Assembly: GCF_029784135.1 (NCBI RefSeq) | Contig: NC_073746.1 | Location: forward strand, 164,166,296 to 164,230,295 | From: Toxorhynchites rutilus septentrionalis | Lineage: Eukaryota; Arthropoda; Insecta; Diptera; Culicidae | DNA: 64,000 nucleotides | Direction of reading: 5' to 3' | Shown here: positions 1-64,000 of the stretch, piece by piece | How positions within the stretch are numbered: position 1 is the stretch's first letter | How the letters are laid out: every line of letters starts with the position of its first letter | The notes under the pieces: generated by a model | Told to the model about the DNA's origin: nothing | The model's input: only the letters and a program-made list of their open reading frames with translations | Database searches by the model: none | Program-made: the position numbers and the translations under genes

Positions 1-388
1 GTGTGTTAATTTTCATGAATGATTATCTGTCTTCATCAGTTTTTAGTCGTTGATACATTGGACATCCACCTAAGGTTGCGGTCGTGTCGTTGGTGAAATC
101 TTTAAGAAAATGCATCATACATTTTCCATCTGCCATGCAAGACTATAAAAGTATTAAATTACCGCACGGTCATGAACCAACAACAATATCAAACATCTGA
201 CCAACATCAATCACCTGAACAATATCGAACAATCACCTGACCTGACCTGAAGGCAATTTAAAGTTGTTGAAATTTGAATGAAATTTTTTATTCAATGTTG
301 TTTCAATACTTAGTGGACATGGTCCTGACCCCAACTTAACTATTCATATATTGATGTTCTTGCATTTTAACCAAAATATCATTCAGAA

Positions 389-390
389 TC

Positions 391-421
<31 letters not shown>

Positions 422-1346
422 GGAGTGATGTCTGTCTGTCTGTCTGATTCTTATCGATCGACATGAAAATTGGTATGTAGGGATTTTTGGGGCCGGGGAA
501 GGTATTCGTGATATTTTGAGACCCCTCCCCCCTCTCTAAGGGGGGCTGCCATACAAATGAAACACAAATTTTTGCATTACTCGGAAATTAACCAAGCAAA
601 CGAAACCAAAGTTGGCATGTGAAAGTTTTAGGGTGCAATAAATGTTTCTATGATGGTTTAACAGTCCTTCCCCCACTCAAAGGAGGGGCTGCCATACAAA
701 TGAAACACAAATTTCTACATTACTCGAGAATTAATCAAGCAAATGAAACCAAATTTGGCATGTGGAGGTTTTAGGATGCAATAAATGTTTCTATGGTGAT
801 AAGATACTCCTTCCCCCTCTCTTAGAGGGGGCTGCCATACAAATGAAACACAATTTTTTGCATTACTCGGAAATTAATCAATCAAACGAAACCAAAGTTG
901 GCATGTGAAAGTTTTAGGGTGCAATAAATGTTTCTATGATGGTTAGACAGTCCTTCCCCCACTCAAAGGGGGGGCTGCCATACAAATGAAACACAAATTT
1001 CTGCATTACTCGAGAATTAATCAATCAAATGAAACCAAATTTGGCATGTGGAGGTTTTAGGATGCAATAAATGTTTCTATGGTGTTAAGATACTCCTTCC
1101 CCCTCTCTTAGAGGGGGCTGCCGTACAAATGAAACACAAATTTTTGCATTACCCGAGAATTAATCAAGCAAATTAAACCAAATTAGGCATATGGAAACTT
1201 TAGGGTGCAATGAATGTTTCTATGGTGGTTAGATACCCCTCCCCCCTCTCTTAGGGGTGGCTGCCATACAAATAAAACACAAATTTCTGCATTACTCGAG
1301 AATTAATCAAGTAAATGGGCGGGACGAAATTTGCCGGGTTAGCTAG
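389..1346 (+). mobile_element. Non-autonomous Helitron with internal ~144-bp repeats
   Basis: The element begins with TC followed by a (TA)n tract and ends in CTAG followed by T, just after a GC-rich motif (GGGCGGGACGAA near 1316-1327). These are the TC...CTRR ends expected of Helitrons inserted between A and T. Between them is a tandem array of about six imperfect ~144-bp units, each holding a C/G-rich block, a CTGCCATACAAATGAAACAC motif and a GTTTCTATGGTG motif. No reading frame of note is present, so it is non-autonomous. A second copy with the same 3' terminus lies on the minus strand at the window end. Ends are read by eye; Helitrons leave no target duplication to confirm them. Confidence 0.7.
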
Positions 1347-1639
1347 TATAAAATAATTATCAGAGACTATTCTCGTTCAAGATACCTGTATAGAATGTAA
1401 TACTCTGCTACACAGAACACACAATAGAGCCATATTTCATTTTTTGTTTGTTTTAGAAGTGTGTTTATTTCACTCGAAAAAATAACAATTTACGCTTCAC
1501 AGAAATGGAACACGAAGCTAAATGAGTGGAATTTTTGAGTAAATTACACAATCGATCCTCAGGGCGTATTTTGTCGATTATCCAAATTAAAAATGTGCAT
1601 ATGAGGTAATCCTAATTTTTTGTAATTTTGCCATCCAGC

Positions 1640-2340
1640 CGAATAAATTCAGCAAGGAGTGGAACCAAATACATGTAACGTTGTAATGAATCTCATTCTA
1701 CATTTTGTTAAATTTTTTTTGTTTGAACACTCGTTTTGTAATATCATGACAATGCATGTGTTTGGACCTGGCAATATCGAAGGCTGCGTCGGCGTTGCTC
1801 ATGATAGCGTCTGGCATGTGAGTGTATTTCTCCTCACACCGCTGCTGGTTGTTTAGAATCGCAGTCGTTCGCTCTCTACCTCTATATCGTTCGCAATTCA
1901 TTCTACGTTGAGATGGTGAACGTTAGAAACATTAGAAACATTAGTACCATTGAAGAAGTAGATGGAGAGTGTCGTTTGAACGGTGGGTGTCAACGATGAA
2001 CTCCAGATTGTTGTTTCTTCTTCGAATCACAAATTCTCGCGTCACTGTGCAGTCGCCTACCATAACTCCAGCAATGTATCCAACGACATACGCATTGAAT
2101 GTATACATGTGTTCTCCAGTCGGTGTTATACTAGAATTGATGAAAATAACGGAACCGTCACCTTGCAAACCGAGCATGTATGATATGAAGAATTTCTATA
2201 ATTCATTATGTTTATTCAAAAAGTCTTCCAGCTCGCTGGCAATACGCATGGCTTTAACCGAATTAAGGTTATTGGCGCATGTGAGGATGAATGTGTTCAA
2301 TGAAATGAACTTAGTGCCATCTGTCATTCAACAACGTAAA
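1640..2340 (-). pseudogene. Helitron Rep/helicase-like remnant
   Basis: Read on the minus strand, a broken frame (best part 1941-2177) contains a stretch around RRRNN.LEFI.DTHRSND.L that resembles the segment of Helitron Rep-helicase proteins where an RRN/RND motif precedes THRxYDALxYPL. A second piece (2200-2335) reads like an alpha-helical segment just upstream. Stop codons and frame changes separate the pieces and no helicase motifs survive. It lies 0.3 kb beyond the end of the non-autonomous Helitron but has no visible termini of its own. The family call rests on a short motif only. Confidence 0.45.
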
Positions 2341-2345
2341 TAAAT

Positions 2346-3070
2346 TCGCTCTCCTTGAAAAACAAACTACGGGTCGAATATTTGAATATTATTTATACCA
2401 AAATACTAAAATCGCGGTTAAAAATAGGAGATGGGGGTGAACCTTTGAGGTTATATGTATTCTTATGCCAAATTTGAGAAAAAATAGATATCAAAATTAT
2501 TTAGATTTTTTTTGCATAGGGCCACCCTAATCGGTATATGGTAATTGGTATCCTATCGGTATCATATATAGTTTACGTCCTATTCTCATGCCTACCAAGT
2601 TTTTTGTGCATAATTTCTTGAAAATCGTTCGAGCCGTTTCGGAAGAGTTCGACCACGAACATCGTGACACGAGATTTTCATATATAAGATAAATAAAATT
2701 GAAAAAAATCTATTCTTCCAGCTTTTTCCAGTTTTTTTCATTTTTCCAGGTTTTTTTCAATTTCTTCCAGATTTTTCATAAATTTGGTTGACAACCCCTG
2801 ATATTATGAACAACGACGGTAAGTAACGAAAAGGGAATATTTGGGCCAGTTCGTGCAAATATTAGTTCGTGCTCTTTTGGACACTTTTTTGGTGTTGGTT
2901 GGTTTGCGTTGTATGAACGATGTCTAGAGATGGGAATCCACTGAGACAATACTCAACAACATGTAGCATGACACTTATTGCTTGCAAGAATTATTACTGT
3001 TGTTGTTTCCATACGTCATCAAAGAAAGATTAACGTGGTTTAGAGATGTGAATAATGGTGCTGGTGCAAT
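2346..3070. other. No gene; retrotransposon-tail-like repeat and poly-pyrimidine tract
   Basis: I see no coding region. Around 2540-2690 a segment ending in TTTTCATATATAAGAT resembles the 3' tails of insect non-LTR elements. It is followed by degenerate TTTTTCCAG repeats (2705-2780). The stretch 2890-2995 is a dispersed repeat; a diverged relative occurs at about 53560-53665. Confidence 0.3.
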
Positions 3071-3074
3071 AAAA

Positions 3075-3500
3075 ATACAGGGTGCGGCAGCATAACTTCC
3101 TTTTTTCAAAACTCAATAAAAACTATTGTGTGCATCGGAAAATATTTATTTATTTTTTATAATGTAGGTACATGTCTAAAGTTTTTATTTACATTGTTTT
3201 GAAGATCAAATCTGTTAGGTGACGTCCCCCATTCTCCATACATTCGTAGCAGACCGTGAGTACATCCGCAGCGCTATCAAAGTAGTTTATTATGAAAAGT
3301 CTGTTTCCCGAATCACGAAAAACTCTCCAACAGATTTTCAATGTAAGAAGCAAAACATTTTTCTTCTGTTGACATGTTTTGTAAGTTTTATCCCAGTGCG
3401 GCAGTGGCGGTGAGAGTAATATTTCACATAAAATGGAAACAACAAATTGTGTTTCCCGACATTCTCCAAAATGTTCACCTTTAGGGAATACCCCCACCAC
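3075..3500 (-). pseudogene. Possible Tc1/mariner 3' remnant
   Basis: A 103-codon minus-strand frame (3189-3500) ends in a C...CMENGGRHLTDLIFKT-like tail. This resembles the usual C-terminus of IS630/Tc1/mariner transposases, in which a Gly-Gly-x-His motif precedes the stop. About 100 bases beyond it, at 3076-3098, is a TA followed by CAGGGTGCGGCAGC, which could be a terminal inverted repeat. The upstream part of the frame is not recognisable and no catalytic residues can be placed. The call is weak. Confidence 0.25.
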
Positions 3501-5090
3501 TGGTAAAGTATGACTAAGTAATGAAATCTTCCACGAGGTACAACATAAACCGAATTTCCCGTGTCACCTCAGAGTCAATCAAATGATTTGGCGGATTTTC
3601 AAATTAGTAGATTTAGAATTAGGAATAACCGCAATCTAAGCACAATAATTTTGATTGAATCAGATAATAAGCTTCAATGCGGACGCGACAGAGGTTCTGA
3701 GGAGAGGACACGACCTGGCTTTGAGCTTTTAAAGCACCAAAAAGAATTTCCCGCTAGTTCGAAATTAGTTCGTTCTAAAACCGACCCCGTAACCAACATC
3801 CGTTTACTTCCGCTGTGGTTTCTGCGCTTCAACAGAAAGTCATTAAACCACAAAAGACAAAATACGGCGCGGCGGCTCCGTTGTCGGTTGGTTTCTTTAC
3901 ACAATATAAATGTTTGATTGCGTTTTTGAGCCACAGTGCGCCATTTATCTCGCATCCCAACTCAAAAGCACCGCGGCTCCCGTCTATTTCGCTCCCGATG
4001 TGATGTGATGTCGATGTGATTGCACCCCAGACGATTTTTCTCCTTTCAGGTGACAGGATGGGAGGAGGATGGTGGAAGTGCAATTTGCGAAAACACTGTA
4101 ATGAATATTGCAGTGCACTCTTTAGGCTGAAAGGCCTTCGAATTACGAGCATACTGTTTTTTTCTGCTGTACGCTGTTGGTCAGTCCGGATTATGGACAC
4201 CTGGCGCCAGTAGTGCACTGGACATTTGCACAACAGCAAATGGACAGGGAAAATTGCATAAACCGGACGGCCAACGGGAGGGAAAAGAATAAAGCAAATC
4301 AAGCCGCAAATACACACACAACCACCAGTGAAGCACAATGCACAATTGTTCTTCCCAGTGGGATTCGTCGGCTAGAGTGGTACTAAGGAAATTAATCATT
4401 CGAGTATTGCAAGGAGCGGTTTCTTCGGTCTTGAAATCAGAATCTATCATAGATGCATTAAACAGCAGATTCGAAATAAACAAATCTCTATTTCTAATGC
4501 AGTGTAAAATATGACTATTTATTATATTCGAAGATGAAATGATAACTATGCTCGGTTAAATATTTGTAGCGCCTGTTTTAGAACAATGAATTTCACTTTA
4601 ACACACCATTCTTTATAACAAACCCTGTATTTATAAAGGTTATGTTCATTCATATTGGTATCTACTACTACATTATAAATCCATTCATATAGTTGGATAC
4701 GAACGTAGCCAACTCAAAATGACGGGGAAATGTCGGAGACATAACCGGAGAGATGAAGGACTACACCAAAGGCTATCAATTTAAATAACCTATTAGCCTA
4801 TAATCCACAAATTATATCATGCAGCACTTTTCGCGGAACGGTAACAAAAAAAACCGTAATCGACTGTGTTGGTGACAACCACAGCAACCGCAATGAACGA
4901 ATTTTAACTTTAACTTGTAACTGGCACAGAATATTTGTTCCATCTTTTTATCTTACTAATCATAAATTCTATAATCTATGTGAATTAGATTATCTTACTA
5001 GTGCCAATTTGAATCTCCGGAATGAACCGTTTTAAGAAACTTAGCCTCCAGTGTTTCATCTGAATCAACTAGTCAAGATTACGTCCCTCA
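3501..5090. other. Gene-free stretch
   Basis: Several overlapping short frames on both strands (3561-4483) show no domain, splice context or codon pattern that I can defend, and they shadow each other. The stretch is somewhat richer in G+C than its neighbours around 3640-4380. I see nothing functional. Confidence 0.4.
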
Positions 5091-6822
5091 AGGCTGATTT
5101 AGACGGTGCCAGTCAACGCGCTAGTAGAAGAATCCAATCACTAGAGTCTAGTTATTAGAGCCATGTAAACACCCGGCTCCAGTTACTTGCGCAAGTATCG
5201 CACAAGTAATTGGCCACGCCAGCGAATAGAACATTTTCTAGATACTGGCGCCAATAGATAAATAAAATTGCTTCCAAACAGTGCGTCATATTAGACATTT
5301 GTGTGAAATCGAAATGCCAGGTAGTTTCAGTGTTGCCACATATTTATTTGTACTGGAAGGGGAAAAATCTTTTTCGGCTATGGTGAAGACAATTATTAAA
5401 CGGTGTTATTTGGCTTGCTCTGTAATTTGTATGTATGTATGTTTGTAACATGTTTGTTTGTAGCGCTTTACCGCATTAAAAGAAATTTATCTCTTCCTGT
5501 TGACCGATTGGTCTGAAATTTGGAACACACCTTTATCTCTGCAGTCATTATAAAACTGGGTATTTCATTATTTAAAAAATCCAATATGGCGGCTGCTACA
5601 AAATGTCGGATTACATATTTTCTCAAAACTCCATCAACATGGGTATCAAATGAAAGGGCTTGACTAGTAGAATACCGTTATTTATGAAAAATGCAAATCT
5701 AAAATGGCGGCCACTACAAAATGGCGGATTACATATTTTCAGAAATTTATGGAAAATTATGAAAAATGTAAATCGACTGGTGGAACACAGTAGATCATGA
5801 AAAATCCCAACAAACATCGAAACATACTTTTAATTCTACTGTCATTATAAAACTGCGTATTCCATGTTCATGGAAAATTTGATTTGGCCGCCGCTAAAAA
5901 ATGGCATTTTGGATTTGCATTCCTTATGAATAATTGTGTTCTACTAGCCAAGCCCTTTCATTTTATACCCATATTGAAGGAGTTTGGGAAAATATGTAAT
6001 CCACCATTTTGTAGCGGCAGTCATCTTGGAGTTTTAAAATAATGAAATACCCAGTTTTATAATGACTGCAGAGATAAAGGTGTGTTCCAAATTTCAGATC
6101 AATCGGTCAACAGGAAGGGGCTCAAATTTCTATTCATGTGGTAAAGCGCTACAGACAAACATGTTGCAAACATATAAACGTACAAACATACAAACATACA
6201 AACATTACAAACTGAATAAAACCGTTTAAAAACAGTTCCTATCGGTGCTTTATGAGAAAAATCTGTGTTCTTACCGTACAGAACAAAGCAAACAAAACTT
6301 AAAAAATTTACCTTTCCTAATAAATATGTACATTTGCCAACACTGGATGGTTCTATGGTACAAGGAACATCAAATTCAATTCCCTCAACGTATACATGGA
6401 AGGATCTTCATTCGCGTTTACGGCATTGTGCTTCATGTGTTCGATTTGTGAAGCGAAAATGATAATAGACAATGAAATCATGGAAATATCAGGAAATTTA
6501 TATAAAAACAGCTGATGAAGGTTCAGTACGACGTGTTTTAATTAGTAAATTAACAAGAAGTAAAATTTTTCATTCAAATTTTGACAATTTAAAACTGCCT
6601 CCGGGCCTACAAAACCGATAAAGATTAATTTGCCTCCCAAAATGGTTATCGCCACCAGACGTCGACACTGTCATTCGTCATCGAGGATAAAGTGACAGCC
6701 AAGCTGTCCAGTTGCTGAAAATGTGTATGAACGCACAGCACCAGTCAACTGGTGATCTAAATATGGCGTGCCGTTGACGTTCAAGTAACTGGCGCCAATT
6801 ACTGGTCAATGTGTAAATCAGC
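5091..6822. mobile_element. Probable PIF-like DNA element remnant (TIR-like ends)
   Basis: The left end starts AGGCTGATTTAGACGG. The right end, read in reverse, starts AGCTGATTTACACATTG followed by ACCAGT. These two ends resemble each other and the ends of the neighbouring 6832-8218 element. No target duplication is clear and there is no gene. A TTAA-flanked foldback element sits inside it (5400-6225), so this is the older of the two. Confidence 0.3.
5400..6225. mobile_element. TTAA-flanked foldback element
   Basis: TTAA occurs immediately outside both ends (5396-5399 and 6226-6229). The termini are imperfect inverted repeats (left ACGGTGTTATTTGGC; right in reverse ACGGTTTTATTCAGT). The two arms, about 5400-5700 and 5920-6225, are long imperfect inverted copies of each other, including a GACCGATTGGTCTGAAAT motif and an AAAATGGCGGCC motif. 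No protein is encoded. TTAA target use suggests mobilisation by a piggyBac-type transposase (inference). An interrupted relative lies at 18064-21130. Confidence 0.65.
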
Positions 6823-6831
6823 TATCAGTAA

Positions 6832-8218
6832 AGCCGGGTTCAGACGGTGCTACTTCAAAGTTTTTTGAATTTACTCCAGGTGGGTGACGTCTTTAGAGAA
6901 CCCCCATTGAACTGACAGGAGCCAACATATCGGGTATCCCACTGACATTTTCCCTTTGTTTTCATATGAATTGGGTATCCCACTGACAGTTCTGCTTGAG
7001 ATTTTGCTAACGATCCTAGCATCAATCATAGCACCCGGCTGATTTACTCGCACTTGCATCTCTCGAAACGTCAAAACAGAATTTGGCGCTCGAATCAGGG
7101 ATGCCAAATCTTCACATTGTCTTTACATGTCTCTATTTTTAAGATATTTGAAAATATGCGAATATATTTTAGACCTGAAAATTATTGGAAAAACAAATGA
7201 AACCCTCATAGTTTCTAAACGGAATCGTTGTTATTTTGTTTTGCACGCTGGCGGAGCACGTTTTCTTTTTGAGATAGTTTTCTTGGGAATCTAAATATAA
7301 AATCATTATCGGGCACAATTTTCATTCAAAATTCACTCACAACTTGCAAAAAAAAGTATTGTTCTAAGAAGCAGAATACATATTCGATTTAAAAAAAAGT
7401 AGTTTTTCATTCATTATTTTTGTTTTTGAGGCGTATTTATTTCTCCGGCAAATCTACTATCATTTTCATTTCACAAATTGGTACACGAAGCTGCGTCAAG
7501 GCGAAATAAATCAAATTTTGAAAAATCTTTTAGACCGCCATTTGTAGCACCACATACTTCCGGAATTATTTTAGCTATGGATGCTTTCGAGATTCTAAAA
7601 AATATCGACAATAATCTGAACGATATTCCAGAAGAAAGGCACATCATTTCTAGTTTCACTCTTGTAGGTATAGCATCCCTCCTGAGTGTATCTTGGCGTT
7701 GTATTTGTGGAGCAATTAAATCCAACAGTTTTTTCACTTTCTCAGGTGTTATTCTCAACACTGCTCTGTACTCTCGGGGATCATCATCGTAGAGTTACTT
7801 CAATATTGTTGCTCCTTTTCTTTGCATCCAATTCCTGGCCCCTTTTTTCTTTCTGCTTTTTTCGGACATTCAGTTCAAAGAAATTCAGCACAAAGTATTT
7901 TTAAACACGGCCAGCGTGTGTTTCGCGATAAAATTGTGTAATGATAAATTCAACTGAAAACCTAAGACGAAAACTGCCAATAAAAAGGTCGATTTCGGAT
8001 CAATCATCTGACAAACCTGATTGCTGTTTCTGACTATTTTATGGACATTTGAAAAATCGCCTGGCATCTCTAGTAAACCCGTGCCATAGTATCTAGTTTC
8101 TTGCCAGCAGCTCACATTGTGTGAACGGACAAGGCGAGTCAACCATTTGTCAAGCGAGTTCACCGGGTCAGTAGCTGCTCATTGTGAAGTCAGCTACTAG
8201 CAACGTATAAATGGGCCT
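6832..8218. mobile_element. PIF/Harbinger-type element with TAA target duplication
   Basis: TAA occurs on both sides (6829-6831 and 8219-8221). The ends are short imperfect inverted repeats (left AGCCGGGTTCAGACG; right in reverse AGGCCCATTTATACG). A minus-strand frame inside resembles the N-terminal part of HARBI1/PIF transposases. A 3-bp TWA duplication plus that similarity supports PIF/Harbinger. At about 1.39 kb it is shorter than autonomous members and holds only part of a transposase, so it is internally deleted. Confidence 0.6.
7471..7800 (-). pseudogene. HARBI1/PIF-like transposase fragment
   Basis: A minus-strand frame of about 96 codons, open a little further upstream, matches the segment of Harbinger nucleases that precedes the catalytic domain. 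Visible are a 'LL.LI.P.I..QDT..R.AIP..V.L' pattern, a leucine-rich 'S...LS..FR.S' helix and the motif KIIPEVCGA. The DDE catalytic residues are absent because the frame ends before them. The protein is therefore a remnant of a nuclease normally of about 350 residues. It lies inside the TAA-flanked element 6832-8218, which fits. Confidence 0.55.
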
Positions 8219-8516
8219 TAAGGGCACCGTTTATAACATTTTCAGGTATGCCACGCTTCATTACGCAAGCAATAAACAAATACAGAAAGCATATGCTCTA
8301 CTGCTAAAACTTGTGTATTCGAAACGAGACAATCTGATACTAACCACCGCACCAACCACTTGGAATATAATAGTCATATTTGTATTTTTCGCTGTAAAGT
8401 TTTCATTCAATATAATAAACACCAACATTGGTTTTTTTTTACTTGATAATAAATGAAACCTCTTATAGGGAAACGCTCATTACTGACAAAACACAACGTG
8501 GTTATTATATGATGGA

Positions 8517-8570
8517 CTTTTTTTTCTTATTATAGTGACTTTCAACACATTTTGGCTGGTTCGTCACTTT
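8517..8570 (-). repeat. 3' fragment of a tRNA-derived SINE
   Basis: In reverse orientation this matches the 3' half of the full SINE at 15896-16054: GTGACGAACCAGCC, then GTCACTATAATA, then an A-rich tail. The tRNA-like head is missing. It abuts the start of a deleted mariner. Confidence 0.6.
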
Positions 8571-8572
8571 TA

Positions 8573-9040
8573 ACAGTTCGGCTGAAAAGTTCATAAGGTT
8601 GACGTCTAGATGGCGCCTCTTGCAGAAATCTAATTGAATATCACAAAGCACCATCTTCCAATGGATACGTGTCAAAATTTGACAGCAATCGATCGATTGG
8701 TTCGTGAGTTACAGCATTGAGAGTGAAGCAACTTTTGTTATTGTAAAAAAATGGAAAAATCACAAATCAATGAAGACGATGGCAAAATTGCATGAATTAA
8801 GCTTCGAATTGCTTCCGCATCCACCGTATTCTCCAGAGCTGGCCCCCAGCGACAATTTTCTGTTCGCAGACCTGAAGAGAATGCTCGCTGGCAAGAAATT
8901 TAAGACCGATGATGAAGTGATTACCGAAACTGAGGCCTTTTTTGGAAAAACCGAAAGAGTACTATAAAAATAGTATCGAAAAGTTGCAAGATCACTATAA
9001 TCGCTATATCGCCCTCGAAGGCAATTATGTTGAATAATAA
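8573..9040 (+). pseudogene. Internally deleted mariner element
   Basis: The 5' end (ACAGTTCGGCTGAAAAG, preceded by TA) and leader are followed directly by the C-terminal third of a mariner transposase. The protein frame at 8704-8967 includes the PHPPYSPELAPSDNFLF motif in which the third Asp of the DD34D triad lies, then a KRMLAGKKF helix. It then breaks (8967) before the usual C-terminal helices, which continue in another frame to about 9035. The helix-turn-helix domain and the first two Asp residues are deleted. A sister copy with a slightly different deletion lies at 24310-24729 on the other strand. Confidence 0.7.
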
Positions 9041-9166
9041 AATTAAATCGTACATACCTCGATCACAGCAATTCGACGAGCGAACCTTGAGCTCGACCTG
9101 ACAGTTGATGTGAAAACATCACACAGGAAATCGGCCCCTCTCTTGTTCAGGACGCAATAGTGTTAA

Positions 9167-9339
9167 GGCTGGTGTCACATTAGGCGGATTCGGCGAGTAA
9201 AACCGCAGCGGAGAAGCTACAGTGTATTGTGAATGAGCCATGTCACACAGAGCGGGGCGGTTTTGGAAGCAAATTCATATCGAGAATAAAAACCGTCGCG
9301 ATATCCGCGGCGGCGAATCCGCCTAATGTGACATCAGCC
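9167..9339. mobile_element. 173-bp PIF/Harbinger-type MITE, TAA duplication
   Basis: The termini form near-perfect inverted repeats of about 28 bp (left GGCTGGTGTCACATTAGGCG; the right end in reverse differs at one position in that stretch). TAA flanks both sides (9164-9166, 9340-9342). The second copy of the surrounding direct repeat (10108 onward) has a single TAA and no insert, so the empty site is directly visible. There is no coding capacity. Confidence 0.85.
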
Positions 9340-9699
9340 TAAGATGTGTTAACGAGTTCCTGGAAGGGAAGGGAAAAACATCGCTGTCGCCCGGGTCCAA
9401 CGAACTTAGACAGTTAACGGGTATGCTATGTCCTCGCGTTAGAATTAGTAAATAGCGTGCGTTCAATTTTATGAAAAAAATCATACAGAAAAACAGGTTT
9501 GTATTCACAAAATTCCCAAGTTCTCCAGAGTTTCTGAACATAACATTGCACGCTATTTTATATGTTTTGATGTTTTTTGTTGTTGCTTGTTGGATTTACG
9601 GATTGTGTGATTTACACATGTCACACAGTAGATGGAAGTGAAAAACTTTTTTTCCGCGATGGATAAGAAAGGAAATGGCTCCTGATGAGCACGCTAGAA

Positions 9700-9950
9700 T
9701 CAATTGAAAGCGGATCGAGACGACCGCACAAGGTTTAATTGAAAGCGGATTGAGACGACCGCGTTGGGTTCAAATGATTACGGATTGAGACGACCGCACA
9801 AGGTTCAATTGAAAGCGGATCGAGACAACCGCGATAGGTTCAATTGAAAGCGGATCGAACCGACCGCGTTGGGTTCAATTGAAAGCGGATCGAGACGACC
9901 GCGTTAGGTTCAGTTGAAAGCGGATCGAGACGACCGCGCCAGGTTCAACC
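9700..9950 (+). repeat. 35-bp tandem repeat, about 7 copies
   Basis: The unit runs TTCAATTGAAAGCGGATCGA, then GACGACCGCGTTGGG. Seven copies occur head to tail with point differences, mainly in the last six bases and in the third copy. Each unit holds the palindrome TTCAATTGAA (perfect only in some copies). It is a minisatellite between two direct repeats. Confidence 0.85.
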
Positions 9951-10136
9951 ACTGCCAGCTATGACTGTCTAACCTTATTCGCTCATCGCACAAATCGTAC
10001 ATACCTCGATCACAGCAACTCGACGAGCGAACCTTGAGCTCGGCCTGACAGTTGATGTGAAAACATCACACAGGAAATCGGCCCTCTTTATCGTTCCAGC
10101 CGCTATAGTGTTAAGATGTGTTACCGAGTTCCTGGG

Positions 10137-13100
10137 CAAGATAATATACCCCACGTAGCTGGGTTATTCAAAAGTGTCATTTAAGAAGAAGAAGAAGACC
10201 CACCTTACCGGCTGATTTGGCATGGGATCGCTCTATAATCCGTTAGCTTCACGAATTCTTGCACTCTAAAAATTCGTTATCCTTCTCTGTAAACATATGC
10301 ATCTTCCGATTTGCAACTGTCACGAATTCTTTATTACACATTTTTACCTCATAAATTATAACTTCTTCAATCATTGTCCACTTATCAAACAAAATATTTT
10401 CCATTATTTGAACTGGAATTTTCTTTACTGCTACTTTGAACATTTGACTATTTAGGAATGAACTGCAATCCATATATTCTACTGTGTTTCTCCTAGACTA
10501 GCCTTCCATTCTTTAATGTATTCCAACACAGTAAAGACATTTTTTTCACATTTTAACATAATAAATTTAGCATACTATGTTTCAACTGCGTTAACTAGAG
10601 TTTTAAGAACAGTTTGCACCTCGATGATCAAGAATGAAAACAACTTCAGCAACATTGTTTCTTCCAAAAAAGCCGATTAATGTCTGAAAAATGATTCTCC
10701 GATCTCTGGTAGAAAGCAACCGTAGTTTGCGGCACGGGTTTTCGAACAAATTGTACTACGCGATTTGGGCATAATTTTTTTCTCTTTCTACTCAAAATAC
10801 GGTACAGATTGATAAAAAGACGGGGCGAAAATTTGGTCGAAAAAACCAAACTTACCCGTTAAAAACGGTACGTTTTGTCAGCCTAGCCATAGTTCAAATG
10901 TCTAGTGCAAACTTGACAGGCAGACAATACATTTGTGTGAGAGAATGTTATCGAGAAATGTCGAAACTCAGAAAAGTACCAAATGTTTTACTAATGACTA
11001 CCAGAACAGTATATATCACCATATAACATTTCCTAATTAAATCCCGGTCCCAAACCTAATTGAAACATGGTTGAAATATGATTTCCATTACAACGTACAA
11101 ATAATTGCGTTCTCAACTAAGCAAAGTTGACGTTGATGTGTTAAGAGCGGACTATGCAACTCTCCGCACTTACAAATTCCGTGAATTAATATTCATTAAA
11201 CTTCCGAATGGAAAGTCCATTAAATGGCGCAGAAATGTTCTATATTCATCTGCGCTAATTCAATTAGAAAAGAAAACCAAAACTTCCCACCGCGCTCACT
11301 AACGCATGCATGCACAAATCTTCATCCCTCTTTCCGAACAAATTTTGAAATCACAATTAATTCATGTCTTCCCTACAGCTGACAAATTTAGTTGAATCAT
11401 TTTGTATTCATGAGAGAGCAGCATCGGATCCGAAACGACCGGCGGGGTTGGTTCTATTTAACGAGTGGAAAATAAACAAAACAAACCGGAAAGAAACATG
11501 CCACCACCGATACGACCGTCACTGCAAACCACAATTGAATAAAGAATCCTAAGCAAGAAAATCTTGCTTCTTTATGAAGCGTCCCTTCGCGGTGGCATCT
11601 GTGTCCGACTCTGAGCCAACGCCTCCGCTGGCGTAAAGCTAGCAACTTGTTAGCAAACTTTCCCCGGACTTTGGTCCTGTGCTCCGAGTGGGAAGGGACG
11701 TAAAAAGAAAATCGCCTACGATAATCAGAAAAGTCCCAAATTGATGCAGAGTCGGATCGTTTCCCACATCTAGCCAGCGATTCGTCACACCAATTCCACT
11801 CTGGAGAGACCGGAGCCAAAAAAAAACTCGGACGCAAGAAATTAATTTCGACCGCTTACCGTATCCTCGAACAGAGAGAAAGAAAATCGGACAGAGATGA
11901 CGATCAAAAAGTGCCTTTTCTTTAATATATTTGTCTTCGTTTTTCGCGCTATCATTTCCTTTTCTCTCGGTCTCTCTGTCTCTTCAGCACCGATCGTAAT
12001 CACCCACTTTGTGTTTTTCCGGAGAAGCGCTACACTTCCACTTCCAGTGTCATTATTCTCTGATTTGCTACTCTGCTGGTAAATAGCGAATCGGTGTTGG
12101 AGTGGGGGGAGGGAAAATAATTTTAAATTCGTACCACGGTCCACACACTTAGTGTCCGTTCCGATTTTCCGCCGAGTGGTTTTTATGGTCGACCGTGCTG
12201 CACAGAGCGGAAACATCGCCCCCTCAGACTCCTCGGCTTGTAAAATTGGAACATCATTGCTTTTCCTGAATTGATGTTGATCAAATAAACGCTCATTTGC
12301 TCGTTTCTCGTTGATTTAGGCCCGGTTCCCGGTTTCGATTTGGTTTAGCTCCAGGATTGCTGTGGCTCTGGCATGGCAGCAGTATGCGAAGGGGGAATCG
12401 CTTCCATTTCCAAGGTAGCGGCACATGTTCGTGTGTCCATGGCAGTAGCCGGAAGGTCGTTAGCGAATCTATCGTGGTACTGATAGGACATGATAGCGAT
12501 GGTGTTTTTGCTGGGACACGAGTTAGTAAATTTGATTGGAAGGCAGGTGTGATGATGACACACAGAGTCGAACTTAGCGTGTTGGCAATCCGGTCCTACA
12601 AATTGAATATTGAATGAGTGAAACAAGAATTGGATTACGTATAATTTGGCATGAAATCAGAAATTTATTCCATTACTCTCACCCCAAATATGTAGCATTA
12701 AAAGAGTGTTATTCGAAATAATTTTAGGCTACCAAAAGACAACACCTCAAATATTGAGGACGCGTTATTTCGAAACACTTTAAGCACTTAAGACAAATCC
12801 TGGCGTACGCGGGAAGATGGTATTGTTGTGCGCCGTCCCAAAACGAAATCAAGACAAATTAGCCGTACGTGACAATTGGCTAAATTGGCACTTGGTAAAC
12901 AAGACAAACCAACTAAACAATTGGTCACGTCCTCAGAAGGGGATCGAAAAACCAGTAATTACACTATCTGCACCAGCAATCGGAGACAGATGTATAGTAC
13001 TGTGGAATAATTCACCGAAGATATTTCACTTATAACTCGGGCAGGGGCTCAAATGAACGTCACGTGTCGGAACAGATGCTACACGATACGGATTAACGGC

Positions 13101-13240
13101 TAAACAAGGTGTTTGGTTCCGCAGTGCGTATATACTGCGTATATACCGATAATACCTGAAACCCCTATTTTAAATATTGACTCTAATGTGTTTTATTTCT
13201 TCAATTTTATGCCTTCTTTATCGTTGAACCTAAAAACAAA
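10137..13240. other. Gene-free stretch
   Basis: Nothing recognisable as a gene. 10683-10893 is a dispersed repeat whose second half recurs at 55536-55636 and whose first part recurs at about 54190-54245. 11390-12230 is richer in G+C and has overlapping frames on both strands without any domain. Confidence 0.4.
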
Positions 13241-13249
13241 CGAATGACA

Positions 13250-14404
13250 ATAAGAGAACGAAAGCTACGAATCAAAGGTTCACCCTCAGTGTAGATTCTG
13301 CGTACAAGGATCCCCCTAAAATTTTCAACAGGATTCAAGTCTAGAGAGCGAGCCGGCCAGTCCAAAAAATTAAGTTTTTGGTTCTTAATCCATTGCTTAG
13401 TTTACTTGCTGTGAGTTTTTGTGACGATACCCACGCAAAAACGGTAGGAGAGAGGATTCCACGAGGAACATGTGTGTAATTTTTGAATGATGTGAAAGCT
13501 ATCTTGAGCTTTCCGGTTGCACAGAATCCCGCCCAAATCATGCACGATCCTTCACCAAAATTCCTGGTTGAAAATTCTGTTCCTTTTTCCGTAAATCACA
13601 CCAGTACTTGTTGAAACCATCAGGACCATCCAAATTGAACTTGTTTTCGTTAGTGAAGATAACCTTTACATTGAAGAACTTTTCGTTATGGTATATAGTA
13701 AAATGTATTCTTTTGGAAACATTTTTTGTCACAACATACCATGTCCCACTGTCGGTTCATGTGAGCTTTGGCAAAACTCAGACGTCTTCCGATGTGAGAT
13801 GGTGTAAGATGAGGAGTTTTAACCTTTTAATTCCTCTTTATGTGAGAATTTTCTACCAAAATTTGACGAATTATCACCTGAGCAGTTGAGTAGTTGAAAT
13901 ATTGCTTTATTTGCACATGCGATTTTGAGGTGATCGAACCTTTTCTAGCTATTTCCCGTTTATCCCGGTCAGAGAGCTTCGATTTACGTGGAGCTCTCTC
14001 CTTCTTACCCTATCCTTGAGGATTCGCCAAATAATTGAGCACTACTTGATGGGATCGTCCAATCCGACGATAAATTTCTCTGATACCTACATTTTCTTGG
14101 TGAAATGCATCGATTTGTTTCTCTTTTCTCTCCGTGAGGACTTTTTCCTTCGGCATTTTACAGATTTATTTGATCAAAACAACTTAAATAACGGAAAATG
14201 TAACTGGTCTTATAGAAACATGACAGTTGAAAATACGAAAACATTCGTTTACGCTCAGCGCTTGCACACACACATATGAAAATCATGCAGTAGTATGGTA
14301 GTCACGAATACCTACATACTAGAACATAAATTAAAACATTGTTTGTTCACAATGACACAAAGCAGCAAGATCATCACCTGGTCTTATAGAAGTTGGACAG
14401 AGTG
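13250..14404 (-). pseudogene. Tc1-like (DD34E-type) transposase pseudogene
   Basis: Read on the minus strand, pieces in different frames give a Tc1-family transposase. They are an N-terminal helix-turn-helix part (around 14150 to 13990, with QIDAFHQENV and GRSHQ), a middle part with the NLDGPDGFN.YW.DLRKK motif just after the first catalytic region (13732-13538), and the MIWAGFCATGKLKI strand (13541 down). In the first catalytic motif Asp is changed (FTNENKF where FSDEKKF is usual). Stops and frameshifts break the frame. The outer end at 14404 (GGACAGAGTG in forward sense) is followed by a TA shared with an older mariner fragment. A second copy of the same element is at 58310-59430. Confidence 0.75.
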
Positions 14405-14406
14405 TA

Positions 14407-14720
14407 TACCACCCAAAGTTTTTCACTCGAACAGCAACATGAGGCCGAGCATTGTCACAATGGAATATTATCGACTCATCTTTGGTCGCATAATCTGGAC
14501 GATTCTCGGCGATAGTTCGCTTTGAACGGATCAATTGTTGCCTGTAGAAGTCTTCATTGATCGTTTGATCATTTTTTAGCAGCTTATAGTGGATCACACC
14601 TTTTTGATCCGACCAAATACAGAGCATTACTTTGGCACTCTGGATATTCGCTTTCAGATGTATCCTGTGGCTTTGAGTCGTTTGAAAGTAGCATGGCTTT
14701 AAACTTTTTTCGGTTGACCC
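14407..14720 (-). pseudogene. Mariner transposase fragment interrupted by the Tc1-like element
   Basis: The minus-strand frame contains WSDQKGVIHYKLLKNDQTI and then CDNARPHVA, the segment of mariner transposases around the second catalytic Asp (the D of HDNARPH). Downstream coding sequence stops at the TA where the Tc1-like element 13250-14404 begins. The N-terminal part is missing. The family is certain; the copy is dead. Confidence 0.75.
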
Positions 14721-15204
14721 GGTCGCTTATTTTTTTTAAAACTAGAATCACCAATTTTAAAGTCGTACATATGATAAAGTGCTTATTTTGATGTTGTCAA
14801 AAATAGCGTTACCAAAATTTTCGATGAAATAAAAAATCTAACTTTCATATATTTATAGATATAGCTTCGACAATGTTTTAGCCTCAGTTATTTTAAGCAA
14901 ATCTGTAAAACAAAGTTTTTTATCTATCTCTTGAAATAATCGATATAGCGCTTTTTTTCTAAGTTGCGCTAGGATTACCACAAAAATAATTGTTTTTTGC
15001 TCTAACTTTTATATTGCAAATTTTATATGCTGTCTTCAGAAAACTTTCAGAGCTTAGTAAGTCTTGCTTATTGCTTGTCAATATCTCAACTCTACTCAAA
15101 GTTAGTTACATATCTTTCCCAAAAATACACGCCCTTCATTTGTTTGTCGTTCTTTCTGTAGCAAACATGTATTTGTTTTGTATTGGCGGCATTTGAAAGG
15201 TTAT
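14721..15204. other. Gene-free AT-rich stretch
   Basis: Very AT-rich with no coding signal and no repeat boundary that I can place. Confidence 0.4.
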
Positions 15205-15775
15205 AGGGGAAGTGGAGGCAAAGTAGTCATCCTAAGGAATGTGTCCATTTCCAGCGCCCACATACCGCTTCAATTCCCGTTTCTCGAGGAATATTATAGT
15301 TCAACTCATTGTTCTTCAAGATAGCAAACGGCTTTTACTGTAAAAATTCAAAATAGTACACTTTTCATCAAAACACAAAGGTGAAAAATCGAACTTTTTT
15401 TTTTGCTTGGAGGTAAAGTGGTCACCTAATGGGGGCAAAGTGGTCACCCGCACATATCAAGCTAAATGGGATAGATTTGTGCGTTTTTTTCGTCCAAATT
15501 TGTTCAAATCATATTTGATATAGTAGGTACATGTATGAAATAAGCTTGGCCTATTCTCCCAAAGTCTGAATTTAAGTTTTCTCTTGCATACAAAAACGTA
15601 GTAATAAACACATAATAATGTTCCGCATAATGAAGTTTGGTTTAGTTGGAGTGGCATATTTATCCAGGCTCAAAGCCACAAAAGAATCTTTTTCAAGAGC
15701 AGAATGTGATGAGGTATATAAGCTTTAGTAAACAGAACATTGTAAGTTGTTATTCACCTATGACCACTTTGCCAC
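15205..15775. repeat. Element-like block with repeated GGCAAAGTGGTCAC motif
   Basis: A motif close to GGCAAAGTGGTCACC occurs at about 15213, 15410 and 15431 on the plus strand and inverted (GACCACTTTGCC) at about 15761. The first and last are near the ends of the block, as in a MITE with repeated subterminal motifs. No target duplication is clear and no gene is present. Confidence 0.3.
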
Positions 15776-15895
15776 CAAACATCAAAATAACTTCTAAAGG
15801 GTGTGTCACATCAAATTGCATCACGGAAAAAACGCTGTAGAAATTTAATTTTTAGGAATTATATCTTCTGCTTTCGCTTATAATCAGATAAGAGT

Positions 15896-16054
15896 TTTTT
15901 TTTTTTTTTTATCTGTATTATAGTGACTTTCAACTCATTTGGCTGGTTCGTCACTTTTACTTCCATTTTTGGAAGAATGTCGGGAGTGAGAATTGAACTC
16001 GTGACCTTTAGCGTGAGAGGCATGGATGTTACCACTACGCCAGATCGCCTCCAC
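15896..16054 (-). mobile_element. tRNA-derived SINE inside ITmD37E copy 1
   Basis: In reverse orientation it starts with a tRNA-like head (CTGGCGTAGTGGTAACATCC as A-box region, GAGTTCAATTCTC as B-box region). It continues through GTGACGAACCAGCC and GTCACTATAATAC and ends in poly(A). A 13-bp duplication ATCAGATAAGAGT flanks it (15883-15895, 16055-16067). ITmD37E copies 2 and 3 have the empty site, so insertion came after that family spread. It may be Feilai-related (recollection, not tested). Confidence 0.9.
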
Positions 16055-16120
16055 ATCAGATAAGAGTGTATAAATCACGTTGGCCATGCTTCACTGTCAA
16101 TTTTTCGTAAATTTGGAAAA

Positions 16121-17137
16121 ATGTCGTCGAACGAAAAAGAGCGTCGTGAATTAATCCTGTGCACTCATTTCGAGAATCCGGAGTTGTCACATCGGGACAT
16201 CGGTAAGATGCTGGGAATCGTCCAATCCACGGTCAGCAGAGTACTAAAACGATACTTCGAGAACCTAACCATCGACCGGAAGGTGAAGAACGGCAAAAAT
16301 GGATGCTCCGTCAGTGAAAAAGATCACAAGCGCGTAGTTAAGCAGTTTAGACGTGATCCGAGAAGTTCGGTCCAGGATGTCGCCAATAAGCTGAATTTGT
16401 CAAGTTCATTCGTCCAGCGGACCAAGCAGCGGGAGGGCCTGCGTACATACAAGGTTCAGAAGGCTCCTAACCGCGACGAAAGGCAAAACATGGTGGGGAA
16501 GACGCGAGCCCGGAAGCTGTACACCGAAATGCTGACGAAGCCGCATTGCCTGGTAATGGACGACGAAACCTACGTCAAAGCGGACTTTCGTCAGCTGCCG
16601 GGCCTGTTGTTCTTCTCCGCAGAGGACAAATTCAGCGTTCCGGAGGATATTCGCAAGCAGAAACTATCCAAGTTTGTCAAAAAGTACATGGTGTGGCAAG
16701 CGATCTGCTCTTGCGGAAAGCGGAGCGCCCCCTTCGTGATGACCGGCACGGTAAACGGGCAGGTTTACCTTAAGGAGTGCCTACAGAAGCGCTTACTACC
16801 ACTATTGAAGCAGCACGAGGGCCCGACCATCTTCTGGCCGGATCTCGCTTCGTGCCACTATTCAAAGGACGTGTTGGAGTGGTACGAAGCCAACGGGGTC
16901 ACCTTCGTGCCAAAGGAAATGAACCCGCCCAACGCGCCGGAGCTTCGCCCAATAGAGAAATATTGGGCGATTATGAAGCAGGCCCTCCGGAAGAACCCAA
17001 AAGTTGTCAAATCGGAGGCGGACTTCAAGAGAAAATGGATTTCTGTTCAAAAAAAACTACAACCTGACGTTGTACAGAACCTTATGGACGGGGTAAAGAG
17101 GAAGGTGCGAGCATACGGGCTTGGGCTCGAAGTATGA
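16121..17137 (+). CDS. DD37E transposase (Tc1/mariner superfamily), 338 aa, intact
   Basis: This is the cut-and-paste transposase of the surrounding element; such enzymes bind the inverted repeats and move the DNA into TA sites in the nucleus. Residues 1-115 hold two helix-turn-helix units ('ELSHRDIGKMLGIVQSTVSR' and 'SSVQDVANKLNLSSSFVQR'). The catalytic residues are Asp148 (in VMDDETYVK), Asp241 (in FWPDLASCHY) and Glu279 (in ELRPIEKYW). Exactly 37 residues separate the last two, which is the DD37E signature of the mosquito ITmD37E group. The frame runs to a normal C-terminus (VRAYGLGLEV), unlike copies 2 and 3. The first ATG, AAAATGTCG, is used because all copies share it. A SINE now separates the 5' inverted repeat from the gene, which could alter expression. 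Confidence 0.95.
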   Translation: MSSNEKERRELILCTHFENPELSHRDIGKMLGIVQSTVSRVLKRYFENLTIDRKVKNGKNGCSVSEKDHKRVVKQFRRDPRSSVQDVANKLNLSSSFVQRTKQREGLRTYKVQKAPNRDERQNMVGKTRARKLYTEMLTKPHCLVMDDETYVKADFRQLPGLLFFSAEDKFSVPEDIRKQKLSKFVKKYMVWQAICSCGKRSAPFVMTGTVNGQVYLKECLQKRLLPLLKQHEGPTIFWPDLASCHYSKDVLEWYEANGVTFVPKEMNPPNAPELRPIEKYWAIMKQALRKNPKVVKSEADFKRKWISVQKKLQPDVVQNLMDGVKRKVRAYGLGLEV

Positions 17138-17266
17138 ATAAAAAGAAAATGCCAAAAGTTGTTTAATAGTTTTTATTTTACTGTCTAAAATTTTCAAAAG
17201 GATCGGTCTACTGGGCGAATTTCTACAGCGTTTTTTCCGTGATGCAATTTGATGTGACACACCCTT

Positions 17267-18059
17267 TATGCTAATTAATCGCTGAGATTAAGCAAACTAT
17301 CTGTTCACCTCTCCTAGAATATGTGAACAGTCGTTCAAACTGATGATTTGTCCAATATATCAGATTGAAGAAACTAAATTTCACGAGAAATTATCCCATA
17401 AGAATCATCACGGTTTAATCGAAAAAAAAGAAAATTTAGAATCACGTGATAATCCACACTCAAACTAGTGTTGGCAGAAAAATGCTTTTTCTTTTTGTAA
17501 AGGGTGAAAAAATGTTCGTGTGTGCAGATCTCTCTTTTTCTTAGACTGAATGTCAGGTTGGAAAAAAATTCAAACGATGCCAAGCAGGGGGTCAAACCAA
17601 GGCCGGCTGAAATGCAAGGCTATTTTACACGATTACGCTATCCACACACACCCAAAATTAATGTGATTTATTACATTAATTGAACCTGAAACTAACAGAA
17701 AATGGAATACTCTCAAATACCGGTATGGCGTTTGTATAATATATATGCTATAGCAATATAAGATTAATACGAGCCAGCGAAACAAGAGACACATTGCTAA
17801 TAAGCACTCATTCAAGCCTTTCGCATACTCTGTCACATACACGGTCCAGAACGAGAAGGATATAGATTACGTTTTACGATTACGTTTATGCTCTCCCTTT
17901 TATTTTCAGAAAAAACACTTATCAACTTCATTTTAAAATGAGCTGTAATATTATCACGCATTCATGCAACAGCACCATTGGCTATGTGGATAGCGTGGTC
18001 GTGTAAAACAGTCTTGCATTCGTTGGTTTGATCCCCGTTGACATCGTTTGGACTCTGTT
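17267..18059. other. Gene-free stretch
   Basis: AT-rich with no recognisable gene. A short frame on the minus strand (17633-17842) has no domain. Confidence 0.4.
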
Positions 18060-18063
18060 TTAA

Positions 18064-21000
18064 ACGATTTTATTTAGCTTGCCCTGTAACATGTTTGTAT
18101 GTTTGTTACAGGACAAGCTTATATAAATTTGACCCCCTTCTTGTTGACCGATTGATCTGAAATTCGGAACACATCTTAATCTCTGTAGTCACTATAAAAC
18201 TGCGTATTTCATGATCTTGAAAATCCAAGATGGCGGCCGCTACAAAATGGTAAAAAAAATATGTAAGCCATATTTTCTCAAAACCTCATCAATAAAAAGA
18301 TGATGATGATGGCCCGCCTCATACCCCTACAAAGGTTTGATCAGGACGATTTATCTTATAGATAATATTTATTTTCAAACGTATCAAGAAGCCAGTATTA
18401 TAAAAACAAAAACAAAGCGAACTGGCTCTGTTGCAGGCATAAATATATATCAATAGAACATTAAAAATAGGCATAAACTGCGAAAAAACAAACAATGTTC
18501 CTATCCATATTGATATTGACATAGTCATAGTCTCAACTTCAGGCCCAAAGTTTTTTCCAAGGCATGTCAACAAAATTTCCAACCCGGGAAGATCCTTGAC
18601 TGATTGGGAATTGAACCCAATATCCAAAAATTTCAACTTAGAACATAAAAGAGATCTGCTACAATCAGAAATAATCGATACCACCATTTGGTGAAAGATA
18701 GTTTACGACAATTCTGAATGAGCTATCCCAATTCCAGTTTCCACTTCAGACCCTACATAAAATTTCATTGTGTGTCAGTTTACTGCCAGTGTTCATTATT
18801 AACATTAGTCCAGGCCCACCAAACGCACGCGAGGCTCAAACTTTCGTAGACAACGCTCGTTTTTCTTTTTTTTAATAATCTACAAAACAATAAAAAAACA
18901 TCATCATCATCAGTACGAACATGGCAGTTTGAGATACCTGTAAAAAAATTTTAAATTTCAATAGTTAATAAACATAAAAAAATTAATTTACAAAAATTTT
19001 TCGAAACCCTCTTTATAAAACAGATTTAACGTGGGAAATACACATTCGCTTAAACTCTGCCATTGTTGCCGCTCGTTTTATTTCCCTGGGCATCGAATTG
19101 AAAAAATGTATTCCTTTGTATAGCAACGAGTTCTGCGACCTACTGAATATAAAGTTAGGTGTTCTTGCATCATCCGCGTTTCTAGTATTGTATCTATGAA
19201 CATCACTTCCTCTTTCAATTCGATCACACAAATATCGAGGCAGCATACCGTTTAAAATTTTAAAGATGAACACCATTGTCAAATAGTAAATTCTTTGCTT
19301 CACAGATAGCCACTGTAGCGCTTCCAACATCAAATTAGAGGAAGTGTATCTACTACATCTTAAAATCAAACGCATAATTTTATTTTGTAAACGCTGCAAT
19401 CTCGTTAATTTTGTATTGTTTGCAAGGAATAGGATCGACGAGCAAAAGTCTATGTGCGGTGAGATCAATGATTTATACAATTTAATTTTACTGTACACCG
19501 ACAGTTCTTTTTTCAAACGACACAAAACGCCGTACTTCTTGGCAATCTTCTTGATGACATTATTAATGTGAGACAAAATGTTAAATGGTCATCAATGATA
19601 ACTCCTAGGTATTTGATTTCATTCACGCGTTCTAATGTCTCACCATCTATTTCAAAATTTGCGTCAATACTGGAGTTTGTTGAAGAAATTAGCATGTATT
19701 TTGTTTTGCCAACATTCAATTTCAATTGTTTGAATTTAAGCCACTGAGCTAGAGAATGCAAATCTTCGTTTATGTGTCCCTCGGTTTCTTTTATATTCTT
19801 AGTTGCGATGAACAGAACAGTATCATCCGCGAACAAATTAATGTCACAATATCGTAAAACCCGTCGCAGATCATTTATATATAAAATAAACAAAATGGGC
19901 CCTAAGACACTTCCCTGCGGCACCCCGAGTGAGTTGCCGATGGGACCGGAACATGAATCATTAACGCGAGTCTTTGAGTCCTGTCGCACAAATAGCTTTC
20001 GAACCATTTGTACGACATTCCTACAATTTCATTGCGCTCCAATGTTTGTAACAATAAGGGCCTAGAAATTGTTTCAAAAGCGCGTTTAAGATCCAGAAAT
20101 ACCGCAAATATAGTCTCTTTCGCCTCGATATTCTCTTTCCATTTTGCTAACACCAGATTCAGAGCGGTTTCACAAGAGTGTCCCTCTCGATATCCCGACT
20201 GTTCCGGTATTAGCAAATTATTGTTTTCTACAAAGTGCATCAGCTGGACATTCACAACAAGTTCTAACATTTTTTCTAATATGTGCAACATGTTAATAGG
20301 GCGGTACTCTTCGGCTTTATCCGTCCCATTAACTTTGGGATCGGAATCAAAAGGGATTCCTTCCAAACCGTTGGCACGTGCCCAGTTCGTAGAGATTCAT
20401 TTCTTAGGTCCAGTAGATCGTGTCCAATGACATGAAAGCAATCTTGTATCATTTTTGCGTTGACATTATCGATACCAGCCGATTTTTGCAATGAAAAACA
20501 AATATCTCTTAACTCAGCTAAAGTGATGGGTAAAAAACAATCTAGTCTACAATTGATATTAATCGGCTGTATTATTTAGTCAGGTTCACTGACCAAGTCA
20601 ATACTTTGGTTGATCAGCAGAACACTATTGACGAAATAACTGTTGAATTTATCGGCAACAGTTTGGTCTGACTGCTCTTCTGACTTCTAAACTTCTTCTA
20701 AACTATGGATCGCGGTACACTATTTTTAGAATTTAATAATTTTTTCAATAATTTCTATAGTTCTTTGCTATTACTTTGATGTTCATCGATTTTCCTCTGT
20801 ATATATTCACTTTTAGTCCTTTTCAAGGCCTGTGAATATATGAATGCATCAATATGGGTATCAAATGGGGGGGCTTGACTAGTAGAATACAGTTATTTAT
20901 GAAAAATGCAAATCCAAAATGGCCGCCATCACAAAATGGCCTCATATATATTTATATTTTCAAAACACCATCAATATGGGTATCAAATGAAAGGGCTTGA

Positions 21001-21130
21001 CTAGTAGAACACATTCATTTATGAAAAATTCTAATCCAAAATGACCGCCACTCCAAATGGCGTCATATATATTTTTTTTCAAAACCCCATCAATATGGAT
21101 ATCACTTGAAAGAGCTTGATTAAATGGGAA
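18064..21130. mobile_element. TTAA foldback repeat split by a retrotransposon
   Basis: The left part (18064-18294) starts after TTAA with ACGATTTTATTTAGC and carries the same GACCGATTGATCTGAAAT and AAGATGGCGGCCGC motifs as the foldback element at 5400-6225. The sequence resumes at 20855 with the continuation (TATCAAATG... GGGCTTGACTAGTAGAA) and runs to about 21130. The outer right end is not visible. The interruption is flanked by an 8-bp duplication CATCAATA. Confidence 0.65.
18295..20846 (-). pseudogene. CR1/L2-type non-LTR retrotransposon, 5'-truncated, frameshifted
   Basis: Minus-strand pieces in several frames give the reverse transcriptase of a CR1/L2/Jockey-group element. They include KSAGIDNVNAKMI (about 20490), EYRPINMLHILEKMLE, QSGYREGHSCETALN, FLDLKRAFETI, GVPQGSVLGPILFILYINDL and then the catalytic NLFADDTVLF box. 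The thumb and C-terminal part follow (19013-19576; SPHIDFCSS, LQNKIMRLILRCSRY, YNTRNA). The endonuclease and ORF1 are absent. An 8-bp duplication CATCAATA flanks the unit (18287-18294, 20847-20854). The 3' end, to the left, has short ATC/ATG-type repeats at 18299 and again at 18898, as in L2-like tails. It is dead: at least three frame breaks. Confidence 0.85.
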
Positions 21131-24100
21131 ACCTCATCAATGTATGAGGTATGATAACTGCTACATGCTACTGATCTAATTATTTTGTAGCTTTCAGTAC
21201 ATTATCTGTATTACTATTATGTTCAATCACAAAGAAACCGTTTAACTTAAAAAGTTTTTTAACTCATTTTATTTTGTCAATCCCAAAAGAGATGATAAAA
21301 GGAAAAAGTAAAAAAAAATTCGACTCTAATTTACGATAGTTATTCAATAAAAAATTCGAAAACTTCCTTTTTTGGGGGTATATGAAATCAAGACAATGCA
21401 GAGCAATGCAAATTTCATTGAACAGCCGATCATTGAAGAAAAATATTTTTAAAAATATATGAGAAAATACTGTTTCTTTTATTATGCACAAAATATAAAA
21501 AGTTACCCCCATACGGCTTCATCATACAGCAATTTAATACTAAAGAACGCAAATGAATATATAACCATAACATCAGCTGCATTTTAATTGCACCTTGTAG
21601 TCAAGCGTTTCAAAAGCTCCAAAAGTTGAAAATTAATTGCAGTTTGAAATTGCAACAAAAAACTACATTCTATAGGGGCGTTTCTGAACGTCAAAAAACG
21701 CAATATAACTAACTCAAATTCAGTCGGAAGGATGCAGAATAAAACTTTTCTGATCTAACGACGGTGTCTGAATTTAAGCGGACTTCAAAAATTAAGTATA
21801 TTTCATGCTCAAATGAACTTCTTGTTGAATGTGCGCAATGCATAAAAAACATCAACAAAAAAACTTCACAACTCCCTGCATTGTATCTTCGATAGCACAA
21901 CACGTTCAAAGACACCGAATCCCTCTTTCTCTCTCGGCTTCGAACAGCTGGGAACTTTTTCGGTTAATTACCTCTAAGCCCATGGAACCCATTGTCACAT
22001 CCTAACAGCGGTCCTGCTGCACGAAATTGCTCTGTCGTCTGGTTGCTTCTTTCGTATAAGCTGCTACTAAATGTCCGGATGACCTGCTCCAAAACCCCAT
22101 GAACGAGGAGGACATGGGGCGAAAAAAATAGAACGGGGAACGGGAGAACCGAGCCCTGGCTTCGTTAAAAGAAGCTCGAGGCAGATATAGGACCGGAGCC
22201 ACCCACTGTCACCACCAACTGGGTTTCCTCGCCATTAAACGAGAGGCGGAACAAAAATGCAAAAATAAAACGAAACACAGGATAATGAAAATCACGAGTA
22301 AAATTAAAATTATTGATTTTTCCGCACTAGCGAGCATATGGGAAACGCTGCGATATTCAGGTTTTTTTCTTCTAGTCTTCGCTCAACGGGGCCCTTTCAG
22401 ATTATTGGGGGCAAATGCTGCAAACATCGAGGGTGGCTTTTGCGAACCAGCATTGAGTTTCGAGGGGAGACACGTCGCAGATGCGGCAAACGATATCGGC
22501 ACCGGCCTCCGGCCCTACTGCATGAATCGTGCGCCGGTTTTTCCGCACTTCGATATATCCTAGCGGCGTGGCGGCGGCGGCGTCGGAAGTGCTGAGGTGG
22601 AAACGAAGAAAATGCAAAATTGAGGGTGACGAAAATCTCGAAGATTGATATCGGTGTGAATTTGGAGCCACTAAACGAGGGGAACCAAATTTTTCTTTCT
22701 CGACTCCAAGCATTGGGCCCTCTCGGGGTCTGTCAATTATCTATTTATTTGAACATCCGAGCCATTCTGTATGCAGTATTTGAACTGAATTTGCAAAAGC
22801 AATCCACAGGAAACACGTGTACAGAATGATTTGAGTAAATTTAGGAAAACTTTCGAACAGCTGCAGAATATTTCGGTCAACAAGTTTACTAACAGGCTTT
22901 TTGTATGGCTCACTGTGGAGCTTGCATCTAGTTTTTAGGCTAGATTCCTATTTGGATAGCAGAACGCGTGACAAATGGTTGAAATGGAAGGCCTACATCG
23001 TTTGCAGGGAGGATACTGACGATTCCCCGAAGAGTACAAATTTGTTTTTCCTTGCAGGAAGTCCAGTGTTAGAGTTGTCAGGGGAGCCAACTCATGATTT
23101 TGTTCCAGCTAGCCAAACGTGTTCCAGCTATCTCCAAGTTTTGAAAATGTAATGGCCAGAATCCGCCGATTTCGATGCGAAAAACACAATCCGAAAGATG
23201 GATTCTTTTACTTGATAATGTCCCGAGTCTCAAGTCACTAATTGTGCGCCAATTTGTGACTCCAAATCATGTCTTCGTTGAATCGCAAATTGAATAGCAA
23301 ATCGATTTTAAAAGTATATTGAAACTGGAAGTTTCAATAACAAAATCAACAAATACAAAAAACGAAACTATTTTTCGGCTAATCAAAACTCGTCGTAAAA
23401 TAAAAATTGCGTTTCTCGCGAGAATCGAAATGGGCGGAAAACATTCTCTCGCCTCTCATATTTTCAACTATTTTTCCCTGTGTATGAAAACGGATGTTTT
23501 TTCCTCTCCAATCGGTGAGCATTTCGATCTCTGTTTTTAGCTCAAGACTTTAAGCATAGTTGAAATGATCTTGTAACCGTAATCGAAAAAAATCAAATAG
23601 GAGGCAAGGTGCGATACACAAGTTACGTAACGCTGAAAATACGGTTCTTAATTTGAGGCAGCAGTTTACAGGAGATAACAGGAGAAGATAGTCGTCAATA
23701 ACAAAAGAGTAGAGAGCTCTGAGCTGAGAGACACGAACGGAAACTTGACGTGTGACTCTGAGAGCTTTCGCTTTGAGTTGTTTTAGCTATTCAAAAATCC
23801 AAAAAATTAACTCAGTCAATACTCCAAAATGGTGGCTCTAGAATACTCGTTTGCTACATGAGTTGAGCTGAACTTCAAATGCGTTGAAAGTTTTTTAATG
23901 GTAGAAAATTTAATGGTGTTTTCAAATTTATCTGGCTAAATAAAACGATTAGCACTTCTTGATAAGATGTTGCGAACTGGTATGTGTGAGTGTATCCTTT
24001 AGAACCTCTCAATCGGCAGCCAGTTTAGTTCTTTTATTGGTAAATTGTGGACATTACCAACGTTCTCAAGATAAACCAGTTCCTTTAAAGCGCTCTTTCG

Positions 24101-24309
24101 CTATTTCGTTCAGTGGTTTCAATACCGGTATCAAGAACAACATTGAATGTTAGCTGGATACTATCAATTGGATAGATTGGATAAGACATTTTCTAATTTG
24201 TATGGAATTGATTTTTATATAATTACTGAGGAAAAAATGTGCTTATTTTTAAAAATCACAAACTGTATGTAAAAATATTTTCCTCGTCTGATAATGATGA
24301 ATGTAATAA
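21131..24309. other. Gene-free stretch
   Basis: No gene that I can support. 21950-22720 is richer in G+C, with overlapping frames on both strands and no domain. 23580-23800 has a purine-rich low-complexity part. Nothing else stands out. Confidence 0.4.
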
Positions 24310-24729
24310 TTTGGTTCACGCAGTTTTCCGTACCTTTTCCTGGATTCAACTTAGGCTTCTTCAAAAATTATGATCAATAATAGTTCAATCAGAGAAACTT
24401 TCGGTTTTCCCTCAAAATAGGTCTCAGTTTCGGTAATCACTTCATCATCGATCTTAAATTTCTTGCCAGCGAGCATTCTCTTCAGGTCTGCGAACAGAAA
24501 ATAGTCGCTGGGGGCCAGATCTGGAGAATACGGTGGATGCGGAAGCAATTCGAAATTTTTTCCATTCATCTCACAACAGCAAAAGTTGCTTCACTCTCAA
24601 TGCTGTAACTCACGAACCAATCGACCGATTGCTGTAAAATTTTGACACATATCCATTGAAAGATGGCGAAAGATTTTTGCAAGAGGCGCCATCTAGACGT
24701 CAACCTTATGAACTTTTCAGTCGAACTGT
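24310..24729 (-). pseudogene. Internally deleted mariner element, second copy
   Basis: In reverse orientation it starts ACAGTTCGACTGAAAAG after TA. It keeps the leader (GACGTCTAGATGGCGCC, ACAGCATTGAGAGTGAAGC) and then jumps to the C-terminal transposase segment PHPPYSPDLAPSDYFLF, which keeps the third Asp. The deletion joint differs slightly from the copy at 8573-9040. The remaining protein is 72 codons or less and cannot be active, but the leader and end remain and might still be mobilised by an active mariner. Confidence 0.7.
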
Positions 24730-24731
24730 TA

Positions 24732-24733
<2 letters not shown>

Positions 24734-24793
<60 letters not shown>
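24734..24793. repeat. (TA)n microsatellite
   Basis: About 60 bp of uninterrupted TA repeats directly beyond the end of the deleted mariner. The isoleucine-tyrosine repeat frame through it is an artefact. Confidence 0.95.
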
Positions 24794-24795
<2 letters not shown>

Positions 24796-25067
24796 CTTGC
24801 AAACTTTGTCCCACCCAGAATGGATTTTTTGTTATGAAAATGAAAGTTTTCACGTTTTCTTAATATTAAAAAAAATACAAATTTTTTTTTCAGTGCAATA
24901 CACTAAATTATTATCTCTACTGTCAACAAATGGACCGTTTGAAGCTGGCGATTGATCTGAAACGTTCAGAATTGGCCAACAGAGGAGGTGTTGTGTTCAA
25001 TTAGGACAACGCAACGCCACACAATTCCGAGAGCTTGATTGGGATATTTCAATGCATCCACCATATA

Positions 25068-26364
25068 AAGGGTGTGTCACATCAAATTGCATCACGGAAA
25101 AAACGCTGTAGAAATTCGCCCAGTAGACCGATCCTTTTGAAAATTTTAGACAGTAAAATAAAAACTATTAAACAACTTTTGGCATTTTCTTTTTATTCAT
25201 ACTTCGAGCCCAAGCCCGTATGCTCGCACCTTCCTCTTTACCCCGTCCATAAGGTTCTGTACAACATCAGGTTGTAGTTTTTTTGAACAGAAATCCATTT
25301 TCTCTTGAAGTCCGCCTCCGATTTGACAACTTTTGGGTTCTTCCGGAGGGCCTGCTTCATAATCGCCCAATATTTCTCTATTGGGCGAAGCTCCGGCGCG
25401 TTGGGCGGGTTCATTTCCTTTGGCACGAAGGTGACCCCGTTGGCTTCGTACCACTCCAACACGTCCTTTGAATAGTGGCACGAAGCGAGATCCGGCCAGA
25501 AGATGGTCGGGCCCTCGTGCTGCTTCAATAGTGGTAGTAAGCGCTTCTGTAGGCACTCCTTAAGGTAAACCTGCCCGTTAACCGTGCCGGTCATCACGAA
25601 GGGGGCGCTCCGCTTTCCGCATGAGCAGATCGCTTGCCACACCATGTACTTTTTGGCAAAGTTGGATAGTTTCTGCTTGCGAATCTCCTCCGGAACGCTG
25701 AATTTGTCCTCTGCGGAGAAGAACAACAGGCCCGGCAGCTGACGAAAGTCCGCTTTGACGTAGGTTTCGTCTTCCATTACCAGGCAATGCGGCTTCGTCA
25801 GCATTTCGGTGTACAGCTTCCGGGCTCGCATCTTCCCCACCATGTTTTGCCTTTCGTCGCGGTTAGGAGCCTTCTGAACCTTGTATGTACGCAGGCCCTC
25901 CCGCTGCTTGGTCCACTGGACGAATGAACTTGACAAATTCAGCTTATTGGCGACATCCCGGACCGAACTTCTCGGATCACGTCTAAACTGCTTAACTACG
26001 CGCTTGTGATCTTTTTCACTGACGGAGCATCCATTTTTGCCGTTCTTCACCTTCCGGTCGATGGTTAGGTTCTCGAAGTATCGTTTTAGTACTCTGCTGA
26101 CCGTGGATTGGACGATTCCCAGCATCTTACCGATGTCCCGATGTGACAACTCCGGATTCTCGAAATGAGTGCGCAGGATTAATTCACGACGCTCTTTTTC
26201 GTTCGACGACATTTTTCCAAATTTACGAAAAATTAACAGTGAAGCATGTCCAACGTGATCTATACACTCTTATCTGATTATAAGCGAAAGCTGAAGATAT
26301 AATTCATAAAAATTTAATTTCTACAGCGTTTTTTCCGTGACGCAATTTGATGTGACACACCCTT
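25068..26364 (-). mobile_element. ITmD37E-like element, copy 2
   Basis: Flanked by TA (25066-25067, 26365-26366) with the same ~48-bp inverted repeats as copy 1, in opposite orientation. It is 1297 bp and lacks the SINE. The transposase gene is frameshifted near its 3' end. The very high identity to copies 1 and 3 points to recent spread. Confidence 0.92.
25198..26212 (-). pseudogene. DD37E transposase, C-terminal frameshift (copy 2)
   Basis: Nearly identical to copy 1 through the whole catalytic domain. One A is lost from an A-run near 25277-25283, so the last ~28 residues are replaced and the frame stops after 324 codons. The catalytic Asp next to Glu in the first motif is kept, but the Asp before it is Glu (VMEDETYVK). 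The second (FWPDLASC) and third (RPIEKYW) motifs are intact. Only the extreme C-terminus is affected, so residual activity cannot be ruled out from sequence. Confidence 0.9.
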
Positions 26365-26929
26365 TAGTTCGGACCTGGCACCAAACGATTATCACCTTTT
26401 TCTCGCATTGCAAAATTTCCAAAGTGATATGAAATTGAGATCAAGAGAAGATTGTAAAAATCTATTGCTATGGTTTTTCGCTAATAAGGACCAATACCTC
26501 TATCATAGAGACATTGTGAAGCTACCTTTATAATGGCAACAAATTTTCCAACAAAACGGTGTATATGTGACCCAAATCGGACAATCTGAAGCATATCAAA
26601 AATAGCGTTGAATTTCACCCAAAAATAATGGATTACTTTTTCCCCAACCTGATAGAATAAAATAAAGACAGCTCAAATCGGACGATTCCTTTCACGAGTT
26701 TTGCGCTTACCAACACATTTGGCGATCCATTTTTATTTATATCGACATCAAACATCAAATGAACTAACAACGCTTATCACGATGTTTGATTATTTCTCGG
26801 GTTGTGCAAACTTGAAATTAGCTCGCGCTTCGTCCTTCGTCCCACAAACAATTGATATTTTCATTTAAATAATTTCTCAAGTCCGAGGACACTCAAGTCC
26901 GCACAGAAATTATTGTTCTGTGCGTTATC
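26365..26929. other. Gene-free stretch
   Basis: No coding signal. It begins at the TA duplicate of ITmD37E copy 2. The phrase ATTTTTATTTATAT near 26730 resembles the tail motif of the following repeat. Confidence 0.35.
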
Positions 26930-27524
26930 TTTATTCGTGGTATATAATTTCTGTTTAGGCATATAAACCTAACGCAGACTAAGACGCATCAATCCTGATA
27001 CTGACTGTTAAATCCGTTGCTACATTCTCGAGTTATTTCGTTAAAAACGGACAAAATCATATTTATTTATAACTTTTTGGCATATAAACCTGACGCAGAT
27101 TAAGACGAATCAAACCTGATACTGGCTGTTCAATTTCATTCATTTACTTAATTAACTTCCATACAAAATTTGCTAAAAAAATGACTTTAAATTTTTCCAA
27201 CTTTCCGAATGGTTTTCATGAGCTTTTTGGCATATAAACCTGACGCAGACTAAGACGAATCAAATCTGATACTGACTGTTCAAATCAAATCATCAAATTT
27301 ACTGAAAAATGACTTTCCAGTTTTTCAACTTTCATACAAAGTTTGCTAAAAATATACTTTCAAATTTCCCAACTTTCCGAATGGATTTCATAACTTTTTT
27401 GGCATATAAACCTGACGCAGACTAAGACGAATCAAACCTGATACTGACAGTTCAAATCCGTTGCTCCGTTCTTGAGTTAAATCGTAAGGAACGGACACCA
27501 AATCATTTTTATTTATATAGATGT
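26930..27524 (+). repeat. Four-copy repeat with retroelement-like tail
   Basis: A segment reading GGCATATAAACCTGACGCAG, then ACTAAGACGAATCAAACCTGATACTG, occurs four times, at about 26957, 27079, 27231 and 27402 (spacing 120-170 bp). The block ends in TTTTTATTTATATAGATG, resembling the 3' tails of RTE-like insect elements. No gene. Confidence 0.6.
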
Positions 27525-27536
27525 AAGAAATGTATC

Positions 27537-28032
27537 AGGGGGTCTTCGTAGCCACTTGGTTACGCGTTCGCTTACTAAGCGATCGATCGTGAGTTCAAAC
27601 TCAGGGCCCTCAATTGACCATCTTTGTGTTGTTATAGAATAACTACGTCCACGCAACCATCATCAGCTATGGAGATCGATCCACGGTGGAACAAAGATCG
27701 ATTCATCCATACAACTGCTCTGCTCTGCAAGAAACATCGGGCTGCTGTTCTATAAATAACCCAACAATGATCAATACCAACTGTCTCCGCTGTCCGGTCT
27801 GCTGAACAATGGAAGAACAGATAGAATACCCTTACGCCTAAATGGCTACTACAGAGTAATTTACCATAATGTAATGGAACAGAAAACCTAACGCTTAAAT
27901 GGCTACTACTTCTACTGTGTAATTTACAATTTATAGAAACATAAACATATGTACATGTACACGATAAAAACCCGGCTCTGTTACAGATAAAATGCTAATG
28001 AGCCTGATAGATAAATAAATGGGATAAAAAAA
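27537..28032 (+). mobile_element. tRNA-derived SINE, ~496 bp, 12-bp duplication
   Basis: The head is tRNA-like (GTAGCCACTTGGTTACGCG as A-box region and GTGAGTTCAAACTCAGG as B-box region). The body has no frame and the tail runs GATAAATAAATGGGATA then A9. AAGAAATGTATC flanks both sides (27525-27536, 28033-28044). It is a different SINE family from the one at 15896 and the pair at 41047 and 52204. A poly(A) tail with a clean duplication indicates L1-like retroposition. Confidence 0.85.
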
Positions 28033-28044
28033 AAGAAATGTATC

Positions 28045-28586
28045 CTCCAAGAACCTTTACAGAATGTTTCAAGATTAGAGGCGCTTCAACGTCAAAAAAA
28101 TCCAATAGTAACGCACTTTCATCTGGTGAGAATCAGCATCTAAGGCTACGGTGATACTGCCTGCAACTTATTACGAAAATAAGGCTGCACGAAACGCATC
28201 CAATCGTGAGAAGTAAACAACTACATAAAATTGTATTGGTGTGGTGTGGTTGCTTCGTTCGAATTCGTCAGCTTCGATCGAACAAAATTGTTTGTTTCTT
28301 TTCGTCAGTTATCGCACAATCAAGTTTTCGTACGTACTCCGAGCCAATGTAACCTTACCCTAAGCAGCTTGGCAGTATTGCATTGAACTGAACATTCATC
28401 CAAAGGAAGATCTCCATAGTAACTGATGGCACGGAAGGATACGATACAAGCAACCTAGGTTCTCACATTTTACCAGGATGATGGAAAAGTCCTGGATAGA
28501 GATCATCGCAGAATCAGAAGAAAACCGAATATTGTTCAGATTCTAATGAAGAACATGAAGAAGCTGAATATGCTGGACACAAAATA
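28045..28586. other. Gene-free stretch before a mariner
   Basis: No gene recognised. TA at 28585-28586 is the left target site of the following mariner. Confidence 0.35.
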
Positions 28587-28758
28587 TTAGGTGTACCGAT
28601 AAGTTTCTTCGGTTTTACAACAGATGGCGTAACTTGATTATTAATCCAGTGAATCAAATTTCCAGACATTCGTTGGAAAGCTACTTTCATGGCGCTTCTT
28701 TTTCAGTATATGTCAAAAAGTAGAAGCGTAAACAACAGGGTTTTTTGCCACTTCGAAT

Positions 28759-29349
28759 ATGTCGAATTTCGTACCAACGAGAGTGTTTTTGCGGGGAGTG
28801 TTACTTCATTACTTCAATATGAAGAAAAAAGCTGCGGAAAGTAATCGCATTTTGGTGGATGTTTATGGTGACCATGCTCCAACTGAGCGAACGTGTCAGA
28901 CGTGGTTTGCACGGTTTAAAAGTGGTAATTTTGAATTGGAAGACGAAGAACGTTCCAAACCGCCAAAAAAGTTTGGAGGCTTTACTAGATCAAGATCCGT
29001 CACAAGCGCAACAAGATACACTTGGAGTAGTTCAGCAAACCATATCTGATCGTTTAAAAACAATGGGAATGATCCGGAAGATAGGACATTGGGTTCCGTA
29101 TGAATTGAAGCCACGAGACGTCGAACGCCGTTTTTTCACGTGCGAAGAACTGCTCCAACGGCATAAAAGAAAGGGTTTTTTGCATCGAATCGTTACTGGC
29201 GATAAAAAGTGGGTCCATTACGACAATCCTAAACGTCGGGCAACGCATGGATACCCCGGCCATGCATCAACATCGACGGTCGCGCGGAATATTCACGGCC
29301 AGCAGGTTATGCTGTCTATTTGGTGGGACCAGCTGGGTGTGATGTACTA
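28759..29349 (+). pseudogene. Mariner DD34D transposase, frameshifted and interrupted
   Basis: The N-terminus (from MSNFVPTRVF) has the mariner helix-turn-helix with SNRILVDVYGDHAPTERTCQ and WFARFKSGNFELEDEE. A frameshift near 28965 moves the reading frame. The second part carries TGDKKWVHYDNPKR, which includes the first catalytic Asp, and then WWDQLGVMY. The nested ITmD37E element starts directly after this at a TA. Two defects, one frameshift and one insertion, plus the missing 3' end, make it inactive. The overall pattern is closest to mauritiana-subfamily mariners. Confidence 0.85.
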
Positions 29350-30651
29350 AGGACCGTATCGTTATTTATGGGTACGCCTTAGAGTCTCCGTCTGAAAAAG
29401 ACTATAGCTTGTTTTGACAGCTGTTTATTTTTCTCCTGTTGTTGACACAGTTAGCGTTCAGTTAGCATTGTTAAAAGATCGTTTTTTCCTAAAAGTGCAA
29501 TCATGAGAGGGCTAACAGAAGAAAAACGAAAATCCATTGTGACCAGATACTGCTCCGAAACAGGAATATCAATGAGAAAATTGGCGAAGGCGGAAGGAGT
29601 AAGCGTCCATGCGGTCCAAAACGCTATCAAGCGATTTGGTATGTATAATACATTGAAGGATCTACCCGGTCGCGGCAGAAAACCTGGGCCATCCAAGCCA
29701 AACTTGGATAAAAAGATTTGCAGGCAATTTGAAAGAAAAAAGGAATTATCGATACGGGATTGCGCAAAAAAGTGTGGAACATCAATCGGTATGGTTCAAC
29801 GTGCCAAAGAACGTAACTCACTGAAGGCATATAGAAAGCAAAAATGTCCCAAACGCAGCCAAATTCAGGCAAGTTCCGTGAAAACCCGTGCCCGTAAGCT
29901 TTACGATGGGATTTTAAGCAAACGCGAACTGTGCATCGTCATGGATGATGAAACCTACGTCAAACTGGACTACAAAACTCTTCCTGGGGCACAGTTTTAC
30001 ACTGTAAAGCAAGGAACAGATGTCCCGAACGCGGAGAAGTCAATTTTTTGCGAAAAATTCGGTAAGAAAGTGCTGGTTTGGCAAGCTGTTTGTCAATGTG
30101 GCATGAAATCATCTCCTTTCTTCACTCTCGGGAATATGAATGGTGAAATTTACCGGAAAGAATGTCTCCAAAAGCGTGTGTTACCGCTCATCCGAAAGCA
30201 CACTGGTCCGACACTATTTTGGCCTGATTTGGCATCATGCCACTATGCACGTTTGACCTTGGATTGGTATCGCGAGAATAATGTCGATTTTGTGGAAAAG
30301 GAGATGAATCATCCAAATTGTCCGCAAATAAGACCTATTGAAAAATTTTGGGCTTTGATGAAGGGACGACTGCGGAAGAAGGACAAGGCAGCCGATGACC
30401 TTGAGCAGCTCAAAAAGGATTGGATAAATGTGAGCAAACAAGTCGATGAGACGGTTGTCCAGAACCTAATGAGGGACATCAAGAAGCAGGTGCGATCATT
30501 GGCGCGAAAATCAGAATCTTGATTATTTTTTACTGTTACTCCTTTCTTTCATTCATAAGATACAATATTTTGATATCAGAACTGAAAAATAAATGCAATA
30601 TTTGAAATAAAGCTGTGTTTTGAGCGTACCCATAATTAACGATACGGTCCT
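29350..30651 (+). mobile_element. Second ITmD37E-like family, complete, nested in mariner
   Basis: Inverted repeats start AGGACCGTATCGTTA at both ends, and TA is duplicated (29348-29349, 30652-30653). At 1302 bp it carries one full-length transposase gene. The empty site reconstructed from the flanks is a continuous mariner codon series across a single TA. Its ends differ from those of the 15.8-kb family, so it is a separate family of the same superfamily. Confidence 0.92.
29503..30522 (+). CDS. DD37E transposase, 339 aa, intact (second family)
   Basis: Cut-and-paste transposase, expected to act on the AGGACCGTATCG inverted repeats that flank it. Residues 1-110 hold two helix-turn-helix units ('ISMRKLAKAEGVSVHAVQNA' and 'SIRDCAKKCGTSIGMVQRAK') separated by a GRGRKPGP AT-hook-like basic stretch at about residues 55-62. 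The catalytic residues are Asp149 (VMDDETYVK), Asp242 (FWPDLASCHY) and Glu280 (QIRPIEKFW), with 37 residues between the last two. The frame is complete with no breaks. It shares the catalytic motifs and length of the 338-aa enzyme at 16121 but differs at most other positions. AATAAA occurs shortly after the stop (about 30590). Confidence 0.95.
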   Translation: MRGLTEEKRKSIVTRYCSETGISMRKLAKAEGVSVHAVQNAIKRFGMYNTLKDLPGRGRKPGPSKPNLDKKICRQFERKKELSIRDCAKKCGTSIGMVQRAKERNSLKAYRKQKCPKRSQIQASSVKTRARKLYDGILSKRELCIVMDDETYVKLDYKTLPGAQFYTVKQGTDVPNAEKSIFCEKFGKKVLVWQAVCQCGMKSSPFFTLGNMNGEIYRKECLQKRVLPLIRKHTGPTLFWPDLASCHYARLTLDWYRENNVDFVEKEMNHPNCPQIRPIEKFWALMKGRLRKKDKAADDLEQLKKDWINVSKQVDETVVQNLMRDIKKQVRSLARKSES

Positions 30652-30702
30652 TATGAGCTGCTAAAACCGAATGAAACCATACGGAGGACCTCTACCGACA
30701 AT

Positions 30703-31656
30703 AATTGATGCGTTTGACTATTGACTGGCTTTTCTTCATAAAACGATGTTTTCATGTCTAATCTTCCAGAAAACCACAAAAAAAACTTATTGTTCCCAAC
30801 TTTTCGAAAATCAACATCAAGCTCAATTGTCCAATGTTGATGTTCTAGGCATAACTGTCCCACCATGTATTTTTGTAGATCCATAATAAATGAATCAGCT
30901 TAAGTACAAGAACTTTATGTCACGCTTCCAGTAGGGCTAATGCACTCATTTCTGGTTTTGAAGAAGAAACTAATCTTCAACAAAACAAAGTTTAATTGAA
31001 CTCGTGTACACCTTGTTCGCGAATATCTAATAACAATGAGATTTATATTCTGAAAAGGTGAAATGTCACCTCATTTCTCCATTCCTGCTAATGCGTTACG
31101 TAACGCTAAAAATCCTGATTTTTGAGCCCCTCCCCCCTCTCTCTACGTAAGGCAATTTCCTATCTCTAATACACAGTAAGTAACTCGAACTCGACCCACC
31201 CCTCCCTTCTCGTGTTACGTAACTTGTTTACGACGTCTAAAGATGTTTTTGGGACACTTGATAATTCCACATTCATCAGCGTGTGTTAAGTGAATATTCT
31301 CGCTTCCCAAAGCCAACAAAACAAATTTCTGAAATCGGTTAGCTTCCACAATGATGGACTCTGTTTTGAGAGCAAAGAACTATGTATCGGCTCAAGGAGC
31401 AGCGTCAAGAATTAAATTGACGAAAAATTTAAGAAAAACAAATTTCAACAAAGCCATGTAGAGGAGATGTGTTTAAAACTCGCCTGCCGGGCAATTTGAT
31501 CCGTCTGATTTTCTCGTAAACCAGCAAGAATAGAAATGCAATCGTGCTAGTCACCGATAGAATCCTACCATGCAAGTTTTACATTTGTAACATGCTTTAA
31601 AAAATAAGTTTTCGTTGCTTGCAACCGATTCAGAGGCGATAACTGTGAGTCATATT
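30703..31656. other. Gene-free stretch
   Basis: No gene that I can support. A minus-strand frame at 30651-30884 does not match mariner or any known domain. Confidence 0.4.
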
Positions 31657-32664
31657 TGTAACACAGGCTTGCTACGCCCAGCTGCCCGCATGTACTCCTT
31701 CTTTTCCCTCCCAGGGTCGGCTCAATTCCAACCAAATTAGGTTTCTCAGAAAAGGGAAAACACCGATTATAGTTTCCTAAAGAGACGGTCTTTATTCGAT
31801 TTATTGTCTGCTCTAATTCCCTAACTCCTACTCAGATTTATAAGTACTCACAGGTGTGTATTGTGTCGTGTCCTGGCCCGCCGCTGATACTACCTCGTTC
31901 CTGCGTTGACTCCACTTTCGGCGTAGATTATGACTGCCGCTGATACTCCCTCGTTCCTGCGTTGGTTCTCCTGTTTGACGGAGATTCGGATCGTCGCAGC
32001 CTTGTCCTCTCGTTCGTCGTTCAGGGTGCCGGTACGGATCCTCGGCCACGCCACACCGCGCTCTGGTTATATGACGGTAATCACCGATCTGGAAGTTCAC
32101 TTCACGTTACTGCGCGACCGCTACAACCCGCTGGATGGGTTTTGTACGGAAGGTGACTCCTTCTTCGACTTCGTAAAAGAATGTCTTTTCGTTCGAATTT
32201 AACTCGATATTATATGATTCGCTCCAATCGAGAACACGTCTAGTCTCTGAAGCGTGGCTCGGACAAGTCCCGACTCGCTCCAACCGGAACCTCTACGACC
32301 CGCCAAATCCGGGTTGGTTTTCATCGCCTTCAGCACTACCAACCGCAGCGATGTTTTAATATGTCGTGTAATGTTGTTTGTGCTGTATATAATCCTTAAT
32401 TCGTGTTGTGTACGACTATGTGCCGTCTTTCTTTTAACCCTTAAATAGCTATTTTTTAATCTGTCATTTCAATTTTATTTTAGGTTTTATTTATCGACAT
32501 ATAGTTTAGGAAATAGGTATATGTTTTTTTTATTTTTATGCGAAGGACCCTATTTAGCTATTTTTTCTATAAATGTGTGTTTTCTCCTTTTTGTTGTTCT
32601 TAATAAATACCAAGGGCGGGGCAAGCATCAACAGGCAGCAAGACCCAACAAGTGACTTGTCACA
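31657..32664 (+). mobile_element. Candidate solo LTR (~1008 bp)
   Basis: The block starts TGTAACA and ends TGTCACA, an inverted pair of the TG...CA type, with TATT on both sides (31653-31656, 32665-32668). It contains AATAAA (about 32601) near the end and a G+C-rich first half without a plausible gene. These fit a solo LTR with a 4-bp duplication, as for Gypsy-type elements. No primer-binding site or internal region is present. Orientation is assigned from the AATAAA. No second copy is in the window, so it remains a candidate. Confidence 0.45.
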
Positions 32665-34167
32665 TATTTATTGAGTTGAGTTCTCAGTGGATATCTTAGA
32701 TGAAGAAAACGATAAGAAAGGATTTATTTCCTTCTCAATTTGATATTCTCCGCATCAGCTTACCATCGGGCAGTACGGCATACCTCTGTTCGGAGCAATT
32801 TGTTCGCTATCGACCGGATAACATTTTTGTATGTGAGGGATGCCAGATGATTTTTTTCAAATATCTCTTCAAATGTAATTATAATGAACAAAAATGAGCA
32901 AACCATATTTCTAAATCATGCTCGATAAATCACACAAACAATTGTTTTTACATACTTTGAAATGACCTCAGTATGTTTTCACAAAATTAAATGTCTTCAA
33001 AACTAAAACATGTCTTCACATCTGACATCTATATTGTGTGCTCAGAGAATGTAGGAAAAAAGAGCGCGGTCTGGAGAATTAATGCACGAATACTGGGAGA
33101 ACACCCTCACCGGAGAAACGGTTTCTTCTCTTCGCTGGTGGACATGAAGTGAATAGATTGATGGAATCTCTCATTCATACAAGCTGTTTCTCTGAGCTTT
33201 ATAGTCTCTGAGAGAAACAGCTTATGAGCATATTATACTTCTGCTGGGCCATTTAACTCCGTATGATTGGAAAATATAAAATTTGGGCACCTGACAAAAT
33301 AAAATTTGTAGCGCTTTTGTTATTCAGTATCTAAAATACAGAACGATTACAGATGACTGAGGGTTAACTAATCTACGTACTGACGTAGTTGTTACCTTAA
33401 TTTTTAAGAGCACGGTCAAGATAAATCCATTCTCACTTAGGAGATGCGTATTACACGCACAGATATACACATTTTTTCAGAAAATTTTACTGAATCAAAT
33501 GTTGCAACGCTGGTCATTCTTATAACAGGGTGGTTCACGTAACACAACTTATGGAGCATCTTAAATATTTCAAATAAGAACTTGTTTTATTTCATAGAGG
33601 TCGATATTCAGACCCAGTCGACCCCCAAAATCAATTTTCGTTTCTGTCGACCCCTGGGAAACCGAAATCGACCACTTTGAGAAACCCTGATTTAAATCCA
33701 TTGAGTGATTGAGAATGTAGTACATATTGTTTCTATTATTACGGAATATATACGAGAATATAGCAATTTCAGCTTAGAAATCAATTTCATGAGCATAAAA
33801 CACAACCTTTTTAAATTACTTTTAGTTCAAATTGCGTTCATACATTTACATCTCTAATCATTCAATTGGTGATCGCTAGAGTGATATACAGTTGTATATA
33901 TTATTACTACATTGTCTGCTACATGGCGGCACGTAACTCACAACTGCGCAATCATAAATATTATTGCTAACATCGGGAAATGACCACTCGTCACCCGTAA
34001 TCGATCATCCATCCCTCGTACCGCAATAAAACAAAACCAAACTCTTAAGTGGTGTGTCATCTCCGGTGCCCGCAGTGCCCGGCAACCAAAGTGGTTTCAA
34101 TTTCACCAAGACGCCCAGATTCGCACCGGCTGTCTATGAGCTGCTAAATCATATCTCAATCACTTAC
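32665..34167. other. Gene-free stretch, possible intron
   Basis: No coding signal. A 13-bp perfect inverted repeat at 33181-33193 and 33211-33223 could form a hairpin. 34168 is a splice donor of the minus-strand exon, so at least the right part is probably intron of that gene. Confidence 0.4.
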
Positions 34168-34332
34168 CACTGGTGAAATCATGGATGAAGTAACGATTCC
34201 GCTGGGATATATTAGTTCCTACGATATGCTTCGCCTTCAGGAAAAGGTTGTTATTCCCCAGATGGTCGGAGTGTCCATGTGTGCTCACTACATAACTGAT
34301 GTCATCGGGGTTCAGCCGATTCTCCTGCAATC
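34168..34332 (-). CDS. MBLAC1-like metallo-beta-lactamase-fold protein, one internal exon
   Basis: The 165-nt minus-strand exon has an acceptor with pyrimidine tract (...TTTATTGCCACAG) at 34333 and a donor CAGTG|GTAAGTG at 34168. It encodes 'LNPDDISYVVSTHGHSDHLG', then NNNLFLKAKHIVG and RYFIHDFTSG. THGHSDH is the HxHxDH metal-binding signature of the metallo-beta-lactamase fold, and the surrounding residues fit MBLAC1, a eukaryotic member implicated in histone mRNA processing. The exon carries two bases of a codon at its start and one at its end, so both introns are phase 1. The flanking exons (N-terminal beta strands; the PGHT and distal His motifs) are not found in the window. This suggests long, transposon-filled introns or a lone displaced exon. 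The frame is open and shows no damage. Confidence 0.75.
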
Positions 34333-35363
34333 CTGTGGCAATAAAAGAAAAGAACGGATACAAGAATGAGAATACTGTTATAGAAACGAGGCGGCTGAAA
34401 AAAAACCAACTTGATTATCTCGAGGATGCTTTCGGATTTTCCCCCATTATCGGAAATAACTCCAGTCCATGACGGAAATAAGAGATGAAAGTTAATTACT
34501 GAAGATGAAAGAAAACAACATCACCGATAAAGTGTGAGAGAAAGATAAACTCCTAAGCCGGTTTTCCCAGATGACGTCCAAAATAAAAGGACACACACGG
34601 AGGGAAAAATCTGTAGCACAAGAGACCATTTCAGCGTATATCGATTTTCGGCATATCGGATGTCCATTCAGGGCGTTTCACCCCACAGACGACAGTCAGT
34701 GCTAATGGGTTTTTCTTCGTTCGCATTTTCCATTCGCATACTCCACTCTGTTATTGGCGTATTTTCCCAAACAGCGAGAAAAACAACGGAGAAAATCTCT
34801 ACCAAAAAAGCTCGCAAAAACGATTTTATCCTCTCTCGCTCTCGTGTTTGAACCCGCGCACGAAGATGTTGGCGAAAAGGTACACACTCGCGCGCACAAA
34901 CACACCGACAGGGGTGAAAATCTCGACGCCGACCACACTACATTAAAGGAATAAGCAGGACAGCGACGATCCTCCCCGTGTGTGTGTGTGTGTGTGGGTG
35001 TGAGGGAACCCGATGAAAATCGATAAACACGCATTTTCACAACTCGTTCATCTGCTCCTCTAGAGGTCGCATCTGCTGGCCACTGCAAACAAAGAACGGC
35101 CACAGCAATAATAACAACACACAGAGATTCCGCCGAGCAATTCTCACTGGAATCGCGAATCATCATAATCATCGCTACCGCGCCGCCCACCCCATGGTCA
35201 TAAATCATTTTTGCAAGAAGGCTCCAATGGCTAAGCATTCAACTCGGGATAGGTTGACACCGTCGCTCAATTTACATAATTCAAAGGCTATGTTGCGGGT
35301 GAGCGGCTCCCAACTAGGTCCGTATTTCAAAAAGATGCTTCTGGTGCTCGTTTCCGAATGCTA
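34333..35363. other. Probable intron/non-coding DNA
   Basis: No gene. Overlapping frames at 34702-35238 contain low-complexity runs, including a (TG)n tract near 34978-34998 and the matching Thr-His repeat in translation, and carry no domain. The right end is the 9-bp target site of the large Mutator element. Confidence 0.4.
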
Positions 35364-35424
35364 GTTATTATTATGTGGGTGAAGATACCAATAAAAAGAT
35401 ACCAATAACTTTTAATTACAACTG

Positions 35425-37750
35425 ACATTTTTTGTAGCCGATGATAAGACAGTTTTATCATTTAAATTAGAAGCACACCATCCTACGAGAATATTCTGAA
35501 ATGGTGGAGTGTTGGAATTGACCTATCTGGTCATGGGAACCATTTGAAATTTCAAGAAATTCACGAAAATGGACAAGTCCTAAGGCTAATATTTTTCGGA
35601 GGCGATAGAATGTCAATTTTATCATTTGAATTAGAAGCATACTATCCTCCGAGAATATTCTGAGATGGTGGAATGTTGGAATTGACCCATCTGGTCATGG
35701 GAACCATTTGAAATTTCAAGAAATTTACGATAATGGACAAGTCCTAAAGCTAATATTTTTTGGAGGCGATAGAATGTCGATTTTATCATTTGAATTAGAA
35801 GCATACCATCCTCCGAGAATATTCTGAGATGATGGAGTGTTGGAATTGACCCATCTGGTCATGGGAACCATTTGAAATTTCAAGAAATTTACGATAATGG
35901 ACAAGTCCTAAGGCTAATATTTTTTGGAGGCGATAGAATGTCGATTTTATCATTTGAATTAGAAGCATACCATCCTACGAGAATATTCTGAGATGGTGGA
36001 GTGTTGGAATTGACCCATCTGGTCATGGGAACCATTTGAAATTTCAAGAAATTTACGATAATGGACAAGTCCTAAGGTTAATATTTTTTGGAGGCGATAG
36101 AATGTCGATTTTATCATTTGAATTAGAAGCATACCATCCTACGAGAATATTCTGAGATGGTGGAGTGTTGGAATTGACCCATCTGGTCATGGGAACCATT
36201 TTAAATTTCAAGAAATTTACGACAATGGACAAGTCCTAAGGCTAATATTTTTTGGAGGCGATAGAATGTCGATTTTATCATTTGAATTAGAAGCATACCA
36301 TCCTACGAGAATATTCTGAGATGGTGGAGTGTTGGAATTGACCCATCTGGTCATGGGAACCATTTTAAATTTCAAGAAATTTACGATAATGGACAAGTCC
36401 TAAGGCTAATATTTTTCGGAGGCGATAGAATGTCAATTTTATCATTTGAATTAGAAGCATACTATCCTCTGAGAATATTCTGAGATGGTGGAATGTTGGA
36501 ATTGACCCATCTGGTCATGGGAACCATTTTAAATTTCAAGAAATTTACGATAATGGACAAGTCCTAAGGCTAATATTTTTTGGAAGCGATAGAATGTCGA
36601 TTTTATCATTTGAATTAGAAGCATACCATCCTACGAGAATATTCTGAGATGGTGGAGTGTTGGAATTGACCCATCTGGTCATGGGAATAATTTGAAATTT
36701 CAAGAAATTCACGAAAATGGACAAGTCCTAAGGCTAATATTTTTTGGAGGCGATAGAATGTCGATTTTATCATTTGAATTAGAAGCATACCATCCTACGA
36801 GAATATTCTGAGATGGTGGAGTGTTGGAATTGACCCATCTGGTCATGGGAACCATTTTAAATTTCAAGAAATTTACGATAATGGACAAGTCCTAAGGCTA
36901 ATATTTTTCGGAGGCGATAGAATGTCAATTTTATCATTTGAATTAGAAGCATACTATCCTCCGAGAATATTTTGAGATGGTGGAGTGTTGGAATTGACCC
37001 ATCTGGTCATGGGAACCATTTGAAATTTCAAGAAATTTACGATAATGGACAAGTCCTAAGGCTAATATTTTTTGGAGGCGATAGAATGTCGATTTTATCA
37101 TTTGAATTAGAAGCATACCATCCTACGAGAATATTCTGAGATGGTGGAGTGTTGGAATTGACCCATCTGGTCATGGGAACCATTTTAAATTTCAAGAAAT
37201 TTACGACAATGAACAAGTCCTAAGGCTAATATTTTTTGGAGGCGATAGAATTTCGATTTTATCATTTGAATTAGAAGCATACCATCCTACGAGAATATTC
37301 TGAGATGGTGGAGTGATGGAATTGACCCATCTGGTCATGGGAACCATTTTAAATTTCAAGAAATTTACGATAATGGACAAGTCCTAAGGCTAATATTTTT
37401 CGGAGGCGATAGAATGTCAATTTTATCATTTGAATTAGAAGCATACTATCCTCCGAGAATATTCTGAGATGGTGGAATGTTGGAATTGACCCATCTGGTC
37501 ATGGGAACCATTTTAAATTTCAAGAAATTTACGATAATGGACAAGTCCTAAGGCTAATATTTTTCGGAGGCGATAGAATGTCAATTTTATCATTTGAATT
37601 AGAAGCATACCATCCTATGAGAATATTTTGAGATGGTGGAGTGTTGGAATTGACTCATCTGGTCATGGGAACCATTTGAAATTTCAAGAAATTCACAAAA
37701 ATGGACAAGTCCTAAGGCTGATATTTTTTGGAGGCGATGGAATGACATTT
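35425..37750 (+). repeat. Left arm: 14 copies of a 164-bp unit
   Basis: GTTGGAATTGAC recurs at 35511, 35675, 35839, 36003 and so on every 164 bp to 37643. Units differ at few positions but fall into variants; for example GTCAATTTT...TACTATCCTC versus GTCGATTTT...TACCATCCTAC. Each unit has GGTCATGGGAACC and ATGGACAAGTCCTAAGG. There is no coding potential. The outermost unit resembles the outermost unit of the right arm (GCACACCATCC and ACCTATCTGG variants). Confidence 0.95.
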
Positions 37751-38925
37751 TTTTCATTTTAATTAGACACACGAGTCTTTCCATTAGTCATCAAACCGGC
37801 ATCTACTGCTAAAATAATCGTTTTTGAATTTGAATGGCGGCTTCAAAAATTGATCGTTCATAACAAGAAAGTCAGCTTAAGTCGACCAATTAATTTGCTT
37901 CGATGGCTAATGAATCGCGGCTTAAATGTAAATCAGCTTACATCTCTGGACCAAATATTACATCGGTCAATGAAAAAATATTCAAAAAGAAAATAATTTT
38001 TTGGGTCGAATAAACTAAGTTTCTCTAAAATTTAGCCGATCAATATTATAGTCCAGTTCTAGATTTTCTTAGTCGAGCCGGATAGGCGCCGATTCCAAAA
38101 CGTGATTAACCCATTCCAAAATATTGTTTCATGTTTTATTGTAAAATCTCATCATATTCTCACAAAAAAGTGCTTAAAAAATTAAGAATATTTGAGAAAA
38201 TATATGAGGAAACGAATTTTTGATCGGTTGAGCAACCTACAACATGGGATAGTCTAGTATTTTCGGAAATGCTAGTCGATATTAATTTTCAGTTCGCGAA
38301 ATCGATGCATCGAGAACACTTCTTAACCATGACTCGAGACTCCCGGCTTAAATTTACGAAAAAAAAGTTGAAATCGACTATTATCGAGTGATATTAATCA
38401 TTCGACTTTGTTCCGATTTTCTGAATAAGAAACCTCCTCAGATCAGTCTCGTTCAGACGACTTGAAGCTGAAGTATTTTTATTATAAGTAAACGTATGCT
38501 TTCAAGTGATATAAATCTTACAATAGGGTTTTCTTTGCGACTCCTTGGTAGTCAGAGGTAATACCTAACCCACTGAGTAATGGAATTCAAGTTCTCCTCT
38601 CAGATTGAGCCTAGAGAAAAATATCTTGTTCTGCAAATTGTTATTAATTTAAATCTTATTTCGCCATACTTTTTCCCGTGAGTATTCACTTTAAATGAAT
38701 AGAATACGTCCTACAATCAGTAGATCAATTAGGCGTAATTATATAAAAAAAAACTGTATTGATTTTTTCCTGGATCTAACCGCGTTGTCATCACTTCTGG
38801 TAATGATCGATTGTTCATTTTCATTCCTTTTTCTCCACTTCTGTCATACATATACATCTACTACTGAATCCACTGAACGCGAATTTAGCCTTCGTAACTT
38901 CCGTGAGCAACCACTTGCAACTTAT
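37751..38925. other. Non-coding interior of the Mutator element
   Basis: AT-rich with no coding signal. It ends in the TTAA target of the nested piggyBac element. Confidence 0.4.
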
Positions 38926-38929
38926 TTAA

Positions 38930-40689
38930 CACTAGATTTACCAGACCAGTCATTTTGACTGGTCGTGCAATTTCAATTTAAAATTCCTACGACATATTAC
39001 ATTTGCTTTCCGAAATGATGTTATGACTTTTGTAGCTATAAGTAGAAAAAACATTTTATAAACTTAATGTTACTTAATATTTATTACTAACAAATATATT
39101 TTTTTGTTATTGACATTTAAACCAGTACCAGTCAAACTGACTGGTGCATGTTTCTATGAAGAAATGTATGAGAGCGTTTTAATTTCAACATATTTTGACA
39201 GCAATTGTCAGCCCCTGAAAATGTTCTGCATATTTAGAAAATGCAACCAGCATACCTCTGGAATGTTCAGATGTGGAAAGTGAATTATACGACAGCGGCG
39301 ATGATTTGTTAGATAGAAAAATTGATTCTCAAGGAAGTGATGATAACAGTGCTATTATCGAGAGTAGTGATGAGGAAATTCCTGATGATGACAATATAGA
39401 TGAGCCAAGCGACAGTGGTTGCGTAAAAATTCCAATCAAGCGTACCAAATCAGCAAACTGAAATTGCTTTAGACGGAACTATTTGAACGAGAATTGAAGA
39501 AGGAGGTGTTGCTGGTAGATTACTAGTTCATAGTAATTTCAAAGATGTACACGGTCCAACAGCACATGCTGAAAGAAATATTATGAACGGGAATCTAAGT
39601 AGTGCGTTCCAATTACTGATTGATAACCATATTTTGGAACATATACGAATTTGTACAGAGTTAGAAGCCTCTCGAGTTTTGGAAAAAAGTGGACAATTAC
39701 ACAAGAAAAATTGAAGGCATCTCTTGCAATATTGTGCGCGCGTGGGGCGTACGAAGGAAATAGCTTCAAACAGGGGATGAACTTATATTACCGGGGATAA
39801 GCAACTTTTTCCATCGGAGGCCAGATGCAGATTTACTCAGTATTTTCCAAACAAACCCCATAAATTTAGCATAAAATTCTAATTGGCGTCTGATGTAGAG
39901 ACGAAATATGTGATAAATGGCTTTCCTTATTTAGGAAAAAGCGAGACTCGAAATGCATCAATCCCCCTATGCAAATTTGTCGTAATGAAATTTCTTGAAC
40001 CGTATACCATGAAGGAGCGTAAAACTGATATTTTTTACAAGTATTCCTTTGGCGTTAAAATTAAGATCTCAAAATACTTCGTTGCTTGGAACGATACGCG
40101 CTTCTATTGGCAACCAGACATATTTTGGCGTCGATGTCACTGATCGAATGGAAATCAGGTTCCAGAAGGTGACCACTTCAACTGTTTTTCAATAATTTAG
40201 TTTCAGCCGGAAGAAATAGCTGGATATTGAACAAAACATAACAGGAGAAAATATCTCACGAGAAGACTTTCTGTTTCAATTAGCAAAAGAACTTGCTTCA
40301 GAATATCAGACTTCAAGGCAAATACCACACGAAGCTGATATACCAACTACAAATGGCACTGTTTCTGTACGCAAATGGTGTCAAATAGAATATTTTAATA
40401 ACAATAAGACTACAAATATTTGCAATAAATGCAAAAAAAGTCTATGTAGAAAGTGTATACACTGCAAAATCTATTGTGAGCAACAAACTGTAAACAATTA
40501 AGTGTTTTGTTATTTGACAATGTCTATTAGTCCATTTATCTATCACAATTAATATTGTTCAACTTATTTTCGCCATTTGATAAGTAATAGTACAGACTGG
40601 AACCACAATATTCATTTTTTCTTATACACCAGTCATTTTGACTGGTGCTGGTAGAAATAGGTATATATAAATAGCTGGTAAATCTAGTG
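38930..40689 (+). mobile_element. piggyBac-like element nested in the Mutator element
   Basis: TTAA flanks both ends (38926-38929, 40690-40693). The terminal inverted repeats are CACTAGATTTACCAG. Just inside each end is the palindrome ACCAGTCATTTTGACTGGT (38945-38963 and 40628-40646). The interior carries a decayed piggyBac transposase. At 1.76 kb it is close to full length for a small piggyBac, but no intact frame remains. Confidence 0.9.
39240..40502 (+). pseudogene. piggyBac-like transposase remnant
   Basis: Pieces in different frames follow the family order. An acidic N-terminus (39273-39460; Glu/Asp/Ser-rich) comes first. A DDE-domain piece follows (39883-40143), with a TKYVINGFPYLGK motif like the segment before the last catalytic Asp region. 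A C-terminal cysteine-rich tail (40419-40502) has Cys-x2-Cys, Cys-x2-Cys-x2-Cys and a final Cys, as in the zinc-binding end domain. Frame breaks and stops separate them, and the middle with the first two Asp residues is not legible. Inactive. Confidence 0.75.
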
Positions 40690-41046
40690 TTAACACGGGG
40701 TCGTTTCCATACTAGGCGGTACAGGATAGTCCCGATCTTCTGAACAGACTTGAATGAACTAAAAACATCCGTAGCCGATCGAGTCAACTAGAAAAATAAG
40801 CTAGCGGCGGTCGCCGTTGGCCCCATTTTTCTTGTTGAAAAAAACCGGCGTCGACATTTTCAAATATGGCGTCGACCGCCGAAATTTTTGACGACAGAAG
40901 TGTCTGTCTCCTGGTCTGCTATACATTTTCTGTAGGCGTTAAGATCAACACTGAAAAATATTTCGACATAAAAAAGCGCAAAATAAAAAAAATACTAAGT
41001 CAGCGCTATTATCTTAAGTCACCAAAGTGAAGTTGTGTACTCTAGC

Positions 41047-41325
41047 TTCTTCTTCTTCTTGGATGGCACTACCGTTCCAGTGAAACTTTTGCCTTCTCAA
41101 CGCAGCATTACTTGCGTCATTTTTATTAGTAGTGCTTGGTTGAGATTTCTATGCCGAATAACACGCCTTGAATGTACTCTGGAGGGGCAAGCTCTAGAAT
41201 ACGCGTGACCACAGTGCAAGCCGGAAGAATTTTCTTTCACGAAAAATCCCCCGACCAGAACGGGAATCGAACCCGAACCCCCGGCATGATAGTGTGGGAC
41301 GCTAACCACTCGGCCACGGGAGCAC
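41047..41325 (-). mobile_element. tRNA-derived SINE nested in the Mutator element
   Basis: In reverse it starts with CGTGGCCGAGTGGTTAGCG (A-box) and GGTTCGGGTTCGATTCCCG (B-box), then a body ending near GGTAGTGCCATCCAAG with AAG repeats. GTACTCTAGC is duplicated (41037-41046, 41326-41335). The same family is at 52204-52468. It is not a functional tRNA gene: the head is followed by a 200-bp body and a target duplication. Confidence 0.88.
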
Positions 41326-42349
41326 GTACTCTAGCGCCGAATCGTAATGAAAATATTCGGTGGCGGAGTTGCGCCGTGGCGAATTTTCGTTCGGCAATGA
41401 AACGATTGCGATGAGTTGTGATGATATTGAAAGTGGAATACAGCTGGAATCCGACGAATGCATGGAAATTGAGGTAGGTTCAGTTTGTATTAATCTATGA
41501 CTTCAGTAAAAATTTTATTACGACAAAATTAATTCATAATAAAAATTGCGCTTTTTTCTGTGTGGCATTCATACCCCTGAGTTCACTTTTTAAAAACATG
41601 AATAGAAACTATTGCTACATGTTCTTTAAATGTATTATTAAAAGAGCTTCTGAATGTTTCCACCAGAACCCAATGATAAATGGGTCTGAAAAGTTGAACG
41701 AATTGGTATGAAAATATGGAGAAATTTGCGTTAGTGATACTAAAGCCTATGATCATAACGCGAAATCCAACAGTCACATAATTTCCGTTGTTTCCTATTA
41801 TAAGAAGAGATGTCGACCAGGAATATCATTTCATAATCAAAAGGGATGAAACACGGTACGTGGAATGGATTCAACGGATAAAAATTGAAAATCATCCGGC
41901 TAAGCAGTTTAAATTTCAGCATGTCGATATTCTACTAAGTAATTATCATCAATTTTCACGTATTATTTTTTTCAGAAACAAAACGTTTAACTAAACTATT
42001 AATTTGTATGGCTCGAACCTTGGCGATGGTAATTGAGGACAGGTTAAAAACTCTCAAGCCATTATTGTTCACCTGTTCAACACAAACGAGCAGCAATTCA
42101 TTTAATCCTCGACGACCAAACGATTTTCTCCGGCAGCGAAATTGAAAATATCGACAGATCAAGAAATCATGTCTATATATTTTTTATCTGCTTCTATAGA
42201 AATTTCCCACCCTAATTAAAATAAACATTAGAGAAAATCAATTTGAGTATTTTATGCGTCTGAATAAACCACAAAAACGTAAACATCGATTAAATTTTCT
42301 TCTACGCTTCATCTGATTCGCTACTCAAAAGTGTCGTTTGACTGACCGA

Positions 42350-42495
42350 TGAAAAAACACTTTCGTACGAAAACGAGGATAGGGCAATTCGTTCGAACGA
42401 ACGATGTTCGAATGTTCGAACGGATAGATTTCTTTCGTACGAAACCAAGGATACGAATGAGGCATTCTTTCGAACGTTTTGTGTTCGTTCGAAAA
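42350..42495. promoter_or_regulatory. Cluster of TTCGAACGAA / TTCGTACGAA palindromes
   Basis: Within 145 bp the motifs TTTCGTACGAAA (two exact copies, about 42362 and 42434) and GTTCGAAC or GTTCGAACGAAC (several, about 42391-42420 and 42470-42492) recur, some overlapping. The cluster lies about 650 bp upstream of the transposase start codon and outside the arm arrays. It could be a protein-binding region for transposase or a host factor (inference), or simply an expanded palindromic repeat. Confidence 0.4.
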
Positions 42496-42636
42496 CAAGA
42501 ATAAGGGTGTTTATTTTTTTGGTTCGTTAAGTTAGTGTATAGAATAATATTAGGTGATTAATAGCAGTAATAGACGATAATATCTACTGTTTGCGCCACG
42601 CGGAGCGAGCGCATACGTGTTGCGACATGACCTGTC

Positions 42637-42957
42637 ATTCCATTGCATCACCCAGAGACGTGCGAAAGTGAGATGAAAGCAGTATCAACACAACAAACGA
42701 ATATCACCCGAGCTATCCGAGCGAAGCCGACAGGACAAATACCCCACCAGAGCAGAACATGATCCATTCCACGACGATCCATTTCGTTTGGAACACTAAT
42801 TTTCCGTACACCAGCCGAAACAATTTCTATCCTTTTCATTCAATCGCATCACCGAGAGACGTGCGAAAGTGAGATGAAAGCAGTATCAACACAACAAACT
42901 AATATCACCCGAGCTAACCGAGCGAAGCCGACAGGACAAACACCCCACCAATTTCAG
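42637..42957 (+). repeat. Duplicated promoter-proximal segment (~110-bp repeat)
   Basis: The stretch from CATTGCATCACC to CCCCACCA at 42637-42750 is repeated at 42840-42953 with few changes (shared AGACGTGCGAAAGTGAGATG and GCGAAGCCGACAGGACAAA). After it, copy 2 continues with TTTCAGGGAGTATAAAAGTA and then GCAGAGCAG...ATGATCCAT. Copy 1 goes straight into AGAGCAG...ATGATCCAT. The TATA-bearing ~22 bp is thus absent from copy 1. Confidence 0.75.
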
Positions 42958-42961
42958 GGAG

Positions 42962-42968
42962 TATAAAA
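42962..42968 (+). promoter_or_regulatory. TATA box of the Mutator-element gene
   Basis: TATAAAA lies 171 bp before the first ATG at 43139. Initiation would be expected about 25-30 bp downstream, near 42990-43000. A possible leader intron (GTGTATTT near 43016 to CCTACAG at 43090) is suggested only by splice-like ends. Confidence 0.55.
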
Positions 42969-43138
42969 GTAGCAGAGCAGCATATGATCCATCTTTATAA
43001 GTTTTTATTCACCACGTGTATTTAGAAACCATTAGAGAAAGTTATAGTGAAAATTTGGACTTTGAAAACTAGTGTCGTTTTTTCCTACAGTAAATTTAGT
43101 CAGACCCTTTCCAACCGGAGTACTATAAGGATTGAGAA

Positions 43139-46100
43139 ATGTGTACTGTGAAGATGGCATCCTCTTATAAAATTAATTTAGAGATGTGTTTAGAAGCGGT
43201 TAACAGTTTAATTTTAACCAAGTGCCTAGAATATGATTTCAAGTTAAATTTTAAGAACATGCAAGTAATTTTGGAGCGTATGGGATTAGATAAAACGAAC
43301 TATCCTAGTATGAAGGTAATCAAAAGCCTTCTAATGAAACATCGAAAATCCGTAAAACGGTTTGCTCCTGAGATTACTTTGCAGAATTGTTGGGATGCAG
43401 CGAATGATTTGATCGCTAGAGAAGAGTTGGATGAGCTATTCGAATTGAATTCTAAGAATCTGAAAGAAATTCTTGTAGAAATGGGATTAAACGAAAAATG
43501 CGCACCTAACTTAAAAAAAGTTAGGAATAACTTCGCTTGTAATCCAACATATAAGAAGTATCGTGCAGAACGAAAGGTGAGAACCCTTATAATTGTTATA
43601 AGCTTCCTGAAATTAATAAAACTATTTTGAAATTTTCAATGTGAAATCATTTCCGCAGAATATTGAACATTCAATTGCCGCTGAAAGTCATAACGTAAGT
43701 GTAAAATATCAAATTGCTTTGAAATAGTCACGCCATACAGTAACTTCAAATTTTTATAGATCGATAATTTCAAAGAATGTTCTTTTGAGAATGAAAGTGC
43801 CTGCTTGCCACAAGACTGCGTTGGAGTTCATGAAGTAAGATGACATTTCTATTTATTAATTCATGTATTAATAGTTGTTATTTAGCAGCTTTTATTAAAT
43901 AAAACAGATCATATGTCCGAAACAAACTCATCTCCTTCACGTGTCGAAACAAGAACATTATCATTTGTATCATTTGACACAAACGATTTCGAGGAATTGG
44001 CCGACTCTCAAAGTACTACTTTTGACGGCGTTGATAATACGGGAAAAGATAACGAAGTAAGATGACATTTCCAATTAATTATTCATGTATTAATATGTAT
44101 TATTCTTCAGCAACCTCCATTCGGATTTTTATTGAAAGGAACAGATTTATCGCGTGTCGAAATAAAATCATTATCCGTCGAGTTTCCTGCAAAAGTATGT
44201 AAGAAAGGAATGGAACTTAATGCTCCAGAAATTGAATGTCGCATTTTTGAAACATCAGTAAGTCAAATGCAAGAGAGATCAACGAACGACATGCAAGACT
44301 CGATTGTTTCATTTGATACCAATGATCTTGAAGGATCGACCAAATCACAAGATACTACTTATAGCAGTGATGTAGATGTAACTGAACTTGTGTTCAATAC
44401 AACGGACTTTGAAAACCTACGAAAAGAGATAAAAGAAAAAGGCAACAGTAACAGGATCAAATACAATGTCAAGGTTGCGGAATGTGGGGCAACTGCCACA
44501 AAAAGACTTTATAGTGGTGCTTCAATTTACGAGTGTTCTTTTTACATCAACAAGAAGAACATTGAAATGTGTAAACATTATGATCAACATAATATAATGC
44601 AAAGCAAAACCAAGGTTGGCGATGCTAAATATAAGCAACAAAAGCATAGAAGGCCTTTTATAGTGGCCTTAGAAGATTTGTTAAAAATCAAATATGAAGA
44701 ATTCAATATCTATTGTATAATCAATATAAATTCTCATAATTGCAACAAATCTGGCTGGCTATTTTATGGTGTCTGCGCTCACAAGACCTGCAGATCTTAT
44801 CGTTTCAAAATTGTTTCTGTTACGGATGGTGATAACATATATAAAGTCGATGTCTATGTTAATGTCGCTATGACCCTGATACACGGGGAAAACCTGAAAG
44901 CGGCATATTGCAAAGGAGTAAAAAGAAACATAAATATGAAAAAACTGCAGCTCCAAAAACCACTTGAATTACGAACTAAGTTGATCAACGAAAAGAAAAA
45001 AAGGGAACCATTCGAGAAGGTAGACATTGTCAGCAAAAATGTATTGAAAAAAATTAGCAGTGAAGCTAAATCGAAGCTTAACAGGGATATTGATGATTTT
45101 CAAGATTTGATAAAAATGTCTGAGGATAACGGATCTTATATCAAAAATGTGTTTAGAAAGCCCTTTGGTGTAATTTGTTTTAATACAAAAATGTTCAAAG
45201 AGCTGAGAAAAAACAAGACTTACAGTCCTATTTTCTACATGGATGGTACTGGATCGGTTGTACGATATTCAAAAGCTGAGAAGCGTGTTCAAATATATGT
45301 TTTGGTCGCATACAATTACCGGTCAAATTTTAGTGTACCCGTAACAACCTTTGTGACTGAAAGCCAAAAAACAGTAGACTTCCACAATTGGTTGAATATA
45401 TTTCGTGCTTCGTACGAGTCAGGCAGCTCTATGAATAAATTGAATAAAATAGCGAGAATTGTTAGTGTTGATTGGAGCTGGTCACTGATTGGTGGATTGA
45501 TACGGGCTCTTAATAATCAACACCATACACTACCAGAGTATATCCGAGATTGTTATAAAGTTTGCATAAGAGAACTCAATCTCAATTTCACTATCATTCA
45601 TTTATGCTACAGTCATTTCATGAATGTAGTTTCTAAGGACTTGAAATCTGCTCCAATCAACATAAAACATAAGTTCATGGACTGTATGCGATTGGCTGTA
45701 CGTGCTACAAACTTAGTGGACTTAATCGATCTGTTTATCATTATGACATGCATTTTTGGATCTGCAAATGAGAACCGAATGCTTGAGACATCACTAAAAG
45801 AACTAGATGCAAAAATTAATGATAGAACAAGCTTCGATTCAGAAAGCGCTGGTAAATTTGATTATACTGGCATCGGTGAACCAGAAATTCTAAAAAAAGA
45901 TGAGGACAAAATCTTCTTGGGATCGCCTTTTTATGCGTTGTTAAAAGAAACATTTGAAACAACATTAAAACAAATAGATGATCTCAGCCAAGGATCACAG
46001 AACCCACTGTATTTCAAAGGATTCTTGGAAGATGTCGCCTTGAAAAAATACATGCCTGTGGTTTGTTTGTGGTCAAATATAATAGTATCTCAAATTGACT

Positions 46101-47440
46101 CGAATCCGGATACTATTTCAAACGCAAGGGTTGAAAGCTTCTTCCGAACATTGAAACACAATGTTATGAAAGGTCAGCTCTACGAAAGAATAACACATTT
46201 TCTTCGAAAACTACAATCGTATATTGAATCTCTGTTCCACTTTTCCGACTTTGACATTGAAGATATATACGCTACTGATAAAGGAATAAGTAATGCTAAA
46301 AAACGTCAAGATGATAGAATCGCAGAATATGACAGATTTGTCGGAAACGTAGAAGACATAGAGGACGAATGGCATAGTCCATACTTTCAAAAAGATGCTT
46401 CAACCCACTTGTTCAAGAAGAAAAAGAAGCAGGAAACTAACAGCTTAAACACACAACTTGAACAATCAACACAGAAGCACCCAGATTCAAAGGAAAACAG
46501 TGATAACAACAGAAAAAGATCATTAGAAGAAGATTTAGAAACTACCTGTAATCTGTCCTCTATTCATCAATTCATTGACAAAGGATTTGAATTTCCAGTT
46601 ACCACCAAATGGTATTTCGGTGAGTTTCCTTCAGAATATGAGAGCATAGGAGTAAGTAGTATGATTGTAAGCTCAGAAATGCTTCAAACGCTCGATGCAC
46701 ATACATATATGGATGGAGAAACCTTAGATGCGATAATTGCAGTGGCCATAAAAGAATGTGAGGTCGAAAGCGTAAAATTGGTATCAACTTACATGTCGAG
46801 AAACTTGTTTGATACAACTCAACTAAAAGAAGTATTGGATAGGAAACGAGATTATGTTTTACCAGTTCTAACCAATACATCGGGAGTATGGGTGGTTCCT
46901 TTGAATGTTAGAGCTGGGCAAGCACCCACCAAGCAAGTTGGAAGAGGGAACCATTGGGTTCTCTTCATTGCTGATTTTATGAATAGAGAAACTTTTTATT
47001 TAGATCCTCTCGAAACAGCATCCCCATATTTGAAGGACGTACAAGAAGAATTTTTGAAGGCAGTAAGCTCTATTCGGAGACTTAAAAATCAACCATTTGA
47101 TTCAACCAATTGGCAAAGCGGCTCGAAAAATATTGCGCACGACAAGCAAAACGACGACTACAACTGTGGTGTATATGTAGCTAAATATGCACAAAACTTT
47201 CTTTTGAAGAAACCGTTGACCGGGCTAGGAAACATGGATTCTGAGAGGAAACAAATCAAAATAAAACTCCTAAATACAGCAGTAATAAAAATTTGTTTAT
47301 ACTGCAGCAGCTTGAAATCACTAATTTTGTCATGTCAATCATGTGGACGGAGGTGTTGCAGTAGATGCGCCCCAAATATGGTGCTAAAAATTCCATCTAC
47401 AAAACAATGTGAAATATGTTCGAAAATTAAAATGATATAA
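43139..47440 (+). CDS. MULE-like transposase with Ulp1/SENP-type protease domain, 5 exons, 1348 codons
   Basis: Spliced by eye: exons 43139-43576, 43659-43694, 43760-43834, 43889-44056 and 44111-47440. All introns are 54-82 nt, GT-AG and phase 0, so the frame stays open throughout. The ATG at 43154 has a better context than the first. Domains: two ~60-residue tandem repeats (about 15-78 and 82-142); acidic Ser/Thr-rich linker; Cys/His-containing region (exon 5 start); MULE-like DDE core with Asp617 (YMDGTGS), Asp693 (SVDWSWS), Cys738/His741 (CYSHF) and Glu914 (ARVESFF); Lys-rich linker; cysteine protease with His1187 (NHW), Asp1204 (YLDPL), Gln1252 and Cys1258 (NCGVYV); C-terminal Cys cluster (about 1308-1345). 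Expected role: nuclear transposase whose protease domain may cleave SUMO-like modifiers (inference). No frame damage. The exact DDE assignment is by motif only. Confidence 0.85.
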
Positions 47441-47455
47441 TTTTTAAGTCTCATC

Positions 47456-47461
47456 AATAAA
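47456..47461 (+). terminator. Polyadenylation signal of the Mutator-element gene
   Basis: AATAAA starts 16 bases after the stop codon at 47440, followed by a T-rich stretch. A very short 3' untranslated region fits a compact transposon gene. Confidence 0.7.
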
Positions 47462-47569
47462 TTTTTATATTACCTTTTAACTTGAAGTATTTTTATTTGT
47501 CCAGTTTGAGTCCTTTCAGAAACGAGATAGAATCCTGTCGTCTAAGTCAAAAATGAAAAAATTGTCATT

Positions 47570-50035
47570 CCATCGGCTACAAAAAATAGTTGCCATAAAC
47601 CTCAACCATTCGCGTGGATTTTTTTTTAAATTTTAAATGGTTCCTATGATCAGATAGGTCAATTCCAACACTCCACCATCTCAAAATATTTTCGGAGGAT
47701 AGTATGCTTCTAATTCAAATGATAAAATTGACATTCTATCGCCTCCAAAAAATATTAGCCTTAGGACTTGTCCATTATCGTAAATTTCTTGAAATTTTAA
47801 ATGGTTCCCATGACCAGATGGGTCAATTCCAACATTCCACCATCTCAGAATATTCTCGTAGGATGGTATGCTTCTAATTCAAATGATAAAATCGACATTC
47901 TATCGCCTCCAAAAAATATTAGCCTTAGGACTTGTCCATTATCGTAAATTTCTTGAAATTTAAAATGGTTCCCATGATCAGATGGGTCAATTCCAACACT
48001 CCACCATCTCAGAATATTCTCGGAGGATAGTATGCTTCTAATTCAAATGATAAAATTGACATTCTATCGCCTCCGAAAAATATTAGCCTTAGGACTTGTC
48101 CATTATCGTAAATTTCTTGAAATTTAAAATGGTTCCCATGATCAGATGGGTCAATTCCAACACTTCACCATCTCAGAATATTCTCGTAGGATGGTATGCT
48201 TCTAATTCAAATGATAAAATCGACATTCTATCGCCTCCAAAAAATATTAGCCTTAGGACTTGTCCATTATCGTAAATTTCTTGAAATTTAAAATGGTTCC
48301 CATGATCAGATGGGTCAATTCCAACACTCCACCATCTCAGAATATTCTCGTAGGATGGTATGCTTCTAATTCAAATGATAAAATCGACATTCTATCGCCT
48401 CCAAAAAATATTAGCCTTAGGACTTGTCCATTATCGTAAATTTCTTGAAATTTAAAATGGTTCCCATGACCAGATGGGTCAATTCCAACACTCCATCATC
48501 TCAGAATATTCTCGGAGGATGGTATGCTTCTAATTCAAATGATAAAATCGACATTCTATCGCCTCCAAAAAATATTAGCTTTAGGACTTGTCCATTATCG
48601 TAAATTTCTTGAAATTTAAAATGGTTCCCATGATCAGATGGGTCAATTCCAACACTCCACCATCTCAGAATATTCTCGTAGGATGGTATGCTTCTAATTC
48701 AAATGATAAAATCGACATTCTATCGCCTCCAAAAAATATTAGCCTTAGGACTTGTCCATTATCGTAAATTTCTTGAAATTTAAAATGGTTCCCATGACCA
48801 GATGGGTCAATTCCAACACTCCATCATCTCAGAATATTCTCGGAGGATGGTATGCTTCTAATTCAAATATAAAATCGACATTCTATCGCCTCCAAAAAAT
48901 ATTAGCCTTAGGACTTGTCCATTATCGTAAATTTCTTGAAATTTCAAATGGTTCCCATGACCAGATGGGTCAATTCCAACACTCCACCATCTCAAAATAT
49001 TCTCGGAGGATAGTATGCTTCTAATTCAAATGATAAAATTGACATTCTATCGCCTCCGAAAAATATTAGCCTTAGGACTTGTCCATTATCGTAAATTTCT
49101 TGAAATTTAAAATGGTTCCCATGACCAGATGGGTCAATTCCAACACTCCACCATCTCAGAATATTCTCGTAGGATGGTATGCTTCTAATTCAAATGATAA
49201 AATCGACATTCTATCGCCTCCAAAAAATATTAGCCTTAGGACTTGTCCATTATCGTAAATTTCTTGAAATTTAAAATGGTTCCCATGACCAGATGGGTCA
49301 ATTCCAACACTCCATCATCTCAGAATATTCTCGGAGGATGGTATGCTTCTAATTCAAATGATAAAATCGACATTCTATCGCCTCCAAAAAATATTAGCTT
49401 TAGGACTTGTCCATTATCGTAAATTTCTTGAAATTTCAAATGGTTCCCATGACCAGATGGGTCAATTCCAACATTCCACCATCTCAGAATATTCTCGGAG
49501 GATGGTATGCTTCTAATTCAAATGATAAAATTGACATTCTATCGCCTCCGAAAAATATTAGCCTTAGGACTTGTCCATTATCGTAAATTTCTTGAAATTT
49601 AAAATGGTTCCCATGACCAGATGGGTCAATTCCAACATTCCACCATCTCAGAATATTCTCGGAGGATGGTATGCTTCTAATTCAAATGATAAAATTGACA
49701 TTCTATCGCCTCCGAAAAATATTAGCCTTAGGACTTGTCCATTATCGTAAATTTCTTGAAATTTAAAATGGTTCCCATGACCAGATGGGTCAATTCCAAC
49801 ATTCCACCATCTCAGAATATTCTCGGAGGATAGTATGCTTCTAATTCAAATGATAAAATTGACATTCTATCGCCTCCGAAAAATATTAGCCTTAGGACTT
49901 GTCCATTTTCGTGAATTTCTTGAAATTTCAAATGGTTCCCATGACCAGATAGGTCAATTCCAACACTCCACCATCTCAGAATATTCTCGTAGGATGGTGT
50001 GCTTCTAATTTAAATGATAAAACTGTCTTATCATC
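47570..50035 (-). repeat. Right arm: 15 copies of the 164-bp unit, inverted
   Basis: AATTCCAAC recurs at 47661, 47825, 47989 and so on every 164 bp to 49956, with one 1-bp deletion near 48869. These are the left-arm units in reverse. Variants with TAGTATGC...AAAATTGACATT cluster toward the outer end and at 48030 and 49013, mirroring the left arm. The innermost unit is the most diverged. Confidence 0.95.
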
Positions 50036-50429
50036 GGCTACAAAAAATGTCAGTTGTAATTAAAAGTTATTGGTATCTTTTTATTGGTATCTTCACCCAC
50101 ATGTTATTATTCATGGCAAGAAGCATTCAAAGGGTGCTTGAAAAAAAATGGAAAAAGACCGGAGCGGATGCATTCCAGCTGAATGAACACGCGGCCTGAG
50201 ATAAATGGTGTCACTGTAGGCAACGCTTGAGATATTTCGGAAACTGTCAACAATTTGAGTCGACATTGAAAATCGTTTCGACCAAGGTCGAAATCAGTTC
50301 TACAATGGATAGATGAACATTTTTTTGTCCTGGTGGAAAACAACACCATTCCCATTGATAATTTCTGGCCGCTTCTGGTCAATCACCTGCTTCAAACGGT
50401 CAAGCTGCTCACAGTAGAGAACCGAGTTG

Positions 50430-51057
50430 GGGGTCTAGCCATAGTTGAGCAGCTCATAGTGGATGATTCCCTTCCAATCCCACCAAACACACAGCAAAAC
50501 CTTCCCGGCCGTCAATCCGGGCTTGGCGATGATTTGGGTCGGCTCACCGCGCTCCGACCACGGCTTTTTTCGCTTTAGGTTGTCGTACGTGGTCCACTTT
50601 TCATCACCAGTCACCATCTTCTTCAAAAATGGATCGAGTTCGTTCCGTTTCAGCAGTGCTTCGCAGGCGTTGATTCGGTCTAAAAGATTTTTTTGCGTCA
50701 ACTCGGCACCCATACATCCAGCTTTTTTTGGAATCCAATCTTCTGCAAATGGTTCCAAACGGTTTTATGGTCTATACCCAATTCCTGGCCAATCGAGCGA
50801 GTGCTCACATGTCGGTCTACTACGATGATTTCAACGATTTTATCGGTTTCCACGACGATTGGCCTATCAGTACGGGGTGTATCTTCGACAGCCACCACAC
50901 CAGAACGAAATCGATCAAACCAACGCTGTGCTGTGCGAATCGTTACAGTATCGGGTCCATAAATTACACGAATTTTTTCGACCGCCTTCGTTGCAGTTGT
51001 ACCTCGCAGGTAGTAAAAACGTAAAATATGGCGAATTTCTTGCTTGGTGGACTCCAT
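50430..51057 (-). pseudogene. Mariner (mellifera-like) transposase, frameshifted and truncated
   Basis: From MESTKQEIRHILRFYYLRG, the minus-strand frame has the mariner helix-turn-helix (TAQRWFDRFRSG, DRHVSTRSIGQELGIDHKTV) to DVWVPS. After a frameshift near 50710 it continues with ELTQKNLLDR, then VTGDEKWTTYDN with the first catalytic Asp, and WWDWKGIIHYELL. A stop follows at 50435. Degenerate downstream sequence to about 50290 may hold the second Asp segment (FHQD). The C-terminal third is not legible. Motifs match mellifera-subfamily mariners. It sits just outside the big Mutator element. Confidence 0.85.
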
Positions 51058-51115
51058 CTTTGACGCGCTATAACTTGAGACTGAAAAGGACAATCACAAC
51101 ACTGTCAAAACGACA

Positions 51116-52190
51116 CTTGTAGAACAGATTATGGTCTTTAAATAGCCGTATAGTATGACCCGATGCGATAAGTACAACACAAGATATGTTTAAGTGTTGC
51201 CATATATTGACAATATACGGCATTTGTTTTTCCCCAACCCAAAATAACTTATTTTCTATATAATTAAGGCTTTAATTGTTTGAATAATAAATAAATCTAA
51301 CACTAAATTGATTGGACCGGATTAGGAATCATGACTAAGATGAAGCGAGTGGGGTAGTCTAGTATCGAACAGTGATTCATTTGTTTTGAGAAATTAGTAA
51401 AAAGGGTGCATTAGGTTGAGATCGCGACTAGCTAAGGTGTCTCTAACCTAGGCTGGCCAAATAATTTCGGACTAAAAATGGGACACGTGAGCAAAAAAAA
51501 TAAAAACCCATTTTTTTAAGAATTGCATTGAGTGAATGAAACCGAGAATAAAACCATACATATAAACATTCTTATACAGCCATTCCATACCAAATCGATA
51601 TAGTGGTTCTCAGATTTCGTTAAAGTTTTGTTTTGTACTGTTCTTCATCGCAAAATGTTTGACCTCAATTTTTTGGAATGAAAATGAATGGAATGAAAAA
51701 ATAAAAAAAACCGGGTCTAAGATTTTGCGATAAGGAAAAAAAAACTACCAATTTTAACGAAAATCCGAGAATCACTATATCACTTTGGCCTGAAATGAAT
51801 ACTTTGTTCTCTACCAGCAAAGAATATTTAGGTTTGTCACAATCCAGATAAAAGTTCTATTTGACAATTATTCATGATTTCAATATTGAGCCGTGACTTT
51901 TCCGTTGTCCACATATTGTTCATCATTTATCGATAAAAGAACATTTTTACTAATGCTTCTTTGAATGGTCAGTTAGGAATGGATTTACAAAAAAAATCCA
52001 TTTATAATGTTGTGTGTTTACTAGACTAACTTTTCTTTTAATTTTTTTCATATACTCCAACGCAGTATCGTAAAATTATCCACAATTTAAAAAGAATTCG
52101 TTTACTGTGTTTCACCGGTCACGTTTTTATGAAATAAAGCTCACGTTGATAACTATTTTTGCCACGAACGGATTTGTGTGATATGCCATA
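51116..52190. other. Gene-free stretch
   Basis: AT-rich with no coding signal. 51590-51790 carries a phrase (AAATCGATATAGTGATTCTC-like) that recurs diverged near 58250. Confidence 0.35.
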
Positions 52191-52203
52191 CATTACGATC
52201 CCT

Positions 52204-52468
52204 TCTTGAATGGCGTTAACGTTCTCTGTGGAACTTTTGCCGTCTCAACGAATGCATTAACTAGCGTCATTTATTAATACTTAGTTGAGATTTCTTAAGC
52301 CAAATAACACGCCTTCAATGTATTCCGAGGGGCAAGCTCTAGAATACGCGTGACCACAGTGCAAGTCGAAGGAAATTTCTCTGACGAAAAATCCTCCGGC
52401 CAGAACGGGAATCTAACCCGAACACCCGGCATGATAATGTGAGACGCTAACCACTCGGCCACGGGTGC
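52204..52468 (-). mobile_element. tRNA-derived SINE, 13-bp duplication
   Basis: Same family and orientation as 41047-41325, with a tRNA-like head CGTGGCCGAGTGGTTAGCG on the right and the same body. ACATTACGATCCC flanks both sides (52191-52203, 52469-52481). It has small deletions relative to the other copy and a mutated B-box (GGGTTAGATTCCCG), so it is unlikely to be transcribed well. Confidence 0.88.
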
Positions 52469-52481
52469 ACATTACGATCCC

Positions 52482-54186
52482 CTGGTGTGTAAATGGTTAA
52501 AATTCATGAAAACTATAAACGTTTCCATTTCCCCATATATTTGTTCTGTCCATTTGTGTGCTTTCCCGAACAGAGCTGTCAATAACGGGCAACTTATCGA
52601 CGAGCAACGAGGGGGAACTCATAAGATTTAAAGTTCCCGTGAACGAAGGAAAAAAGAAGAAGAATGAAGGGGAATACTTGCCTAGAGTACAAACAGTGGA
52701 TCTCGTTGAGGTAAACTTTCAGTTACGTTCTGTATTCAAGACAATGAACATTGCTTGTTCTTCCTTGTTTTGCGTCATCACATGTCTACGTTTCGGATTG
52801 AGCTGAGGACGCGACCAAATCACCCACTCGCTGATGTCTCTGGCATTACAATCATTGCATCAAACTGACGTCATTGCATTGTTTTGACCTACACAATTGA
52901 GTGGGGAATCATCAAGATAGGCTATCGTCGGCCCACCAAGAAAATAAATGTTCTGAAATTTTTTTTTCGCAAACTCTCTCCACAAAGGATGAGAGCTAAG
53001 CAAATCTAGACCGGCAATATGAACGAAAGGGCTTCTGTTGAGAAGAGCGCAAAACGGAGATAAGTGTGTGTATATTTAGTTGCTTCAATCCATCGATGTA
53101 TGGATATTCGTGTGCGTACGTGCGTGCTCCATAACCCATACGTAAAAATAATGCATCTTCGCTACGCTGAAACCCCATTTGTATCTGCTCCCGTGTGCAT
53201 TGGCCCTTTCACGAAAAAATATTTGGGGAATACCAAACATCTTGAATGTTGTACTGGAATGCTAAAAGTTATTTGGGTTCGTTTGCCAGTCGCAAAACTG
53301 CCTCCAATTGGGATTGCATTTGCGCTAATCTTGATCATAATGAAGCAATGCTACTCTTTTCGAGGTTATCGAGATTAACAGAAAGAGTTTATTTCGTTTA
53401 TTTAGTCACAAAGAAAATAAATTTCGTTCTGCAATTTTGTATGTGATTTGGTTTCGCTTGTTTCGTTTCTTTTGAGAATAATGCAAAATGATGGGAAATG
53501 TTTATAGTCTTAGTAACTTCAAGCCACCAATGCATGGCTCTGTATGCATGCTATGGCGAACGCTTGTTTGGCGCTAGGTTTACGTTATAAGAACGATGCC
53601 TAAAGCTGCGATTCCACTGAGGCAATACTAAATAACATGTAACATGATGACATGACATTCTAATAAGCAGTTATTTCTAAAATTTCACAGCATTATAAAA
53701 TAGTATCCGAAGTTATAAACATAAAACTTATATAAAATAACAGCGTAGTTCTACGTCAACAATGCGGTCCTATCTTGGACACAACCTCCTATATATTTTT
53801 TTTATAAATAGATTATTTTTACAGGCTCAGTTATTAAAATTTGATGCAGCCAAATACAAAACCTATTTTTGATTCTGCAGCATATTTGCAATTTACTTAT
53901 TCTACGATTAATAGGATGGGAAATCGATTAATCGCAGACGATTCGAAGTTAATAGAGTAACATATTTAGTCTAACTGAGTCAACACATCCCGCACCGGCT
54001 TTTTCCCTCGAGCCCGAAGAGAGTTTTCTAAATTCGTTCTGCCTACTAGATAATCAGATAATCGAGTTGAAGACGATTTGAGGCTGATAAGAATTCTAAT
54101 AAAATCATCAAAATTAAAATCATCAGAATTAATATCATTGGCAGATACATCGTCTCTTTCAACAAGACGAATAAATGTTTGAAAGG
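52482..54186. other. Gene-free stretch
   Basis: No gene that I can support. Short frames lack domains. 53560-53665 is a diverged copy of the repeat at 2890-2995. Confidence 0.35.
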
Positions 54187-54569
54187 TCATCTACTGATAT
54201 CTCTGGTAGAAAGCAACCATAGTTTCAAGCATCAGTTTTCAGTTAAACCCCGTAGTACAACAGGACACTTTTGTTGTGATAGAAATGAGAGCGCAATCCT
54301 TCAAAAATATCCTCTCGATAGAAGGCCCATGAGAAAGGAATCGTATGTTACCCTGCTCAAGCAATTTCAATTTTTCTACACGAATCGTGTAAAATATGAA
54401 GATATTTATAAAGCTTTCAATAACGATTGCATGTCAAAGACAGTTGTGTGAAATCTCTGCGAATGCAACAATGTAAATCCCAATTTATTCATCAGATGTT
54501 CATTCGAATAAAATTATTGAAAATAATGATAGCGAAGTATTCAGGAATATAAGAATTTTCTGCATACCG

Positions 54570-55532
54570 TTTTATCTCATATTCCGGACACTTAAGCGTT
54601 GATGGCCATTAAACAGTGCCTCAATACTCAAAATGGTACTCTTTCGTGAAATTAATTTGATTTTTGGATACAATAGAGCCTTCTTTTTCATTTGACTATA
54701 ATAAAATTGATTTACATATTCATGGTGAAAAACTGAAAATATGTTTAATCACTTTTGTCTCAAATTCCGAACACCATTTTTGTCACTGACTCATATTCCG
54801 AACACTTTTGTCTCGAATTCCGAACAGAAAAAAACGCATTTTTTTAAATCATAACTTTCAAACTGCTGGTTCGATTCATATGTTCGATATAGAGTATTGA
54901 TAGTTTTTTTTTTTTTGAAAAATTTTATGCTCGCAAAAAAATGGATTTTGCTTTCGTAATTATTGATTGTATTTGTTTTTCATAGTTTACATGGTTTCTG
55001 GACCAAGAGCGCTATATCGGTATCAATACCTATATATGATGTTGAAATGAAGTCTATAACCAAAATAATGTCAAGGTTTTGATTATTAAATTATTTATAA
55101 CATTAAAGTTCAGTAAATTCACATTGAAAAATGAAATGTTCGCAATTTAAATCATGCGTAGAAGCTTGATTCATATTCCGAACACTAATTTTAATGAAGA
55201 TTTCTGCATAAAATATAATTTTTTTTCATCCATTTATTGTAGATTCGTACAAATTCTAGCATTTAACATGAAAACAACAAACAAAATAGTTGATAAAACT
55301 TCAAAAACTGAAAAATTAACGATGCTTGTTTTTTTTACAGAATTTGTTAACGCAAACATTTTATCATTGGTTTTGATTGTCACGCAAAATATTTAATATT
55401 ATAAATTATAGGCTGTAGCGATACTTGTAAATGATATTAAAATAATGATTATTTATAACATAAAAATTTAGTAAATTTACATTTAAAACTGAAGTGTTCT
55501 GAATTTGAGACTGTTCGGAATATGAGACAAAA
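54570..55532. mobile_element. MITE-like element built on ATTCCGAACA motifs
   Basis: The left end TTTATCTCATATTCCGGACA and the right end, read in reverse as TTTGTCTCATATTCCGAACA, are inverted repeats. Inside, TCATATTCCGAACAC or close forms recur at about 54766, 54798, 54818, 55178 and 55497 (inverted). There is no gene. It interrupts a dispersed repeat whose uninterrupted relative is at 10683-10893 (right half at 55536-55636). The target duplication is unclear. Confidence 0.55.
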
Positions 55533-55535
55533 TGG

Positions 55536-55636
55536 TACTCAAAATACGGTACAAATTGATAAAAAGACGGGACAATCAAAATCGTTCGAAAAAACGGTAC
55601 TTTCCCGTTAAAACGGTACGTTTGGTCAGCCTAACA
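55536..55636 (+). repeat. Dispersed repeat, right half
   Basis: Contains TACTCAAAATACGGTACA, GATAAAAAGACGGG and CCCGTTAAAACGGTACG, ending TCAGCCTA, closely matching 10788-10893. The left half (GTAGAAAGCAACC) is at about 54200-54245 on the far side of the MITE-like element. Confidence 0.6.
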
Positions 55637-55639
55637 CTA

Positions 55640-57568
55640 ATGCAAGGAGCTGAAAGATAAGCAGAGCTTGCCAGTTAAGGGTACTGCTTAGAGTTTTATG
55701 ACCACCAAATACAAGGACCGTGATTGCGATTGACTCGAAATATTTTGGATAGGCCGGAACTTGTAATGCTGGTTATTTATTTTGTTTAAAATTGTAGTGA
55801 AATTACTACCCATAAATTCATCCTAATCCAAAGTGATGCTTATTAACATAATGAGACCCGAATTTGTCATGCTGCGCTTTTCATTCAGCCCGCATCAAGA
55901 GCCTTTGCACAATATCAGTGTCGGTCTCAGCTCCCAAAAATACTTATTGTATAAATAGAAAATAGTCAGAAATTAGACTAGAAAGTAGTCAATACATAAT
56001 ACATCCGTAATTCATCCGAAAACAAACCATAACGTATAGTTTTGGGTGCCAATAAAAATAGTTATCCTGATTTTTAATTTTAAACTTGCTGCGAAATGTT
56101 GATAATATACCTGTTAACGCGTTACGTAATTTATGGAACTATTACTGCTCGAAATCATTGTTATCGATATTGTATCGCCGGATGTTTCAATAATTGCCTG
56201 TGTAGTAGTTTTCCCGCATTACTATAAAAAGCCAAACCGCACAGTAGTCGATCTCTTAGTGGTGAATAAATTCGCATACGCATCACACCGAATATCGTAG
56301 TACATACTTATACTCGGCGGAGCAATAAAGCTAAGTATTTTCGCAACGCTAATCTAGAGTACTTATTTCCTATTTCGCAAAACCCGAAGAATCACGGTTA
56401 CAATACCCTATGCAGAATATTAACTTATTAGGACTTTATTTACTAGTGTTGGAGACGTTAAAATTTGAGTAACTCTGCAGTGTCTGGATTGATTGAACAC
56501 ATATCGAACACAGCAATTGAGGGCAATATGTAGACTAGGGTGCCAATGAATATATGGGAAAAAATCGACCGCAAAATTTCAAAAAGTTACCCTATACAGA
56601 ATGAGTTGAATTTTTGGAAAATTAGAAAGTCATCGGAAATCGGGGTTTTACGTTCAAGTATAACTCTTTTCAAAATTGTAAATACAGCATCTCCCTCGAA
56701 CATGAAAATTAACAGCCTGCTCAAAGTGTTCGTACAAGAAACATTTTATTACCTCGTTGTCGCACGTCTCATTACCAGAAAACTCTACTCGTACAAGGCA
56801 TCACCTTTTGAAACCTACTACCAGCTGATATTAACCATTTGCGGTCGGAATTATTATCTCACGAATAAAATCCTCTCATCTTTCCACGCTAATATTTTTT
56901 GTTCACACTGAATACCGTTATCTATTAGAAACTGCGTAATAATTCGTGAACAAGTTCTCTAGACATTAAAATTTGTTCAGAAAAAAATGTAATGTAAATG
57001 TAAAAAAATGTAAATACGTTATCCAACCATACATAATGGTTGGATAACGTATTTGGTATGATTTCTTGCTGTGGTGACTGAGAGCAGACATTCGACAGCA
57101 AAGGGTTAAGCTTATTCGTTCCTTAACCAGATTCCGTCGGGAATGTGTGGCATGGTTTATCGCAAGTAGTCAGCAATGAAATTATTGTATTTACTCTATA
57201 ACATTCATCTGTAACATAATTGTAAAAGTCTTTAAATATCGAAGAAACCATGAATTTAAGCTCGGTTAAACTAATTGTAGCAACTTAAAAGGATTGTCCC
57301 TACGCTATAACCTTATAAAATAAAAATAAAAATAATAAAAATAAAATAAGTGTACCCTCTCTTAAATTATGTTCCCTGATGTTCATAGTTTTTTAATCTT
57401 TAAAACAAGTTATTGGTTGATGTTCTTTGCATATTTAACTTCGAAGTCCTTACTGTTATTCATCCAGTATAAAAATTATTTCAATACATCCACATAACGC
57501 TGTAGTAGAAAATCCTTATCAGAAAACAATCCATTCAAGATCCTTTGCAGAAAACCCTCATTCACTAT
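55640..57568. other. No intact gene; LTR-like segment and a perfect hairpin
   Basis: 56097-56402 (TGTTGATAATA... to ...CACGGTTACA) holds a TATAAAAA box (about 56224) and AATAAA (about 56326), like a retrotransposon LTR, but no target duplication is clear. A 123-codon frame at 56540-56911 has no domain that I recognise. 57012-57054 is a perfect inverted repeat with 19-nt arms and a 5-nt loop. 57300-57350 is an A-rich AAATAAA-type tail, possibly of a non-LTR element. Confidence 0.35.
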
Positions 57569-57572
57569 TAAC

Positions 57573-57650
57573 ACTAAGCTTACGGACGTTTCTTATATAC
57601 CTAGCTCTACGAACACGCGTCATTTTGACGTTTTTTTTTGCATAATGAAA
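57573..57650 (+). mobile_element. Lone piggyBac-type terminus
   Basis: TTAA (57569-57572) is followed by CACTAAGCTTACGGACG and, 45 bp in, by the palindrome CGTCATTTTGACG (57618-57630). Its core GTCATTTTGAC is also the core of the subterminal palindromes of the piggyBac element at 38930-40689. The opposite end is not found within the window. Confidence 0.5.
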
Positions 57651-58309
57651 TTAGTTTTTCCTCATTTTTGAGTAATGATTTCTCAAAGTTAACATGTTTT
57701 CAGTATTCGTTCAAAAGTCCTATGCGACAAGAATCCATTTTTTCGCAAGTGTAGTATTTTTTCATAGAAGAATAGCTCACTGACTTCAATTCAATATGTA
57801 GATTATCTGAATCGGTTAAGTAGTTCAAACTTTATGATTTTTTGAAAAAAAATTATAAAAAAAGGAAAAAATGATTTTCCGGACTTTCAAAAATCATAAC
57901 CCAAAAACGAAAAAGAACACATCTTTGATTTTCGGTTATGCAGAGTAAAAAATCTTCAATAATCCTTCAAGAAAAAATATAAAAAGAATATGGTAACGGG
58001 ACCATGTAAACTATAAAAAACAAGTGCAATAAAAAATTACGAAAAAAGAAATTCTAATTTTTTGGGAGTTCAGTATTTTTTCAAAAAAGACCAGCTCCGG
58101 TAGTTCAAAAGTTATCTATTTAAAAAAAAAGTCATTCTTGGAAAAAATGAGAAAAAAAAAGATCTTTGAAATGGTCACACTAACGAAAAAATATAAAAAT
58201 ACGGGTCTAATATTTTTCACTAAGTCAACTTTTCACGAAATTTTGAGAATCACTATATCGGTTTGACATGGAATGGCTGTATAACAACAATTAGAAAGCA
58301 ATTTCATTA

Positions 58310-59430
58310 GACACTCTGTCCATCTTCTATAAGACCTGGTGATGATCCTGCTGCTTTGTGTCATCGTAAACAAACAATGTTTTAATTTATATTACATTGT
58401 GTAGGTATTGGTGACTACCATACACTGCATGGTTTTCATATGTGCGTGTGCATGCGCTGAGCGTAAACGATTTTTTTTGTATTTTTCAATTGTCTATTTT
58501 CTATAAGACCAGATACATTTTCCATTGTTTTAGTTGTTTCGATCAATAAATCTAGAAAATGGCGAAGGAAATAGTGCTCACGGAGAGAGAAGAAAGACAA
58601 ATCGATGCATTTCACCAAGAAAATGTAAGTATCAGAGAAAATTCTCTTCGGATTAGACGATCCCATCAAGCTGTGCTCAGCTATTCGGCGAATCCTCAAG
58701 GACACGGTAAAAAGGAGAGAGCTCCACGTAAATCGATGCTCTCTGTCCGGGATAAGCGGGAGAACAGCTTCTAATACCTCAAAACCGCTTATGCAAATAA
58801 AGCATTGTTTCAATTTAAATATTACTCGGGTGACAATTCGTCAAGTTTTGGTAAAAAGTCCTCACATAAAGAGAGCTTAAAAGGTTAAAGCTCCTCATCT
58901 TACACCATCTCACATCGGAAGACGTCTGAGTTTGGTCAAAGCTCACATGGACCAACAGTGGGACATGGTATGTTATGACAATGAATATTTCCAAAAGCAT
59001 ACATTTTGCTATATACCATAACGAAAAGTTCTTCAATGTATAGGTTATCTTCACTGACGAGGTAATCTCCACTGACAATGTGGATGATCCTGATGGTTTC
59101 AACGGGTACTGGCGTGATTTACGGAAGAAGGAACAGTATTTTTCAACCAGGAATTTTGGTGAAGGCTCGTGCATGGTTTGGGCGGGATTCTGTGCAACCG
59201 GAAAGTTCAAGATAGTTTTCACATCATACATACATGTTCTGGAATCCTCTCTCCTATCGTTTTTTGCGTGGATATGGTCACAAAAAAATCACATTCCAGC
59301 AAAACAATGCTATTATTCATACCAGCAAGGAAACTAAGCAATCGATTAAGGACCAAAAACTCTCCAGACTCCAGACTTGAATCCTGTTGAAAATCTTAGG
59401 GGGAACCTTGTACGCAGAATCTACACAGAA
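58310..59430 (+). pseudogene. Tc1-like (DD34E-type) transposase pseudogene, second copy
   Basis: Same element as 13250-14404, opposite orientation. It starts with the CACTCTGTCC end (about 58310). The frame at 58559 gives the helix-turn-helix part (MAKEIVLTEREERQIDAFHQ), broken after 'RDKREN'. The frame at 59080 gives DDPDGFNGYWRDLRKKEQYF then MVWAGFCATGKFKI. The segment with the first catalytic Asp is disrupted, and a ~25-bp duplication-like insertion (ACTGACGAGGTAATCTCCACTGAC) lies near 59050-59075. Similarity to the other copy ends at GCAGAATCTACAC near 59423. Confidence 0.75.
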
Positions 59431-60976
59431 TTTATTGGAGTATTCGAAACTGGCCTCCGATTTGGGAATAATCGCAATATTGAAAAATTCTTCAGGGAAG
59501 GGGAATTTTTCATTCTATCAAAACTTTTTCCTGTAGTAAAATGACCTACAGCAGCGTTCTTGGAATCAAAAGAATGGTAATTGATAAGGTTAATTGGATT
59601 TACTATTGACTTGATTTACAAAATACTGTGTTACGCTACAAAATCATTGAAAACAGTTCGAGTCTGATCGATTCGTCATTTGGCGCGCATAATGGCTCGT
59701 ATCGAAACCACTCCGAAAGTTCAACATTCCGTTAGTTTCATCCTCCACAAAGAAACAACATTTCACCCACAAAAGAAAGGACTGAGGGTACTTATCTTTG
59801 TTTTCGACTCGTTCTACCATCTACACAAGGCCGGCCTAATTTCGAGTGTTCGCAGTGAACCCTTCCGGTTCTCCTTCTTATCTGTGAATCAACCTTCTTC
59901 GCAGTCGGACAGTGCTCGTAACTTTCGAGCGCACAAAGCTCGTCCATTCGCTGCCCAAAGTAATGCGAAGTTTCCGTTCAACCACACAAAGACTTCCGCC
60001 CGTCCCACGCCCCAAACTCATCAAGACAACCCCTCGCCGAAATGAGTTCCTAAAAAGTAAGAATTGTGGTGAAATATGCATGTGCGAGTTTTCTTCGTCA
60101 TCGCATACCGAAATTCACTGGACTTAATAGAGGGTGACTTTCGAGACACGCATTTTTGCCATCGTTTTTTGGGAGAGAGGGTCGGTGGCTAGCGCGTGTC
60201 CTGGAAATACCATCATGTGTCCTTCCCTTCTCAGCGACCGACAATGTCAGAAAATACGCAAGTAAACATCGAGAAAACAAATCTCACCGATCCACAACAC
60301 TACCACCACCAGAAGACCCGAATCCGAAATCCACAAATCCACCGGACGCTGTGCGAATGTTCCGTGCCTTTGGTGGCCGTCAGTGTATGTGGAACACACA
60401 GAGAAACGAGACCGTGTTGTGTGCTTATGAGAATATTCTAGTCACGAGAAACATCCCCATCATCAAATGTCGAGCGAAGGGAATACTTCTCGGAAGGACA
60501 TTCGGCCGAGATGAAAGCTTTCCATGACGACGGGTAGACGACGCGCGCTTAGAGCACAGGAGTGAGCTCCCCACACAAGTAGATAATATATGCTTGGGAC
60601 ACGGGTAAACAACTAAATAAGCAATAGTCTGGACAGAACTAACGCCAAAATGGGCTCTCCGACAGTATATCATTCTACTGAATGTTTGCAGTGCGGGACA
60701 CAATATGAGCGGGGCTTTACCTTTAATAAATAATATATAACTCTGATTACCTTTACCATCCTCAGAATAGAACTTGAGTACTGAGCGGAATTTTTAATTT
60801 GAGCTTCGCGGGCTTATGGGTTTAGATTAATCCGTATGATACATTGGCAGCACTGTTTGTTATATTGATGCCAAGTTTTTGGTATATCTACATTGGCTTT
60901 TTGCGTCGCAACGATTCTTGCAACGTACGTTCTGGTACATTCAAAATGTTGCGCAAGTGCTACGGAAACGATACTC
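59431..60976. other. Gene-free stretch
   Basis: Overlapping frames on both strands at 59680-60540 (up to 123 codons) have no domain, no splice context and mirror each other. The composition is richer in G+C than the surroundings. I call nothing here. Confidence 0.4.
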
Positions 60977-60978
60977 TA

Positions 60979-62276
60979 AAGGGTGTGTCACATCAAATTG
61001 CATCACGGAAAAAACGCTGTAGAAATTCGCCCAGTAGACCGATCCTTTTGAAAATTTTAGACAATAAAATAAAAACTATTAAACAACTTTTGGCATTTTC
61101 TTTTTATTCATACTTCGAGCCCAAGCCCGTATGCTCGCACCTTCCTCTTTACCCCGTCCATAAGGTTCTGTACAACATCAGGTTGTAGTTTTTTTGAACA
61201 GAAATCCATTTTCTCTTGAAGTCCGCCTCCGATTTGACAACTTTTGGGTTCTTCCGGAGGGCCTGCTTCATAATCGCCCAATATTTCCCTATTGGGCGAA
61301 GCTCCGGCGCGTTGGGCGGGTTCATTTCCTTTGGCACGAACGTGACCCCGTTGGCTTAGTACCACTCCAACACGTCCTTTGAATAGTGGCACGAATCGAG
61401 ATCCGGCCAGGAGATGGTCGGGCCCTCGTGCTGCTTCAATAGTGGTAGTAAGCGCTTCTGTAGGCACTCCTTAAGGTAAACCTGCCCGTTTACCGTGCCG
61501 GTCATCACGAAGGGGGCGCTCCGCTTTCCGCAAGAGCAGATCGCTTGCCACACCATGTACTTTTTGGCAAACTTGGATAGTTTCTGCTTGCGAATCTCCT
61601 CCGGAACGCTGAATTTGTCCTCTGCGGAGAAGAACAACAGGCCCGGCAGCTGACGAAAGTCCGCTTTGACGTAGGTTTCGTCGTCCATTACCAGGCAATG
61701 CGGCTTCGTCAGCATTTCGGTGTACAGCTTCCGGGCTCGCGTCTTCCCCACCATGTTTTGCCTTTTGTCGCGGTTAGGAGCCTTCTGAACCTTGTATGTA
61801 CGCAGGCCCTCCCGCTGCTTGGTCCGCTGGACGAATGAACTTGACAAATTCAGCTTATTGGCGACATCCCGGACCGAACTTCTCGGATCACGTCTAAACT
61901 GCTTAACTACGCGCTTGTGATCTTTTTCACTGACGGAGCATCCATTTTTGCCGTTCTTCACCTTCCGGTCGATGGTTAGGTTCTCGAAGTATCGTTTTAG
62001 TACTCTGCTGACCGTGGATTGGACGATTCCCAGCATCTTACCGATGTCTCGATGTGACAACTCCGGATTCTCGAAATGAGTGCACAGGATTAATTCACGA
62101 CGCTCTTTTTCGTTCGACGACATTTTTCCAAATTTACGAAAAATTGTCAGTGAAGCATGGCCAACGTGATCTATACACTCTTATCTGATTATAAGCGACA
62201 GCTGAAGATATAATTCCTAAAAATTAAATTTCTACAGCGTTTTTTCCGTGATGCAATTTGATGTGACACACCCTTT
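60979..62276 (-). mobile_element. ITmD37E-like element, copy 3
   Basis: TA flanks (60977-60978, 62277-62278) and the same ~48-bp inverted repeats as copies 1 and 2. It is 1298 bp and carries no SINE. Immediately beyond its right TA begins a TTAA-flanked MITE. Confidence 0.92.
61108..62123 (-). pseudogene. DD37E transposase with stop and frameshift (copy 3)
   Basis: Nearly identical to copies 1 and 2. The frame stops after 255 codons because the Glu codon after VLEWY is TAA. Further on it shares the A-run frameshift of copy 2, so copies 2 and 3 probably descend from one frameshifted parent. The second catalytic region has FWPDLASC changed to SWPDLDSC, with the Asp itself kept. The first motif (VMDDETYVK) is intact. 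Confidence 0.9.
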
Positions 62277-62282
62277 ATTAAC

Positions 62283-62467
62283 CCTTTCATTACGACAGTG
62301 TGCTCCGCCGAAGTGCTGCCCCTGTACGGAGCACTGCGCCGAAAAGTATGCACATCGCGCTGGTACGATCGAAGAGCAGTATGAATTTTATGTCGTCTAA
62401 AGACGACGCTCGTACACACAGCTCGTCGCACGGATGTCGTCTATAGACGACGCTCGTAACGAAAGGG
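62283..62467. mobile_element. 185-bp TTAA-flanked MITE (piggyBac type)
   Basis: TTAA on both sides (62279-62282, 62468-62471) with inverted repeats CCCTTTCATTACGA and, in reverse, CCCTTTCGTTACGA. Two 16-bp palindromes, GTCGTCTAAAGACGAC (62392-62407) and GTCGTCTATAGACGAC (62436-62451), lie near the right end, each followed by GCTCGTA. No coding capacity. Confidence 0.8.
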
Positions 62468-62639
62468 TTAAGAACACTTAAACGCTATAATTGCTTCAAA
62501 GGTTGCTCTTACTGACGGTGACTAATCTAATCTATAGATTTACAGTATCATAAGGTATTGGGAGTGTAACTATAAAATTGACACAATTGTCACAAAACGT
62601 CGAAAGAATTCCACTCGATTACGCTTCAACAACCCCAAA

Positions 62640-63055
62640 CCGGCTGTTAAATCATCAGCGCACCGTTTTGGTGGATAGACAGCAAACGCGGCACCCATCG
62701 CGCGGATAGCTTTTTTATGTCCAAAATGTCGTGCAAATTGTATCCCACTTGTTCTTTGGCACTGCCTGCGGCCTCAGCTAACTCACGTAACTTCACTTTA
62801 TGGTCGTTCAAAACGAGTCGATGCACTTGGTTAACGATTCCTGGATTCGTAGCCTCTTTTGGCCTTCCAGAGCGAGGTGCATCTGCGGTGCTTGTACGGC
62901 CCATTTTAAATTCACTAAACCACCGATAAACTGTTGTTTTCGAAGGAACAGAAGTGGAATAACATTTCGTCAACCATTGCATTGATTGTTCAGGAGTTTT
63001 TCCCATTAAAAAAACATGGTTTGATCAAAATACGATATTCCTCTTTTTCCATTGT
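62640..63055 (-). pseudogene. Mariner N-terminal fragment
   Basis: The minus-strand frame has the paired helix-turn-helix domain of a mariner: WLTKCYSTSVPSKTTVYRWF, then SEFKMGRTS, SGRPKEATNPG, VKLRELAEAAG and SARWVPRLL. It ends before any catalytic motif. An out-of-frame start (MEKEEYRILIKPCF, about 63052) shows a frameshift in the first codons. Truncated and inactive. It is distinct from the mariners at 28.6 and 50.5 kb. Confidence 0.8.
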
Positions 63056-63417
63056 TTGTAAACAAATAAACGAAATGTTCTTTTACACGAGTCTGTGTAA
63101 TAGAATAGCAAATGGCAACTTTTATACGCCTGCCATATACTGCATATACACTGTGAGGGCTTAAGAATGCATTTGCATTCCGAGCGAGCGATTTATGCGC
63201 GACTGATTCGCAGTTAGATATAAAAATAGAAATATATTTTGATATATATCACTGCGAAAGCCTAGTAAAACATCATTCGTAGACATTTTAGCTTTCGAAT
63301 GGAGTTATTATCATACCACTTCGTTTAGAAGGAAAAGAGTTCTTAAAGCTCGAAATAGTGTGTCTCCAACGTAACACTCTCGTTTAGGAAGCTTCAAACT
63401 TACGCCCCATTACAGAA

Positions 63418-63601
63418 ATGAAAGACGCAGTCCTACGTCAAAACGAAGTAGAGCTAAAGATCGTACGCAAGTTTGTTCACAATAAGATTGGTTGGATTGC
63501 AAGTGGATTTCAACGAACAACGTCTTGCACTCCTTGCAATAAGAAAGTTGTTGATTTTGAACGAATCGTCTGTCAAGGCTTTTGTGGAAGATTATTCCAC
63601 A
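63418..63601 (+). pseudogene. PHD-finger-like fragment, probably retroelement ORF1
   Basis: The frame contains Cys-x2-Cys...DFERIVCQGFCGRLFHT, the first half of a PHD-type zinc finger (C-x2-C, C-x3-C, FH). Such fingers open ORF1 of many insect non-LTR elements, but a host gene is possible. It ends exactly where the Helitron's CTAG end begins, one codon after the His, so the rest of the finger is displaced beyond the window. Confidence 0.45.
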
Positions 63602-64000
63602 CTAGTTGACCCAGCAAACTTCGTCCCGCCCAAAATTTGTTTTTCGTTATTGTTATTTTGTTCGAATACCTCCAAACATTCACGTTCTCTTACTAAGCGC
63701 AAGTTCATGAGTCCAATCGCAGAACTGTTAATTGATTGATCTTCTAATCGACCCCGTTGAATTTACCTTTTACTAAAAACAATCCTAGTACTTCTACCAA
63801 ACCTCATCATTATAATATCACATTATTTCCAGACACAATTCTCTTTCAAGATTTTTTAACCACTTGCAAATAACATGTTTCTCCGTTACATGGAATAAAT
63901 GTTAGATTCAGAAAATATGATAGAATAAAGACAGACCTCTCCCCTCTTCTCCCCTTAGAGAGGGGGGAGGAGTATCTATTCACCATAGAAACGTTTCGTG
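63602..64000 (-). mobile_element. Helitron, second copy, cut by the window end
   Basis: Read in reverse, the 3' terminus is GGGCGGGACGAAGTTTGCTG then GGTCAACTAG followed by T, closely matching the terminus at 1316-1346. At 63935-64000 a unit of the same C/G-rich array with CACGAAACGTTTCTATGGTG appears. The 5' end lies outside the window. It inserted into the PHD-like frame. Confidence 0.65.

Follow-up and report, generated by a model that had tools for sequence, protein, structure and literature searches.

The Foldback elements FB/NOF of Drosophila have long inverted arms made of tandem repeats, which vary in length and lie around an optional gene; the element described here, from the mosquito Toxorhynchites rutilus septentrionalis, resembles them in both the inverted tandem-repeat arms and their variable length. 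FB-NOF was reportedly termed non-autonomous in the title of a 2013 paper by Badal, whereas the main coding exon of the Toxorhynchites element is open in many copies. A second group with which the element is compared is Rehavkus, which we take to be synonymous with MULE-NOF. The traits given for Rehavkus in the literature are 9-bp duplications, one ORF, a PHD finger and a minisatellite, and the group is placed there as an outgroup of the MULEs (PMC6446971). Rehavkus-1_TC of Tribolium castaneum is 9.5 kb long and has inverted termini, mostly of five and eight monomers, built of the tandem 164-bp unit TCsat23 (Repbase report, cited in PMC10218199). Its terminal unit is equal in length to that of the Toxorhynchites element, a likeness by description and not by sequence alignment, whereas the latter is longer (14.7 kb), has more units and has cores that are above 99.8% identical among copies, as against about 95% among the Rehavkus-1_TC copies described.

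Tm1, a Mutator/Foldback element of root-knot nematodes (Meloidogyne) in which foldback ends occur together with a Phantom-like transposase, shares composite foldback ends and 9-bp duplications with the Toxorhynchites element, but its repeats are motifs of about 14 bp and its transposase has 496 aa (PMC3169594). In Muta1 of Aedes aegypti, a Phantom-type MULE with duplications of 8-9 bp, the residues D, D, CxxH, W and E are needed for activity and match the signature found here; Muta1 differs in its 504-aa transposase with a FLYWCH finger, and no Ulp1 domain is mentioned in the available text of that report (PMC5225508). The transposases of Ginger1 and of certain Mutator elements of hydra, lancelet and plants are described as carrying an Ulp1 domain at the C-terminus, in some cases along with a PHD finger; however, Ginger1 has an integrase-like core and the Ulp1-bearing Mutator elements named there belong to other families (PMC2836005). 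Tetris of Drosophila virilis has foldback arms with tandem units of about 220 bp whose number varies between copies, but no encoding element was found for it (PMC4079207).

The features of the Toxorhynchites element are listed in Table 1, in which positions refer to the window, i.e. the whole stretch of 64,000 nt that was analysed. We consider it highly probable that this cut-and-paste transposon belongs to the Rehavkus kind, that it is intact, has moved very recently and is probably autonomous, and that it works by the mechanism proposed below.

Table 1. Features of the transposon and their positions in the window
Feature	Position	Strand	Remarks
Target site duplication, left copy	35364-35372	+	9 bp, GTTATTATT
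Complete DNA transposon	35373-50102		14,730 bp
Left arm	35373-37767	+	2395 bp; 54-bp unique terminus, then tandem 164-bp units
Unique terminal domain, left end	35373-35426	+	
Passenger, decayed piggyBac-like element	38926-40693	+	TTAA ends, 15-bp inverted ends, broken reading frames
Passenger, SINE-like piece	about 41055-41325	not assigned	86% identical to window 52202-52470
Two direct 115-bp repeats	42635-42950	+	upstream of gene; starts 201 bp apart
Transposase gene, exon 1	43139-43576	+	from ATG
Transposase gene, exon 2	43659-43694	+	
Transposase gene, exon 3	43760-43834	+	
Transposase gene, exon 4	43886-44056	+	
Transposase gene, exon 5	44111-47440	+	main coding exon
Candidate catalytic core (motif reading)	45242-46135	+	D393, D469, C514-x-x-H517, W669, E690 of P0001
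Predicted Ulp1/SENP (Peptidase_C48) domain	46946-47272	+	H963, D980, Q1028, C1034
Cluster of nine cysteines, putative zinc finger	47294-47419	+	C-terminal; CxxC, CxxC, CCxxC, CxxC
AATAAA polyadenylation signal	47456-47461	+	after stop codon
Right arm	47709-50102	-	left arm, inverted
Unique terminal domain, right end	50049-50102	-	identical to left one
Target site duplication, right copy	50103-50111	+	9 bp, GTTATTATT

The first-pass annotation had described a complete Foldback-type element with a perfect 9-bp duplication, identical inverted ends and two arms of about 2.4 kb made of 164-bp units, and this observation as a whole was confirmed as real. The two copies of the duplication that flank the element are identical and are the only occurrences of this 9-mer on the + strand of the window, in which the reverse complement is present a single time, at 35107. 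The identity of the inverted ends holds for the 54-bp terminal domains, the left one of which contains a 14-bp direct repeat, AAGATACCAATAAA, at 35382-35408, while the whole arms are 97.4% identical over 2395 columns and contain 14.1 and 14.7 copies of the unit by Tandem Repeats Finder. The Foldback-type architecture, which does not denote a lineage, is also seen between copies: in ten copies compared, the ten left and the ten right unit strings are each distinct and all 20 arms differ in unit order, with 12-19 units on the left and 3-17 on the right. When left arms are compared with right arms, the median unit edit distance is 12.5 within one copy and 13.0 between different copies; the two arms of a copy thus resemble each other no more closely than arms of separate copies do, and a general homogenisation by fold-back within a copy is not seen. 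The differences between assembly copies could in part be assembly errors.

Searching the genome for the terminal sequence and for empty sites, as the first-pass annotation had proposed, yielded both. The first 52 bp of the terminus occur 64 times exactly, with 56 of these forming 28 convergent pairs, and 79 times with up to three mismatches; the reversed pattern used as control does not occur. All 20 loci examined at both outermost ends carry perfect and mutually distinct 9-bp duplications, which, together with the 79 occurrences against none in the control, excludes chance. Joined flanks were searched for 3 of 10 sites prepared, and 40 of 828 candidates were scored. For copy E3 the uninterrupted target (140 bp) was found in at least 36 places at 100% over its full length and in at least three further places at 99% or over 139 bp; for copy E8 it was found in at least one place at 99%. 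An uninterrupted paralogue of the insertion site of the window element was sought and not found. The differences among the ten cores compared amount to 21 substitutions and three indels. At least 29 full-length matches to exon 5 were obtained from 41 scored of 89 candidates, and 26 of the 29 have no stop codon. The many copies with distinct duplications, the uninterrupted targets of two insertions, the near-identical cores and the mostly open main exons argue for recent amplification and probable autonomy, in line with the earlier suggestion that the element is recently active and may be autonomous.

Three loci that seemed to depart from this picture were resolved otherwise. Protein matches of 62% and 91% had looked like old, diverged autonomous relatives; this was rejected because the DNA of these copies is 99.0% and 99.7% identical over long stretches, so that the low values reflect frame shifts. 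Copy C2:71.6 adjoins a 500-N gap, and the 8 kb fetched of C2:18.86 have no gap. Copy E19, whose nearer left end gives a 9-of-9 mismatch in the duplication, is not a copy without duplication, since a match is found at its outer left end, which lies another 15 kb away. Its outer part, a left arm with the core as far as 42729/42730, is fused to an inner copy that looks complete, a structure best explained by self-nesting and a subsequent deletion.

The non-coding half of the element was earlier thought to have received two elements in the window copy. Both the remnant running from TTAA at 38926 to TTAA at 40693 and the SINE-like piece are present in all ten cores compared; they are therefore not fresh insertions but passengers older than the spread of the family. 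The former gave no Pfam match and is presumably piggyBac-like, judged by its ends and by protein features. The latter has what we take to be a tRNA-like stretch, and ARAGORN called no tRNA in it.

The gene was indeed found to be intact and spliceable as first annotated, although its product has 1349 aa in the present five-exon model and not 1348 aa; there are no internal stops. The candidate catalytic residues D393, D469, C514xxH517, W669 and E690, a reading of motif and not of fold, are invariant in all three aligned proteins, including two relatives 35% and 47% identical to the transposase. Protein searches gave only the host's own protein and these two relatives among the matches listed, and one further search returned the query alone; none of 405 pattern matches in viral contigs was confirmed as a relative. 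A match of the exon-5 protein to rve_3/rve_2 is sub-threshold (E about 0.08), and the AlphaFold model of this 1124-aa protein is unusable (pLDDT 30.7). With PF10551 undetected and hhalign negative (see below), a nuclease fold is suggested by the motifs, the sub-threshold match and the literature.

The C-terminus of the transposase has a feature that the first-pass annotation did not mention, a predicted Ulp1/SENP domain. Its Pfam match scores 26.3 bits (cut-off 20.7), it matches a SENP1 profile at 4.5e-8, and the four residues in Table 1 align in order with the catalytic His, Asp, Gln and Cys of SENP1. Foldseek placed SENP2 (2.6e-9) and SENP1 as best matches of a weak model (pLDDT 53.1). Residue order and modelled SENP-like fold thus agree with family C48. 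The adjoining cysteine cluster is invariant in both proteins that reach this region and gave no Pfam PHD match.

The first-pass annotation had assigned the element to Mutator. If it were a canonical Mutator/Phantom transposon whose arms consist of repeats, this would account for the 9-bp duplications, for the long arms and for the CxxH and W that lie between the D469 and E690 residues; Tm1 is a precedent for such a combination of transposase and ends (PMC3169594). We regard this as improbable. The frames of exons 1 and 5, to which the scan was confined, gave no FLYWCH, SWIM or MULE Pfam match, the exon-5 protein giving none to MULE at E up to 1; a FLYWCH or SWIM zinc finger is, however, not universal among the Mutator/Phantom groups covered by one survey. 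PF10551 has 14 matches in the genome, none of them at a copy of the element and none in the exon-5 protein, and hhalign of a two-sequence profile against one resident MULE protein showed no similarity. Terminal tandem repeats, here the 164-bp units, fit the descriptions of Rehavkus, although some aphid Phantom elements are described as having a minisatellite too, and the 9-bp duplications at all 20 loci are likewise a described Rehavkus trait. The Mutator label is thus too specific, and the earlier interpretation is overall partly supported; the element is best filed under Rehavkus, as an outgroup of Mutator, by described traits and not by alignment to Rehavkus/NOF proteins.

That the element is non-autonomous or its gene a captured passenger, with a transposase encoded elsewhere acting on the ends, seems to us quite unlikely. 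A different transposase could have mobilised the family, given that there are short relatives whose arms are about 90% identical; two of four fetched relatives too short for the gene have perfect 9-bp duplications, hence mobilisation in trans happens. In their coding part the ten cores have 12 nonsynonymous or nonsense and 3 synonymous substitutions (sites 3238:809), and in these few changes no selection is evident within the current burst, which between such young copies is expected under either reading. Against a captured gene stand the open state of most main exons and the catalytic motif preserved in both distant relatives. It is still less credible that the copies and their arm differences are artefacts of duplicated haplotigs or mis-joined contigs. 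There are 500-N gaps inside three long copies (E10, C2:71.6 and C3:306.7), and parts of the element lie on six small contigs (C108, C274, C289, C294, C300 and C303); but 60 of the 64 exact ends are on three chromosome-size contigs, the duplications differ between loci, and every pair among 18 left flanks compared matches at no more than 35 of 60 bases.

For the preferred reading, an autonomous Rehavkus-kind transposon, we propose that the spliced gene would supply a transposase recognising the 54-bp termini, which would excise the element and reinsert it with a 9-bp stagger. Recombination between repeat units, or template switching among them, may lengthen and shorten the arms and swap their units far more rapidly than mutations arise in the core, and the Ulp1-like domain may be an active deSUMOylase or a SUMO-binding module assisting the transposase. 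A more elaborate version couples transposition to two further processes: the arms would be rebuilt at or near each event by recombination between 164-bp units, whose length would have been kept between beetle and mosquito as a functional spacing (e.g. the unit of a transposase or of a nucleosome), while a deSUMOylase borne by the transposase would act in the germ line against piRNA silencing that depends on SUMO. We offer this combination as a speculation with little chance of being right in full.

According to a 2019 survey, the number of known Rehavkus elements is very small, and descriptions of them are found only in Repbase (PMC6446971). The many open and near-identical copies in this mosquito allow three questions to be tested: whether a foldback element can be moved by a Rehavkus transposase alone, how its arms change fast around a constant core, and what benefit a transposase may draw from an Ulp1 domain. 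As SUMO on Panx is linked in a protocol paper to the transcriptional silencing that piRNAs guide in Drosophila (PMC13195609), the last of these ideas can be tested concretely.

The perfect 9-bp duplication reported by the first-pass annotation, GTTATTATT, was found on both sides of positions 35373-50102 of the window, which gives an element of 14,730 bp. Its two arms of 2.4 kb each, lying in inverted orientation and 97.4% identical, consist, as had been described, of units of 164 bp, 14.1 in one arm and 14.7 in the other, preceded at the outermost 54 bp of the element by unique sequence. The reading of the core gene as uninterrupted and spliceable was confirmed: it consists of five exons with GT/AG borders and encodes 1349 aa. 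The core also contains a SINE-like piece and a piggyBac-like element that is decayed and bounded by TTAA. Exon-5 residues 110-1124 match, over 98% of their length and at 100% identity, the public Toxorhynchites rutilus septentrionalis protein LOC129761447, which is annotated as 'uncharacterized' and represents 11 clustered sequences. Because the third and fourth introns begin alike (43832-43873 and 44054-44095, 90% identical over 42 bp), part of the 5' half of the gene is probably the product of an internal duplication.

Core of the element and neighbouring features in the window
Feature	Position	Content or match
Core	37768-47708	One gene and two passengers
Mariner-like transposase fragment	50698-51093	HTH_48 match; beside element
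Tc1-type transposase frame	16064-17137	HTH_23 and DDE_3
Tc1-type transposase frame	25238-26269	HTH_23 and DDE_3
Tc1-type transposase frame	61356-62180	HTH_23
Mariner-type frame	28823-29350	Transposase_1
Lactamase_B frame (metallo-beta-lactamase superfamily)	34160-34414	Domain match; possibly a host-gene exon near the insertion

When the 902.6-Mb assembly was searched with the terminal 52-bp pattern, 64 exact matches and 15 with one to three mismatches were obtained, and the reversed control pattern gave none. Fifty-six of the exact ends form 28 convergent pairs with spans of 6,955-27,650 bp; of the eight unpaired ends, four lie on small contigs, one belongs to the nested copy E19, as its inner end, and three stand without a partner. 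Target duplications were examined at 20 paired loci by using the outermost ends. All ten copies that were fetched whole have a perfect duplication. At ten further loci the first look gave seven perfect duplications, a mismatch at 9 of 9 bases for E19, and pieces lacking the right end for E11 and E15. The duplication of E11 proved perfect once the right end was included, and that of E19 when the outer left end was taken; E15, with no paired end among the terminal-pattern matches, was left out of the count. A deletion copy at C3:6.46 likewise has a perfect duplication. The several copies with distinct duplications sought by the first-pass annotation were therefore present, as the 20 duplications are all perfect and mutually different. 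Empty sites were recovered for two of the three insertions whose joined flanks gave an answer, E3 and E8, since both lie in repeated DNA: with 40 of 828 candidates scored, the 140 bp of joined flanks of E3 have at least 36 full-length matches at 100% and at least three that are nearly so, and those of E8 have at least one match at 99%. The window's own insertion site is unique, with no uninterrupted counterpart in the assembly.

Some copies are composite or gapped. At C2:90014700-90045400 there is a 27.6-kb composite with a single pair of outer duplications, in which the outer left arm and the core up to window-equivalent position 42729/42730 pass precisely into an inner copy at its left end; the best reading is that one copy inserted into another and that a deletion came afterwards. 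It also has another insert of about 7 kb at window-equivalent 40711-40715. Gaps of 500 N occur within long tandem-like copies at C1:16.2, C2:71.6 and C3:306.7, and the frame shifts beside the gap at C2:71.6 are more likely an assembly error than old decay.

The ten aligned cores (for E10, the first core only) contain the same parts, passengers included, and show 21 substitutions in total, 20 of which are singletons; the window's copy has one private change, S26L. E8 has a 201-bp deletion in direct repeats, E7 a 6-bp deletion in exon 1, and E3 the sole insertion, of 1.24 kb. This insertion lies at window-equivalent 47461-47465, about 20 bp past the stop codon, and its edges carry a 4-bp repeat. 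Each copy has diverged by about 2 changes in 9.9 kb. With a mutation rate like that of Drosophila, about 3e-9 per site per generation, the spread would date back, in order of magnitude, 70,000 generations, and less far should some of the changes be sequencing errors. The coding changes comprise 12 nonsynonymous or nonsense against 3 synonymous (3238 vs 809 sites). The resulting ratio is close to 1; within these small numbers, it is what trans-complementation of the copies since the burst would lead one to expect. With 41 of 89 candidates scored, there were at least 12 partial and at least 29 full-length matches to exon 5, the latter including three on small contigs and two inside the gapped locus E10; at least 26 of the full-length matches have no stop and at least three have one stop each. 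Of the proposal that the window's copy is autonomous and recently active, the recent state thus stands, and autonomy is probable, judging from the open main exon in at least 26 of these at least 29 matches.

The arms behave differently from the cores. Unit counts in the ten copies range over 12-19 for left arms and 3-17 for right arms, and eight further right arms have 6-15; lengths change in whole-unit steps, one unit being 163 bp in some right arms. Coding of 225 full units by sequence gave 46 types, 10 of them common to left and right arms, and no two left arms, nor any two right arms, are identical among the ten copies. Since the strings of units are distinct from copy to copy while the cores are near-identical, the arms are remodelled at a much higher rate than the core, with tandem-repeat assembly error as the remaining caveat. 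One marker position within the outer 130 bp reads A at all ten left ends; at the right ends it is G in six and A in four. The first five units of E8 are the same in both arms, and this run shows exchange between arm types; as it is also common to the E8 right arm and the E9 left arm, it is no proof of exchange inside one copy. In general, two arms of the same copy resemble each other no more closely than arms taken from different copies do; the median edit distances are 12.5 and 13.0. The arms might change by unequal exchange, by template switching in gap repair, or by annealing of the inverted arms.

Two distant relatives of the element's protein (P0001) were compared with it, P0003, which aligns with 82% of the query at 35% identity, and P0004, which aligns with 58% at 47%. 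D393, D469, C514xxH517, W669 and E690 are common to all three. For the mosquito MULE Muta1, the text available of PMC5225508 gives D214, D283, H307, W401 and E419 as required for transposition; we match these to the residues of P0001 by motif order. The C-terminal domain matches Peptidase_C48 at 26.3 bits (cut-off 20.7; 33.9 bits for P0003) and, in a profile comparison, SENP1 at 4.5e-8, with His, Asp, Gln and Cys kept. The best matches of its structural model, which is weak (pLDDT 53.1), are SENP2 and SENP1 (2.6e-9, TM-score 0.51 by query length). The final 48 residues contain nine conserved cysteines, which could be zinc ligands.

As to the filing of the element as a Foldback-type Mutator, the foldback-type arms hold and the Mutator assignment is too specific: the Pfam MULE domain was detected neither in the exon-5 protein nor at the copies in a genome-wide search, and hhalign of a two-sequence profile against one resident MULE gave no similarity. 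Rehavkus equals the MULE-NOF class. In the available text of one survey (PMC6446971) it is an outgroup of MULEs, found in arthropods and annelids, with 9-bp duplications, a PHD finger and a minisatellite, and it is also an outgroup in that of PMC13359780, which reports 322 arthropod MULEs. Rehavkus-1_TC of Tribolium is described with a 164-bp unit in its inverted termini (PMC10218199, in part), the same length as here, which could be coincidence. Ulp1 is mentioned neither in PMC6446971 nor in the main text of PMC13359780, which does not mention Toxorhynchites either. The accessible parts of these two, of PMC10218199 and of PMC4438587 hold no report of a Ulp1 domain in Rehavkus; Repbase reports are outside this scope, and we claim no priority. 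Ulp1 in other transposases is already known (PMC2836005, as far as available).

Ends with one to three mismatches, e.g. ATGTCGGTG, include short convergent pairs. These short elements, which measure 496-2167 bp and have ATGTCGGTG or ATGTCGATG as their ends, are by their sequences probable non-autonomous foldback relatives. Among four that were fetched, the 9-bp duplication is perfect in two (2167 and 722 bp), and the other two, of 2167 and 496 bp, lack matching 9-bp flanks. The arms of these relatives share about 90% identity with those of the element; therefore the lineage was probably resident before the present burst began, and the idea of a simple fresh invasion loses weight. We conclude that the element belongs to a known kind, that its state is unusually complete and recent, and that it represents a new and probably autonomous Rehavkus-type family, in which the turnover of the arms and the SUMO-protease domain are the two points worth testing.
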